From the NCBI GenBank assembly GCA_017525525.1, contig JAFXSQ010000014.1:1-51895 (forward strand): a stretch of 51,895 nt of DNA. Direction: 5' to 3'. A program made the translations under genes and the position numbers. This DNA comes from Lachnospiraceae bacterium. Lineage in GTDB: Bacteria > Bacillota > Clostridia > Lachnospirales > Lachnospiraceae. The notes under the pieces were generated by a model. It made no database searches. It worked only from the letters and a program-made list of their open reading frames with translations, and was not told the origin of the DNA. Below are positions 1 through 51,895 of this stretch, one piece after another; within the stretch, counting starts at the first letter, position 1, and the number at the start of each line of letters is the position of its first letter.

Positions 1-2
1 AG

Positions 3-38
3 ATGAAAACAATTCAGAAGGAAAGCAAGAATGCTTAA
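3..38 (+). CDS. Possible 3' end of a plus-strand gene entering from outside the window
   Basis: The first bases read, in one frame, MKTIQKESKNA followed by TAA. A strong terminator hairpin starts 27 bases after that stop, which is what the end of a plus-strand gene would look like. The rest of the gene would lie to the left of the window. This is only an inference from position. Another frame stays open through the hairpin, so the assignment is weak and no function can be given. Confidence 0.25.
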   Translation: MKTIQKESKNA

Positions 39-64
39 ATATTACCATTGTCTGCAACGAAATC

Positions 65-108
65 AAAAACCTCGCAAAGCCTTACTACACTTGGCTTGCG
101 AGGTTTTT
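65..108. terminator. Bidirectional intrinsic terminator downstream of groEL
   Basis: The arms AAAACCTCGCAA(A)GCC and GGCTTGCGAGGTTTT form a long stem. A run of T follows on the plus strand and another on the minus strand, so it can end the groESL transcript and a convergent plus-strand transcript from the left edge. Confidence 0.75.
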
Positions 109-175
109 TGCTTGCGAAAAACTGTCAAAGACGGGATTATAACACATTTATCACTTATTATTCAAGTATTAATAA

Positions 176-1840
<1,665 letters not shown>

Positions 1841-1858
1841 TTATGAGCAAGCTTTTTT

Positions 1859-1886
1859 AAGATTCTTCGCTACGCTCAGAATGACA
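1859..1886. repeat. Short copy of the dispersed AAGATTCTTCG/CAGAATGACA palindrome
   Basis: A 28-base imperfect palindrome in the groES-groEL spacer. ATTCT pairs with AGAAT around a CGCTACGC-type loop. The same end motifs frame the longer repeats near 7.8, 9.9, 11.2, 15.8, 19.2, 20.7 and 39.5 kb. Transcribed as part of the operon, it would put a hairpin between the two cistrons. Confidence 0.7.
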
Positions 1887-1896
1887 TTTCCAAAAC

Positions 1897-2184
1897 CTAC
1901 TTGACAATAGCAAGTATATCGCTCTGCTTTACTATGATGAACTCGTCATCGCCGAGCTTAACCTCGTTGCCTGCATATCTTGAGTAGATAACCTTATCGC
2001 CCTTCTTAACTTCCATTGGGATCTTCTTGCCGTTATCATCCAATGCTCCGGGGCCTACTTCAACAACCTCTGCATACTGAGGCTTCTCCTTTGCCTGTGT
2101 GGGAAGCACGATGCCTGACTTTGTGGTCTCCTCAGCGTCGCTCTGCTTTAATACGACTCTGTCTCCTAAAGGTGCTAACTTCAT
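1897..2184 (-). CDS. groS: Co-chaperonin GroES (Hsp10)
   Basis: Heptameric lid of the GroEL chamber. The 95-residue protein begins MKLAPLGDRVVLK, the conserved family start, and carries the mobile-loop region around EETTKSGIVLP. An in-frame ATG 13 codons upstream lies within or next to the CIRCE operator and would give a non-conserved leader. The chosen ATG sits directly after AGGAGGAT, which decides the start. It is the first gene of the groESL operon, preceded by a CIRCE operator and a sigma-A-type promoter. Confidence 0.98.
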   Translation of the reverse strand: MKLAPLGDRVVLKQSDAEETTKSGIVLPTQAKEKPQYAEVVEVGPGALDDNGKKIPMEVKKGDKVIYSRYAGNEVKLGDDEFIIVKQSDILAIVK

Positions 2185-2212
2185 TTTAATCATCCTCCTA
2201 TTTTTTTGACTT

Positions 2213-2239
2213 TTAGCACTCATTTCACTCGAGTGCTAA
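2213..2239. promoter_or_regulatory. CIRCE operator (HrcA binding site)
   Basis: A perfect 9-9-9 inverted repeat, TTAGCACTC-N9-GAGTGCTAA, lies between the groES promoter and its ribosome binding site. This is the established HrcA repressor target in Firmicutes, so the operon should be induced when HrcA is titrated during heat or protein-folding stress. hrcA itself is not in the window. Confidence 0.97.
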
Positions 2240-2249
2240 CATATTTTCT

Positions 2250-2277
2250 ATTGTAACTGTTTTTCAGAAAAAATCAA
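2250..2277 (-). promoter_or_regulatory. Sigma-A-type promoter of groES-groEL
   Basis: On the minus strand TTGATT and TACAAT are separated by 16 bases. The -10 box ends 10 bases before the CIRCE operator, which places the operator over the transcription start. Confidence 0.75.
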
Positions 2278-2319
2278 GTGTTTTTTTGAAAAATGTACAT
2301 GTACCTCCGCACACAAAAA

Positions 2320-2344
2320 AAAGGAAGCTCGTAAAGCTTCCTTT
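2320..2344 (-). terminator. Intrinsic terminator of the glnS operon
   Basis: A 9-bp stem (AAAGGAAGC/GCTTCCTTT) with a 7-base loop is followed on the minus strand by a run of eight T. It touches the stop codon of the papain-fold gene and separates that operon from the groES promoter. Confidence 0.85.
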
Positions 2345-3030
2345 TACTCTCCCTCGGCATAACCGATATCAGACATATCCTGTGTTCTCTGGCTCTTGAA
2401 CACCTCAATAGTCCTCTTATTTATGCCCGGTTCCTCAATATATTTACCAGTCTCGGGATCCTTCGGATAGTGTTCCTTAAGGTAATTCCTGTATTGATTA
2501 AGTCTGCCCTCGTAGATGATCTCCGGCTCTCTCCAGAGCCTGAAATCCCTCGGTCTGACAAGTCCCGGCTTCTTGACAAACACATCAACACCGGCTCTTT
2601 CAAGAACAGAGTACACGAACTGAGAACAGAAATAATTGTACCTTCTCTCCACGGAACGCCCGAGTATCGAGCTGAACACTCCGAGATAATTGTATCTGTA
2701 CATATTCCTCTCGGCCTTGAACTTGTCGAGTATCCTGTCTATCCTCTTCTTTTGCGCCGTAGTTACCCAGAGCCTCATAACCCTGCATTCCGTTTTGACA
2801 TCCCTTCCGAACACCCCGGTGGTTATGTCCTCGGTTATAAAACCGCAATAGAACGGAAAGTTGACATGCTTTCTCGCAAAGCTGTACATTTCGTTCAGTT
2901 CTATATCAAAGGCAAGCGAAGTGTGCGAATACGGCTCCCTAGTCCACATTTTTATCACGTTCGACGGTAGTGTCTGCGTCTTCGATAACACGATGTATAC
3001 GCACTTATCCTTTGGCGCATTGGACTTCAT
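2344..3030 (-). CDS. Permuted papain-fold (YiiX/NlpC-P60-like) protein
   Basis: About 228 residues with no signal peptide. The order of motifs is histidine first (YSHTSLAFD near residue 35) and cysteine later (FCSQFVYSVLERAG), as in circularly permuted NlpC/P60-type papain-like enzymes. Such proteins cleave or transfer amide, ester or thioester bonds; the substrate here is unknown. It is the last gene of the glnS-DUF2225 operon and abuts the terminator. I chose the ATG 8 bases past the upstream stop, which has AAGGAT before it. Two in-frame ATGs 27 and 48 bases further upstream, overlapping the DUF2225 gene, are possible. Confidence 0.6.
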   Translation of the reverse strand: MKSNAPKDKCVYIVLSKTQTLPSNVIKMWTREPYSHTSLAFDIELNEMYSFARKHVNFPFYCGFITEDITTGVFGRDVKTECRVMRLWVTTAQKKRIDRILDKFKAERNMYRYNYLGVFSSILGRSVERRYNYFCSQFVYSVLERAGVDVFVKKPGLVRPRDFRLWREPEIIYEGRLNQYRNYLKEHYPKDPETGKYIEEPGINKRTIEVFKSQRTQDMSDIGYAEGE

Positions 3031-3037
3031 TCTGTTT

Positions 3038-3901
3038 TTATCCTTCTTCTTTTGCATTAAGCTTCTTCTTTTCCTCAACTATCATAGCCTTTAAGTCAAC
3101 AACCTTGTCCTTGAGTCTCGGATTAAGCCCCTGCCTCATAATAAGGGTTCCGACTAAGCGCGCGGCCTCATCGTATTTTTTCAATCTTCTCGCCAGATCG
3201 GCGAGTATATACATTACTGTATCTCCGTCCATTCCGCAGATCGGAGTGGTCTCCTTCGCAAGAGCCAGCGTAAAGCCTTCATATGCTACCTGAAGTCCGT
3301 CGAGCTCTGCGAGGTAAAGCTCCTTTATCTCGTCTACCCTCGACTTATCCGCGCCTATGGACTCTCTCTTTCCGCGGATCACCCACGCATACTTAAGCGC
3401 GGTGTAGGCACGTTCGGAATTCTTCGCATTCTTGACTACACTCGAAGCAAGCGCAAGCTCGTATCTGGCAATCGCATCATCATAGGTATACATATCCTCC
3501 GGATGATGTATACCTTTAAAATTCGAATATATCTGCTCCTTAATTTCCTTTATCTGCTTGCCCGTAACCTTCTCAAAGTACCTTGAAAGCCCTGCGTACC
3601 CGCAGTTTGTACAGACTATGGCATCGTATTTCAAAGGATCCGCCTTCTCGTACTTCGGCCTTAAGTCCGTATCGGAGCCCATCAGTTTCACCTTGCCGGG
3701 TCTGAACTTGAGCATCGGGAACATAAGGTCACACACGGGACACTTCATCTTCTTTTCGAAGACGGAGTCCTTCTCAACCTCTTCCGGAGTTTTCTCGGGA
3801 ACAGGCTCTCTAACAGCCTTCTCCGGCGGCTTATCCTCTATTATCTTTTTGTCGGACAGACCTCCGAGCCCGAATTTTGAAAGTCCCGAAAATATACCCA
3901 T
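3038..3901 (-). CDS. DUF2225 family zinc-binding protein
   Basis: A 287-residue soluble protein of the DUF2225 family. Two CxxC pairs, CPVCDLMF near residue 54 and CTNCGYAG near residue 97, very likely bind one zinc. The C-terminal half is helical and reads like TPR repeats (YTALKYAWVIRGKRES, YILADLARRLKKYDEAARLVG), suggesting a protein-binding scaffold. The family is common in Firmicutes without an assigned biochemical role. It lies 28 bases after glnS with a strong AGGAGGAG ribosome binding site and probably shares the glnS promoter. The first 45 residues are charged and low-complexity. Confidence 0.8.
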   Translation of the reverse strand: MGIFSGLSKFGLGGLSDKKIIEDKPPEKAVREPVPEKTPEEVEKDSVFEKKMKCPVCDLMFPMLKFRPGKVKLMGSDTDLRPKYEKADPLKYDAIVCTNCGYAGLSRYFEKVTGKQIKEIKEQIYSNFKGIHHPEDMYTYDDAIARYELALASSVVKNAKNSERAYTALKYAWVIRGKRESIGADKSRVDEIKELYLAELDGLQVAYEGFTLALAKETTPICGMDGDTVMYILADLARRLKKYDEAARLVGTLIMRQGLNPRLKDKVVDLKAMIVEEKKKLNAKEEG

Positions 3902-3929
3902 TTTACTCCTCCTAAAGCTGTAACGTCCC

Positions 3930-5591
3930 CTAAGCAGGCTTATAAGAGCTCTTAAGTGATACTATCCTGTTGAACACCGGCTTTTCTCCGGTGCTGTCCT
4001 TGACATCCATGCAGAAGAAGCCGTTTCTCAAGAACTGGAATTTATCTCCCGGCTTTGCATCAGCAAATGCCGCCTCAAGCTTTACATTATCCAACACAGT
4101 CAGCGAATTCGGATTAAGGTTAAGCGTTCCGTCATCATTGAGCTTACCCTTGTCCTCATCAATTATATTCTCATAAAGTCTGGCCTCAGCGTTAATCGCA
4201 CTCTCGGCGCTGACCCAGTGTATGGTTCCCTTGACCTTCCTGCCCTCAAAGCCGCTTCCCGACTTCGTCTCGGGATCGTAGGTGCAGTGTATCTCGGTAA
4301 CCACGCCGTTCTCATCCTTCTTGTAATCGACACATTTTACAAAGTAAGCGTTCTTGAGTCTTACCTCATTGCCCGGGAAGAGTCTGAAATACTTCTTCGG
4401 AGGCTCCTCCATGAAGTCTTCCCTCTCTATGTAGAGTTCTCTTGAGAATGCCACCTGTCTCGAGCCCGCCTCCGGGTTCTCCTGATTATTCTCAACCTCC
4501 ACATACTCAACCTGTCCCTCGGGATAGTTGTCTATGATAAGCTTTATAGGATCAAGAACCGCCATGTAACGGTTTGCCTTAAGCTTTAAGTCCTCTCTTA
4601 AGCAATACTCAAGCATGGCATAATCCGACTCGCTGTTGGCCTTTGATACGCCCGAAAGCTCCATAAAAAGCCTTATGGAATCAGCCGTAAAGCCTCTTCT
4701 TCTCAAAGCCGCTATGGACACAAGTCTCGGATCATCCCATCCGTCAACAATTCCGTCCTCCACAAGCTTCTTTATATATCTCTTTCCTGTTATCACATTC
4801 TTAAGATAAAGCTTTGCAAACTCGATCTGTCTTGGGGGCTGCTCGTACTCGAGTTCCCGCACCACCCACTCATAAAGAGGTCTGTGATCCTCGAATTCAA
4901 GTGTACAGATTGAGTGCGTTACGCCCTCAACCGCATCCTCTATGGGGTGTGCGAAATCGTACATCGGGTAGATGCACCACTTGTCGCCGGTGTTGTGATG
5001 TGTCATCCTTGCGATACGGTAGATGACCGGATCACGCATGTTAATGTTCGGACTTGCCATATCTATCTTGGCACGCAGAACCTTTGATCCGTCCGGGAAC
5101 TCACCGTTCTTCATGGCCTCAAAGAGCTCTAAGTTCTCCTCTATGCTCCTGTCCCTGTAAGGGCTGTTCTTTCCCGGCTCGGTAAGTGTACCCCTGTACT
5201 CTCTTATCTCTTCCGCGGAAAGGTCACACACGAAAGCCTTGCCCTTCTTGATAAGCTTGATCGCAGCCTCGTACATCGCATCGAAGTAATCTGATGCGAA
5301 ATAAGCCTTGTCGCCGAAATCGGCGCCGAGCCACTTTACATCGTCCATGATAGACTGAACGAATTCTGTTTTTTCCTTTGTGGGATTTGTATCATCGAAA
5401 CGGAAGTTAAATGTTCCGCCGTACTTCTTAGCCAAACCGTAGTTCAAAAGTATGGACTTCGCATGTCCTATATGAAGATAGCCGTTAGGCTCCGGCGGAA
5501 ACCTGGTCACCACCTTATTATAACGTCCTTCTGCGAGATCCTTGTCGATCTCCTGCTCAATAAAATTCTTGGATACTACTTCGTTTTCCAT
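3930..5591 (-). CDS. glnS: Glutaminyl-tRNA synthetase
   Basis: Charges tRNA-Gln directly with glutamine. The 553 residues contain the class I signature [15 protein letters not shown] near residue 33 and the WDDPR segment typical of GlnRS. Where E. coli GlnRS has MSKRKL, this protein has TGKRYI: the Lys-Arg is kept and Met-Ser is replaced. The start with GGAGGCG upstream is chosen. An in-frame ATG 17 codons earlier is excluded because it lies upstream of the promoter -10 box. Many Clostridia make Gln-tRNA only through GatCAB, so a glnS gene fits Lachnospiraceae and points to an old acquisition. First gene of a three-gene operon. Confidence 0.96.
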
Positions 5592-5632
5592 TAAAAAACG
5601 CCTCCGCTTTTCACGCAATAATTCAACATAGT

Positions 5633-5661
5633 ATTCTATCATCCGAGGGTGGTTCCGTCAA
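5633..5661 (-). promoter_or_regulatory. Sigma-A-type promoter of glnS
   Basis: TTGACG and TAGAAT are separated by exactly 17 bases on the minus strand, with the expected start of transcription about 35 bases before the glnS ATG. Confidence 0.85.
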
Positions 5662-5677
5662 GAGACATTAAATGACG

Positions 5678-5905
5678 CAGCCGGAACATATATATTAAGT
5701 TTACAGGACGCTGTGGAAACGACACGACTCAATACGTCGTGTCCAGTCGTCGGGACGCATGCAAGAAATGACTTCGTCATTTGCGTCCCTCCTCTCGCTC
5801 CGGTCGCAATGTAGCGGTTCTAAGCGGTCACAAAACGCCCGCTAAGAACCAGACATTGCTCCACGGCCTGCTCACTTAATATATATGCCCCGGCTGCTGG
5901 TTATT
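5678..5905. repeat. Large nested inverted-repeat element between glnS and the cohesin gene
   Basis: The outer arms CAGCCGG...ATATATATTAAGT and ACTTAATATATAT...CCGGCTG enclose several internal hairpins: ACACGAC/GTCGTGT, GGGACGCA/TGCGTCCC with an inner AAATGAC/GTCATTT stem, and GGTTCT..AGCGG/CCCGCTAAGAACC. The middle part matches elements near 19.3 and 20.7 kb in the opposite orientation. There is no protein-coding signal in this gap of about 320 bases apart from the glnS promoter. It may be a non-autonomous mobile palindrome or a structured RNA or terminator. Confidence 0.7.
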
Positions 5906-5910
5906 GTATG

Positions 5911-7758
5911 TTAGAACGCTGAATCCTTGTCAGGATCGTAGTCGTCGGGTTTTTTGAACTCGCCAGGTTCTTCACTATCGTCATCAAACTCTTCCACGTC
6001 GTCGGGGAGCGGAATGGTCTGGATTTTATCTCCGATGTCTGCAGGTTTTGTTACTTCCGACTTTGTATCATTATTCTCGGGGGTATCCTGCTCTGAAGTC
6101 TCCGTTTCGAGAGCATCTTTCTTGTCACCCTTGTTCTTGGACTTCTTCTTATCCTTCTTGTCCTTCTTATCAGAAGAATCTCCACCGTCGTCGTTTCCGT
6201 TTTCGTTATCGTATAGCGAACTGTCTACGGCCTTCTTGTCACTTGCGAGGTGCGAGATCATATCCTCGGCGTCGCGAAGCTCGCGTCTCAGCTTTGAGTT
6301 CCTTACAAGAGAAGCTATACAAGCCATCATGAGAAGCACCGCCACTCCGGAAGCTATGTACAAAAGGAGTGTTATGTTCTTCTTTGTGAAGAAGCCTGTC
6401 TCCTGCATCGGCACTTCCTTTATGACTACCTCCTTTTCGACAGGCACATCGGAGGGCGTTGCCTCAGCCACCACCTGCTCGGGCTCCTTAACCGGAATCG
6501 CGTAACGCATAAGCGACTTCTCCTTAGCGTCATAGAAGTAAAGTCCACCCTCACCCTCAACATTCATCGCATACACAAGATAGATATCCTTGTCCTCAAT
6601 CAACTTCGACTGAAAAGTCGGCGCCTCAGTGCCGGCAAGCTTGAAGCTGCTTTCCTCAAAGCTCTCCGGAATCGTCACGTCCTTAGGGATTGGAAGCACC
6701 ACATATCTTGCAAACTCTGCCGAAATCTCATGATAGGGATAGAACTTGTCCGTATCCTTATCGTAAATGTACCAGAAATATTTGTCATCCTCGCTCTTTA
6801 AGCATACTATGTTAAGCTTCTTGTTCGGGCTTGTGAAAGAGAGAACCTCCCAATCCTTATACTTCAGCTTGCTCTCCAAATACCCCTCCGGAACCTCAAG
6901 CTCGTCAGCCCTGTTGACAAAGCTGTATATCTTTCCACCTATCTGAGCAACCGCGGAATCATTGTCCACACCTGCGACTACTCTCAGGTTGTAAACCCTT
7001 ACCGCGCCGTTCTCCGCGGTAACTGTAATTGTTACGGTATTCTCTCCGGGCTCTATAAGTCCCGCGCCCGAGACATCCGTTATAGCCTTGTCACTGGCAG
7101 GAGTAGCGCTGACCACCATGCTGGTCACATCCTCGTCCACCTGAACAAAGTAAGATGTTGTCGAAGGAGAAAAAGCCGGCTCAAGCGTACCGGGGCTTAT
7201 CTCGAGAGAAGCGAGGCTTGCATCGCTTGACTTTCCGTCCTCCTCGGTCTTCTTATCGTCGTCGTCCTTTTCGTCATCATCATTATCGTCGTCGCTCTGC
7301 TTCTCCGTGGTTGGCTCCTCGGGAGTATCGGTGTAGACCTCAACACTCGCACCTGCATGAGAGATTCCCAAGGTGTTTAAGTTAATATCATAACACTCCG
7401 AGCCGCTTGTGGATATGCTGGCGGTACCGTTTCCTATGGCCGTAAATGATATGGTAACCGAGCTCTCGCCTGTTCCCGATATCGTAAGCGTGCCTCCTCC
7501 GCCGTTGCAGATGGCAGAACCGCCTGCCGAATTAAACTGGAGCACATCCGAAGAGTAGGACACATATATGGTGTAAGCGGATATGTCACCGCCCGAGACA
7601 TACACCGTCGCAGTCACCTCATCGCCTATGCTTGCATTGCCCGATGAAAGTCCTATGGACACATCCGCATCAGCCTTCGGGGTAAGCGCCGTAAATCCGA
7701 ACACAAAGCACAACATAAGCGCCAGCGTCATTGTAATCTTTTTTAATTTTGTATTCAT
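5911..7758 (-). CDS. Membrane-anchored surface protein with cohesin and cadherin-like domains
   Basis: A 615-residue exported protein. Residues 1-31 are a signal peptide. Residues 32-140 read as a cohesin domain (VSIGLSSGNASIGDEVTATVYV, then YTIYVSYSSDVLQFNS). A D/E/K-rich linker follows, then a cadherin-like beta-sandwich (about 180-262), a region of unknown fold, one transmembrane helix near 456-480 and a cytoplasmic tail rich in Lys, Asp and Glu. Cohesins bind dockerin modules. The adjacent upstream gene encodes a dockerin-bearing glucosaminidase with the same cadherin-like domain, so this protein may hold that enzyme at the cell surface. The anchor is a helix rather than an LPXTG or SLH motif, which is atypical for a scaffoldin. 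TAGGAGGA precedes the start. Confidence 0.75.
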   Translation of the reverse strand: MNTKLKKITMTLALMLCFVFGFTALTPKADADVSIGLSSGNASIGDEVTATVYVSGGDISAYTIYVSYSSDVLQFNSAGGSAICNGGGGTLTISGTGESSVTISFTAIGNGTASISTSGSECYDINLNTLGISHAGASVEVYTDTPEEPTTEKQSDDDNDDDEKDDDDKKTEEDGKSSDASLASLEISPGTLEPAFSPSTTSYFVQVDEDVTSMVVSATPASDKAITDVSGAGLIEPGENTVTITVTAENGAVRVYNLRVVAGVDNDSAVAQIGGKIYSFVNRADELEVPEGYLESKLKYKDWEVLSFTSPNKKLNIVCLKSEDDKYFWYIYDKDTDKFYPYHEISAEFARYVVLPIPKDVTIPESFEESSFKLAGTEAPTFQSKLIEDKDIYLVYAMNVEGEGGLYFYDAKEKSLMRYAIPVKEPEQVVAEATPSDVPVEKEVVIKEVPMQETGFFTKKNITLLLYIASGVAVLLMMACIASLVRNSKLRRELRDAEDMISHLASDKKAVDSSLYDNENGNDDGGDSSDKKDKKDKKKSKNKGDKKDALETETSEQDTPENNDTKSEVTKPADIGDKIQTIPLPDDVEEFDDDSEEPGEFKKPDDYDPDKDSAF

Positions 7759-7774
7759 TTTATCCTCCTATTTT

Positions 7775-7911
7775 AAGATCCTTCCTGTTGCTTCGCAAGC
7801 CCTCGCATTTCGTCATAAGGGGTACCGCTTGCGGTGGATTCCTTATGACATCGAAGGCCGGCACCGCAACGCTTCGCATTGCGGTCAGCGTCACTTCGTT
7901 CAGGATGACAC
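7775..7911. repeat. Long copy 1 of the dispersed palindromic repeat family
   Basis: A 137-base element starting AAGATCCTTCCTG and ending CAGGATGACAC. It is nearly identical to the copies at 9859-9995 and 19142-19279. Internal stems are CATAAGG/CCTTATG and ACCGCAA/TTGCGGT around the loop CGCTTCGCA. It lies in the 5' region of the cohesin gene. Confidence 0.9.
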
Positions 7912-7949
7912 ATTCTTCAATTGTCTGTTCTCAGTTCGGGATGCCGCCT

Positions 7950-9827
7950 TTATTGAATAAGCTCCAGACCGACTATATGTCTTTGAAGCTTGACCACATC
8001 TATCGCGCTTATCTTTCCGTCACCGTTCAAATCACCGCGCGCCAATACATCATCCGTTAAGGCATCAAGGCCGACTATAATTCTCTGAATCTTGACTATG
8101 TCGATTGCGCTTATCTTTCCGTCGCCGTTTAAGTCGCCCTTTGAGCCGGCAACCACATCGCCGCCGTCGTCATCATCTATTATATTGGTTCCGCTGCCCG
8201 CATCTCCGCGCACCACCGAGAGCTTGTAGTTTCTCGTGGAGCCGCTCTGCGCGGTAACGGTGATATTGATTACATTTGTCCCCTTCTTGAGCTGCTTTGT
8301 TCCGGTACCCTTTACGCTTGCGTTACCATTTACGGGCCTTGCAGAAACCGTAATGGACTCTAAGCTCTCCGGAACTATCAGCGAGTACTTCGTCTTGTTG
8401 TTTACCGCAAATGAAGGGGTCAGCGTGTATCCGCTTACATTGAGCTCAGCAAGATAATTGTTCGGATTTCCCGAATCGGCAGGCTTTGATACAGCCTGAG
8501 AAGGCATATCGCTGTAAACAGGTATCTTGAATACCATGGTTGAACCGAGCAGGTTGTTATCGCGGTAAGCCTCATAATTGGTTAAGCACTCAACCGCAGG
8601 CGCCTGAACCGCCGACATGTACTGATGCCAGAACAGGTTTCCGGTATTCGTCACGTTAAACTTCTGGGTGTAAAGTGTGTCCTGTCCGAGACTGATGTAA
8701 GATGCGCCCAAAAACTGCGCGCCGCCTACTATGGACTTTGACACGCTGTTCCAAGGTCTGCCGTAAGAGCCCTCGGAGGCTGCCCACGCAAGACCGTTCA
8801 ATGCGGCCGAACCATCCGCCGACTCAAATGCGCCTATATTATAGAAATTATAAATTCCCGGATATGAGGTGCTGTTTCCGAAGGTACATATTCCACCCTC
8901 TGCGCCCATCTCAAGCCTTATCCTCGAAGCTATGTGGTAGGGGCTCACACCGCTTTGCTCTGCCGCAGACATTATAATCTGCGCATAAGTATATGGCGAA
9001 CCCTCCGGATATGCATGCGACATAAAAGAGCCGGCAAGTATTGCCTCAACGCCCGATTCATTCTGCATGCCTGCCTGATATGAAAGGCTCTCGAACACGA
9101 AAATATAATCCTCGTAAAGATATGTTCTCGGATCCAGATAATACTTTACAAGATCATCCGAAGCCGCGTACCAGTACGGCCCGTCAAAATAGCTCCATGT
9201 GTCGGTCTTTATGTTGTAACCAACAGTTGTCGAACGCCAATTGTAATGCGGCGCATAAGAGGTACAATAAATCATGCTTTTTATGGCGCCCGGCTTGTTA
9301 ATCTCATTATCAACAAGAGTATCCCAGCTTATTCCGGTGTTGATCGGCTTAAACTGCCAATAAGGATACATATCGTGAAGGTGCCTTAAGTACGGCCTGT
9401 AGCTTTCGGGAAAAGAGCTTATGCTGCTCTCGAAATCCACATCCGAGGTAGGAACATCTGGAACATAACCTCCACCACCATTATCACCACCGCCGTTATC
9501 ATCGGAAACCTCCGTTACATACTGTGAAGACACATAGCCTGTATAGCTCTCGCCGTTGTACTTGAATTTTACCTTATACCATGCGGAGTTGGAATTATCC
9601 TTGATAACCACGCTATGTCCGCCATTTAAGAAGATTGTGTTGCCGCTCGAATCGGACATGATGTCACCTCCCGGTGAGTTTCTCACACGAAGGTAGGTTG
9701 TTCCGCTTGTGATCTCTGCCTTTATCGTAAGAGCAAGCGCCGTATTCTCGGGCACAAAAACCCAAACGGACGAAAAAGAAATGATGAAAATAATGATATA
9801 TGCCGTAATCCTCTTTCTAAGAGACAT
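7950..9827 (-). CDS. Secreted glucosaminidase-type hydrolase with SH3, cadherin-like and dockerin domains
   Basis: About 625 residues. The order is signal peptide, bacterial SH3 domain (about 34-105, with VRNSPGG and YTGYVSSQYV), Gly/Asp linker, a glucosaminidase-like catalytic region (HIASRIRLEMGAEGG with the likely catalytic Glu; FYNIGAF), a cadherin-like domain and a C-terminal type I dockerin. The dockerin has two F-hand calcium loops, both GDLNGDGKISAID, and both end near IVGL. The enzyme likely cleaves the peptidoglycan glycan backbone and docks to a cohesin, possibly the one encoded next to it. I chose the ATG with AAAGGA 7 bases upstream, which gives a clean signal peptide. An ATG nine codons earlier, preceded by GGAAGA from a repeat copy, is the alternative. 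Confidence 0.8.
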   Translation of the reverse strand: MSLRKRITAYIIIFIISFSSVWVFVPENTALALTIKAEITSGTTYLRVRNSPGGDIMSDSSGNTIFLNGGHSVVIKDNSNSAWYKVKFKYNGESYTGYVSSQYVTEVSDDNGGGDNGGGGYVPDVPTSDVDFESSISSFPESYRPYLRHLHDMYPYWQFKPINTGISWDTLVDNEINKPGAIKSMIYCTSYAPHYNWRSTTVGYNIKTDTWSYFDGPYWYAASDDLVKYYLDPRTYLYEDYIFVFESLSYQAGMQNESGVEAILAGSFMSHAYPEGSPYTYAQIIMSAAEQSGVSPYHIASRIRLEMGAEGGICTFGNSTSYPGIYNFYNIGAFESADGSAALNGLAWAASEGSYGRPWNSVSKSIVGGAQFLGASYISLGQDTLYTQKFNVTNTGNLFWHQYMSAVQAPAVECLTNYEAYRDNNLLGSTMVFKIPVYSDMPSQAVSKPADSGNPNNYLAELNVSGYTLTPSFAVNNKTKYSLIVPESLESITVSARPVNGNASVKGTGTKQLKKGTNVINITVTAQSGSTRNYKLSVVRGDAGSGTNIIDDDDGGDVVAGSKGDLNGDGKISAIDIVKIQRIIVGLDALTDDVLARGDLNGDGKISAIDVVKLQRHIVGLELIQ

Positions 9828-9858
9828 GTCTTTGTCCTTTCTATTATTGTTCATATTA

Positions 9859-9995
9859 AAGATTCTTCCTGTTGCTTCGCAAGCCCTCGCATTTCGTCAT
9901 AAGGGGTACCGCTTGCGGTGGATTCCTTATGACATCGAAGGCCGGCACCGTAACGCTTCGCATTACGGTCTGCGTCGCTTCGCTCAGAATGACAC
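9859..9995. repeat. Long copy 2 of the dispersed palindromic repeat family
   Basis: Nearly identical to copies 1 and 3. The internal hairpin reads ACCGTAA/TTACGGT around the unchanged loop CGCTTCGCA, so one base pair has changed on both sides compared with copy 1. It occupies most of the 5' region of the dockerin gene. The rest of this gap of about 360 bases holds a short inverted copy (10021-10052) and the promoter of the divergent transporter gene. Confidence 0.9.
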
Positions 9996-10020
9996 TTACA
10001 TGCGAAACAACTTCAAAACA

Positions 10021-10052
10021 TGTTATTCTGAGGGTTGCGCCCGAAGAATCTT
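10021..10052. repeat. Short inverted copy of the dispersed repeat ends
   Basis: TGTTATTCTGAGGG followed by CCCGAAGAATCTT forms a compact hairpin with a GGG..GCGCCC core. It faces the end of long copy 2 in opposite orientation, so the two could also pair with each other. Confidence 0.6.
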
Positions 10053-10179
10053 ATTCGCACCCAATTCATCGTTACATAAATATAGATACTATAGTCTACC
10101 ACAATATATAGGCATAAATCAAGTGTTTATCCTTATATTTCGTGGCTTTTTGAGGTGTTTATGCCGATAAAATGCATAA

Positions 10180-10208
10180 TTGACTATATTTTACCCTTGT
10201 GCTACAAT
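10180..10208 (+). promoter_or_regulatory. Sigma-A-type promoter of the EamA transporter gene
   Basis: TTGACT and TACAAT are separated by exactly 17 bases. The predicted transcription start is only about 2-4 bases before the ATG at 10218, so the mRNA may be leaderless or nearly so. Confidence 0.75.
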
Positions 10209-10217
10209 CTCAAAGCT

Positions 10218-11135
10218 ATGAAAACAGGAGAAAATAAGAATTCAATAAAAGGCGTGGCGCTGCTGCTTACGACTGCTCTGATCTGGGGCAGTTCATTTGT
10301 GGCGCAGAGCCTCGGCATGGAAAAGATAGAGGCTTTTACATTTAACGGAATAAGAACTCTGATCGGAGGTTTTGCACTCATTCCGGTGATACTTGTCAAG
10401 AGTCGTATCACTAAGGCGCCGCTTAAAGCATCGCTGAACAAGGATGCAATAAAGCGCGGTCTGCTCCTCGGTCTGGTCTTTTTTGCCGCAAGCAATCTCC
10501 AGCAATTTGCATTTATAGATTCAACCTCAGGGAAGATTGCCTTCATCACATCTTTATACATGTTCTTTGTACCGCTGCTAGGGCTTTTCTTAGGGAAACG
10601 AGTTCCCTTGCTTACCTGGTTGTGCGTAGTCCTCGGCTTTATCGGACTTTATTTTCTGTGCATCAGACCTGACCAACCCACAGCCATCAACCGCGGAGAC
10701 TTTTTGGCATTTTTATGCTCCTTCTTCTTCGCTATACATATACTGCTTGTGGAGAGGTTCTCAGTCAAGACGGACGGAACGGTACTCTCATGTCTGCAGT
10801 TTTTTGTGAGCGGAACCATATCCGTTATATGCATGTTTATCTTCGAGTCACCGGACATCGATGCAATCCTTTCCGCCACACAGCCCCTGCTTTACTCGGG
10901 CCTGATGAGCTGCGGCGTAGCTTATACCTTCCAGATCATCGGTCAGAAATACACCGAAGCAACCTTAGCTTCCCTTCTGATGTGCATGGAATCGGTGTTC
11001 GCGGTCATTACCGCCGCAATAATCCTGGGTGAGCGCATGTCCGCACGGGAAGCAATCGGATGCATAATCATGTTCGCGGCAATCATAATCTCACAGATTT
11101 CCGGAGCAAGGAAAAGCAAATCTTCGCAAACATAA
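10218..11135 (+). CDS. EamA/DMT-family membrane transporter
   Basis: A 305-residue polytopic membrane protein with about ten hydrophobic helices in two homologous halves, the fold of the drug/metabolite transporter superfamily. Family features include ALIWGSSFVAQ in the first helix and the final ESVFAVITAAIILGERMSAREAIG segment. The substrate cannot be told from sequence; members export amino acids, nucleosides or other small metabolites. The ATG at MKTGENKN is chosen because the family begins just before the first helix. A longer frame could begin at a GTG 63 bases, or an ATG 57 bases, upstream but would run through the promoter. The gene is divergent from the dockerin gene and convergent with the antiporter gene. 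Confidence 0.88.
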   Translation: MKTGENKNSIKGVALLLTTALIWGSSFVAQSLGMEKIEAFTFNGIRTLIGGFALIPVILVKSRITKAPLKASLNKDAIKRGLLLGLVFFAASNLQQFAFIDSTSGKIAFITSLYMFFVPLLGLFLGKRVPLLTWLCVVLGFIGLYFLCIRPDQPTAINRGDFLAFLCSFFFAIHILLVERFSVKTDGTVLSCLQFFVSGTISVICMFIFESPDIDAILSATQPLLYSGLMSCGVAYTFQIIGQKYTEATLASLLMCMESVFAVITAAIILGERMSAREAIGCIIMFAAIIISQISGARKSKSSQT

Positions 11136-11139
11136 AAAA

Positions 11140-11237
11140 GTGTCATTCTGAACAGAAGACGTTCCAAACAAAAAAGTGTCATCCCGAACGCAGGAAGAAT
11201 CTTATAAAAAGATTCTTCGCTTCGCTCAGAATGACAC
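11140..11237. terminator. Dispersed-repeat hairpin acting as a likely bidirectional terminator
   Basis: GTGTCATTCTGA pairs with TCAGAATGACAC across the element, and AAGAATCTT with AAGATTCTT in the middle. T-rich runs flank it on both strands (CACTTTTATTTTT one way, CACTTTTTTATG the other). It lies exactly between two convergent genes, so this member of the repeat family probably works as their shared terminator. Confidence 0.65.
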
Positions 11238-11259
11238 TTTTATTTTTCAAACAAATCCT

Positions 11260-12861
11260 CTATTCTTCTATGATAGCATCCCCGCTCATCCTCTTAATAA
11301 AGATAAGCACTACCGCCATAAGCGCAAAACCTACCGGAATCGATATCAGCGCGCTCTTTGTAAAGCCGGCGATTATGTAGGTCACAAAGGATACCGCCGC
11401 AACCGTCATGGCGTAAGGCAGCTGAGTCGACACATGGTTGATGTGCTCACACTCCGCGCCCGCCGATGACATAATCGTCGTATCCGAAATCGGCGAACAG
11501 TGGTCTCCGCACACAGCGCCTGCCATACATGCTGATATCGCTATTATCATAAGCTCATAATCTGTTTTCTGGAAGCAGTTTACAACTATCGGAATAAGTA
11601 TACCGAAGGTTCCCCATGAGGTTCCCGTAGCGAAGGAAAGGCCTATCGCAATAAGGAAGATAATTGCCGGAAGGAACATCTGCAGGCCTGCTGCCGAGTC
11701 CTCTACAAGACCTGCCACATAAGTTGCCGCGCCTAAGTTATCTGTCATGGCCTTAAGCGACCACGCGAAGGTAAGTATAAGAATTGCAGGCACCATCTGC
11801 TTGAAGCCTTCAGGCAGGCACTCCATACAGCTCTTGAAAGAAATCACGCCTCTTAAGAGGTAATATATCATGGTCAGCACAAGCGCTACCGAAGAGCCGA
11901 GCACCAGACCCACGGAAGCATCGCTGTTTGAGAACGCATCGATAAAGCTTGCTCCTTCAAAGAAGCCGCCTGTGTAGATCATGCCTATCGTACATGCAGT
12001 AATCAGAAGTATAATCGGTATTATCATGTCGACAACCTTGGCCTGATGGTTAACATTCAGACTTTCATCCTCAGCGCCGACATACTCCTTGTCCCTCCAG
12101 TATTCGTCCTTCATAGCCGCTGCCTCATACTTCCTCATCGGTCCGTAGGATATCTTCAGTGACACCAGAAGTATCATCATAAAAATGGTAAGCAGCGCGT
12201 AGAAGTTATACGGAATAGCCTTAATGAATAAGCCCATACCGTCCTCTCCCTCAACAAAGCCCGCTACCGCAGCTGCCCATGAAGAAATAGGGGCGATTAT
12301 GCAGACCGGAGCCGCTGTCGCATCTATAAGGTAAGCAAGCTTCTCACGGCTAATCTTCTGCTTATCCGTAACCGGCCTCATGACGGAGCCAACCGTAAGG
12401 CAGTTGAAATAATCATCTATGAAGATGAGCACTCCGAGCAGAACCGTCGAAAGCTGCGCTCCTCCACGTCCCTTAATATGCGTTGAAGCCCATCTTCCGA
12501 AAGCAAGCGAACCACCTGTCCTGTTCATAAGCTGAACCATCATTCCGAGCATAACAAGGAAAATGAGTATGCCCACATTCCATGAATCCGAAAGGACCGT
12601 AATCACACCATCCTGAAATACATGGTTTAAAGTGTCCACCGGCGAGAAGCCCGCCCAGAAAATAGCCCCCGTTACTATACCCACAAAAAGCGAGCTGTAA
12701 ACCTCTTTAGTAATCAACGCAAGCACTATGGCCACAACCGACGGAAGCAATGCCCAGAAAGACTCCGTGACTTCAACCTTCCGAACAACCACGAAGTACC
12801 ATGATGTCACATAAAACGCCGCCAGAGCAAGGCCTGCAATGATAGTCTTTTTGTTCTTCAT
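11260..12861 (-). CDS. NhaC-family Na+/H+ antiporter-like transporter
   Basis: A 533-residue membrane protein with 11-13 hydrophobic helices. The segments SFWALLPSVVAIVLALITKEV and SLFVGIVTGAIFWAG at the start, IFIDDYFNCLTVGSVMRPVTD in the first third and ATGTSWGTFGILIPI followed by GDHCSPISDTTIMSSAGA near the end are characteristic of the NhaC antiporter family. The conserved Asp pair in the IDDY motif and the acidic HCSPISDT loop are expected in ion coupling. It probably exchanges Na+ for H+ or an organic acid at the cytoplasmic membrane. AAGGAGATA precedes the start, and a good promoter lies 36 bases upstream. Confidence 0.92.
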   Translation of the reverse strand: MKNKKTIIAGLALAAFYVTSWYFVVVRKVEVTESFWALLPSVVAIVLALITKEVYSSLFVGIVTGAIFWAGFSPVDTLNHVFQDGVITVLSDSWNVGILIFLVMLGMMVQLMNRTGGSLAFGRWASTHIKGRGGAQLSTVLLGVLIFIDDYFNCLTVGSVMRPVTDKQKISREKLAYLIDATAAPVCIIAPISSWAAAVAGFVEGEDGMGLFIKAIPYNFYALLTIFMMILLVSLKISYGPMRKYEAAAMKDEYWRDKEYVGAEDESLNVNHQAKVVDMIIPIILLITACTIGMIYTGGFFEGASFIDAFSNSDASVGLVLGSSVALVLTMIYYLLRGVISFKSCMECLPEGFKQMVPAILILTFAWSLKAMTDNLGAATYVAGLVEDSAAGLQMFLPAIIFLIAIGLSFATGTSWGTFGILIPIVVNCFQKTDYELMIIAISACMAGAVCGDHCSPISDTTIMSSAGAECEHINHVSTQLPYAMTVAAVSFVTYIIAGFTKSALISIPVGFALMAVVLIFIKRMSGDAIIEE

Positions 12862-12876
12862 TACCGCATATCTCCT

Positions 12877-12999
12877 TTACAAATATAATCCGTTAAAGTA
12901 TATACTTTTACTATTATTTTTGCAAGAAAAAATGATACGGCCGCAACTTTCCTGAAATAAATCGCTGACAAACTCATTTGAAAGTGCTATAATGTCCAT
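12877..12999 (-). CDS. Small 40-residue open frame upstream of nhaC, possibly a remnant or leader peptide
   Basis: The frame starts MDIIALSNEFVSDLF, with AAGGAGGATACTCTC just before the ATG, and ends within the ribosome binding site of the antiporter gene. The strong Shine-Dalgarno sequence suggests the start is, or was, translated. However, the antiporter promoter lies inside the frame and the last third is AT-rich and low in coding character. It could be a leader peptide or the stump of a decayed gene, such as a transposase start. I do not recognise the family. Confidence 0.35.
   Translation of the reverse strand: MDIIALSNEFVSDLFQESCGRIIFSCKNNSKSIYFNGLYL
12897..12925 (-). promoter_or_regulatory. 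Sigma-A-type promoter of the NhaC-family gene
   Basis: TTGCAA and TATACT with a 17-base spacer on the minus strand; the -10 box ends 35 bases before the antiporter ATG. Confidence 0.65.
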
Positions 13000-13067
13000 G
13001 AGAGTATCCTCCTTGGTAAGTGTTTTTTAGTCGAATCCATTATACCTTATTCGGACGATACTCTCAT
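12998..13067. repeat. 11-bp perfect inverted repeat around a 48-base spacer
   Basis: ATGAGAGTATC at one end and GATACTCTCAT at the other. On the minus strand the inner arm covers the region between the Shine-Dalgarno sequence and the ATG of the small frame, so the stem would hide that start codon. A TATAAT lies between the arms without a convincing -35. It may be the end of a decayed mobile element. Confidence 0.5.
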
Positions 13068-13113
13068 TTATTATTTTCTATTCAACTGACAATTTCTTTA
13101 CTCCAACGCCAAC

Positions 13114-14385
13114 CTACGCTTCACTTTTCTTCGTCTTAGTCAGTTGCATCAGCTCCGCAAGCTTGTCAATGCTAACCGGGCGGTAATCGTTGGCATCAAC
13201 GCCCACATCATATATCCTGAGATTCAAATTCGGAATCCGCTCCTTATGTCCGTATGGAAAATATCCCGCATACAAGCGTTGGAGATTCTCATTGTTATAT
13301 GCGCCGGTACTATGAATATGTCCGTGGAGCATAACCGACCCGCTATGACCGCTTCGCCAGTCCAACAAAGGATAATGGAACAGTACAAAACGTCCATACG
13401 GCGTCTTAATCTCCTTGTACGCCTGAACCGACTCAAATATATCTTCATTGGTGTAATCCTTATCATGATTACCCGCAACAAGGTTTACATGCCTGCACTT
13501 AATCCGGTTTCGAAGCTCTCTTACTCCGTCCTTATCAATACCGTAGCTGAAGTCTCCCAAAACCCACAACTCGTCGTCTTCCCCTACCATGTCATTGATA
13601 TTTTGAATCAGAACACGATTCATCTCTTCAACATCATCAAATGGGCGATTGTCGAAGCCGATTACATTTGCATGCCCCAGATGCAGGTCTGCTGTGAAAA
13701 ACATCTTTCTTATTCTTTGCTTTTCTGCTCTCTGCTTTTGAGCTCTGACCCTTATAGCCCTTTCATCGTTAATCGAAACACCTTTCTCGTTCGAAATAAA
13801 ATAAGTCTTATTATATGCCGTGAAGATTCTCTTCTCCTCTTCGTCAAGATTACCATAAAGTATCTTTCCCGATCTCAGGTGCGGGAATATCGCTGTCTCG
13901 GGTAGCAGCTCCAGACCGGACGGTATCGGATTAGGGCTTTTTTCTCCCATGAGCTTTGCAGCGGTCAGTTCCCCTGCCAGCATAGCCCCGGCGCTCGTTC
14001 CGATATAGATGCTTCCTCGTTCCTTCACGCTATCCCTTATATATCCCAACATATTCGATTCCTGAAGCTCTCGAACGAGCTTAAAGATATCACGCGCCTC
14101 ACCTACATAGATGTAGTCGAATGTCTGTGACTTTATATCAGAATCCGCACCCCCTTCGCAGTTAAAAACAGTGATATTATCTTCGCTGAAACCAAGCTTA
14201 TTCAAACTACGAATAACCCCGTCAACAAAGCCCTGTATCTTTGACGCTTCGGTATCATGTATAACAAGGACTCTCTTTTCCGCGAGTCCCTCATTATTGC
14301 CTGACATGAGGCCGTCTATAGCATTCTTAATCTGCTTAAAACCTTCTGATCTTTGAACTCCCATGCTTGTAAGTATGAGCTTCAT
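13114..14385 (-). CDS. Fusion of an S51 (dipeptidase E-like) peptidase and a calcineurin-like phosphoesterase
   Basis: The 423-residue protein has two separate enzyme domains. Residues 1-215 resemble peptidase family S51: MKLILTS at the start, the nucleophile Ser in YIGTSAGAMLAGE, and a late His in IFPHLRSG. Residues about 227-423 are a metallophosphoesterase: MFFTADLHLGH, GDFSYG, AGNHDKD, LFHYP and HGHIHS give the full set of metal ligands. A basic linker (RAQKQRAEKQRIRK) joins them in one frame. No convincing ribosome binding site precedes MFFTADLH, so a single polypeptide is likely. The combination would cleave Asp-type dipeptides and an unknown phosphoester. CGGAG precedes the start. Confidence 0.8.
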   Translation of the reverse strand: MKLILTSMGVQRSEGFKQIKNAIDGLMSGNNEGLAEKRVLVIHDTEASKIQGFVDGVIRSLNKLGFSEDNITVFNCEGGADSDIKSQTFDYIYVGEARDIFKLVRELQESNMLGYIRDSVKERGSIYIGTSAGAMLAGELTAAKLMGEKSPNPIPSGLELLPETAIFPHLRSGKILYGNLDEEEKRIFTAYNKTYFISNEKGVSINDERAIRVRAQKQRAEKQRIRKMFFTADLHLGHANVIGFDNRPFDDVEEMNRVLIQNINDMVGEDDELWVLGDFSYGIDKDGVRELRNRIKCRHVNLVAGNHDKDYTNEDIFESVQAYKEIKTPYGRFVLFHYPLLDWRSGHSGSVMLHGHIHSTGAYNNENLQRLYAGYFPYGHKERIPNLNLRIYDVGVDANDYRPVSIDKLAELMQLTKTKKSEA

Positions 14386-14436
14386 ATTTTATACTCCGTT
14401 TTGCTTCGATTTACTTACTTTACGCAAGCACTATAT

Positions 14437-14464
14437 ATTTTATCTTTTTTTGATTATTCTGCAA
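14437..14464 (-). promoter_or_regulatory. Possible promoter of the peptidase-phosphoesterase fusion
   Basis: TTGCAG and TAAAAT with a 16-base spacer on the minus strand, about 50 bases before the ATG. Confidence 0.45.
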
Positions 14465-14522
14465 CTTAAAATAATCTCTTTCACAAACTCTGTATCATAT
14501 CAAAAGCTCTCAACCAACAGAC

Positions 14523-15725
14523 TCAGTCCAGAAAATCCCTGAGTCTGTTGATTCTTCTCGGGAACTTAAGCTTGTACATTGCCTTGCTCTCAATCTGCCT
14601 GATGCGCTCTCGGGTAACCTTGAACTTCTTTCCTACCTCTTCGAGAGTCTGCGGGATTCCGTCACGCAAGCCGAAGCGCATAACTATAATCTCCTTCTCC
14701 TTGTCACTCAGCGCCTCATCAAGCATCTTATAAAGCTCTTCCTTTAATGCACTGTCGTTTACCGACTTCTCCGGGGAAGGTATGGTGCGGTCCTCTACAA
14801 AATCACCTAAGGTGTTGTCCTCCTCCTCACCAACCGGATTATCAAGACTTACCGGCTCTCTCGATGCTTTAAGAATGTCATTCACCTTATCGACAGATAT
14901 GTTCATCTCACGGCTTAACTCCTCACAGGTCGGCTCACGGTCCAGCTCAAGCGTCAACTGCTTCTTTACACGGTTCAGCTTGTTTACAGTCTCTACCATG
15001 TGAACGGGAATCCTTATGGTACGTCCGAAATCCGCTATCGAGCGCGTGCAGGCCTGCTTAATCCACCAGGTGGCATAGGTCGAGAACTTATATCCCATTC
15101 TGTAATTGTACTTCTCCACCGCCCTCATAAGTCCGAGGTTGCCCTCCTGGATCAGGTCGAGAAGCGGAAGTCCGCGTCCGATATACCTCTTCGCTATGCT
15201 CACAACAAGCTTTAAGTTAGCCTCAGAAAGCTGCTTTTTTGCAGCTGCATCTCCTGCCTCTATCCTCTTCGCAAGCTCTACCTCCTCTTCAGCCGAAAGA
15301 AGCGGTATCCGGCCTATCTCCTTTAGATACATGCGAACAGAGTCTCCGCTGCCTGCCTCACCGAATTCGTCGTTATTGTTCTTCTTGGTTTTAGCGCCCT
15401 CCTCGTCGGAATCATGCTCGGTAACTATCTCACGCTCCTCCTTCGCCGAGTCATCAAGATCCTCGATATCTTCGGACAAAGCATCCTCGGATACTAATTC
15501 TTCGTCCTCGTCTCCGTTGATGCATAGAATATCAACATCATTCTCCTCAAGGAACTCAAAGGCACGGCTCATAGTCTGCTCATCAAGCTCAATACCCGCG
15601 CTCAAAAAAGCGCTTATAAGCTCGTTGTCCTCAATGACATCCTCCTTGGTTCTTGCGTACTCCAAAAGGTTTTTTAATACATCCTCAAATGTCCTTGCTG
15701 CGGTTTTCTCAGTGTTTGCAACCAT
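14523..15725 (-). CDS. rpoD: Primary sigma factor, RpoD/SigA
   Basis: Housekeeping sigma-70 that directs RNA polymerase to -35/-10 promoters like those seen throughout the window. The 400 residues contain a region 1.1-like N-terminus (about 1-80), an acidic linker, region 1.2 ([21 protein letters not shown]), region 2 ([38 protein letters not shown] and [14 protein letters not shown]), region 3 and region 4 ([27 protein letters not shown]). GGGGGAGG precedes the start. In many bacteria rpoD follows dnaG; here dnaG is not adjacent, and a palindromic repeat lies just upstream. Confidence 0.97.
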
Positions 15726-15744
15726 AATATCCTCCCCCTTAATT

Positions 15745-15841
15745 AAGACTCTTCTTTAAGACGCGTCGCTCAGAGTGACCCCTCTATTGTGACATCCTGT
15801 CATTTTAGCGTGTCATTCTGAGGGCGCAAGCCCGAAGAATC
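15745..15841. repeat. Composite copy of the dispersed palindromic repeat upstream of rpoD
   Basis: It starts AAGACTCTTC..CTCAGAGTGACC and ends with GTGTCATTCTGAGGGC..GCCCGAAGAATC, two facing modules of the same family. It lies in the rpoD 5' region and would be transcribed if the promoter is further upstream. Confidence 0.65.
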
Positions 15842-15919
15842 ATTTCACATATATGCTTTGTTTTATTGCGTCTACATATACAATCGGTGATTATTGCGAG
15901 ATATTGCCTCAACGTATTA

Positions 15920-15962
15920 AAAAAGAACAGGAATTTTTTAAAAGCAAATTCCTGTTCTTTTT
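15920..15962 (-). terminator. Intrinsic terminator of the ChW surface-protein gene
   Basis: A perfect 17-bp stem (AAAAAGAACAGGAATTT with its complement) around a 9-base loop, rich in A on one side and T on the other, about 30 bases after the stop codon. It could act on both strands. Confidence 0.85.
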
Positions 15963-15991
15963 ATTGTGTTGCTATGTGTTTTTATATCAAA

Positions 15992-17383
15992 TTACTTTGT
16001 CACGTACGCCTTTGCTGTTGTGCCGGGAGCCTTGCCGCCCTTCTTTACCAGCTGCATCTGAACTGCCTCAACTCTCTTGCCGAGTGAGGTACCGCTCTGC
16101 GCGCCGTTCTTTGCCCAGCCGAGCCAGCCGTAGCTCTGAGCATATACACGATAGTACACATCATAGTGCTCTGCCATCTTCTTGGTAAGCTTAACCTTAA
16201 GTCCCTCAAGTCTCTTGCTCTTGCCTACGGTTCCCGAGGTTGCAAGGTTGGACTTCCAAGCCTGCCAGCCTGCGCCCTGAACATAAGAGCTGTAAACCAC
16301 GCTGCCCTCATAGTCCTGTACGGTAAGTTTAATCTGTATAGCCTCAATTCTCTTGGAGAGACCGAGGGTTCCCGATACGGTTCCATCCTTAACTATAGGA
16401 GTCCATCCGTAAGACTGTACATAGGTTGTGTAGCTTATGTCTGCCCTGGTATTTGCGTCCTTAACTATCTTGAAGGTCTTCTTGGCGGTTCCGACATATT
16501 TGCCCTTACCCGTAACGGTAACAGTCGCGGTTCCAACCTTCTTGTTGTCCGTGAATTCCACGGTAAAGTCCGTGCCCTTCTTAAGAACTGCACCGCCTGC
16601 GGTCACTGCTATAAGCGGGGTAATGTAATTATTGTTGAAGGTCTGATCCTGAATATTCATGATCATGCCGGCCTTAATTCTAACCTTGTAGTTCTTTATG
16701 TACTTTATTACAGTCTGTTCTTCAACACCCGGATCAGCCGGATCGGGATCTGTATTTTCAAGTCTGTGAGTGATAAGGCTTGTTGCCTTTGCAGCGCTGA
16801 TGGTTGCCTTACCGGCATCATTGCCCGACTCTGTGATCTCAAACTTTACACCATACTTTGCAAGTATTCCCGTTAATTCAGCAGAACTGATAACATTGCC
16901 ATCCTGAGTACAGTCCTGTCCTGCTTCATACGATAATGCCGTAACCAGCTTTCCCTTAAGGCCATTGAAGCTGACAATATTGATTTTCCATGCCTTATCC
17001 GAACCAATTCTGCCGGCAAACACATAATTCGTTCCGTTTCTGAACACATACTCTCCGTCATAATCCAAAATCTTCTCAACAGAGCCGTTCTTATAAGTAA
17101 ATACACCTGTATTATTTACAAGCTTTGTGGTGTCCTCGGTCACAGCGCCACCCACGTAATCGATAAAGCTTAAGATCATCTCGGGCACGCCATCCTCGTT
17201 AAAGTCATTCAATCCGAAGTACATCTGATTAAATGAACCGCTGCCGTTATAAATCTTATGCTCATAGGCAGTTCTCCACGCATCCGCCGAAGCAGCGGCA
17301 GCCTTCGTGTCAACCTCCTGAACGGCAATCAGCGAAAGGCACATCAATAATGCAAGCGCCAAACTGACAACTTTCTTTTTCAT
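15992..17383 (-). CDS. Secreted protein with three C-terminal ChW repeats
   Basis: A 463-residue exported protein with a signal peptide (MKKKVVSLALALLMCLSLIAVQ). The N-terminal half holds an EF-hand-like acidic loop (LNDFNEDGVPEMILSFID) typical of secreted VCBS-like domains, and a beta-sandwich follows (TVTVTGKGKYVGTAKKTFKIVK). The last 150 residues carry three clostridial hydrophobic-with-Trp (ChW) repeats: QSYGWTPIVKDGTVSG, QGAGWQAWKSNLATSG and QSYGWLGWAKNGAQSG, each followed by KR(I/L/V)EA or similar. ChW proteins are surface or extracellular proteins of clostridia whose ligands are mostly unknown. The ATG with GGAGG 8 bases upstream is chosen over one five codons earlier. A second ChW protein lies at 23.6 kb. 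Confidence 0.8.
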   Translation of the reverse strand: MKKKVVSLALALLMCLSLIAVQEVDTKAAAASADAWRTAYEHKIYNGSGSFNQMYFGLNDFNEDGVPEMILSFIDYVGGAVTEDTTKLVNNTGVFTYKNGSVEKILDYDGEYVFRNGTNYVFAGRIGSDKAWKINIVSFNGLKGKLVTALSYEAGQDCTQDGNVISSAELTGILAKYGVKFEITESGNDAGKATISAAKATSLITHRLENTDPDPADPGVEEQTVIKYIKNYKVRIKAGMIMNIQDQTFNNNYITPLIAVTAGGAVLKKGTDFTVEFTDNKKVGTATVTVTGKGKYVGTAKKTFKIVKDANTRADISYTTYVQSYGWTPIVKDGTVSGTLGLSKRIEAIQIKLTVQDYEGSVVYSSYVQGAGWQAWKSNLATSGTVGKSKRLEGLKVKLTKKMAEHYDVYYRVYAQSYGWLGWAKNGAQSGTSLGKRVEAVQMQLVKKGGKAPGTTAKAYVTK

Positions 17384-17410
17384 CCCTTTTTCCTCCATCT
17401 TTTAATAAAT

Positions 17411-17495
17411 CTCGGGCAGGAATACCCTGTCGTAACCTGCTCGCGCACGGGATACAGGTCAGCTTTAGCTAAACCACCTCACCTTGTCCCCGTGC
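17411..17495 (-). ncRNA. Structured 5' leader of the ChW-protein gene (class unknown)
   Basis: On the minus strand GCACGGG pairs with CCCGTGC around an AGGT..ACCT stem with a TTTAGCTAAA palindrome. A second hairpin GCAGG/CCTGC follows, and the ribosome binding site comes shortly after. The arrangement resembles a riboswitch-like leader. I compared it by eye with c-di-GMP-I, TPP, ydaO and other common classes and found no match. Confidence 0.4.
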
Positions 17496-17507
17496 ATAAA
17501 TAAACAT

Positions 17508-17553
17508 AAGAAAAACGCTTAATCTGTCATTAACAGCTTTCAGCGTTTTTCTT
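17508..17553 (-). terminator. Terminator or attenuator between the HD-GYP gene and the ChW gene
   Basis: A perfect 12-bp stem, AAGAAAAACGCT/AGCGTTTTTCTT, with an inner CTGT/ACAG hairpin and a T-rich 3' arm. It could be the terminator of the HD-GYP gene, but it lies just downstream of a strong promoter, so it would also attenuate that promoter's transcript. Confidence 0.75.
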
Positions 17554-17566
17554 TAGACAACAACAT

Positions 17567-17595
17567 AATATAAACTTATATTCCGCAAATGTCAA
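17567..17595 (-). promoter_or_regulatory. Near-consensus promoter between the HD-GYP gene and the ChW gene
   Basis: TTGACA and TATATT with a 17-base spacer, placed immediately after the HD-GYP stop codon and before the attenuator-like hairpin. It is the strongest promoter match in this region. Confidence 0.8.
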
Positions 17596-17596
17596 C

Positions 17597-18781
17597 CTAA
17601 TACTTCTGTTTATCAGGCATCTTGCTGTGTATCTCTTTGAACTCATCAAAATGCTTTATGAAAAGTCTCACAACCGCGGGATCAAAGCTCTTCCCGGATT
17701 GACGGACAATCTCATCATGCGCATCCTCAAGGGACCAGCCCTTCTTGTACGAACGATTTGCGGTAAGCGCATCGAACACATCGCACACGGAAATGAGCCT
17801 GCTTATGTAAGCAATCTCCTCTCCCTTCATGCCCAGATACCCTGTGCCGTCCCATTTCTCATGATGCTCCTTCGCAAGGATACAGGCTGTCTTCATAAGC
17901 TCACCGGGACAACGCTCAAGAAGCGCCTCACCGTAGAGCACATGGCTCTTCATGATCTGGTACTCCTCATCCGTAAGCTTTCCGGATTTCTCCAAGATAT
18001 CCTCGCTTATCATCAGCTTGCCTATATCATGCGCCATCGCAGCAGTGGCAAGCATATCCACATACTCCTCGTCGAAGCCCGAAGCGCGCCCGAGAACTCT
18101 CATGTACTCGGCAACTCTCTTGATGTGCTCTCCCGTGAACTTCGACTTGCTCTCGCTTATCTCCGAAAGCGAGAAGATAAGTCCCTTCTGGTTCTCCGAC
18201 ATGGTCGACTGGGTGTCTATCGCGGAGTTAATCATCATCGCATTTCTCTGAACTATGAAGTAAGCAACCACCGAAAGCGCGAACACGATGAATATCTGCG
18301 GAACCACATATCCCATCATCGCTTCTTCAATCTTTTTCGCCGGGTAGCCTATAAATATATCACGGTGCCGGTACGCAACCACATTTGAAGCAAATATACC
18401 GCCCGACATAAGCAATGAAGCAAAAAGCACCAGCGTCTGGTTATAATAAAGCGTAGCCACGATAACCGGGAACAGAACTATCGCATAGGCATGCGAGCCG
18501 AGTATCGTGATAAGAACGGCTGCTATAACCGACACGCAACTCACCACGATAATCATCGTATAATGCTTCGTGTCGAGCTTTAGTACATTTATTATCAGAG
18601 ACGGAATAAGCGCTACGACCACACAACTCGAAAACGCGATAAGCAACACCTTTGCATCCATATCTGAGATATACATGCAAAGCAACATGGCGACAACAAG
18701 TATGACCGCGATTAAGCGCATGCTTTTTGCCGCAATAAGATTGATTCTTCTTAAGTTGTCACGCTCAAGTTTCTCTCTCAC
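17597..18781 (-). CDS. Membrane HD-GYP-type phosphohydrolase
   Basis: A 394-residue protein with six N-terminal transmembrane helices (about 15-185) followed by a cytoplasmic HD domain. The HD domain has MAHDIGKL, HHEKWDGTGY and SVCDVFDALTANRSYKKGW, the HD-GYP pattern, except that the third residue of the GYP triplet is Leu. Family members hydrolyse c-di-GMP or related nucleotides. The membrane part may sense an external or membrane signal. It starts with GTG, preceded by GGGAG, directly after the rsfS stop codon, so it is probably translated from the obg-rsfS transcript. A strong promoter and hairpin follow. Confidence 0.85.
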   Translation of the reverse strand: MREKLERDNLRRINLIAAKSMRLIAVILVVAMLLCMYISDMDAKVLLIAFSSCVVVALIPSLIINVLKLDTKHYTMIIVVSCVSVIAAVLITILGSHAYAIVLFPVIVATLYYNQTLVLFASLLMSGGIFASNVVAYRHRDIFIGYPAKKIEEAMMGYVVPQIFIVFALSVVAYFIVQRNAMMINSAIDTQSTMSENQKGLIFSLSEISESKSKFTGEHIKRVAEYMRVLGRASGFDEEYVDMLATAAMAHDIGKLMISEDILEKSGKLTDEEYQIMKSHVLYGEALLERCPGELMKTACILAKEHHEKWDGTGYLGMKGEEIAYISRLISVCDVFDALTANRSYKKGWSLEDAHDEIVRQSGKSFDPAVVRLFIKHFDEFKEIHSKMPDKQKY

Positions 18782-19123
18782 TTACATATCTCCCGGATTG
18801 ATAACTGTTCCGTCCTTCCAGATTCGTTCAAGATCGTAGAACGATCTCATCTCCTCGGAAAAGATATGCACTATTATATCATAATAGTCAAGTAAAAGCC
18901 ACCCACCATTTGCAGTTCCTTCGCGATGCTTCATCGGCACGTCCAAAAGCTTTTCCTCCACGCTGTCGCAGAGGGCCTTGAGCTGATTATCATTACTTCC
19001 GTCACATATAACGAAATAATCCGCAATCGTAGTAATCCCGCTTACCTTTATAACCCTTATATCCCTTGCCTTCCTGTCCTCAAGGGCAGCTACGACAAGC
19101 TTTACCTTTTCTGTAACGTCCAT
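18782..19123 (-). CDS. rsfS: Ribosomal silencing factor RsfS
   Basis: Binds L14 and blocks joining of ribosomal subunits when nutrients are short. The 113 residues begin MDVTEKVKLVVAALEDRKARDI and contain the family segments ADYFVICDGSNDNQLKALCDSVEEKL and GTANGGWLLLDYYDIIVHIF. GGGAGGAT precedes the chosen ATG. An open frame extends 41 codons further upstream, but that extension is simply the translated long repeat copy 3 and is rejected. It follows yqeK, as in many Firmicutes, but a 270-base block of repeats separates the two genes. Confidence 0.96.
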   Translation of the reverse strand: MDVTEKVKLVVAALEDRKARDIRVIKVSGITTIADYFVICDGSNDNQLKALCDSVEEKLLDVPMKHREGTANGGWLLLDYYDIIVHIFSEEMRSFYDLERIWKDGTVINPGDM

Positions 19124-19141
19124 TTTATATCCTCCCAAATT

Positions 19142-19279
19142 AAGATCCTTCCTGTTGCTTCGCAAGCCCTCGTATTTCGTCATAAGGGGTACCGCTTGCG
19201 GTGGATTCCTTATGACATCGAAGGCCGGCACCTCAACGCTTCGCATTGAGGTCTGCGTCGCTTACGCTCAGGATGACAC
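19142..19279. repeat. Long copy 3 of the dispersed palindromic repeat family
   Basis: Nearly identical to copies 1 and 2. The internal hairpin is ACCTCAA/TTGAGGT with the same loop CGCTTCGCA, a second independent compensatory change. It lies between yqeK and rsfS and is joined at its right side to another element of the family. Confidence 0.9.
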
Positions 19280-19283
19280 AGCA

Positions 19284-19396
19284 GTGTCATTCTGAGGGCT
19301 CGGAGGAATGCAAATGACGAAGTCATTTCTTGCATACGTTCCGACGACAGGACACGACTACCGGTCGCGTCAATACCATAGCGCCCGAAGAATCTT
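19284..19396. repeat. Second-type palindromic repeat between yqeK and rsfS
   Basis: It starts GTGTCATTCTGAGGGC and ends CCCGAAGAATCTT. Inside is GCAAATGAC/GTCATTT with GACGACAGGACACGAC, which matches the centre of the 5678-5905 element in inverse orientation. The last bases overlap the yqeK stop codon. Confidence 0.7.
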
Positions 19397-19955
19397 ATTT
19401 ATTATAATAATCATACGTCTTCTTTGTGCTGTCGTCCATATCCACTCCCGATTCCTCGAGATAGGAAATGGTATTCTCCAGGATCATAACCACCGCCCTG
19501 TCTAAATCCGTAAAAGACAGCTTTCTTATCTCATCAAGCTTCGGCACAGGCTTTCTGTTTGGCTCTATATAGTCCGCCACGAAGATTATCTTGTCCAGCA
19601 GACTCATCTTCGGCTTGCCCGTGGTGTGCCAGGTTATGGCCGAAAGAATCTCCTTATCATCAACCTCATACTTTTCCTTAGCATACCAGGCCCCGAGCTT
19701 TGCGTGCAGCATATCCGGGTTCTTCTCTTCGTACTTGCTTATGGGAAGCCCATGCTTCTTAGCCTTCTCGAGCTTTTCCTTCTGAGACAACCCCTTTGCG
19801 CAGTCGTGAAGCAGTCCGGCTATCCTTGCCTTTTCCACGTCAGCTCCGTGAACATAGGCCATGCATGCCGCAGTGTACTCAACACCCAAAGAGTGTTCAA
19901 ATCTCTTGGCGCTTATCTTTGTCTTAAGCCTCTCAACCATTTTTTCTCTGTTCAT
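19395..19955 (-). CDS. yqeK: YqeK-type HD-domain diadenosine tetraphosphatase
   Basis: A 186-residue soluble HD-domain protein. FEHSLGVEYTAACMA, LLHDCAKGLS, WHTTGKPKMSLLDKIIFVADYIEPNR and VDMDDSTKKTYDYYNK are the conserved segments of YqeK. Characterised members hydrolyse Ap4A symmetrically to two ADP. HD and metal ligands (H..HD..H..D) are all present. It starts 4 bases after nadD, so the two genes are co-transcribed, which is the usual nadD-yqeK-rsfS order. Confidence 0.94.
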   Translation of the reverse strand: MNREKMVERLKTKISAKRFEHSLGVEYTAACMAYVHGADVEKARIAGLLHDCAKGLSQKEKLEKAKKHGLPISKYEEKNPDMLHAKLGAWYAKEKYEVDDKEILSAITWHTTGKPKMSLLDKIIFVADYIEPNRKPVPKLDEIRKLSFTDLDRAVVMILENTISYLEESGVDMDDSTKKTYDYYNK

Positions 19956-19959
19956 AAGC

Positions 19960-20592
19960 TCACCTGTAAAGTCCGTTTTCCATAATTATGTCATACACGC
20001 CGTCCGGAAGCATATCTCCCGGATTTTCACCTTGCTTTATCATAGCCCGAATTGCCGTGGATGAAGCATCCACCTCTTCAAAATCAAGCAGCTCTATACT
20101 GTTAAGTCCCGACTTTTTAACTATGTCATCCCTCTTTTGTTCAAGCTCCTCACGCGAGCTTTCCCTCGAGGCGACTAACACGTTAGACAGTTCAAGTATT
20201 TCCTCGTACCTCACCCACTTGTCGAAGTAAAACAACGAATCCGCGCCTATAATAAAGTATATCTTCAGATTGGGGTTTATGTTTTTTAGCTCATTTAAGG
20301 TGTCGACCGTAAGCGTATACCCGCCTCTTCTTACCTCGATGTCCGTCACATCAAACGCCGGATTACCGCCCACTGCCGCGTCTAACATCCTTAGTCTTAA
20401 ATCCCCCGAAACTACGCCGCTTCCATCCTTGTAATAGGTCTTCGCGTTTGGCATAAAGACCAGCTTCTCTATGTCCTTTTTCTGTCTTAAGGCGCACTCC
20501 GCCATGGCGATATGCCCCTTGTGCACCGGGTTAAATGTACCACCCAAAAGAGCTATGCAGCTGTAAGCCTTGAAATCATTTTTATTCAACAT
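19960..20592 (-). CDS. nadD: Nicotinate-nucleotide adenylyltransferase
   Basis: Adenylates nicotinate mononucleotide in NAD synthesis. The 210 residues contain the nucleotidyltransferase motif GGTFNPVHKGHIAMAE near residue 17, the FMPNAKTYYKD loop and, near the end, SSTAIRAMIKQGE, the ISSTxIR-type motif. AAGGAT precedes the start. It belongs to the obg-yhbY-nadD-yqeK-rsfS series, which pairs ribosome assembly with NAD supply in many Firmicutes. A palindromic repeat separates it from yhbY. Confidence 0.95.
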   Translation of the reverse strand: MLNKNDFKAYSCIALLGGTFNPVHKGHIAMAECALRQKKDIEKLVFMPNAKTYYKDGSGVVSGDLRLRMLDAAVGGNPAFDVTDIEVRRGGYTLTVDTLNELKNINPNLKIYFIIGADSLFYFDKWVRYEEILELSNVLVASRESSREELEQKRDDIVKKSGLNSIELLDFEEVDASSTAIRAMIKQGENPGDMLPDGVYDIIMENGLYR

Positions 20593-20626
20593 TTTTGCAA
20601 ATCCTTAGTCGCGTTAACCGGAACAT

Positions 20627-20744
20627 GTGTCATTCTAAGAGGAGAAACGCAAATGACGCAGTCATTTTTCTCAATGCGTTTCGACGACACGACACGATTA
20701 AGAATGAATCGTGTAAATACAACCTTTTTAGTCCGAAGAATCTT
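20627..20744. repeat. Second-type palindromic repeat between yhbY and nadD
   Basis: Ends GTGTCATTCTAAGA and CCGAAGAATCTT frame GAAACGCA/TGCGTTTC with an inner AAATGAC/GTCATTT stem and an ACACGATT/AATCGTGT stem. The outer stem differs from the 5.7-kb copy (GGGACGCA/TGCGTCCC) by matched changes on both sides. Confidence 0.7.
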
Positions 20745-21032
20745 TTACGCTATCGGGTACCTCGGATTCTTCTTCGCCTGCTTGTAAAGCACAATCTTCT
20801 TTCCTATGACCGTTATCACTTGAGAACGTGTTCTCTCCGCAAGCGATGCCGCTATAGCCTTAGGATCCTCCGTGCAGTTCTTCAGGACACCGAGCTTTAT
20901 AAGCTCCCTCGCCTCTAAGGCCTCGCTTACCGCCTCGGTTACCTCCGGCGTAAGGCTTGATTTTCCTATATTGATTATCGCAGGCATATCCGCTGCCTGA
21001 CTTCTTAAAAATGCTCTTTCTTTGCTTGTCAT
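20745..21032 (-). CDS. yhbY: YhbY-type (CRM domain) RNA-binding protein
   Basis: A 95-residue CRS1-YhbY domain protein, normally bound to the pre-50S ribosomal subunit. The sequence has LRSQAADMPAIINIGKSSLTPEVTEAV, ELIKLGVLKN and RSQVITVIGKKIVLYK with the terminal NPRYP, as in the family. It lies 35 bases after obg with AGGGAT before the start. Its role is inferred from E. coli YhbY and the neighbouring ribosome assembly genes. Confidence 0.94.
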   Translation of the reverse strand: MTSKERAFLRSQAADMPAIINIGKSSLTPEVTEAVSEALEARELIKLGVLKNCTEDPKAIAASLAERTRSQVITVIGKKIVLYKQAKKNPRYPIA

Positions 21033-21067
21033 ATCTAATCCCTATTTCTGCTACTGCTCTATATCAA

Positions 21068-22360
21068 CTACTTATAATAATCAAATTCATGACCGTACAG
21101 TCTTACGGTATCGCCATCCTGTATGCCGAGCGCCTCAAGCTGCTCTAAAATACCGTTTATCTTGAGGAAATTCTGGAAGAATAAAAATCCCTTTTCTGCC
21201 TCAAGATTGGTATAACCGAGCATTCTCTCTATGCGCGGACCCTCAACGAGGAATACTCCCTCCTCCTCATCGGATCTCTTAACGGTAAACGGAAGCTCCG
21301 GATCGTCCATGTATTCAAGGTCAAACTCCGACTTGAATTCTATGGTCTCTGCCGGATTTTCATCCAACAGCTTTTGCACTGCCCACATCAACTCATCAAT
21401 ACCCTTGCCCGTTACCGCTGAGATAGGCATGACCTGTATACCCTTGGGCTCGTAGGTTTCTTTGATTAGAGATATTACTGTATCATAATCAAGTTCGCTT
21501 AAAGCGTCACATTTGTTGGCGGCTATAATCTGCGGTCGGCCCGACAGGTCTATCGCATAATTGGCCAGCTCCGCATTTATGGCTTCTATGTCGTTGATCG
21601 GATCACGTCCTTCGGTCGATGCAGCATCCACGACATGCACCAACACTCTGGTTCTCTCTATATGTCTTAAAAACTCAAGTCCAAGGCCCACTCCGTCCGC
21701 GGCGCCCTCTATTATACCCGGGATATCCGCCATCACGAAGCCTTTGCCCTCTCCCATATCCACTACTCCAAGGTTTGGAACAAGAGTGGTAAAGTGATAA
21801 TTTGCAATCTTGGGCTTTGCATTCGTCGTACGCGAAAGAAGAGTTGACTTGCCGACATTCGGAAAGCCGATTAAACCAACATCCGCAATCATCTTGAGTT
21901 CAAGACTTACCTCAAGCTCCCTGCCCGGCTTGCCCGGCTGAGCATACTTCGGAGCCTGCATGACAGCGGTCACATAATGCCTGTTGCCCTTGCCGCCTCT
22001 GCCACCTCGGAGGAAAAGCTGCGGCTCCTCTTTGTTCGCCATGTCAAGAATAACCTTATCGGATGCGGCATCCTTTATTACAGTCCCCGGCGGAACCTTA
22101 ATCACTATATCATTGCCGTTGGCGCCGTGGCAGTTTCTCTTCTTGCCCTCTTCACCGTCCTCGGCCACATATTTTCTTATGTGCCTGAAATCGGTAAGAG
22201 TGTTCAAACCCTTGTCCACGACAAAGTAGACATCTCCGCCCTTTCCGCCGTCTCCACCATCCGGACCACCGTCCGGTACATAGAGCTCACGCCTGAAGGA
22301 CACATGCCCGTCGCCGCCCTTGCCTGATTTTACGAATATCTTAGCCCTGTCTGCAAACAT
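21068..22360 (-). CDS. obgE: Obg (CgtA) GTPase
   Basis: Essential GTPase of late 50S assembly and stress response. The 430 residues show the glycine-rich Obg fold (residues 1-158, with KSGKGGDGHVSFRRE and GGRGGKGN), the G domain with GFPNVGKSTLLS, DIPGIIEGA and NKCD, and a C-terminal OCT domain. An in-frame ATG 40 codons upstream is rejected because the start MFADRAKIFVKSG is conserved and has GGAGG before it. A terminator and a structured element separate it from rpmA. Confidence 0.97.
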   Translation of the reverse strand: MFADRAKIFVKSGKGGDGHVSFRRELYVPDGGPDGGDGGKGGDVYFVVDKGLNTLTDFRHIRKYVAEDGEEGKKRNCHGANGNDIVIKVPPGTVIKDAASDKVILDMANKEEPQLFLRGGRGGKGNRHYVTAVMQAPKYAQPGKPGRELEVSLELKMIADVGLIGFPNVGKSTLLSRTTNAKPKIANYHFTTLVPNLGVVDMGEGKGFVMADIPGIIEGAADGVGLGLEFLRHIERTRVLVHVVDAASTEGRDPINDIEAINAELANYAIDLSGRPQIIAANKCDALSELDYDTVISLIKETYEPKGIQVMPISAVTGKGIDELMWAVQKLLDENPAETIEFKSEFDLEYMDDPELPFTVKRSDEEEGVFLVEGPRIERMLGYTNLEAEKGFLFFQNFLKINGILEQLEALGIQDGDTVRLYGHEFDYYK

Positions 22361-22377
22361 AATATAACCTCCAAATC

Positions 22378-22454
22378 GCACAGGCAAGCCTGCCTGCGCG
22401 TTGCGCGAGCCACCCGTCACCGAAGGTGACATCTTCCAATGGGTGGCTCTGTGC
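22378..22454 (-). ncRNA. Structured leader between rpmA and obg
   Basis: The outer stem GCACAG/CTGTGC encloses GAGCCACCC/GGGTGGCTC with an inner GTCACC-TTC-GGTGAC hairpin, GCGC-AAC-GCGC, and a GGCA/TGCC hairpin. This gives a four-way-junction layout. It follows the rpmA terminator and precedes the obg ribosome binding site. It could be a leader controlling obg or a copy of a palindromic repeat. The class is not recognised. Confidence 0.5.
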
Positions 22455-22462
22455 ATAAAACA

Positions 22463-22491
22463 AAGGCTGTCATTTAACAAATGACAGCCTT
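22463..22491 (-). terminator. Intrinsic terminator or attenuator after rpmA
   Basis: A perfect 13-bp stem (AAGGCTGTCATTT and its complement) with a 3-base loop, followed by TTTGTTTT on the minus strand. It would end most rplU-prp-rpmA transcripts before obg. Confidence 0.85.
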
Positions 22492-22504
22492 AAAAATACT
22501 ACTA

Positions 22505-22789
22505 TTATTCAGCCTTCGGATAGATAGAAACCTGCTTCTTGTCTCTACCCTTTCTCTCAAAACGAACCACACCGTCGATAAGCGCGAAAAGTGTATCATC
22601 ACCACCGATACCAACATTTACGCCCGGATGTATCTTGGTTCCACGCTGTCTGTATAATATATTACCTGCCTTAACGAACTGGCCGTCGGCACGCTTTGCG
22701 CCAAGACGCTTGGACTCGGAATCTCTACCGTTCTTGGTAGAACCAACTCCCTTCTTATGCGCAAAGAACTGTAAATCCAGCTTTAACAT
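22505..22789 (-). CDS. rpmA: Ribosomal protein bL27 with cleavable N-terminal extension
   Basis: A 94-residue large-subunit protein near the peptidyl-transferase centre. It begins MLKLDLQFF followed by [21 protein letters not shown]. In Firmicutes this nine-residue extension is removed by the protease Prp after the two Phe, exposing the functional N-terminus; the prp gene lies directly upstream and overlaps by 7 bases. AAGGAGG inside prp serves as the ribosome binding site. Confidence 0.98.
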
Positions 22790-23130
22790 AACGGTTCAAC
22801 CTCCTTGCTAATTTCTATATAACTGCTTCCGTACTCAGCTTTCACCGACTCAAGGCCGATGCGAAGCGCATCCAATAATGCCTGTCCCTCTTTCGAAGGC
22901 TCCTTTGTAAAGCGAAAGCTTAACTCTCCCGACTCGCCCTGCTCCACTTCGAATTCATCCTCAGTGAGCGTTTCTATCGAATTGACCGTGTTAATCGCCA
23001 GCATCGAAACAGCTGCGCACACAATGTCTTTCCCATGCTTTGCATAATTGGCATGACCGCTCAGCACAAAGCCGTTTATTCTTCCATTCGGAGTACCATC
23101 GGGAATATTTTTCAAAACCGCTTTAATCAT
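22783..23130 (-). CDS. prp: Ribosomal-processing cysteine protease Prp
   Basis: Removes the N-terminal extension of bL27. The 115 residues contain the signature [25 protein letters not shown], with the catalytic His in GHA and the catalytic Cys in DIVCAAVS. It sits between rplU and rpmA as in Staphylococcus and other Firmicutes. Its ATG comes 2 bases after the rplU stop without a clear Shine-Dalgarno sequence, so it is probably translated by coupling. Confidence 0.95.
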
Positions 23131-23132
23131 AA

Positions 23133-23438
23133 TTATGCGGTGATCTTGTCGATCTTAACTTCTGTATAAGGCTGTCTGTGACCCTGCTTCTTATGGTATC
23201 CGCTCTTCGGCTTGTACTTGTAAACTACAACCTTCTTAGCCTTGCCCTCGCGGACAACCTTTCCGGATACAGATGCATTTGCAGCGTCAGCGCCGAGTAC
23301 CATCTTGTCGTTATCGCTGATAGCGACAACCTCAAATGTTACGGAATCGCCTTCCTTTGCATCAAGCTTTTCAACTTTAATGACATCACCGGCAGCGACC
23401 TTGTACTGCTTTCCGCCTGTTGCTATAATAGCGTACAT
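23133..23438 (-). CDS. rplU: Ribosomal protein bL21
   Basis: A 101-residue large-subunit protein that binds 23S rRNA. It starts MYAIIATGGKQYKVAAGDVI and ends with the conserved GYHKKQGHRQPYTEVKI. The ATG with AGGAGG upstream is chosen. A frame extending 15 codons further covers the L21 leader region and is rejected. It is the first gene of rplU-prp-rpmA, with its own promoter and a leader like those that regulate L21 operons in Firmicutes. Confidence 0.98.
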   Translation of the reverse strand: MYAIIATGGKQYKVAAGDVIKVEKLDAKEGDSVTFEVVAISDNDKMVLGADAANASVSGKVVREGKAKKVVVYKYKPKSGYHKKQGHRQPYTEVKIDKITA

Positions 23439-23444
23439 CGTCTT

Positions 23445-23520
23445 ACCTCCTATAATCATTACTCGCAAGCTTCGGTGCTGCATACTCTTGCAGACTTCCT
23501 AACCTTCGCTTAGCGGCACA
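23445..23520 (-). ncRNA. Probable L21 (rplU) leader RNA
   Basis: The leader carries CCGCTAAGCGAAGG, GTCTGCAAGAG and GCAGCACCGAAGC followed by TTGCGAGTAA just before the ribosome binding site. The CTTGCGAGTAA end and the GCAGCACCG hairpin are what I recall of the Firmicutes L21 leader family. A covariance-model search would settle it. It is probably bound by L21 for autogenous control. Confidence 0.6.
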
Positions 23521-23527
23521 CTAGGGC

Positions 23528-23557
23528 AATATAACACCAAACACCCCCGCGTGTCAA
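23528..23557 (-). promoter_or_regulatory. Promoter of rplU-prp-rpmA
   Basis: TTGACA and TATATT with an 18-base spacer on the minus strand, 30 bases downstream of the end of the ChW-protein gene. Confidence 0.8.
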
Positions 23558-23582
23558 GAGATTTTTTCAGTAATGGCATAAT

Positions 23583-24917
23583 CTATTTTTTCTGTCTGTA
23601 AGCGTTCTTTGCGCTTCCCGGAGCAGTGCCGTTCTTGGTCACAAGCTTTACCTGCATGCCCTCGAGCCTGTATCCGTATCCCGCGCTTCCAGCAGCGTTA
23701 CCGTTCTTTGCCCAGCCTGACCAGCCAAACTTCTGGCTATATACCCTATAATACACATCGTACTTAGTCGCCATTGTCTTGGAAAGCTTAACCTTTATGG
23801 CCTCCATCCTGTAGCCTTTGTTGGTGGTTCCGGCAGTCTGTCCGTTAGACTTCCATCCCTGCCATCCGATCTTTTGTACATAAGCGTTGTACATAACACT
23901 TCCTTCATAAGGCGGATTGATAAGCTTAACCCGGAAGGCTTCGAGTCTTAAAGCCTGACCTGAAGTTCCGGAAAATGCGCCGTCGGCAACCTCCTTCTGC
24001 CAGCCTTTCTTCTGAACAAAAGTCTTGTAGGAAACACCTACAACAGGTGAATACTTAAACTTATATAATACACGTCTCGAATTACCCTGATAGAAAGCAT
24101 AAGTATGATCGACCGAACCTTCTATCTTAAAATAATATGTTCCCGGATCCATATCTTCACAGACAAAGCTGTACGGCGAGTAGCTGCACTTATCTGCATC
24201 TATTCTGTAGCTTTTAAGTTCTTCACCCTTGCCATTTAGTATACTGACATTCATATAATTATACACAAAACCTGCAGTCCAGTATTCGCTTTCCAGGTCT
24301 TGAAGCAGGAATTTCAAAGTGCTCTTTTTTGAAATCTTAAACTTATATATATCCGCAAGATCCTGCCAGACTATTGCACCTTTGTAAAATGTATTTTCCT
24401 TGATTGAAGGAGCCTCCGATATGTAGGTATAATTTGAATCATAGCTTTCTGTAAATGATTCATCCGAAGATTTATACAAAGTTCTGATCGTGTAGGACTT
24501 TGAAGTCGCACAATCCGCTGATATCTTAATATAGTAATTTCCTGCGAACACCCAGGTCTTCCAGTTACCGGAATTCACTTTATAACCGAGGTTCGAATTA
24601 TAAGTAAGTTCGTACTTCTCAATCGGATTGACTACATCACCCTCTCTGTACACCTCGATATAAGAATAATCCGTTCCGGTAACAGCGATATCCGCTACTT
24701 CCCAATAAATGTAACCTGATTTAGGAAGGCTTATCTTATAAAACTTATAATCGCCCTTTGAAATATATCCCGTATACATTTTTCCAAACTCCATTGAGGA
24801 CGCCTGGTATATCGTATCAGCCTTAACCTGAGCCGGGTTTCCGACCGCTATCATACCCATCAGCATAAACAACGCCATAAAAACCGCAATAATTCTCTTA
24901 AAACTCTTTGTTTTCAT
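23583..24917 (-). CDS. Secreted protein with PPC-like domains and three ChW repeats
   Basis: A 444-residue exported protein with a signal peptide of about 33 residues (FMALFMLMGMIAVGNPAQVKA). Residues 35-150 and 165-290 look like two beta-sandwich domains of the bacterial pre-peptidase C-terminal type (YTGYISKGDYKFYKISL; FYKGAIVWQDLADIYKFKIS; DPGTYYFKIEG). The last 150 residues hold three ChW repeats (QKKGWQKEVADGAFSG, QKIGWQGWKSNGQTAG, QKFGWSGWAKNGNAAG). The C-terminal halves of this and the 16-kb protein are clearly homologous, while the N-terminal halves differ, suggesting domain shuffling onto a shared surface module. A good promoter precedes it. Confidence 0.8.
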   Translation of the reverse strand: MKTKSFKRIIAVFMALFMLMGMIAVGNPAQVKADTIYQASSMEFGKMYTGYISKGDYKFYKISLPKSGYIYWEVADIAVTGTDYSYIEVYREGDVVNPIEKYELTYNSNLGYKVNSGNWKTWVFAGNYYIKISADCATSKSYTIRTLYKSSDESFTESYDSNYTYISEAPSIKENTFYKGAIVWQDLADIYKFKISKKSTLKFLLQDLESEYWTAGFVYNYMNVSILNGKGEELKSYRIDADKCSYSPYSFVCEDMDPGTYYFKIEGSVDHTYAFYQGNSRRVLYKFKYSPVVGVSYKTFVQKKGWQKEVADGAFSGTSGQALRLEAFRVKLINPPYEGSVMYNAYVQKIGWQGWKSNGQTAGTTNKGYRMEAIKVKLSKTMATKYDVYYRVYSQKFGWSGWAKNGNAAGSAGYGYRLEGMQVKLVTKNGTAPGSAKNAYRQKK

Positions 24918-24978
24918 AACCCCATCATCCTTTCTCTTTGATTACCAAACAAAAATGTTCACCACCTAAACTCATTCC

Positions 24979-25007
24979 ACTATATCACTCTGCGTATGTA
25001 TTATCAA
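24979..25007 (-). promoter_or_regulatory. Promoter of the PPC/ChW surface-protein gene
   Basis: TTGATA and TATAGT with a 17-base spacer on the minus strand, in the gap after mtaB. Confidence 0.75.
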
Positions 25008-25037
25008 CAACTTTCTATGCTGCCAAATACTTCGTTC

Positions 25038-26333
25038 TTATGACCTCAGCTGCCCCACAGCTGAATTGCATTCATCAAGGCTGCCCGGTATTCTTTTGAG
25101 TATATAATTCATCGTGTGGCCCTGCATATAGCATGCGTCGTCTTCCTCGATGCACTCCTCAACTAAGATTTCCATAGGTTTATCCGCAAACAAAGCCTCA
25201 TACTCCGCCTTCTGCTTCGCGGTAAGCGCGAGCAGGCGGGCGCTTCGCACATCCTTGACCGCATCAGGAACCTGGTTTTCAAGCTTTTCGGCCACGGTTC
25301 CCTTCCTCTGAGAATACTTGAAAATGTGCATCTCGTAGAGAGACAGCTCCTGCAGGTTCTTATAACAGTCCTCAAAGTCCTCGTCAGTCTCTCCGGGGAA
25401 GCCGACTATTATGTCCGTTGTGATCGCAGGGTTGTCATAGTAACTGCGAAGCAACGATACCGCATTCTTGTAATCTTCGATGGTATAATGGCGGTTCATG
25501 CGCTTTAAGGTATTGTTGCATGCGCTCTGCAGCGACAAATGAAAATGCGGGCAGAAGTTCTTATGGCCGCTCACAAGCTTAACAAATTCCTCGGTCACGA
25601 CAGTCGGATTCACCGAGCTCATACGAACTCTCTCTATGCCTTCTACCGAACACACCGCACCGATCAGCTCTGCCAGACCGTTGCCTTTAGCATCTTTATA
25701 AGAGGAAACATTTATTCCTGTCAGTATAACCTCTTTTATCCCTTCGGCCGCAAAGCCCTCTACCTCGCGTACCACGTCCTCAAGCTCCCTGCTTCGCTCA
25801 CGCCCTCTCACATAAGGGATAAGGCAGTAAGAGCAGAATGCATTGCACCCGTCCTGTACCTTGATGTAAGCCCTCACATGCTCAAGAGGCTTCGAAAGGG
25901 ACATCTCCTCATAAGCCGAGCCTGCTCCTATATCCGCAAGCGCTACCACCGGCTCCTTCGAGCCCGCCTTTGATGACAGATACTCATCCAGCAGCTTTGC
26001 GATATCGCCCTTCCTGTTATTGCCTATAAGAATGTCCGCCTGAAGATCTTCTTTAAGCTTCTCGGACTCCTCCTGCACATAACAGCCGCACGCTACTATG
26101 CATGCCTCCGGCGAAAGCTTTCTGGCCCTGTGCAGCATCTGCCTGCTCTTTCGCTCGGCAATGTTCGTCACTGCGCAGGTATTGACGATGTACACATCCG
26201 CCTTCTCGTTAAACGGCACAACAACCGCCCCCTGCTCCTTCAACAACTCCAGCATGCAGTCAGTCTCATATTGATTTACCTTACACCCAAGAGTAGTCGC
26301 CCCAACCCTCAGGCCCGATATCATTTCAAACAT
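25038..26333 (-). CDS. mtaB: tRNA t6A37 methylthiotransferase MtaB
   Basis: Radical SAM enzyme that converts t6A37 to ms2t6A37 in tRNAs reading ANN codons. The 431 residues show the N-terminal UPF0004 domain (TLGCKVNQYETDCM, VNTCAVTNIAERKSRQ, ACGCYVQ) with its three cluster cysteines, and the radical SAM motif CNAFCSYCLIP (CxxxCxxC). The KVNQYET wording distinguishes MtaB from MiaB and RimO. CGGAG precedes the start. It appears monocistronic and is divergent from the HPr-like gene across a repeat-rich gap. Confidence 0.95.
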   Translation of the reverse strand: MFEMISGLRVGATTLGCKVNQYETDCMLELLKEQGAVVVPFNEKADVYIVNTCAVTNIAERKSRQMLHRARKLSPEACIVACGCYVQEESEKLKEDLQADILIGNNRKGDIAKLLDEYLSSKAGSKEPVVALADIGAGSAYEEMSLSKPLEHVRAYIKVQDGCNAFCSYCLIPYVRGRERSRELEDVVREVEGFAAEGIKEVILTGINVSSYKDAKGNGLAELIGAVCSVEGIERVRMSSVNPTVVTEEFVKLVSGHKNFCPHFHLSLQSACNNTLKRMNRHYTIEDYKNAVSLLRSYYDNPAITTDIIVGFPGETDEDFEDCYKNLQELSLYEMHIFKYSQRKGTVAEKLENQVPDAVKDVRSARLLALTAKQKAEYEALFADKPMEILVEECIEEDDACYMQGHTMNYILKRIPGSLDECNSAVGQLRS

Positions 26334-26367
26334 AATAATACTCCGTATATATCAGCAATTCTATGAC

Positions 26368-26465
26368 CTTTCATCACTACTCCAATAGCAATTCAACAGC
26401 ATTTCAGCAGCATTTCATTACCACTCCAACAGCAATTCAGCGGCTATTAAACAGCAATTCAGCGG
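26368..26465. repeat. Imperfect tandem repeats in the mtaB 5' region
   Basis: TTTCATCACTACTCCAATAG followed by CAATTC recurs 44 bases later as TTTCATTACCACTCCAACAG plus CAATTC, and a third partial unit ends CAGCAATTCAGCGG. Several shorter AGCA(A/T)TTCA(G/A)C units lie between. The unit nearest mtaB overlaps its likely promoter (TTGGAG-16-TAGAAT on the minus strand). Confidence 0.65.
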
Positions 26466-26578
26466 CCACAACCTTCAACTCAGCGCGACGGGAAATTGTT
26501 TTCAGGGTGCCTTTCACAGTGCCCTGAAAACAATTATCCCAGGCAGCTGAGCAAATCACTTAATATCCGCTGAATTGC
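26454..26578. repeat. Nested inverted-repeat element between mtaB and the HPr-like gene
   Basis: Three concentric perfect stems: GCAATTCAGCGG/CCGCTGAATTGC (12 bp), CTCAGC/GCTGAG (6 bp) and AATTGTTTTCAGGG/CCCTGAAAACAATT (14 bp) around a 14-base loop. The gap of about 340 bases holds no gene; apart from this hairpin it contains tandem repeats and two outward promoters. Confidence 0.8.
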
Positions 26579-26609
26579 ATCCAAATCGCGTTTCAACTAC
26601 AACTTTTTA

Positions 26610-26638
26610 TTGACTTTTATTTATATTGAATGTATATT
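26610..26638 (+). promoter_or_regulatory. Promoter of the HPr-like gene
   Basis: TTGACT and TATATT separated by exactly 17 bases, about 36 bases before the ATG; TAGGAGGG is the ribosome binding site. Confidence 0.85.
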
Positions 26639-26673
26639 AAGTCCATGTTTAGATTATTTAGGAGGGCATATAA

Positions 26674-26907
26674 ATGATAGCAGTAAAGATATCACTTAAT
26701 TCAATCGATAAGGTTAAGAGCTTTGTTAATGACATAAGCGGTTTCCCCGCAGAGTTCGACCTTGTATCCGGACGTTATGTCATCGATGCAAAGTCAATCA
26801 TGGGCATCTTCAGCTTAGACATCTCAAAGCCCATCGACCTTAACATCCACACCGAAGGCGATGACGAAGCTATAATGGCTGCGATTAAGCCCTATCTTGC
26901 GGAATAA
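26674..26907 (+). CDS. HPr-like protein lacking the phosphorylatable histidine
   Basis: A 77-residue protein with the HPr fold pattern. The second half, YVIDAKSIMGIFSLDISKPIDLNIHTEGDDEA, matches the HPr region around regulatory Ser46 (KSIMG), including the following helix. At the place of the catalytic GLHARPA loop the protein has SIDKVKSFVND, with no His, so it cannot carry phosphate from Enzyme I. It may be a Crh-like regulator phosphorylated on serine by an HPr kinase, or a different small regulator. It is monocistronic, with its own strong promoter and terminator. No PTS or hprK gene is nearby. Confidence 0.75.
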   Translation: MIAVKISLNSIDKVKSFVNDISGFPAEFDLVSGRYVIDAKSIMGIFSLDISKPIDLNIHTEGDDEAIMAAIKPYLAE

Positions 26908-26921
26908 GCTTCCGAAAAAAT

Positions 26922-26946
26922 GACCACCGATAAGGTGGTCTTTTTT
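26922..26946 (+). terminator. Intrinsic terminator of the HPr-like gene
   Basis: GACCACC/GGTGGTC stem with a 5-base loop followed by six T. Confidence 0.9.
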
Positions 26947-26954
26947 GATGCGCA

Positions 26955-27067
26955 CGCACGCGTAATGTATTTTGCCGCTTTGCGGCACGCGTGCGGCGCG
27001 GCGAGTAGGGTGCGACTGTGTCTTCCCTACTCGATAAATACGCATAGTGCGACTGCGTCTTCTATGC
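26955..27067. repeat. Three adjacent hairpins between the HPr-like and GNAT genes
   Basis: CGCACGCGT/ACGCGTGCG with an inner GCCGC/GCGGC is followed by two hairpins with nearly the same 14-base loop (TGCGACTGYGTCTT) but unrelated stems: CGAGTAGGG/CCCTACTCG and GCATAG/CTATGC. The last lies next to the GNAT stop codon and could end that minus-strand transcript, although no T-run follows. Confidence 0.7.
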
Positions 27068-27071
27068 TCGA

Positions 27072-27491
27072 TTACATCAGATACGTGATCATCCCCGGTC
27101 CTAAGTTGTCCGTGGGGCGCGCCGTAAATCCGTTCTTTAAGTAGAACTCCTCTCTGCCCTTTGCGCACATCAGGCAAAGCATCATGGTGGTATTATCCTC
27201 CCGCAGACTCTCCACGAATTCCTTCAGCCGGTTTATCAGCTTAGTTCCGACTCCCATGCCCTGCACAGTCGGCGATACAACCAGGTCCTGTATATAGCAA
27301 ATCACGGCGCCGTCTCCGACTATCCTTCCCATGCCGATGGGCGTACCTCTGTCACCTATAGCCTTTATGAAAAAGAGGCTGTTATCTATGGCAGCCTGCG
27401 CCTGCCTGTCGGATAGTCTCCTCCATCCCACGCTTTCCCTTAAACCCTGGTACTCTTCGACCGTTATATCATTTTCAATAAGCTTTATCAT
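27072..27491 (-). CDS. GNAT-family N-acetyltransferase
   Basis: A 139-residue single-domain acetyltransferase. The acetyl-CoA binding motif is VVSPTVQGMGVGTKLINRLKEFV (Q/RxxGxG/A type), preceded by the beta strand MGRIVGDGAVICYIQDLVV. The C-terminal half includes EFYLKNGFTARPTDNLGPGMI, typical of small GNATs. The substrate is unknown. It is the last gene of the run headed by the acidic membrane protein and hisH-hisF, starting 7 bases after hisF, but nothing else ties it to histidine synthesis. Confidence 0.88.
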   Translation of the reverse strand: MIKLIENDITVEEYQGLRESVGWRRLSDRQAQAAIDNSLFFIKAIGDRGTPIGMGRIVGDGAVICYIQDLVVSPTVQGMGVGTKLINRLKEFVESLREDNTTMMLCLMCAKGREEFYLKNGFTARPTDNLGPGMITYLM

Positions 27492-27498
27492 CAGTTTA

Positions 27499-28260
27499 TC
27501 AAAGCCTTACGGCTATTCCCCTGTTCCTTAAGTACTCTTTTAATGCGGTTATTTCCAGCTCCTTGTAGTGAAAGAGCGAAGCCGCAAGCGCTGCATCCGC
27601 GCCTCCGTCGGTAAGCGCCTCATGAAAATGCTCCATCGTCCCGGCGCCGCCCGATGCGATAACAGGTATGTCAACCCTGTCCGCAATCGCCCTTGTGAGC
27701 TCTATGTCATAGCCGTCCTTGGTTCCGTCACAGTCCATGGAGGTGATGAGCAGCTCACCCGCTCCGAGCTCATAAGCTTTCACAGCCCACTCAACCGCAT
27801 CGAGTCCGGTATCGAGCCGTCCTCCGTGCTTGTACACATTCCAGCCGGAGCCGTCTGCCCTTCTCTTGGCATCTATAGCCACTACCACGCACTGGCTTCC
27901 GAACTTCGCAGCGCCGTCGCTTATAAGAGAAGGATTGTCTATCGCCGCCGAGTTTACCGACACCTTGTCCGCGCCCTCACGGAGAATGCCTCTCATATCC
28001 TCGACAGTCCTTATTCCTCCGCCCACGGTGAACGGTATGAACACCGTCTCCGCCACGCGGCGAACCATATCAGTCACTATCTCTCTTGCATCCGAAGAAG
28101 CCGTGATGTCGAGGAATACCAGCTCATCGGCCCCGGCCTCGCCGTAAGCCCTGCCTACCTCGACCGGATCTCCGGCATCTCTTAAGTTCACGAAATTTAT
28201 TCCCTTTACAACCCTGCCCGCATGTACATCGAGGCAAGGGATTATCCTTTTAGTGTGCAT
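27499..28260 (-). CDS. hisF: Imidazole glycerol phosphate synthase, cyclase subunit HisF
   Basis: Uses ammonia delivered by HisH to close the imidazole ring, giving IGP and AICAR. The 253 residues form the expected (beta/alpha)8 barrel: [15 protein letters not shown] with the catalytic Asp at the start, [33 protein letters not shown] with the second catalytic Asp, and [14 protein letters not shown]. Only hisH and hisF of the pathway are in the window. A palindromic element separates it from hisH, which is unusual because the two subunits are normally adjacent. Confidence 0.97.
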
Positions 28261-28279
28261 TTTGCATCTCCTAATTCAG

Positions 28280-28445
28280 GCGATAAGCCGCCTGTATTGT
28301 TTATTCAAGGCGCGAGGAGCATGTATTTTGAGGGAGTATCGACCGAAAAACACATGTCCTGGATAAGTAAGACCTTAGCGAGCTTGCGAGCTTATTTCGA
28401 ACTTATGCAAAGCTCCGAGCCACAATCTCCGCTGCGGCTTATCGC
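28280..28445. repeat. Palindromic element with 12-bp inverted ends between hisH and hisF
   Basis: GCGATAAGCCGC and GCGGCTTATCGC are perfect inverted repeats 142 bases apart. Inside are further pairs (CATGT/ACATG; AAGCTCGC/GCGAGCTT-like). The right arm touches the hisH stop codon. It fills the whole hisH-hisF spacer and has no coding signal. Confidence 0.75.
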
Positions 28446-29050
28446 TATATCTTGAGGAAATTCTCAAGTATCTTAAGTCCCACATCCGAGCTTTTCTCCG
28501 GGTGGAACTGACACGCGAACACATTCCCTTTTTCAACCGCCGCGTGAACCGTAACGCCATACTCCGTCGTCGCCGCAACAGCATCCTCTTCCTCTGACTT
28601 CATGTAGTATGAGTGAACAAAGTACACATACGAACCGTCCTTCACTCCATTAAAAAGCTTGGTACCGGGACGAAGCTTGAGGTCGTTCCATCCTATCTGG
28701 GGCACGGTCAGTCCTTCCTCCTTGGGAATCCTTAGGATGTGCCCCTTAAGTATCCCGAGGCCCTCCACGCCGGGACTTTCCTCACTGTCCTCAAACAGAA
28801 GCTGTAAGCCCAGACATATCCCTAAAAAAGGCTTTCCGCTCGCAGCATATTCTTTAAGCACCGTATCAAGCCCATAGCTTCTAAGCCGGCCCATCGCATC
28901 TCCGAAGCTTCCCACTCCCGGAAGGATAACCCTGTCGCTGCCCATGATAACATCCCTGTCCCTTGTCAGCACAGCCTCGTATCCAAGGAAGGCAACCGCC
29001 TTTTCAACACTCTTTATATTTCCCGCATCATAATCAATGATTGCCGTCAT
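28445..29050 (-). CDS. hisH: Imidazole glycerol phosphate synthase, glutaminase subunit HisH
   Basis: Class I glutamine amidotransferase that supplies ammonia to HisF. The 201 residues include the nucleophile Cys in KPFLGICLGLQLLFE, the oxyanion region LPGVGSFGDAM, and the catalytic His-Glu in ACQFHPEKSSDVG. The ATG overlaps the region just after the stop of the acidic membrane protein gene, with CGGAG upstream, so the two genes are in one transcript. The stop codon lies at the edge of the palindromic element. Confidence 0.97.
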   Translation of the reverse strand: MTAIIDYDAGNIKSVEKAVAFLGYEAVLTRDRDVIMGSDRVILPGVGSFGDAMGRLRSYGLDTVLKEYAASGKPFLGICLGLQLLFEDSEESPGVEGLGILKGHILRIPKEEGLTVPQIGWNDLKLRPGTKLFNGVKDGSYVYFVHSYYMKSEEEDAVAATTEYGVTVHAAVEKGNVFACQFHPEKSSDVGLKILENFLKI

Positions 29051-29051
29051 A

Positions 29052-30863
29052 CTATTCTCCGCTTTCTTGTGAATCGTTTTCTTCTGAGTTATCCTGACCT
29101 TCCTCGGTCAAATCAAAGCCCTCTGTATTGTTCTCGAGGATATCTCCTCCGTCCGGCGGCAATTCATTGCCGTCGCCGTCCTGCCCAATTCCCGAGTATT
29201 TCTTAAGCCGCTCCGCGTAGTCAAAGCCTTCAAGCGCTATGACCGCGTAAGCCTCATCCTCGGTAATGCTGTAATCGGCCCAGAGAGCCGAGGTAATCTT
29301 TTCTCTTACGTTGTTTATATCCGACACTATTCCGAGCTCAACAGCCTCGGCGTAGTGTTCATCATACTTCTCCAAGCCACGGAGCAAAGCATCCAAAGCC
29401 TTGTCCTTTCTTCCGAGGACCTTGTTGTTCTGGTATGACTCGTACAGTCTCTCGACATACATAACGGTGTATATCCTGTCCTTTAACTCCTCGTCCTTCT
29501 TCTTAACCTCCACACCGGATACCTCGTCGTAGGCCATACGGTACTTCTGCCTATCGAAATAATCCGATGCCTTCCTTATAACCTGCGCATAGGAAAATGA
29601 TTTCGTGCCCAAGATAACGAATACTCCTATTGCCGCAAATATAACGAACACGATTAATACAACCGGAGTCGGAACCGGCTTGGTCTCCTTCTCCTCCTCG
29701 AGCTCAGCGGCAAGCGCCGCTTTCTTCTTTGCCTTCTTGTCGGCCGCCTTCTGCTTTTTGGCGCTCTTTTCCTTGGCCTTGACCTCAAGAGCAGCCTTCT
29801 TTTCCTCTTCCTTCTCGCCCGACTTTGCTTCCTTCTCGGCCTTCTTCTTTTCCTTAGCCTCGGCCTTCTTGGCCTTCTTCTCCTCGAAGTAAGCTTCTTC
29901 CTCAAGGTCGTCCTCGTCAGGCTCTCCGAAGAGTATCTCCTTTATGGACTTTTTCTCGCCCTTCTCGCCCTTTACCTTCTTTTTCTTTTTCTTGGGCTTT
30001 TCCTCGTCTATATCCTCTATATCCGCAAGCGAGTCGTCCATCTCTCCGCCCGCCAGCAGAGCATCTAAGTCACCCTCGCCCTTGGTATAATTCTCGTCCA
30101 TGCCCTCGCTTGAACCGGCCGGTCCGAAAAGCTCATCCAAGTCTATCTCACCGCCGCCGGCCTCACCCGCAGGCGCATCAGGTATTCCGCCCATCTCTGC
30201 TGCAAAAGCATCGAGATCAATCTCTCCTCCGGCAGGAGCATCGGCGCCCGCGCCCATATCCATCCCGCTGTCCAAACCCAGCTCAGCGCTTAAATCAATG
30301 CCCGCCTCTGCTGCCGGAGCCGCCTCCTCAGCAGGCTTCATAGCCGCTTCTCGCGCTTCCTCAAGCGTCATATCCTCTTCAACGGCGTCAGTGTTCGTTT
30401 GCGCTTCCGGCGCTACCATGGCATTTATGCTTTCGTCCTCTTTAAACTCCTCCAATGCCTCGGCAAACACATCATCTACCGCATCGCCTTCATTTACAAC
30501 CATCTCCTGCTCGGCTGCTTCCGCTTCGGCGATAAGGTCGTCAAGGTCCAGTTCATCCATTACGGAATCATCCTTTGAACCTTGCTTTTGTGACGCAGAA
30601 CCGTTCTTAACGTGCTTTCCCTTTTCCTCAGGAACATCCGAGTCAAGATTGGTAATGTCTACATCATCAAAGTCAATGTCGTCTATGTCAAGATCGAGGT
30701 CATCAAGGTCGACATTGCCCAGGTCATCGAATTCAGACAATGAAATATCCGGGAGATCTGACATATCAATGTCAATCCCCGAATCCATGTCAATGCTGTC
30801 ATCTATTGAATTGCTGTCGCCGACAAGCTCATCGAGCATGCTGTCCAAGCTGTTATCGTCCAT
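29052..30863 (-). CDS. Single-pass membrane protein with long acidic and Lys/Glu-rich cytoplasmic region
   Basis: A 603-residue protein of no recognised family. Residues 1-290 are extremely acidic (DIDMSDLPDISLSEFDD repeated in style, then Ala/Glu/Gly-rich segments). Residues 290-400 are Lys/Glu/Ala-rich and probably coiled coil. One transmembrane helix (VPTPVVLIVFVIFAAIGVFVIL) lies near 410-430, and about 170 helical residues follow, possibly TPR-like (SYAQVIRKASDYFDRQKYRMAYDEVS). The lack of a signal peptide suggests the long charged part is cytoplasmic and the helical part outside. It heads the transcript that includes hisH and hisF. Function unknown. Confidence 0.75.
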   Translation of the reverse strand: MDDNSLDSMLDELVGDSNSIDDSIDMDSGIDIDMSDLPDISLSEFDDLGNVDLDDLDLDIDDIDFDDVDITNLDSDVPEEKGKHVKNGSASQKQGSKDDSVMDELDLDDLIAEAEAAEQEMVVNEGDAVDDVFAEALEEFKEDESINAMVAPEAQTNTDAVEEDMTLEEAREAAMKPAEEAAPAAEAGIDLSAELGLDSGMDMGAGADAPAGGEIDLDAFAAEMGGIPDAPAGEAGGGEIDLDELFGPAGSSEGMDENYTKGEGDLDALLAGGEMDDSLADIEDIDEEKPKKKKKKVKGEKGEKKSIKEILFGEPDEDDLEEEAYFEEKKAKKAEAKEKKKAEKEAKSGEKEEEKKAALEVKAKEKSAKKQKAADKKAKKKAALAAELEEEKETKPVPTPVVLIVFVIFAAIGVFVILGTKSFSYAQVIRKASDYFDRQKYRMAYDEVSGVEVKKKDEELKDRIYTVMYVERLYESYQNNKVLGRKDKALDALLRGLEKYDEHYAEAVELGIVSDINNVREKITSALWADYSITEDEAYAVIALEGFDYAERLKKYSGIGQDGDGNELPPDGGDILENNTEGFDLTEEGQDNSEENDSQESGE

Positions 30864-30900
30864 ACGACCTCCGTAAACGCTATATCACTAACAAAGTTTT

Positions 30901-30929
30901 AGTATAGTTTAGCCAAGCATTTAAGTCAA
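30901..30929 (-). promoter_or_regulatory. Promoter of the membrane protein-hisH-hisF transcript
   Basis: TTGACT and TATACT with a 17-base spacer on the minus strand. The -35 box overlaps the end of recN; CGGAGG precedes the next ATG. Confidence 0.85.
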
Positions 30930-32609
30930 CATTTTTTTGGTTTCACAAGCATCGGCCCGCATCTTTTCGGCATGACTTACCGCAGTGTCCGTAAGCTCCT
31001 CGCCCGCTATAAGTCTTGCTGTTTCAAGAACCGCATTCTCCTCATTAAGCTGTCTGATATCCGTAACAGTGCGTCCGTCCTCAACCTGCTTTTCTATAAG
31101 GAAATGTTCATCCGCCATGGCAGCTATCTGCGGCAGATGCGTGATGCAGATCACCTGGCTTCTTCTCGCTATGGCCGCCAGCTTGTCCGCAACCTTCTGC
31201 GCCGTCGCTCCGCTTATGCCGGTATCGATCTCGTCGAATACCATCGTGGGAGCCGCTTCCATGCAGGAAAGAGTCGCCTTAAGAGCAAGCATCACTCTCG
31301 AAAGCTCGCCGCCGGAGGCTGACTCATTTAAAGGTCTTGCCTTCTCTCCCACATTTGCCGAAAGCATAAAGCAGGTTTTGTCTACTCCGTTAGACGAGTA
31401 TTCCGCGCTCCTCTCGAAATCCATATAGAATTCCGCCTGCGAAAAGTTAAGCTCGAGAAGCGCCTCGCTGATAAGCTTGCACAGCTTCTTGCTCTGCTTC
31501 TTTCTCTCATCGGAGAGCTTTACACTGGCTTTCTCAAGCTCCGCGGTAACCTCCGCAAGCCTGCGGTTTAACTCCGCCCTGTAGGCGTCATATTCCTCAA
31601 GCCGATCATACTTTTCCTTAAACCCGGCCAGCTTATCCTGTATCTCTTCTATACTTGAGCCGTATTTTAGCTTCAATGAATTGATGGTGTTAAGTCTCTC
31701 AAGCAGCTGCGCCTCGGGGTACTCCTCATCCGAAAGGCCGTCAGCATATCCCGAAAGCTCACGGTTCAAGTCATTTATCACAGAGTCCACCGTCTCCAAG
31801 CTTTCACTTATGCCGTTTAGTCCCTCGTCAAGCGCGAGCAGACCGCGAAGCTCAGCAAGAGCTCTTCCTATCAGGTCTCCCGCTCCGCCGTCATAGCCCG
31901 TAAGCTCGTGTATGCGCCCCACCCCGTCTCTCAGCTGCGACAGGCTCGAGCACTTCTTGTACCGCTCCTCAACCTCGGCATCCTCGCCGGGCTTTAACGA
32001 AGCCGCCTCTATCTCTTTAATCTGGTATTCTAAAAAATCAAGCTCCTTGAGTCTCTCGCCCTCGTCCATTCCCGAGGCTTCAAGCTCTTTTCTTATGCCG
32101 TCATACTCCCTGTAAGCTTTTGCAACGCTATTTTTTAATCCGCTTATCTTCTCCGCTCCGAAGGCGTCCAAAAGCTTTAGATGCTCCGCAGGCTTAAGCA
32201 ATGTCTGCTGCTCATGCTGCGCGTGCAGATTGATAAGCTCCGCCGATGCGCTCTTTAGCACCGATACATTTACGGTCTCACCGTTTATGCGATTAACCGT
32301 CCTTCCGTTTGCCGAAAGCTTTCTCTGTACAAGAAGCTTGCCCTCCTCGTCCGGGCTTATCCCAAGCTCCTCAAGCTCCTCCTTAACCTTCCCGTTGTCG
32401 ACCGAGAAGGTCAGCTCTATGAGGCCGTCCTTCGCCTTATCCCTTAAAAGCTCGTCGGAAAACCGTCCTCCCAAAGCTATGCCTATCGCTCCTATTATAA
32501 TCGACTTTCCGGCTCCGGTCTCACCCGTAAGGATGTTTAAGCCCTCCGCAAAGTCTATGTCTATCTCGTCTATAAGTACAATATTCTTAATGTGGATATT
32601 CTGAAGCAT
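30921..32609 (-). CDS. recN: DNA repair protein RecN
   Basis: SMC-like ATPase that acts at DNA double-strand breaks. The 562 residues show the N-terminal Walker A GETGAGKSIIIGAIGIALGG near residue 30, long coiled coils in the middle, and the C-terminal ABC signature SGGELSRVMLALK followed by Walker B TMVFDEIDTGISG. Length and layout are normal. It is the last gene of the nusB-to-recN series. In many Firmicutes an argR/ahrC gene lies just before recN; here nadK occupies that position. Confidence 0.97.
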   Translation of the reverse strand: MLQNIHIKNIVLIDEIDIDFAEGLNILTGETGAGKSIIIGAIGIALGGRFSDELLRDKAKDGLIELTFSVDNGKVKEELEELGISPDEEGKLLVQRKLSANGRTVNRINGETVNVSVLKSASAELINLHAQHEQQTLLKPAEHLKLLDAFGAEKISGLKNSVAKAYREYDGIRKELEASGMDEGERLKELDFLEYQIKEIEAASLKPGEDAEVEERYKKCSSLSQLRDGVGRIHELTGYDGGAGDLIGRALAELRGLLALDEGLNGISESLETVDSVINDLNRELSGYADGLSDEEYPEAQLLERLNTINSLKLKYGSSIEEIQDKLAGFKEKYDRLEEYDAYRAELNRRLAEVTAELEKASVKLSDERKKQSKKLCKLISEALLELNFSQAEFYMDFERSAEYSSNGVDKTCFMLSANVGEKARPLNESASGGELSRVMLALKATLSCMEAAPTMVFDEIDTGISGATAQKVADKLAAIARRSQVICITHLPQIAAMADEHFLIEKQVEDGRTVTDIRQLNEENAVLETARLIAGEELTDTAVSHAEKMRADACETKKMLT

Positions 32610-32669
32610 ATAATCTCCTTATCTATCCCTTTTCATCCTGATTTTTCGCCCGAAATGTATTCGCCTTTA

Positions 32670-33518
32670 TTATCCGCCTATCTTGTCTCTTAAGACGCCG
32701 AAGAAGTTTGTATCCTGTATGCGGATGAGCTTTACACTCCTCTCGGAGCATGCGACCAAAACCTCATCCCCATAAGAAAGATCGGTGTTGCCCTCGCCGT
32801 CGTAGCTTACTATCGCTTCCGTGTCCTGAGACCTGTTTCTCTTTTCTATGCGTACCCTTATCCTGTCTCCCGCATCGAAGACTATGCTCTTTGCCGAGAG
32901 CTTGTGCGGTGAGATGGGGGTTACTATTATCGCCCTTGTGCTCGGGCTTACAATCGGGCCGCCGGCGGAGAGGTTGTAACCGGTTGAACCCGTTGGTGTT
33001 GATATGATCACGCCGTCTGCCTCGTAGGTATCGAGCAGCTGATCATTTACATATATCTTAAGCGCAATTATGCGCGAGAAACCTGCCCTGGTGATGACCA
33101 CATCATTTAACACATTATATGTGCTCTCCGGCTTAAAGCCCTCCGAAGAACCCTTCATCATCATTCGTTCCTCAATCCTGAAGTCATCGGCAAGCAGCCT
33201 GTCCACAGCCTGAGTTGCATTGGTTTTCTCGACCTCGGTCAGGAATCCGAGAGTTCCCATATTTATGCCCATAAGCGGGATATCCCTGTCTCCCAATGCC
33301 TTCGCGGCGCGAAGCATGGTGCCGTCACCGCCTAAAACAATGCAGCACTCGGCATCCTTTATCAGTTCGTCCTTGATTATACCGCCTTCATAATCGTTGT
33401 CCATGTCGCTCGCAAGCCTTGCGGTTCCGCCATTTTTCTCTATATATTCTATAAGCTCTTTGCTCATCGCCAGGCCTAAGTCCCTGTCGTTGTTCGCAAT
33501 TATCAGAATATTCTTCAT
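32670..33518 (-). CDS. nadK: NAD kinase
   Basis: Phosphorylates NAD to NADP. The 282 residues contain the catalytic GGDGTMLRAAK near residue 63, GINMGTLGFLTEV, NDVVITR and TPTGSTGYNLSAGGPIVSP, all diagnostic of the NadK family. It starts 6 bases after tlyA, so it is co-transcribed. This gene order is common in Clostridia. Confidence 0.97.
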   Translation of the reverse strand: MKNILIIANNDRDLGLAMSKELIEYIEKNGGTARLASDMDNDYEGGIIKDELIKDAECCIVLGGDGTMLRAAKALGDRDIPLMGINMGTLGFLTEVEKTNATQAVDRLLADDFRIEERMMMKGSSEGFKPESTYNVLNDVVITRAGFSRIIALKIYVNDQLLDTYEADGVIISTPTGSTGYNLSAGGPIVSPSTRAIIVTPISPHKLSAKSIVFDAGDRIRVRIEKRNRSQDTEAIVSYDGEGNTDLSYGDEVLVACSERSVKLIRIQDTNFFGVLRDKIGG

Positions 33519-33524
33519 AAGCTT

Positions 33525-34361
33525 TTACCCATCCAATTCTTTGTGTGATGCCTCGACAACCTTATGCGCGTCAAACGCTATAAGCTCTGCGTCGTCACTC
33601 CCGTTACTCTTCCTCAAGTAAAGAAGGTACTCTATATTGCCCTCAGGGCCCTTTACCGGTGAGTAATCAAGCGCAAGGGGCGTAAATCCTGTCTCGCCCG
33701 CAAAGGCAATCACCTCATTTACCACCTCTTCATGAACCGCCTTATCCCTGACCACACCCTTCTTGCCGACCTTATCAGGTCCCGCCTCAAACTGAGGTTT
33801 TATAAGGCATACGACCTCGCCGCCGTCCTTTAAAAGCTCCTTTACCGGCGGCAAAACCTTCGAAAGCGAGATAAACGACACATCAATAGATGCAAAGTCC
33901 AGCACGTCGTCTATATCCTCCGGGGTCACATATCTTATGTTCGTCTTCTCCATGACCACAACGCGATTATCATTCCTCAAGCCCCAGTCAAGCTGGCCGT
34001 GGCCCACATCCACGGAGTAGACCTTTACCGCGCCGTTCTTCAGCATGCAGTCCGTGAAGCCGCCCGTCGAAGCGCCCACATCCATGCAAACCTCACCGTC
34101 AAGGGAGATTCCGAAGACCTCCATGGCCTTCGCCAGCTTAAGCCCGCCCCTGCTCACGTAAGGGTTCGTGCTTCCCTTGACTTCTATGCTCACTTCCTCC
34201 GGAAATGTACTCCCGGCCTTGTCCTCCCTCTCGCCGTCCACGAAGACTATGCCTGACATGATTATCGCCTTTGCCTTCTCTCTTGAAGGCGCAAGTCCTC
34301 TCTCTGTCAAAAGCAGGTCAAGTCTCTTCTTCGCTTTTCCCGTTTTATTATTCTCAGCCAC
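33525..34361 (-). CDS. tlyA: TlyA-family rRNA 2'-O-methyltransferase/hemolysin-like protein
   Basis: A 278-residue protein with an N-terminal S4 RNA-binding domain (KKRLDLLLTERGLAPSREKAKA) and a C-terminal FtsJ-like SAM methyltransferase domain (VCMDVGASTGGFTDCMLKNGA; later DFASIDVSFISL and CLIKPQFEAG). TlyA proteins methylate ribose in 16S and/or 23S rRNA. It begins with GTG, preceded by GGAG, and overlaps dxs by 8 bases. Confidence 0.94.
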   Translation of the reverse strand: MAENNKTGKAKKRLDLLLTERGLAPSREKAKAIIMSGIVFVDGEREDKAGSTFPEEVSIEVKGSTNPYVSRGGLKLAKAMEVFGISLDGEVCMDVGASTGGFTDCMLKNGAVKVYSVDVGHGQLDWGLRNDNRVVVMEKTNIRYVTPEDIDDVLDFASIDVSFISLSKVLPPVKELLKDGGEVVCLIKPQFEAGPDKVGKKGVVRDKAVHEEVVNEVIAFAGETGFTPLALDYSPVKGPEGNIEYLLYLRKSNGSDDAELIAFDAHKVVEASHKELDG

Positions 34362-36231
34362 TGATATGCTCCGTTATTCTCTCGTACATACTGTCTGCGT
34401 CTATTTTAGCAGCCTTTCTTTGCTCCGCTACCGTCGCATGGGCGATGATACCCTTGTCTATCGTGCCGGACACGAAGCTTCCCGTATATCCCGCCTCAAG
34501 CAGCTTTTCGGCGATAAGCTCCGAATAAGAGCCTGCCGATACATTTTCCTCTATGGTTGCCACGACAGAGTGGTTCTCCGCCACAAAGCCGAGGCAGTCC
34601 TCATCTATGACATTCACAAATCTTGAATTGATAAGCGTCACTCCAAGGCCCCTGCCCTCGAGCAAGTTCTTAAGCAACATGCCTTCTTCAATCATATGTC
34701 CAACGCAGTAGACAGCCACGCTCTTTTCCTTCGCCTGCGCGCTCCTGCACATAATCTCGCTCTTGCCGTACTCAATCGGTTCGGAACTTTCCCCATAGCA
34801 CTTTGCCGCGTCGCCGCGGGGGTAAAGCACCGCTGTCGGCCCGTTAAAATCCGCCGCAAAGTCCAGCATGGCCATAAGCTCATACATGTCCTTCGGCGCC
34901 ATCACGGTTAGTCCCGGCATCTGCCTTAAGTACGAGATACCAAATATTCCCTGATGTGTATCACCGTCCGCTCCCACAAGGCCGCTCCTGTCCACCGCGA
35001 AGATAACTTTAAGCCCTTGCAGGCAGACATCGTGAAGAATCTGGTCATAGGCTCTCTGCAAAAACGACGAATACACCGCAACAACCGGCAGAAGTCCCGA
35101 GCACGCAAGTCCCGCCGCAAATGTAACGGCATGCTGCTCAGCTATCCCCACATCGAAAAATCTCTCGGGAAAGCTCTCGGCAAAGCGCGTCAGCCCGGTT
35201 CCCTTGGACATGGCCGCCGTAATGGCAACCACGTTCTCGTATCTTGCGCCCAGGGTTACCATATGCCTTGAGAATATGTCGGTGTACGACTTTCTCTCCT
35301 TTGGCTTTAAGGGCTTGCCCGTCTTCCTGTCGAAGGGCTCAACCCCGTGGAAATAATCCGGATGCTTTCTTGCGGGCCTGAAGCCCTTGCCCTTTACGGT
35401 CTTAACATGTATTACAATCGGCTTGTTCAGCTTGAACGCGCTGTTTATCGTGTTCACCATACCGTATATGTCATGCCCGTCTATCGGCCCTATGTAGGTT
35501 ATTCCGAGCTCGTCGAAGAAGCTTCCCGGAACAAAGAGGTTCTTGATGGAATCCTTCGATCTCTTGATGGTTCTTGCGACCTTCTCACCGGCTCTTGTTG
35601 CAAGCAGTGTCGCCTCAACTCCGTTCTTCAGGTCGTTGTACGCCGAGCCCACACGGATGCTTGTCAGGTATTTCGAGACGCCTCCCACATTTCTGTCGAT
35701 GGACATCTCGTTGTCGTTTAAAATGATAACCATCGGAGTCTTCTCCTGGCCGAGACAGTTAATGGCCTCGTAGACCATACCGCCCGTCAGCGAACCGTCG
35801 CCGATAACGCAGGCCACCTTCTCGTCGCCTCCACGAAGATCCCTTGCTATGGCGTAGCCCATGGCAGCGGAGATGCTCGTCGAGCTGTGCCCTGTGTTAA
35901 ACGGATCGCAGTCACTCTCTGCTCTCTTCGGAAAACCGCTTAAGCCTCCCATCTGCCTTAAAGAGCCGAACTCATCCCTGCGCCCGGTAAGTATCTTATG
36001 TGTGTAGGACTGGTGTCCGACATCAAAGATAAGCTTATCCTCAGGAAAATTCATCACAAGATGAAGAGCTATGGTAAGTTCCACGCAGCCCAAATTAGAG
36101 GCTAAGTGCCCTCCGGTACCGCTCACGGAATCCACGAGGAACTCGCGAATCTCGCGGGCAAGTTCCTTGACTTCCTGCTTCGATAATTTCTTTATGTCAT
36201 TTGGTTTATTTATGCGTTCTAAGTAGCTCAA
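34354..36231 (-). CDS. dxs: 1-deoxy-D-xylulose-5-phosphate synthase
   Basis: Thiamine diphosphate enzyme that condenses pyruvate and glyceraldehyde 3-phosphate, the first step of the MEP isoprenoid pathway. The 625 residues include GHQSYTHKILTGR, the ThDP motif GDGSLTGGMVYEAINCLGQ..NDNEMS and the transketolase segment FDVGIAEQHAVTFAAGLA. The start codon is TTG, with GAGG about 10 bases upstream; no ATG fits the conserved N-terminus. It lies beside ispA, so precursor and prenyl-chain synthesis are encoded together. Confidence 0.97.
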   Translation of the reverse strand: MSYLERINKPNDIKKLSKQEVKELAREIREFLVDSVSGTGGHLASNLGCVELTIALHLVMNFPEDKLIFDVGHQSYTHKILTGRRDEFGSLRQMGGLSGFPKRAESDCDPFNTGHSSTSISAAMGYAIARDLRGGDEKVACVIGDGSLTGGMVYEAINCLGQEKTPMVIILNDNEMSIDRNVGGVSKYLTSIRVGSAYNDLKNGVEATLLATRAGEKVARTIKRSKDSIKNLFVPGSFFDELGITYIGPIDGHDIYGMVNTINSAFKLNKPIVIHVKTVKGKGFRPARKHPDYFHGVEPFDRKTGKPLKPKERKSYTDIFSRHMVTLGARYENVVAITAAMSKGTGLTRFAESFPERFFDVGIAEQHAVTFAAGLACSGLLPVVAVYSSFLQRAYDQILHDVCLQGLKVIFAVDRSGLVGADGDTHQGIFGISYLRQMPGLTVMAPKDMYELMAMLDFAADFNGPTAVLYPRGDAAKCYGESSEPIEYGKSEIMCRSAQAKEKSVAVYCVGHMIEEGMLLKNLLEGRGLGVTLINSRFVNVIDEDCLGFVAENHSVVATIEENVSAGSYSELIAEKLLEAGYTGSFVSGTIDKGIIAHATVAEQRKAAKIDADSMYERITEHISG

Positions 36232-36300
36232 TTTATATGTGCCTCATACTGTAGTCACCGGCCCGTCTCCCGGAAATGTGTTTTGCGACGGAAATATAGT

Positions 36301-37221
36301 TTACCGGTTGCGGGTTGTCAAACCTTGAAAAAGTTCTATCAATTCGTCAGCCGCTTCTTTGTCGATAACATCTATTGCTCTAATAAGATCAACCGCTTCA
36401 TCAGTCAGCTGCTTTACTCTTGCTTCCGAAGCCTCTATGCCGTGAAGCCTTACATAAGTGTATTTATCGTTCTCGTTGTCGGAGTTTATGGGCTTGCCGA
36501 GGGTTGCCTCGTCACCCTCTATGTCTAGGATGTCATCCCTTATCTGGAAGGCGATTCCGATGTCGCTTCCCGCTCTTTCGAGCAAGGCGACAGTCTCATC
36601 AGAGGCTCCCGCGAGATGAGCGCCGCACATCAGCGCGCACTCAATAAGTGCTGCGGTTTTGTTCTCATATATGTAGGCGAGCTCAGCCGCATCAAGGGGC
36701 TTTCCCGTCTTCTCTACATCCAAAGACTGTCCGCCGAGCATGCCGCTTACGCCCGAATTTACGCTGAGTCGCCCGAAGGCCTTAACAGCTCCGATATCTC
36801 CGGCTCTTTCTTCAAGCGCCCTTGCCACTGTTTCATAGGCATGGTTTAGAAGGATGTCTCCGGCAAGTATGGCAACCGCCTCGCCGTACTTTGCATGCAC
36901 GGTGGGAAGTCCTCTTCTCAAATCGTCGTTGTCAAGCGCCGGAAGGTCGTCATGGATAAGCGAATGGGTGTGAATCATCTCCAAGGCAGCCATAAATGCC
37001 CTTATGGTAAGTTCGTCCGAATTAAGCCTTTTAATATCCTTCACCGCAGACTTATCATAAAGCATATCAAAGACAAGCCGCATCATGATCGGCCTTAATC
37101 TCTTGCCTCCCGCCCTGAAGCCGTAATTCGCCGCCTCTATCGCCGCGATAGGGAAATCGGCGTTCTCCAAGGGAAGAAACGGATATATCATTTCCTCGAT
37201 TTGCCCGACACTATATCTCAT
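36301..37221 (-). CDS. ispA: Short-chain polyprenyl (farnesyl) diphosphate synthase
   Basis: Builds geranyl/farnesyl diphosphate from IPP and DMAPP. The 306 residues contain the first Asp-rich motif HDDLPALDNDDLRRG near residue 87, the GGKRLRP motif, and the second Asp-rich motif FQIRDDILDIEGDEATLGKP. The length suits the IspA class. It overlaps the end of xseB by 11 bases, a sign of coupled translation. Confidence 0.95.
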   Translation of the reverse strand: MRYSVGQIEEMIYPFLPLENADFPIAAIEAANYGFRAGGKRLRPIMMRLVFDMLYDKSAVKDIKRLNSDELTIRAFMAALEMIHTHSLIHDDLPALDNDDLRRGLPTVHAKYGEAVAILAGDILLNHAYETVARALEERAGDIGAVKAFGRLSVNSGVSGMLGGQSLDVEKTGKPLDAAELAYIYENKTAALIECALMCGAHLAGASDETVALLERAGSDIGIAFQIRDDILDIEGDEATLGKPINSDNENDKYTYVRLHGIEASEARVKQLTDEAVDLIRAIDVIDKEAADELIELFQGLTTRNR

Positions 37222-37444
37222 TCAATATCTTAATCTCCTTTTCCACGCCTTCAAGGTTCTCCCTTGCGAGTGCGGCAAGCTTTACTCCCTCGGTGTAAAG
37301 TGTCATGGCCTCCTTGAGTGAGGTCTTCTCGTTCTCAAGCTTTGCGCATATCTCGTCCAGACGCTCCATAACCTCTTCTATAACTATGTCATCCTTTTTG
37401 CTCTCTTCGGTACCGTCAAGCTCTGTGATCTCTATCTCACTCAT
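37211..37444 (-). CDS. xseB: Exodeoxyribonuclease VII small subunit
   Basis: A 77-residue protein that binds XseA to form the single-strand-specific exonuclease VII. The helical segment VMERLDEICAKLENEKTSLKEAMTLYTEGVKLAALARENLEGVEKEI is the family pattern. It overlaps xseA by 8 bases and ispA by 11. Confidence 0.95.
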   Translation of the reverse strand: MSEIEITELDGTEESKKDDIVIEEVMERLDEICAKLENEKTSLKEAMTLYTEGVKLAALARENLEGVEKEIKILNEI

Positions 37445-38633
37445 CCCTGTTCACCTCACTCACGACTGCCTTAAGGCTTCCTCCCTTAACCGTAACCTTA
37501 AGCTCATCGCCTTTCTTTACTCTGTCTATATCCGTCAGGGCTTCATCGCCCACCTCCACATAACCGAAACCGCCCACAAGCTTTGCGCTCGGTCTCAATG
37601 CATCAAGCTTCGCCGTGCATACCTCAAGCCTGTTCTTCATGCGGTCGAATTTTCTCTCCGTGGCATGCCTCATCCTGTCATAGTACGAAGCCAGCTCCTG
37701 CTGCCTGTTCCTAAGCCGCCGCTCGGGACTTAACGCCTCTATTGCGTTGGCCTTGTTCATAAGCTTTAAGCGAACAGTCTTAAGCTTAAGCTCCATGGCC
37801 TGCGCTATTCTCAGGCGCTTCGCCCTTAAGAGATTGACCTCGGTCATCACGTCGAACACCGCGTACTCCGCCGCCTGTGATGGGGTAGATGCTCTCTTGT
37901 CCGCCGCGTAGTCCGCAAGCGTCACATCTATCTCGTGGCCTATTCCTGTTATGATCGGAGTCTTCGCATCATATATTGCCCTTACAACCGCCTCTTCGTT
38001 GAAGGCCCACAAATCCTCCATGGAGCCGCCGCCTCTTGCCACAATTATGAGGTCAAGTCCCATCTCGTCTAAGCGCTTTATCCCTCTTGCCACGCTCTCT
38101 GCTGCGCCTTCGCCCTGAACCTTTGCGGGACAAAGGATAAGCTGCACGTATGGATTGCGGCGCCGCGATACATTAATTATGTCCTGAATGGCTGCGCCGG
38201 TGCTGGCGCTTACCACTCCTATATTTTTCGGATACGGCGGGATAGCCTTCCTGTGATCGGGATCGAAAAGCCCCTCTTCGTTGAGCTTGGCTTTAAGCTC
38301 CTCGAACCTCTTCGCCAAGTCTCCCATACCCTCTTCTATTATCTCACGGGCATAGAACTGGTACTTTCCGTCCCGCTCGAAGACATCCACATAGCCCGAG
38401 ACAAAGACCGATTTCCCGTTCTCTAACTTGAATTTCAGGTTTCCGGTATTCCCTTTGAACATGACCGCAGGGATAGACCCGGTCTCATCCTTTAACGAAA
38501 AATAGATATGTCCCAGACTGTGATACTTGACATTAGAAAGCTCTCCTCTCACAACAAGCTTTTTTAAAAAGTAATCCTGTGAAAGAACATTTTTTATATA
38601 TTGATTTATCTGTCCTACGGTATAATACTTCAA
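37437..38633 (-). CDS. xseA: Exodeoxyribonuclease VII large subunit
   Basis: Catalytic subunit of exonuclease VII, which degrades single-stranded DNA. The 398 residues start with an OB fold (YYTVGQINQYIKNVLSQDYFLKKLVVRGELSNVK) and continue with the conserved KNIGVVSASTGAAIQDIINVSRRRNP and IIVARGGGSMEDLWAFNEE. The start codon is TTG with AAGGAAT upstream. It lies 11 bases after nusB and overlaps xseB. Confidence 0.96.
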   Translation of the reverse strand: MKYYTVGQINQYIKNVLSQDYFLKKLVVRGELSNVKYHSLGHIYFSLKDETGSIPAVMFKGNTGNLKFKLENGKSVFVSGYVDVFERDGKYQFYAREIIEEGMGDLAKRFEELKAKLNEEGLFDPDHRKAIPPYPKNIGVVSASTGAAIQDIINVSRRRNPYVQLILCPAKVQGEGAAESVARGIKRLDEMGLDLIIVARGGGSMEDLWAFNEEAVVRAIYDAKTPIITGIGHEIDVTLADYAADKRASTPSQAAEYAVFDVMTEVNLLRAKRLRIAQAMELKLKTVRLKLMNKANAIEALSPERRLRNRQQELASYYDRMRHATERKFDRMKNRLEVCTAKLDALRPSAKLVGGFGYVEVGDEALTDIDRVKKGDELKVTVKGGSLKAVVSEVNRDE

Positions 38634-38644
38634 TATGTTATTCC

Positions 38645-39106
38645 TTAGTTATCTGAATTCTCTTTGCTGCTGATTTTCCCGAGTATTCCGTTGACAAAGG
38701 CGCGCGCTTCATCGCCACAGTAGATCTTCGAAAGCTCCACCGCCTCGTTTATCGCAACCTTGAGCGGAACCTCTTCGTCATAGTACATCTCATACACGGC
38801 AAGCCTTAAGATAGCAAGCTCCGCCCTGCCGATTCTCTCGACACTCCAGCCTGTCGCCGCCGCATCTATCTGCCCGTCTATCTCGGGGAGCTTCTCGATA
38901 ATGGCTGCGACCTTGGTTTTAAGCTTCTCCTCGTCAGCCTCATCAAGGGGCTCGCTGTCATGCAGAAAGAGAAACTCCTCCTCATCAGGCTCCTCACGCA
39001 TACTGTCGAGGTTTATGCTCACACTCTCTTCCATCTCGTCGGGCGCTACAAATCCCGCCTTGAAGAGCATACGAAATACATTTTCACGTTCTTGTCTTTT
39101 CGTCAT
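38645..39106 (-). CDS. nusB: Transcription antitermination factor NusB
   Basis: A 153-residue helical protein that joins NusE (S10) on boxA RNA in rRNA antitermination. The start MTKRQERENVFRMLFKAGF and the later RIGRAELAILRLAVYEMYYDEEVPLKVAINEAVELSKIYCGDEARAFVNGILGKI are diagnostic. A longer than usual acidic stretch (EEPDEEEFLFLHDSEPLDEADEEK) lies between helices. It starts 4 bases after the Asp23-family gene. Confidence 0.95.
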   Translation of the reverse strand: MTKRQERENVFRMLFKAGFVAPDEMEESVSINLDSMREEPDEEEFLFLHDSEPLDEADEEKLKTKVAAIIEKLPEIDGQIDAAATGWSVERIGRAELAILRLAVYEMYYDEEVPLKVAINEAVELSKIYCGDEARAFVNGILGKISSKENSDN

Positions 39107-39110
39107 AATC

Positions 39111-39458
39111 TTAATTCCTATCAGCCGATATTCCCGAAACCACTACATTTACCTTTACAACCTCAAGGCCGGTCATAGTCTCAATCGCCTGCTTAATCTT
39201 GTTCTGGATGTCCTCGGACACCTTTTTTACACTGTAACCGAATAAAAGTTCATAGGAAATACTAACCGTTACCTTTCCCTCTTCTATCACGGCGCTGACA
39301 CCCTTGGAAAGCCCGCGCTTGGAGGTCTTTGCAACCGATTCCTTGGTTATGCCACCCGAAAGCTTCGATACTCCTTCGACCTCTAGGGCCGCAATCCCGG
39401 CTATGGTGCTCACCACAGCATCCGCTATCTTAATTGTTCCGATATTCGCCTTATCCAT
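39111..39458 (-). CDS. Asp23/Gls24 family (YqhY-like) envelope stress protein
   Basis: A 115-residue protein with the family start GTIKIADAVVSTIAGIAALEVEGVSKLSGG and end KQAIETMTGLEVVKVNVVVSGI. In B. subtilis the equivalent YqhY affects fatty-acid synthesis and sits next to acc genes; acc genes are absent here. It leads directly into nusB. The region between it and efp, where spoIIIA lies in many spore formers, holds only a repeat copy and a terminator. Confidence 0.93.
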   Translation of the reverse strand: MDKANIGTIKIADAVVSTIAGIAALEVEGVSKLSGGITKESVAKTSKRGLSKGVSAVIEEGKVTVSISYELLFGYSVKKVSEDIQNKIKQAIETMTGLEVVKVNVVVSGISADRN

Positions 39459-39524
39459 AATGCCACCCCTCTATACTTAAGACTCTTTTCTTCACGTTAG
39501 TTTTGACACCTTTATATCATTCCC

Positions 39525-39590
39525 GTGTCATTCTGAGAGGAGAAACGCAAATGTCGTGTCAACACCTCCTCTTTAGCCCAAAGAATCTTT
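39525..39590. repeat. Shortened second-type palindromic repeat between efp and the Asp23-family gene
   Basis: It starts GTGTCATTCTGAGAGGAG and ends CCAAAGAATCTT, with the centre reduced to AAACGCAAATGTCGTGTC. It looks like an internally deleted version of the 20.6-kb element. Confidence 0.65.
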
Positions 39591-39614
39591 TTTTCACTTT
39601 ACAGTACCTAAATA

Positions 39615-39639
39615 TAGGAGGGGGATTTCCCCCCTCCTA
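39615..39639 (-). terminator. Hairpin terminator after efp
   Basis: A 10-bp GC-rich stem (TAGGAGGGGG/CCCCCTCCTA) with a 5-base loop; only a weak T-rich tail (TATTT) follows on the minus strand. Confidence 0.65.
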
Positions 39640-39661
39640 CACATTTGTTAGTAACTCACTA

Positions 39662-40219
39662 TTATACTCTTGATAAGTACTCACCTGTTCTTGTATCAAT
39701 CTTAATGGTATCGCCCTGGTTTACGAAAAGCGGTACATTAAGTGTTGCGCCTGTCTCAACAGTACAGGGCTTTGTTGCGCCTGTTGCGGTATCGCCCTTT
39801 ACGCCGGGCTCGCACTCTGTAATAAGAAGCTCTACGAAGAGAGGAGGCTCAACTGCGAATACCTGTCCCTTGTAGGAAGCTATCTTACAATTCTCGTTCT
39901 CCTTAACGAACTTCAAGGAATCGCCGATTACGTCCTTGTTAAGAGCTATCTGCTCATAGGTCTCATTATCCATGAAATTATAGAGCTCGCCATCGTTGTA
40001 AAGATACTGCATATCCTTTCTGTCAATGTGTGCTGTCTCACACTTCTCGGTAGGTCTGAAGGTCTTCTCAACCACACCGCCGCTCTTGATGTTCTTTAAC
40101 TTTGTTCTTACAAATGCTGCGCCCTTACCCGGCTTTACATGCTGGAACTCGATAATCTGGTATATATTACCCTCATACTCTATGGTAACACCGTTTCTGA
40201 ATTCGCCTGCTGAAATCAT
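39662..40219 (-). CDS. efp: Elongation factor P
   Basis: Rescues ribosomes stalled at polyproline. The 185 residues show [43 protein letters not shown] with the loop Lys in PGKGAA, and the C-terminal [17 protein letters not shown]. The notable link in this window is that the FHA and FtsK-like proteins upstream contain Pro-Glu-Pro-Pro and Pro-Gln-Pro-Glu repeats; PEPP in particular includes consecutive prolines. It has its own promoter and AAGGAGG. Confidence 0.97.
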
Positions 40220-40256
40220 TGTCTTCCTCCTTATATTACATCACAAAGATAAAAGC

Positions 40257-40285
40257 ATTTTAATATATCTTAAGCCGTTTTGCAA
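40257..40285 (-). promoter_or_regulatory. Promoter of efp
   Basis: TTGCAA and TAAAAT with a 17-base spacer on the minus strand, about 38 bases before the ATG. Confidence 0.7.
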
Positions 40286-40343
40286 GTATTTTGTGAGACG
40301 CGTGTCAAAAGCCCGAAAAATAAAGATCATTTCCATGTGTTTT

Positions 40344-42215
40344 TTAAGTAACACTAAACACAACCTTCTCTGCTAAACCATCCCAGGTTTCCATATTCAG
40401 AGTCGAACCGGAAGATATGTCTGATTCAAGCATGATTCTCGCTATGGCATTTACCACTTCAGTTTCCAGTATATTAACTATTCCTCTTCCTCCATTATCA
40501 AGGTTATCCATTGCCATTGCAACGAGGTGTTCTCGGAAATCTGTTCCGATCTTCAGATTGATACCTTTGCTTTCTTTAAGTCCGTGTATGATTCCGCCAA
40601 GCTTAAGATCCAGTATTTCAGTTGCCACATCAGTTCGAATATAGTCAAACACAACAATGTTTTCACCTATTCTATTCAGAATTTCAGGTCTGTTTATTGT
40701 ATATTTAAAATAGTTTTCTATCTCCGTAAGTACGGATGTCTTAAGCTCATCATAACTCATATCCGGACTTGCAACCGCTTGGATAGTTCCCTCCGCAGTT
40801 ATTCTGTTAATGCCAAGATTACTTGTAAATATGATTAACGCTTCCGAAAAATAAACCGTTTCGCCTGATGAATCAGTAAGCCGTCCATCCTCCAAAATCT
40901 GAAGAAATTTATCCAAGATAGTAGGATGCGCCTTCTCTATCTCATCAAAAAGTAAAATACAAAACGGTTTTTCCTTTATGGCATTAGTAAGCTGGCCTCC
41001 GGCTCCGTAACCTACATATCCCGGAGGAGCTCCAAGTAATTTTTGATCAGAATGAGGCGCTCCGTATTCGCTCATATCAAAGCGAGTCAAAAAGCTTTCA
41101 TCACCAAACACAAATTCAGATATTCTTTTAGCAAGCTCTGTTTTTCCGGTTCCTGTAGGTCCGGCTAAAAACATTACTCCCTTGGGTCTGCTCGTGGATC
41201 CACCCTGCAAGCCTGACAATCCAAGACATGCCCTGCTTAAAATACTGGAAGCAACAGAAATGGCCGCCGACTGGCCTTTTACCTTCGACTCAAGTTCCCT
41301 GCCAACACCTTGAATTTTTTGACGATTTATCTTATCCCAGTGACTTTCAGTCTCCCCATATCTGAATAGCTTAAGCGCGTCTCTGAATTTTGTGATCGGT
41401 ATACCCTGTTGACGCATAATAGTTATAATACCGTCTATATTTGTAAGTGACATACCATCGGTAAACAAAGCAAACTCTTCAACCAGTTTTTTTCTATCTC
41501 CAAGTTCAAGCTCCTTCACACCATTAACCGCATTGATTCTTGAATCTATAACAGACTCCCTGACTTGTTTCGACGGCATACTTATCGTTAATACCTTTAC
41601 CATCGGATTATTGAGATAAAACCATGCAGGAATGTCATTTGCCTTTTCTGCCACAAGAAATAAGAGATTTTTTAAATTTTCCCCTTTCAGATTTTGCGAA
41701 ACAGTCGGTGTAAGCGAAGCAAGCATAAGCTTCGTATAATTAGTCACCTCTGAATCGGTAAGATGATCCGGTTCAAGCGCGATTGCCCTTGCGTATTCAA
41801 TTATAACAGCCTTCGGAGAGTCCGAACGCTGCATTGCCTTCCTGACTATATTAACCGCTTCACATACAGAAAGCTCACTTATACCTCCATTCTTCTCAAG
41901 CTGTGTTTTATTCCTGTCCTTCACAATGCTTCGTACTTCAGACTCCGTCATCCCGGAAGAAAGATAAAAATCCTCAACCATTTTAGGATTAAACTTATTA
42001 TAAAACCCATCAGCTACATTGTAATGAACTATTATCTCATATCCCATCGATACCAGATATCTGTTAAGATATTCAAGAAGCGGAATCGGGATATATCTTT
42101 CCTCAAGCTCTGAGTACCACGGCTGACGGTCATGAACATTGCCTTCGATAATAAATGCCGTATTTATATCCTTATAAACCGCCAGATCTTTTTGCCATTT
42201 TTCGCTCTGTATCAT
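40344..42215 (-). CDS. ClpB-like AAA+ ATPase with degenerate N-terminal module
   Basis: A 623-residue soluble ATPase. Residues about 315-620 form an active AAA_2 module of the Clp/Hsp100 type: Walker A GPTGTGKT (352-359), pore loop GYVGYG (399-404), Walker B ILLFDEIEKAH (420-430), sensor IIFTSN (461-466), then a ClpB D2-small-like tail. Residues 1-300 look like an AAA-related module without a Walker A (FIIEGNVHD near 21; KAVIIEYARAIA near 135). The lack of the usual Clp N-domain and first ATPase site sets it apart from housekeeping ClpB or ClpC. It is the last gene of the nine-gene locus, 13 bases after the FHA gene, with AAGGAG upstream. A remodelling role for the FtsK-like machine is an inference. 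Confidence 0.8.
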   Translation of the reverse strand: MIQSEKWQKDLAVYKDINTAFIIEGNVHDRQPWYSELEERYIPIPLLEYLNRYLVSMGYEIIVHYNVADGFYNKFNPKMVEDFYLSSGMTESEVRSIVKDRNKTQLEKNGGISELSVCEAVNIVRKAMQRSDSPKAVIIEYARAIALEPDHLTDSEVTNYTKLMLASLTPTVSQNLKGENLKNLLFLVAEKANDIPAWFYLNNPMVKVLTISMPSKQVRESVIDSRINAVNGVKELELGDRKKLVEEFALFTDGMSLTNIDGIITIMRQQGIPITKFRDALKLFRYGETESHWDKINRQKIQGVGRELESKVKGQSAAISVASSILSRACLGLSGLQGGSTSRPKGVMFLAGPTGTGKTELAKRISEFVFGDESFLTRFDMSEYGAPHSDQKLLGAPPGYVGYGAGGQLTNAIKEKPFCILLFDEIEKAHPTILDKFLQILEDGRLTDSSGETVYFSEALIIFTSNLGINRITAEGTIQAVASPDMSYDELKTSVLTEIENYFKYTINRPEILNRIGENIVVFDYIRTDVATEILDLKLGGIIHGLKESKGINLKIGTDFREHLVAMAMDNLDNGGRGIVNILETEVVNAIARIMLESDISSGSTLNMETWDGLAEKVVFSVT

Positions 42216-42228
42216 AAACTCTCCTTAT

Positions 42229-43029
42229 CTACTCAGTTATTTCCTTCACCTCGAGTACAAGTTCTTCATTATAAAGCGTTATCCTGCTCCCTGCCATCAC
42301 AAATACCGGGGTACCCTTGATAATCGGATTTCCGTTAACTTTTGTGCCAAATCTGCTTACATCCGTAATATATACACCTCTTTGCCTTTTATTGGGTTTT
42401 ACAATAATGTGTTCTCTGCTTACTGCATTGTTATTGGCAAGCTGTTCCGCTCCGACAGCTGTTCTTCCTACCGAACACTCACTGTCTCCGAGACTTATCT
42501 CATAATTATTCCTTATCGATCTGAGAATGTAAACCAGACGTACTTTCCGCGGAGCCATAATAATATCACTTATCGGCGGTTCCGGCATCCCGCTTATCGG
42601 CGGTTCCGGCATTCCACCCATCGGCGGTTCCGGCATTCCACCCATCGGCGGTTCCGGCATCCCACTTATCGGCGGTTCCGGCATCCCACCCATCGGCGGT
42701 TCCGGCATTCCACCCATCGGCGGTTCCGGCATCCCGCTTGCCGGCGGTTCCGGCATTCCACCCATCGGCGGTTCCGGCATCCCGCTTATCGGCGGTTCCG
42801 GCATCCCGCTTGCCGGCGGTTCCGGCATCTCACTTGCCGGCGGTTCGGTTTCTCTTCGTCCATTCTCCATATACTGCAGTTGCAGGGATCTAACATAAGA
42901 ATCATCTTCACGATACGGAATATAATCCAGAGTCATCCTCCCGCAATTAGGACACGGATCGGGGCATTCTTCAAACGGCGGCTCATACAGCAATATTTTA
43001 CCGCACTCACATACTTTACATATTCGCAT
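42229..43029 (-). CDS. Zinc-ribbon/FHA protein with MPEPP tandem repeats
   Basis: A 266-residue protein in three parts. Residues 1-35 hold a zinc ribbon (CKVCECG and CPNCG). Residues 62-152 are eleven near-identical octads, (I/A/M)(S/G)GMPEPP. Residues about 170-262 are an FHA domain with the expected SVGRT, SREH and FGTKVNGN motifs that bind phosphothreonine. The Pro-rich arm probably keeps the FHA head away from the zinc anchor. The Ser/Thr kinase two genes upstream is the obvious source of phosphothreonine, and its tail has three TxI motifs. No transmembrane segment. AAGGAAG precedes the start. Confidence 0.85.
   Translation of the reverse strand: MRICKVCECGKILLYEPPFEECPDPCPNCGRMTLDYIPYREDDSYVRSLQLQYMENGRRETEPPASEMPEPPASGMPEPPISGMPEPPMGGMPEPPASGMPEPPMGGMPEPPMGGMPEPPISGMPEPPMGGMPEPPMGGMPEPPISGMPEPPISDIIMAPRKVRLVYILRSIRNNYEISLGDSECSVGRTAVGAEQLANNNAVSREHIIVKPNKRQRGVYITDVSRFGTKVNGNPIIKGTPVFVMAGSRITLYNEELVLEVKEITE
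42574..42846. repeat. 24-bp tandem repeat array encoding MPEPP octads
   Basis: About eleven in-frame 24-bp units (core CGGCGGTTCCGGCAT) inside the FHA gene. There are only three main octad versions (ISG, MGG, ASG), arranged in a shuffled order, which points to duplication and recombination. Copy number could vary between strains without breaking the frame. Confidence 0.95.
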
Positions 43030-43073
43030 AATTATCTTCCTTCATCTCTTATCTCTGTATTATATTCATCTTC

Positions 43074-44144
43074 TTAATCAACCGTTCTGGCCTTAAGATT
43101 CTCTCTTCTTGCACGCATTTTTCTTGCTTCAGCCGCACGCTCATCTCCGGTACCACGGCTGCCATAATGTACATATTCCCTTCTTGAAAGATCCGCTGTC
43201 GTCGCAATATCATAGACACTGGGAGCTTCCTCATTCGCAAGCGCCAGCTTCAGCCCTCTGCTCTCCGCTTCCCTTATAATCTGCCGGTGCAGCGAACATG
43301 GTTTTGTAAGCATCTCTTCCGTTATCTCGGCAGGATCAGCATCCAGAACAGGTTCAAACATAAATCCTCCGCTTTGATATGCCATAAATACTTTCACCTC
43401 AGGGGCATCAGGTGAACTGTACACTTCTCCTTCCATTGCATCATCAAGGACAGAAAACTCGACAACCCTGTAGCCCATACTTTCCATAACATCCTGCATT
43501 GTTTCAGCTACATACAGCTTTTCACCCAAAGATTTTGCCTGTGCCCGGAGTTTCGCATTCTCAGCTTCAATCGCCTCTATCGGCAGCTCCATTACATCCT
43601 CTATACTGACCTCCTCTCCTATCATTGTATGCAATGCAAGATTTTCGGCATACAAGTCCTCAAGCGTGTCATCTTGTGATAATCCCTCATCCTCGAGATA
43701 CATCTCAATCCTGCCTTCTATCTGATTTATTACATCCTCTTCGTCCATAGCCGGATCATTTATCAATTCATTTATCGTCTTCACCAGTCTGTTTAATGCC
43801 TGTCTTGCTGAAGCGGTATACACTGCACGTTCGTCTATTCTTCCCAGAAGCTTTTTCAGCTTAATCTGCTGCTCGTCTTCATAATGAACAGCCTGTTCAA
43901 GAATATATGAAAAATCTATAATCTCCGAAGCCTTACCGGTTCCGGTAAATGCCTGTACTTTTGGACCTTCAATCTTTTCCACCCCACTGCTTCCGTAATC
44001 ATTTGTCGCGCTATGTGTTTGATTGTGGCGTACCGTAACGCTTCTTTTAACTGCATTTCTTGCAGCCTCAATTCCCCTTGATATCTGTGCTGCCAGATTT
44101 TTTGAAATATCTCCTACTGTTGCCACATATGTAGAATGACTCAT
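43074..44144 (-). CDS. Unknown helical protein of the FtsK-kinase locus
   Basis: A 356-residue protein of no recognised family. It starts MSHSTYVATVGDISKNLAAQISRGIEAARNAVKRSV and is helical and acidic in the middle (EEDVINQIEGRIEMYLEDEGLSQDDTLEDLYAENLALH; ENAKLRAQAKSLGEKLYVAETMQDVMESMGYRVVEFSVLDD). A compact alpha/beta part near 230-320 (EVYSSPDAPEVKVFMAYQSGGFMFEP) and a basic tail follow. No signal or membrane segment. The chosen ATG has GGAGGATT upstream and comes one base after the kinase stop codon. Tight packing suggests it works with the kinase, as an adaptor or substrate. Confidence 0.7.
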   Translation of the reverse strand: MSHSTYVATVGDISKNLAAQISRGIEAARNAVKRSVTVRHNQTHSATNDYGSSGVEKIEGPKVQAFTGTGKASEIIDFSYILEQAVHYEDEQQIKLKKLLGRIDERAVYTASARQALNRLVKTINELINDPAMDEEDVINQIEGRIEMYLEDEGLSQDDTLEDLYAENLALHTMIGEEVSIEDVMELPIEAIEAENAKLRAQAKSLGEKLYVAETMQDVMESMGYRVVEFSVLDDAMEGEVYSSPDAPEVKVFMAYQSGGFMFEPVLDADPAEITEEMLTKPCSLHRQIIREAESRGLKLALANEEAPSVYDIATTADLSRREYVHYGSRGTGDERAAEARKMRARRENLKARTVD

Positions 44145-44145
44145 T

Positions 44146-45795
44146 TTAATCCTCCATTTTTGACATTGCTGTAATACCTGCACCAAGTCCCATGGTATAA
44201 AGCCATGCCATTACATCACTTCTTGCAATTGTCTGTCTTATTTTCGCTATAGACTGTCTGTGCAGATAATCTATGAACTCCTCTACGGAAGCAACAGAAT
44301 CATTGTCACCGAGCTGCAGAATTTTTTCAGCAACAAATGCATAACAGATGGTTTTCAGCGTAGTAATGTCAAGTTGTTTTCCCGAAGACTGCGCCACAAT
44401 ACGGTTAATCTGCTCCAATACCTTCGCATCCGCTTTTCTTAATCCCAGGTAATATGAAAAAAGCCCCGTCGATACAAAATCCTTTGCATCGTCATCACAT
44501 TCCGAAGAAAGCCGCTGTATAAAATCCTTCAAGCTTCCATAGTTGTGGCCTCGATAATATATATCCGAACTCATTTCAAGCTTATACATAAGCTTAAAAA
44601 CCATTACATCCGGGTCACTGCCCTTTTTTAATTCCTTCAGCAGTTCATATGCTTCCCTGTTATATCCGCGGACAAAATACTCAGTTTCTATACGCAGAAC
44701 ACATACCTTTGCCAGATCCCAGTTTTCCCTCATCAGTTTAACAAGTCTGGTTATACTGGTTGCCTTAACTATCTCTCCTCCCACCGTTCCAAAAATCAAA
44801 GGTTTAATCTCCTCTGTTTCGTTTCTCCTCCTTCTTACTATCTTCTTCTTGGTTACAAACTCGTTTTCGCACCATCTTTTAACTTCTTTATATCCCCACC
44901 TTGTCTCCGGGTTAACATCCAGCAGACCGTTAAGCAATTCTTCCATCTGTGGAGTAATCTGCGAAGGAAGCCTTATCTCCTTTTGCCACATTCTGGCAAT
45001 TTCCTGGGTTGTCATATTCCCAAGCAAAGAATGTCCCGTCAACAGCTTATAGATTACCAGCCCGAACGAACAGTAATCATACGCCGGCGTAACCGTCGCC
45101 TGCCCGTAAAATGCTGTTACAGGAGCCGAGTACTCCGGTGTTCCCTGAAGGACTATTGTTGCTGTACCGTCACTTCCCATAACCCCACAGGAACCGAAAT
45201 CACCGATTATTACACTCTGCTCATCCTCCGCTACGAAAATATTGCTCGGTTTTATATCACAATGAATAATTCCGTTTGAATGTAATTCGTGCAGTCCGTT
45301 GTTTATTGAAGGGATAACGATCTCCTTGATAAAAGAAGCAGAATTAATCTTTCTCTGATCAAGGGTTTCTCCCCTGTAATACTCATAGACCTCATAATAT
45401 GTCCGAAGCATCTTCCCTGCGTCTACAATACGTGTAAGGTTTGGATGGTTACTGTTCAAAAAAAACTCTCTGGCCTTTCTCGAAGGTTGCCACTCCCGCT
45501 TATAAACCTTCGCAACATATACCTTGCCTTCACGCCTTACAACATACACATCTGCCTGCTTTCCCTGATGCTCCATCGCATTGCTGACAATATAATCCGC
45601 ACCGATTACGGCTCCTCGCGAAAGCAAAACCTTGTCTTCATCATTTTGTGCAGACTGAAGAGGCTTTTCAGCCGAATCAGCATATAACGATTCGCTGTCA
45701 ATATATGTTTCTGCAACATTTGGTAAAGCTATTACTGTCTGACTGTCATTAAACCCATCCACTTCAGGTATATATGTTTCACTGCTGTTTATCAT
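44146..45795 (-). CDS. Soluble Ser/Thr protein kinase with TxI-rich N-terminal tail
   Basis: A 549-residue Hanks-type kinase. Residues 60-310 are the kinase domain: ATP-binding Lys96 (VYVAKVY), catalytic loop HCDIKPSN (178-185), IGDFGS (DFG at 199-201) and GTPEYSAPV (218-226) with Val in place of Glu in the usual APE. The glycine loop is poor. Residues 1-40 hold three T-x-I motifs (ETYI, QTVI, ETYI; Thr7, Thr20, Thr30) that suit autophosphorylation and FHA binding. Residues 330-549 are helical and of unknown fold. No transmembrane helix or PASTA domain, so it is not a PknB-type cell-wall sensor. It overlaps the radical SAM gene by 17 bases. Confidence 0.88.
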   Translation of the reverse strand: MINSSETYIPEVDGFNDSQTVIALPNVAETYIDSESLYADSAEKPLQSAQNDEDKVLLSRGAVIGADYIVSNAMEHQGKQADVYVVRREGKVYVAKVYKREWQPSRKAREFFLNSNHPNLTRIVDAGKMLRTYYEVYEYYRGETLDQRKINSASFIKEIVIPSINNGLHELHSNGIIHCDIKPSNIFVAEDEQSVIIGDFGSCGVMGSDGTATIVLQGTPEYSAPVTAFYGQATVTPAYDYCSFGLVIYKLLTGHSLLGNMTTQEIARMWQKEIRLPSQITPQMEELLNGLLDVNPETRWGYKEVKRWCENEFVTKKKIVRRRRNETEEIKPLIFGTVGGEIVKATSITRLVKLMRENWDLAKVCVLRIETEYFVRGYNREAYELLKELKKGSDPDVMVFKLMYKLEMSSDIYYRGHNYGSLKDFIQRLSSECDDDAKDFVSTGLFSYYLGLRKADAKVLEQINRIVAQSSGKQLDITTLKTICYAFVAEKILQLGDNDSVASVEEFIDYLHRQSIAKIRQTIARSDVMAWLYTMGLGAGITAMSKMED

Positions 45796-46396
45796 TTTGT
45801 CCTACTCCCGGAATACCTATACTGTATATTTTACCTTTTCCGACTACAAGCTGCAGTTCTCTTTCCCATGTTTCCGGGTTTTTATACTTTTCCGGATCAC
45901 CAAGAACCACAAACTTCTGATTTGTCGAACCCCTCATACCCTTTCCGTCATTAAGCTCGTCGATATAAGCTCCATCCACAAGAAGTCCCGTATACGACAA
46001 GACTCTTTCAACCTCATGGTCGTTCATCGCCGTCAATTCTTCAATTGTATAGCCTGTAAATACTATGACATCCTTCGTATAACGATTTAGTTCATCCAGA
46101 AGCCTCGCTACACCTGAAGCATACAGAAACGGCTCTCCCCCCGAAAGAGTTATACCGACACCCGGTGACAAATACGGCATTAACACCTTCATTATTGCTT
46201 CGGTACTGAAACACCTTCCATATGCTTTGTTTTGTAATTCAGGACTGATACATCCCGGACAGTTCTTCTGACAGCCCGCAACCCATATACCAATCCTGTC
46301 ACCGGGGCCAAGTGTTTTTACAGGATAATGTATTCTTGCAATATTGATCATATTGCTTTCACCGTCCGAGACAGAAGAATAATCTATAGAACCCAT
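45779..46396 (-). CDS. NrdG-like radical SAM protein
   Basis: A 205-residue radical SAM protein of the NrdG/4Fe-4S single-cluster type. The cluster motif is CQKNCPGC (Cys42, 46, 49; CxxxCxxC), with LSGGEPFL near 84-91 for SAM binding. Family members activate anaerobic ribonucleotide reductase or other glycyl-radical enzymes, but no nrdD or other glycyl-radical gene is in this window. The alternative is a modifying enzyme for a protein of this locus. The ATG overlaps the upstream stop (TAATG), with GGGAGG adjacent and GAGAGG 9 bases away. Confidence 0.8.
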   Translation of the reverse strand: MGSIDYSSVSDGESNMINIARIHYPVKTLGPGDRIGIWVAGCQKNCPGCISPELQNKAYGRCFSTEAIMKVLMPYLSPGVGITLSGGEPFLYASGVARLLDELNRYTKDVIVFTGYTIEELTAMNDHEVERVLSYTGLLVDGAYIDELNDGKGMRGSTNQKFVVLGDPEKYKNPETWERELQLVVGKGKIYSIGIPGVGQNDKQQ

Positions 46397-47448
46397 TACC
46401 TCCCGCCTCTCGTAAATACAAAATGTGACGGACATGCAAGTCCCCTATCCAGATAGTTTCCGCATAACAGGCATCTTCTCTCCGCTCTTCTGCGGTTAAT
46501 ATTATATCCCGACTCCCATTGATTCATCAAATCGACAACTCTCTCAGGTTCTAGAACATACATACTTCCGCCTGTAGCTCTTTTAAGCATCTCATCCATC
46601 ACCGGGATCGGAGACTTATACAGCGACAGCGCGGGATAATCGAAATCCGTCATTACTCCGCCCTTGATCATCGGAAGACACTTTGAGGGTTCCTCTGAAA
46701 TAATTCTCCCTATACCGATATATATAGGGATTTCAAATGCATTTTCACGGAAAGCACTGCCGTTCATATAAACATTTGCATTTATCCTTTTCATCTTCAC
46801 CTGCCGGCGCAAAGAACAAAACTCATCATATCCCATTCCGGTCAGCACATATTCGATATCCGTAAAACTGTACTCCGATTTCAGAAAGCGTCGTTTTATT
46901 GCCCAGACTGACGGCATTCTTTTTGACCGCAAAAGCTTTACAAGAAAATCATTGTTAATGGCATTCAGACGATCCTGCATAGTATAATCATCTGCATAAA
47001 AAAGCGTCTTTATTCCGAGGTATCCTTCCGTCATAAGCAAAATAAACATAATGCTTGATGCTATACCGTCCAAAGCCGAATTGTAGCTTCTTAGCTTTGC
47101 TTTATTCAATACGGATATCTGGTCAAGCGCAGGATTTGGTCTTCTTATTACCGTATCAAAGTAGTTGCTCTCTGCCTCGATTTTCTGGGTAAGCTGTCTC
47201 ATTTTCCTTAAAGTGTCTATTCCCTCATGGGGCTTTTCCATAATCTCTTTGAGCAGTGTATTTCCTTCCTCAAGCAGCAGCTTCCCTTCACCGCGATAAA
47301 ACACATAAGACGAAAGAACATCTATAAGATGAACATAATCTTCATCTGCTTCGACGGCTCTTTTGTATATATCCATAAGCTCATTTTCTTTTCCCTCAAC
47401 CTCATTGGTCAAAAGATTTACAAGATAGACTATTTTTTTATTATTCAT
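46396..47448 (-). CDS. Unknown protein with C-terminal zinc-knuckle-like motif
   Basis: A 350-residue protein of no recognised family. It is mostly helical (KRAVEADEDYVHLIDVLSSYVF; LRKMRQLTQKIEAESNYFDTVI). There is one hydrophobic stretch near 130 (GIASSIMFILLMTEGYLGIKTLF) that may be buried or a single membrane helix. The end, CLLCGNYLDRGLACPSHF, has CxxC plus CxxH spacing for zinc. The start overlaps the previous gene by 8 bases and its stop overlaps the radical SAM start, so translation of the three is probably coupled. Confidence 0.7.
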   Translation of the reverse strand: MNNKKIVYLVNLLTNEVEGKENELMDIYKRAVEADEDYVHLIDVLSSYVFYRGEGKLLLEEGNTLLKEIMEKPHEGIDTLRKMRQLTQKIEAESNYFDTVIRRPNPALDQISVLNKAKLRSYNSALDGIASSIMFILLMTEGYLGIKTLFYADDYTMQDRLNAINNDFLVKLLRSKRMPSVWAIKRRFLKSEYSFTDIEYVLTGMGYDEFCSLRRQVKMKRINANVYMNGSAFRENAFEIPIYIGIGRIISEEPSKCLPMIKGGVMTDFDYPALSLYKSPIPVMDEMLKRATGGSMYVLEPERVVDLMNQWESGYNINRRRAERRCLLCGNYLDRGLACPSHFVFTRGGR

Positions 47449-47848
47449 CGCCTTGTTCTCTTTTCGCGTACTCCAAACTATCTTTTACTACACTTGCCAG
47501 TACCGAAGCCAGAACGGAACCCGGATCTTCGGCCACGGCATCGCCGATCGAACTCATCGCCGCAGACATCTGGTTATTATTTCCTTTTGCCGAAGCAAGC
47601 CTCTCAAGCGCAGTTTTATAACTATCATACATACCGTGTTCATAGTTAATTCCGTAGATGCCGACCGGATACGACTCTGTTACTATCTCCCTTACCTGAT
47701 CAAGCTTACTTCGCAGTAATTCCTCTTCGTACGGATCGGTTGCGCCAAGCATAGCGTACTCGTAGCATTTATACAGCTTTAGAAATGCATTTCCAAGCAT
47801 ATCAGGAGTGGCTGATACAGGCTGGTTCAGTAATTCATAAACATCCAT
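47441..47848 (-). CDS. Small unknown helical protein of the FtsK-kinase locus
   Basis: A 135-residue protein starting MDVYELLNQPVSATPDMLGNAFLKLYKCYEYAMLG. The second half is Ala/Ser-rich and helical (QMSAAMSSIGDAVAEDPGSVLASVLASVVKDSLEYAKREQG). No signal peptide, membrane helix or known motif. The size and helical content might suit a secreted or assembled small subunit, but there is no WXG motif. An ATG 11 codons upstream is possible; the chosen one begins the part that looks folded. A 180-base spacer with a CACC..CGGTT/AACCG..GGTG hairpin separates it from the small membrane protein. Confidence 0.6.
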   Translation of the reverse strand: MDVYELLNQPVSATPDMLGNAFLKLYKCYEYAMLGATDPYEEELLRSKLDQVREIVTESYPVGIYGINYEHGMYDSYKTALERLASAKGNNNQMSAAMSSIGDAVAEDPGSVLASVLASVVKDSLEYAKREQGDE

Positions 47849-48030
47849 TTTTATAACCTGTCTTTCCGCGAAAGACACCAATGCGGTTATGAAACCGAGG
47901 TGCTTCCGCCATCTATTGTTTTAAAGCTTCCTTCCTTCTGTTATTATCTTTAGTATAAGACTGACATACTGCTGAGCACATGGATGTGACCGGCTTGCAT
48001 GATAAAAAGGTAACAAGAGTTTCAAACCAA

Positions 48031-48369
48031 TCACCTGTAATTATCCAAATAATTATTCAATCCGCTGTTAGCCCTTTCAATTTCATTTCTTTCCATCCCC
48101 TGTTTTTCTGTCAGCTTATAAATCAAGCCAATAGTTCCGGCGCCTACAAGAATCGCCAGAAACCAATGTCCCGTAGAAAACAGTCCGATTGTTATCACAA
48201 GACCGATCAGGAACAAAATCGCATTCGTTTTGAGGCAATGGCTATCAAATGCCTGAAACGCCTGGGCCGCTCCGCTTCTCGCCGACTGCATTGCTTCCTT
48301 TCTGTAATCCTCCGCCTCCTTGCTCATCCTATCATACGGCTCTGTTGCGCTGTTTCGTATAATTCCCAT
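48031..48369 (-). CDS. Small two-helix membrane protein
   Basis: A 112-residue protein with about 45 charged, Ala-rich helical residues, then two transmembrane helices (AILFLIGLVITIGLFS and WFLAILVGAGTIGLIY) separated by a short turn, and a charged tail. Both ends should be cytoplasmic. It starts one base after the FtsK-like gene, and its Shine-Dalgarno sequence (GAGGAGG) is inside that gene's last codons. Since the visible FtsK-like protein has no membrane helix, this partner could be its membrane anchor (inference). Confidence 0.7.
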   Translation of the reverse strand: MGIIRNSATEPYDRMSKEAEDYRKEAMQSARSGAAQAFQAFDSHCLKTNAILFLIGLVITIGLFSTGHWFLAILVGAGTIGLIYKLTEKQGMERNEIERANSGLNNYLDNYR

Positions 48370-48370
48370 T

Positions 48371-51300
48371 TTACTCCTCCTCAGTTATCTCTGCATACGC
48401 ATCTGCAATATCCAAAACCCATGTCTTTGCCGGAAGATTATATGGCCTGAAATGCACATTGCGTCGTTCATTAATATCAAAGTACACAGCCGAGCTGTCC
48501 TGAAGCAGACCGGCTTCACTTTCTTCCACAAGCATTTCCATCTCATTGTCAGACAGTCCATACGCTATTCTTTGCTCGAATATGCGCTCAATAATGTTTC
48601 CTACAAAAAGATCATTCAGATTATTCTTCTCTGACCATATTATGCTATTAACACCAACCGTAGGACCATAAAGAAGCACGTTTTCAAGCTTGTTGATCAA
48701 ACTCAGCTCGCCATTTTGAACATTGGATGCATAGTCACGCAATGCTCTTACACGATTGATTCCGAAGAGAATAAAGAATATCTGCTCAAACCCCGAAGCT
48801 CCCGCATTCTTTTCCTGAATACGCTCGGATGTAAGCTTATAGAGATACCCTATCAATTCTCCTATGCCTCTGGCATCGACAGTTTCGACCTGTTCAAACG
48901 CCTCTGCCAGATCATTTAAGCCGGCGGTATCATCCCTTAATTCAAGATCTGAATAATCAGCCACATAACACAGCGTGTTTGTTGCGTCATGTGACGAATT
49001 CAACTCATCATATAACACGCTGAGAATAGCATATTCGCATATAGCCATGGCTTTCTTTTCGTCCCTGCCTACAATAAGCAGATTATCGCCTTCATATTCA
49101 CTGAATTCTTTTATCAGTACGCTCTTCTTTCCAAAGCCCTGTCCAAGAATAAGGCCATATCTGTTTTTCTTGGTGGCAAGCAGCTTCAATGATTCTTTTC
49201 CATCTTCTATAAGCCTGTTGAAACAGCTGTGGATATCATCTTCGGCATTAGTAAGCAGAACTCTCTGTTCAAAATCCTTATAGTATTCGACCATTGCAGG
49301 TTGTCTGTAATAAGCATCCAGAAGCTCAATATACTTTTGTCTCTCCTCAGAAGTCAGATAGCTTACCTGAAAAAATATATTCCACTTCGGATCACCGCAC
49401 ATACGGTTGTAAATAGCGGATCCTGCCGGACGGTTCTGCAGTGTCTGGATACCCTGATTGTTCGGATCAAGTATGGAAGCGGCACCCGCGCTGTCTCCTC
49501 TGATAACCATGCGTACAACAAAATGTGAAAACCAGTTTTGCAAACCGCTGCAATTTGAGAAATCCTGGCACGAAAGCACCAAATGAATTCCCAATGCACG
49601 TCCCTGAGTAACCAGCTTTCCAATACAGGATAAGCTTTCGGATGTAATATAGTCATTTGACCCGCTTCTGAACAGCTCCTGAACCTCATCAAATATCAGC
49701 AGGATTCTCGGCATCCTTCGATTTGAAATCTGGTTATAAGATATAATATCTGCCACATTATTCCTTGAAAAAATATCAGCTCTGTTCTCAAGTTCTTCAC
49801 AAAGCTCTTTAAGTATATTAAGTCCGAATTCCCTCTCGCTGTCTACTGCAATTACTTTAAGATTCGGAAGTCTGTAGCGTGTATACTGCTTAAATTCTAT
49901 ACCCTCCTTAAAATCAACCAGATAAAGCTGAAGGTCATACGGTGAATATGTAATCATTGCACTCGTGATCAACGTGTGCATAAGCGAAGTTTTTCCTGCA
50001 CCCGTAGGGCCTGCTAAAAGCATATGATGCTCTGTCGTTCCGTCAGACTTTCCGAGAATCATATTTACAACCGTATCGGCGCCCTTGATTCCAATAGGAA
50101 TCGATATCTTGTCATTCTCTCCCCTGAACCAATTGTTACTATCTTCAATATCGAATTTGAACAGATCGGCAAACTTCTCTATCTTTTGACGATAGTTTGA
50201 TATATCATTTGCAAGTGTTGCAATTATCTCATCCTTATTCTCAAGAATATCTGTCATAGGATCAAGCTCAAGGAATACATCTCCGTAAAGATTTGAATCT
50301 AAATAATACCTCTGATCCTGTTCCCTGCACACAATAACCCTTTGCTCTATCTCCTTTACAATGGACTCATTCCTTTGTCTAAGATTCTCAAGTTCTCTCT
50401 CATCGGTCCAGATTAAAATAATCACACCGTTTTTCGCACTGTTTCTGACTATCGACTGAAGATTTGCAAGTGCATTCTGACCGAACCCGTGCGGGAAATC
50501 GGTAATTGCAAGAACTTTTATTTCTTCTCGATTAAGTCTGCTGGTTATATCCTCTCCATAAGCCTGTGTCTGAGTATCTATCTTTCTTCTGAATGCCGAG
50601 ATTGCGTTGTCAATCTCCGCTGCCTCACACCATATTTTAGAGTCTATAACTCTCTCTGCTGTTGCACCGGCAAGCTTAACAATATCAGGAAAACTGCTTC
50701 CCGAGCCAAGCGGATCAATCATAGTAGCTTCAAGCTTTCCTGCGGGGAAAGCCATAAACATCTTGAGAAGCATCGGAAGAATCATCTTCTTGATTTTATC
50801 ATTTTCAGAAGAAGCATACTTTACCATCAGCGAAAGTCCGTCTTCCCTGTATCTCTGAACATACGGCATTGAAAGCTTAATGCTCTTTTCCTGACGGGTT
50901 GTAATCTCATGAGCTTCCTTTGATATAATATGTGCTATATCGGCTCTGTCTGCATCCGAAGCACTGTCAAATTCAGTACAAAGCTTTCCGAAATATACCA
51001 CATCAGGAAGTGCTTTCGAGGAGACATAGTGATTGCCGTTAATCCTTACCGATGTAGCTTCCATATTGTAGGCATGTATATCCGCTTCATTCATGCCCAT
51101 TTTAATCCGTCCGGCATACTCTGTCTCTAATGCCTTAACCGCCTCCTGAAACTCGCGTCTGTACTTTGCATTGGTTTCTTCATATTCCCTTGCTGCCTTT
51201 GCTTTTCTTTCTTCAGCATTTTGGGATTCAGCAAGAAAATCAGCCGTTAAATCCTGTGTCGCCTTCCTCTCCCTGTCTCTCTGGAGTTCAAGGGCTTTAT

Positions 51301-51895
51301 CAATGTTTGTTATAGCATGCTCCAACATCATACTGCCGCCTGCGGAAGCATACGCTGACACATTTCCGATATCGGTTCTGTATTGCAATATCCGCTGCTT
51401 GAGATTCTTATACTTTTCTGTCATCGATTTGACGCTTTCCCGTATGGCAGAAAGCAATTGATCTTTTCGCGTCTCTACAGCCTTTAAATCTTCTTCTATT
51501 TCTCTGATACGCCCGTCCCTCATATCTGTATTGCGGCTAATCTTATCATTCATCTCTCGACGCTTTACTTCAACAGCATCAAGAAACTCATTATAAAATC
51601 TCCGGACACTTTTTAGTGCCGTAGTAGAAGAATAATGTCCTATAGGGCAGTCGTACCATCCATCCCAGCTTTTCGAACTGACGGATCGTGGTTGCGGTTC
51701 CGGCTGCGGTTCCGGCTGCGGTTCCGGCTGCGGTTCCGGTTGCGGTTCCGGTTGCGGTTCCGGCTGCGGTTCCGGCTGCGGTTCCGGCTGCGGTTCCGGC
51801 TGCGGCTGCGGTTGCGGCTGAGGTTCCGGCTGTGGTTCCGGCTGCGGTTCCGGCTGCGGTTCCGGCTGCGGTTCCGGCTGCGGGTCCGGCTGCGG
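48371..51895 (-). CDS. FtsK/EssC-like multi-domain ATPase, 5' end beyond the window
   Basis: At least 1174 residues, open to the window edge. The visible N-terminus is a Pro-Gln-Pro-Glu repeat of about 68 residues, then [12 protein letters not shown] and a long coiled coil. Counted from the internal Met at 51553, a degenerate FtsK-like module without Walker A lies at 255-400 ([25 protein letters not shown]). An active module has Walker [10 protein letters not shown] (515-523), [12 protein letters not shown] and Walker [13 protein letters not shown] (616-627). A third, degenerate module follows ([13 protein letters not shown] near 824; [11 protein letters not shown]). Three tandem FtsK modules are the layout of EssC/EccC in type VII secretion, but here there is no membrane helix or N-terminal FHA in the visible part. 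The substrate is unknown. Confidence 0.88.
51689..51895. repeat. 12-bp tandem repeat encoding Pro-Gln-Pro-Glu
   Basis: Repeats of TGCGGTTCCGGC (plus strand) encode PQPE units on the minus strand, with occasional PQPQ and one PQPD. The array continues to the window edge without a stop and stays in frame with the FtsK-like ATPase. Confidence 0.95.

What the first reader, a model, noticed from the sequence alone, without database searches (positions are those of the whole stretch)
40344..51895. Nine-gene FtsK/kinase/FHA/AAA+/radical SAM locus, a candidate undescribed system
All nine genes are on one strand, most overlapping or within 45 bases, and share no function with the housekeeping genes beside them. 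The set combines an EssC-like three-module ATPase, a small membrane protein, an NrdG-like radical SAM protein, a soluble Hanks kinase, a zinc-ribbon/FHA protein and a ClpB-like ATPase with a degenerate first module, plus three unknown families. FtsK-type pumps and FHA-kinase switches occur together in type VII secretion, but the radical SAM and Clp-like parts and the lack of a WXG100 gene do not fit. My inference is a kinase-gated machine that moves or remodels a polymer (protein or DNA) at the membrane.
Basis: partly seen in the sequence, partly recalled or inferred. Interest (0 to 1): 0.88.

Follow-up and report, generated by a model that had tools for sequence, protein, structure and literature searches.

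The report
Kinase-gated bacterial toxin-export locus (candidate)
A gut bacterium carries nine neighbouring genes that recur in the same order in other bacteria beside toxin-like genes, so they probably form an undescribed relative of the type VII secretion machines, joined to an unusual pair of a protein-unfolding motor and a radical enzyme.

Summary
In detail: nine minus-strand genes at 40344-51895, the FtsK-like one running off the contig end. Two other genomes carry all nine in the same order, L004 (termite-gut MAG) and G1138 (window's family, one contig). Upstream they show what the window lost: a 163-aa helical partner and a toxin-like protein with a shared N-terminus (48% identity, ~200 aa) and unrelated C-termini; L004's is Endonuclea_NS_2. 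The ATPase is closest to type VII ATPases, with one intact P-loop. Best explanation: a kinase/FHA-gated exporter of polymorphic toxins, related to T7SS, but two T7SS-defining features were tested and not met. Separately, the ClpB-like ATPase and the NrdG/PFL-AE-like radical SAM protein are a near-constant pair, together in 32 of 33 ClpB-like loci examined, also beside SF1 helicases or a VirD4-like ATPase. Eight literature searches showed no description. Weaknesses: no effector known in the window's own genome; transport is inferred; intracellular defence is not excluded.

The parts
40344..42215 (-). ClpB-like AAA+ protein (623 aa): N-terminal module without Walker A (probably a degenerate AAA+ module), then an intact ClpB-type D2 module with GPTGTGKTE, LLFDE and the pore loop GYVGYGAGGQLT
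   Evidence: Pfam AAA_2 2e-46, ClpB_D2-small; alignment A4; low-confidence model of residues 1-295 matches AAA+ proteins
42229..43029 (-). Zinc-ribbon + FHA protein (266 aa) with an 11.7-copy 24-bp repeat coding a PEPPMGGM-type linker
   Evidence: Pfam FHA 2.9e-7; GR, SREH and NG kept; repeat; zinc ribbon by eye
43074..44186 (-). Coiled-coil protein of unknown family (370 aa, TTG start; true start may be an internal ATG)
   Evidence: no family match at cut-off; homologues in many ClpB-like loci
44146..45795 (-). Hanks-type Ser/Thr kinase (549 aa), no predicted membrane helix, with a further C-terminal region; VAK, HCD and DFG kept
   Evidence: Pfam Pkinase 7.3e-32; hydropathy and motifs
45779..46435 (-). 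NrdG/PFL-activase-like radical SAM protein with CX3CX2C; likely start near 46351
   Evidence: Pfam Fer4_12 5.4e-27; alignment A5; nearest solved structure PFL-activating enzyme
46396..47448 (-). Unknown protein (350 aa) with a C-terminal CX2C...C segment (by eye, zinc-ribbon-like)
   Evidence: homologues in L004 and G1138; no other match in 42 loci scanned by phmmer at 1e-3; 1 of 150 family genomes, its own
47441..47881 (-). Small unknown protein (146 aa)
   Evidence: positional counterparts in L004 (173 aa) and G1138 (153 aa), 24-30% identity between the three; similarity to the window copy alone is not significant (blastp 0.13)
48031..48369 (-). Small membrane protein (112 aa), two predicted helices (46-64, 69-87); the only one of the nine with predicted helices
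   Evidence: hydropathy scan; positional counterparts 114 and 128 aa, 21-26% identity
48371..51895 (-). FtsK/EssC-like ATPase, 5' end missing (ORF open to contig end, 1174 codons); coiled coil, then one module with a P-loop between two parts that look like degenerate modules
   Evidence: Pfam FtsK_SpoIIIE 1.5e-24; T7SS ATPases best in PDB; Walker scan
51693..51895 (-). 12-bp repeat coding (PQPE)n at which the contig ends; not found elsewhere in G000

Best explanation
The nine genes are most of the machine part of a toxin-export system related to, but distinct from, the type VII secretion systems. Shown by sequence: in two other genomes the same nine genes follow a 163-aa helical protein and a protein with the layout of a polymorphic toxin (one conserved N-terminus, different C-termini). 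Inferred mechanism: the 163-aa protein and the coiled-coil N-terminus of the effector form the targeting unit; the FtsK/EssC-like ATPase, docked to the membrane by the small two-helix protein and helped by the HerA-like ATPase where present, drives the effector across the membrane; the Hanks kinase phosphorylates a partner that the FHA protein then binds, which gates assembly; the ClpB-like unfoldase strips, unfolds or recycles a component or substrate, much as ClpV does in type VI secretion; the PFL-AE/NrdG-like radical SAM protein modifies a protein of the system (perhaps the ClpB-like partner with which it almost always travels), which could tie activity to anaerobic, SAM-rich conditions.
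For: 9 of 9 genes in the same order in L004 and in one-contig genome G1138. Effectors of L004 and G1138: N-terminal ~202 aa 48% identical (E 3e-52), remainder unrelated (best 0.012 over 25 aa, at the edge of the shared part); L004 C-terminus Endonuclea_NS_2 8.9e-33; 163-aa partners 63% identical. A sister-type locus, G1071, has the core plus a relative of the 163-aa partner, a HerA-like ATPase, a protein with an HExxH string (by eye) and a 1207-aa FtsK. In PDB the window FtsK is nearest to 4nh0 (2.1e-21; deposited as FtsK/SpoIIIE, recalled as an EccC), YukB (1.9e-18) and EccC5 (5e-17); the entry named DNA translocase FtsK (2ius) scores 5.8e-4. More distant relatives of the ATPase sit beside WXG100-like and papain-fold toxin genes (L171), beside annotated WXG100, PP2C and kinase genes (Caballeronia plasmid) and beside an HNH endonuclease/SMI1-KNR4 pair (Helicobacter plasmid). 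FHA and kinase signature residues kept. The three ClpB-like proteins of this type form one clade, 100/100.
Against: In the window's own genome neither the HerA-like protein nor the 163-aa partner was found, and no effector is known there; contig C19 ends inside the FtsK gene. G554, the other core locus with an EssC-like ATPase, has no recognised effector: only three short proteins, one with a WXG100_ESAT6 match of 0.024. No WXG100 match in the 163-aa partner. The complete FtsK proteins of L004 and G1138 have no predicted membrane helix (maxima 1.40 and 1.59 against a threshold of 1.6; G1071 reaches 2.08 once, inside what looks like the first module). G1138 has no convincing immunity gene between effector and FtsK (a 69-aa ORF only). 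Related ClpB-like cores occur with SF1 helicases in places that look like defence islands, and one distant FtsK relative has TerD neighbours and no toxin in the table, so the core and the ATPase need not mean toxin export. No experiment.
Confidence: 0.55

Rival explanations
1. An intracellular defence (abortive-infection type) system: kinase/FHA signalling senses a phage or plasmid, the FtsK/HerA ATPases act on invading DNA, the ClpB-like/radical SAM pair releases the toxin-like protein inside the cell.
For: ClpB-like/radical SAM pairs lie with SF1 helicase and PIN genes on plasmids, in L137 near ArdA and restriction genes, in L139 near DarT; the SF1 helicase of L137 matches MkoA (7e-102) and the L136 DUF4011 helicase matches PDC-S37 (1308 bits) in PADLOC; the loci of G1138 and G1071 have tyrosine-recombinase-like genes beside them (by eye); the FtsK-like ATPase of L004 and G1138 has no predicted membrane helix.
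Against: Nearest solved relatives of the FtsK are protein-export ATPases; polymorphic-toxin layout with partner gene upstream; small membrane protein in the same place in all three loci.
Confidence: 0.25
2. A DNA or conjugation-type pump: FtsK and HerA move DNA, the toxin-like genes are passengers.
For: FtsK and HerA are DNA-motor superfamilies; in L033 the same core sits next to a VirD4/TraG-like coupling protein; L004's FtsK carries an S1 nucleic-acid-binding domain.
Against: No relaxase or mating-pair gene among the nine or among the L004 and G1138 upstream genes scanned; the ATPase scores better with T7SS ATPases than with FtsK.
Confidence: 0.1
3. A stress or metabolic regulatory complex (Ter-like) without secretion; toxin genes coincidental.
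For: In 17 of 33 ClpB-like loci no motor of the kinds I looked for (FtsK, SF1/DUF4011 helicase, VirD4) was seen in the stretch fetched, though some contigs are short; a distant FtsK relative lies near TerD genes in Rhodococcus.
Against: Core loci with an FtsK fall in two well-supported clades, and 3 of 4 of them whose FtsK surroundings can be read (L004, G1138, G1071; not G554) have a toxin-like gene and the helical partner.
Confidence: 0.1

Closest known systems
Type VII secretion systems, subtypes T7SSa-T7SSj (Garrett, Higginson, Palmer 2024, PMC11217815; abstract, passages and Results parts 1-2 of 3 read)
   Same: FtsK/EssC-family ATPase; helical partner next to toxin genes; several subtypes also carry kinase, PPM phosphatase and FHA proteins
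   Different: ATPase without predicted membrane helices (L004, G1138) and with a single P-loop; no WXG100 match; separate two-helix membrane protein; ClpB-like and radical SAM proteins (the words 'radical' and 'ClpB' do not occur in that paper's main text); HerA-like second ATPase in G1138 and G1071
[quoted passage not shown] 2012, PMC3482391; passages read)
   Same: ATPase with a single P-loop in a central position in window, L004, G1138
   Different: That note names proteobacteria, planctomycetes and others, with WXG genes; no kinase/ClpB-like/radical SAM set is described in the passages read
T6SS control set PpkA/PppA/Fha with ClpV (recalled; T6SS phosphorylation also in the discussion passage of PMC11217815)
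   Same: Kinase + FHA + ClpB-type unfoldase in one export locus: works alike by analogy
   Different: No contractile-tail genes among the nine; ClpV equivalog score far below cut-off (212.7 vs 884.95)
NTP-dependent conflict systems of Kaur et al. 2020 (PMC7159879; passages read; authors recalled)
   Same: Modular combinations of kinase, phosphatase, AAA+ and, in one case, radical SAM
   Different: Built on vWA-MoxR, GAP1 and similar components; no ClpB-like/NrdG-like pair or EssC-like pump in the passages read

Membership tests
Type VII secretion system (T7SSa-j) | EccC/EssC-family FtsK ATPase | tested here: met
   T7SS ATPases best among solved structures; EssC/EccC best NCBIfam models but far below equivalog cut-offs, 93.3 vs 778.4 bits: a relative, not an equivalog
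Type VII secretion system (T7SSa-j) | ATPase is membrane-bound | tested here: not met
   complete L004 and G1138 proteins: hydropathy maxima 1.40 and 1.59 over 19 residues, threshold 1.6, neither an N-terminal helix pair; G1071 has one peak of 2.08 at residues 425-443, inside what looks like the first module. The window copy lacks its N-terminus. A simple scan, not a dedicated predictor
Type VII secretion system (T7SSa-j) | WXG100 protein | tested here: not met
   no WXG100 match in the L004 upstream genes or the G1138 163-aa protein. Not testable in the window, whose upstream side is missing. In sister type G554 one 88-aa protein matches WXG100_ESAT6 only at 0.024
Type VII secretion system (T7SSa-j) | ubiquitin-like EsaB/TsxB protein (most subtypes) | tested here: inconclusive
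   no such Pfam match among the nine, but small divergent copies could be missed
Polymorphic toxin system | conserved N-terminus with exchanged C-terminal toxin domains | tested here: met
   two effectors only, L004 and G1138; only the L004 C-terminus has a family match; not seen in the window's genome
Polymorphic toxin system | immunity gene next to the toxin | tested here: inconclusive
   140-aa gene after the L004 effector with no Pfam match; only a 69-aa ORF in G1138
Type VI secretion system | contractile tail and ClpV | tested here: not met
   no tail proteins among the nine; ClpV score below cut-off
Class III RNR activase NrdG | NrdG equivalog score | tested here: not met
   80.8 bits vs cut-off 126.1
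Radical SAM superfamily | CX3CX2C cluster motif | tested here: met
   invariant in 8 of 8 aligned homologues
ClpB chaperone | two active AAA+ modules, equivalog score | tested here: not met
   244.1 vs 1232.1 bits; no Walker A in the first 295 residues
Known anti-phage system in PADLOC-DB | full-length match to a system's protein set | tested here: not met
   only partial domain matches for the nine

The most novel reading that the evidence does not exclude
A ClpB-like AAA+ unfoldase with a dead first module and a single-domain PFL-AE/NrdG-like radical SAM protein form a previously undescribed two-protein engine that bacteria plug into different machines: EssC-like toxin pumps (this locus), a VirD4-like pump, SF1/DUF4011 helicases. 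The radical enzyme would modify its AAA+ partner or the threaded substrate, a post-translational switch of a AAA+ motor by radical chemistry, for which I know no precedent (own knowledge).
Probability: 0.3. Interest if true: 0.88.

Novelty: new variant of a known kind. Interest (0 to 1): 0.72.

Why it matters
If right, this adds a branch of toxin export in anaerobic gut bacteria that lacks the parts by which type VII systems are recognised, so surveys keyed on WXG100 or membrane-bound EssC would miss it. It also exposes a near-constant ClpB-like/radical SAM pair (32 of 33 loci examined) with different motors beside it, which makes a direct question testable: what does a glycyl-radical-activase-like enzyme do to a AAA+ machine?

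Tried and rejected
Finding the window's missing upstream side: the repeat at the contig end occurs nowhere else in G000; an S1-domain query hit six places in G000, of which I read one, a complete two-S1 protein on C28, and took the others for ordinary S1 proteins from their open-frame lengths; HerA-like and 163-aa queries found nothing. So the window's own effector is unknown; absence in a 75-contig assembly is not proof of loss.

Viral origin: FtsK and effector queries gave no relative in viral contigs, nor the effector N-terminus in plasmids. The profile A4 returned 80 viral loci (a capped list), found through D2 motifs; 0 of 80 carry the ClpB-like N-terminus and 0 of 80 a radical SAM match, so they served as an imperfect control.

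Is the 43074 family the same as the ~380-aa protein of SF1-type loci? hhalign gave 2% probability: not shown.

Effectors in relatives of G1138: 1 of 5 genomes of its genus, itself only.

Glycyl-radical motif: a pattern scan found R[VI]DGF in the ClpB-like N-terminus of L004 and G1138 and RIRGF in L004's FHA protein, nothing in the window's nine, so no candidate radical site is claimed.

Effector C-terminus of G1138: no Pfam, NCBIfam or PDB match, one weak PHROG match in its N-terminal part; an HExxH string was seen by eye only.

Rows left out of the counts: L035, L036 (fragments) and L152 (weak, 2e-6). Not fetched at all: one phylum hit, G862, and 13 of 19 plasmid records (6 fetched). Three of the 33 rows (L149-L151) come from one genus; L147 is a ClpB-like gene cut by a contig end.
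Full report
Observation. The window is the whole contig C19 (51,895 nt) of a 3.19-Mb, 75-contig genome, G000. The FtsK ORF stays open to the contig end, where it runs through a 12-bp repeat coding (PQPE)n that occurs nowhere else in G000.

The locus is real as a unit. A pattern-based scan of 84,980 species genomes with the FtsK protein gave one relative, L004, from a termite-gut Clostridiales MAG ('termite' recalled from the isolate name), and it carries all nine genes in the same order. A later profile search of 397 genomes of the window's family found 8 with the ClpB-like N-terminus, the window's own included. One of them, G1138, a one-contig genome, again carries all nine in the same order. 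Identities between the window and the other two are 44% (FtsK), 55-57% (ClpB-like), 43-46% (radical SAM), 35-38% (kinase), 38% (FHA), 23-31% (43074 and 46396 products) and 21-25% (the two small proteins, matched by place more than by score).

What the window lost at the contig end. In L004 four ORFs precede FtsK: 143, 163, 479 and 140 aa. The 479-aa protein ends in a DNA/RNA non-specific endonuclease domain (PF13930, 8.9e-33), and the L004 FtsK starts with an S1 domain. In G1138 FtsK is preceded by a 69-aa ORF, a 647-aa protein, a 163-aa protein and a 978-aa HerA-like protein (DUF87 2.2e-7). The 143-aa ORF of L004 matches residues 824-934 of that HerA-like protein and lies at the edge of its contig, so L004 shows only a piece of this gene. 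The 163-aa proteins are 63% identical. The 479- and 647-aa proteins share about 200 N-terminal residues at 48% identity (E 3e-52); their C-termini are unrelated. That is the layout of polymorphic toxins, seen in two proteins. G1071, of a sister type, has a HerA-like protein, a 179-aa relative of the 163-aa partner, a 466-aa protein with an HExxH string (by eye), and a 1207-aa FtsK with one Walker A, next to the same core. G554, of the window's genus, has a 1592-aa EssC-like ATPase with two Walker A and three short proteins after it; one of these matches WXG100_ESAT6 only at 0.024, and no effector is recognised. So of four core loci whose FtsK surroundings can be read, three carry a toxin-like gene and the partner and one does not.

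The pump. Among solved structures the window FtsK is nearest to 4nh0 (2.1e-21, deposited as FtsK/SpoIIIE, recalled as an EccC), YukB (1.9e-18) and EccC5 (5e-17); the entry named DNA translocase FtsK (2ius) scores 5.8e-4. Window, L004 and G1138 keep one Walker A in a central position. A footnote in Zhang et al. [quoted passage not shown] No membrane helix is predicted in the L004 and G1138 FtsK (hydropathy maxima 1.40 and 1.59, threshold 1.6); G1071 has one peak of 2.08 at 425-443, in what looks like the first module. Of the window's nine only the small protein has predicted helices. Of the more distant FtsK relatives I looked at, L171 stands beside WXG100-like genes (0.005 and 2.8e-4, both under Pfam's cut-off) and a papain-fold toxin (Gln_amidase 3e-8), L186 beside WXG100, vWA, CARF, PP2C, kinase and SF1-type genes, L185 beside an HNH endonuclease and SMI1/KNR4 gene, and L187 beside TerD genes with no toxin in the table. 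In 391 class genomes the FtsK N-terminal profile found 3, the window's own included.

The control part. The kinase keeps its VAK, HCD and DFG motifs and the FHA its GR, SREH and NG signatures, so both are probably active. The radical SAM protein keeps CX3CX2C in 8 of 8 homologues aligned and is nearest to PFL-activating enzyme among solved structures (4e-11), yet it fails the NrdG cut-off. The ClpB-like protein has an intact D2 with pore loop; its first 295 residues lack a Walker A, and their profile matches nothing in PDB by sequence, while a low-confidence model (pLDDT 53) matches AAA+ proteins, best over residues 213-294.

The wider group. The ClpB-like N-terminus was found in 6 of 391 class genomes and 4 of 37 genus genomes (two-row profile), 14 of 398 phylum genomes (one of them weak) and 8 of 397 family genomes (nine-row profile; the sets overlap) and 19 plasmid records (of which I fetched 6). 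Of 33 loci with a substantial ClpB-like gene, 32 have a radical SAM match in the stretch fetched, always on the same strand, 24 of them within 154 nt, 7 at 1.3-4.1 kb and one (L140) at 9.3 kb; L037 has none. 22 have a kinase match, 22 an FHA match, 15 a PP2C match, 10 an SF1/DUF4011-type helicase. FtsK is in 5: three within those stretches and two in neighbouring ones (L039, L190). One (L033) has a VirD4-like gene. Not every locus was extended, so motors may be under-counted; 17 of 33 show none of these. As an imperfect control, 0 of 80 viral loci with a ClpB-type module have such a radical SAM match. A tree of 29 ClpB-like proteins puts window, L004 and G1138 together (100/100), G554 with G1071 (100/99), and the five SF1/PIN-type loci together (100/100). 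So FtsK-type pumps stand beside two separate core lineages, and the ClpB-like/radical SAM pair is the constant part.

Mechanism. Shown: gene set, order, effector layout, catalytic motifs. Inferred: the partner and effector N-terminus target the EssC-like ATPase; the two-helix protein anchors it; kinase and FHA gate assembly; the ClpB-like unfoldase recycles or unfolds a component or substrate; the radical SAM protein modifies a protein of the system. Against: no effector known for the window's genome, none recognised in G554, no transport data, an ATPase without clear membrane helices, and SF1-type relatives that look like defence. I give export 0.55 and an intracellular defence role 0.25.

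Comparison. Garrett et al. 2024 (PMC11217815; abstract, passages, Results parts 1-2 of 3) describe T7SSc-j, all with a canonical ATPase and a WXG100 protein, often with kinase, phosphatase and FHA genes. Two features, a membrane-bound ATPase and a WXG100 protein, were tested here in L004 and G1138 and not met, so I do not file this as a T7SS, although it probably works like one. I found no description of this gene set in literature searches (listings, with passages of three papers; the library holds open-licence PMC papers only).

Noticed in passing
window 42567-42846: 24-bp tandem repeat (11.7 copies) inside the zinc-ribbon/FHA gene makes a PEPPMGGM-type linker; the L004 FHA protein lacks it and that of G1138 is as short.
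   Followed up: partly
L172 (G487) 6799-15073: EssC-like ATPase gene beside E1/ThiF-like and JAB-like genes (by eye) and an effector-like gene; no ClpB-like core gene seen in the stretch.
   Followed up: no
L186 6294-19729 (Caballeronia sp. SBC2 plasmid pSBC2-5): FtsK, WXG100, two vWA, DUF1887 CARF, PP2C, kinase and SF1-type genes in one run: a CARF protein inside a T7SS-like set in a Gram-negative.
   Followed up: partly
L137 6478-16431; L139 6620-16339; L146; L181; L034: SF1 helicase - PIN or 470-aa type - ~380 aa - ClpB-like - radical SAM five-gene set in Proteobacteria and Clostridia; L137 lies near ArdA and integrase genes, L139 near DarT (surroundings of the other three not annotated): a candidate defence system.
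   Followed up: partly
L033 9080-19593: The same core beside a ClpP-like protease and a VirD4/TraG-like coupling protein.
   Followed up: no
L030 3296-10298: Core preceded by an A24 prepilin-peptidase-like gene, two radical SAM genes (one with a weak SPASM match), MORN and DUF4236 genes.
   Followed up: no
L189 14469-20774: 2101-aa ORF that matches both the DUF4011 helicase and kinase queries, next to ClpB-like and radical SAM genes.
   Followed up: no
L174 6921-7463; L179 13673-14659: Tyrosine-recombinase-like genes near the edge of the G1138 and G1071 loci, suggesting mobile islands (by eye).
   Followed up: no
L035 139-889; L036 10535-10798 (G545, window's genus): Pieces of ClpB-like gene on two contigs, one with an in-frame stop; possibly a decayed copy of the locus.
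   Followed up: no
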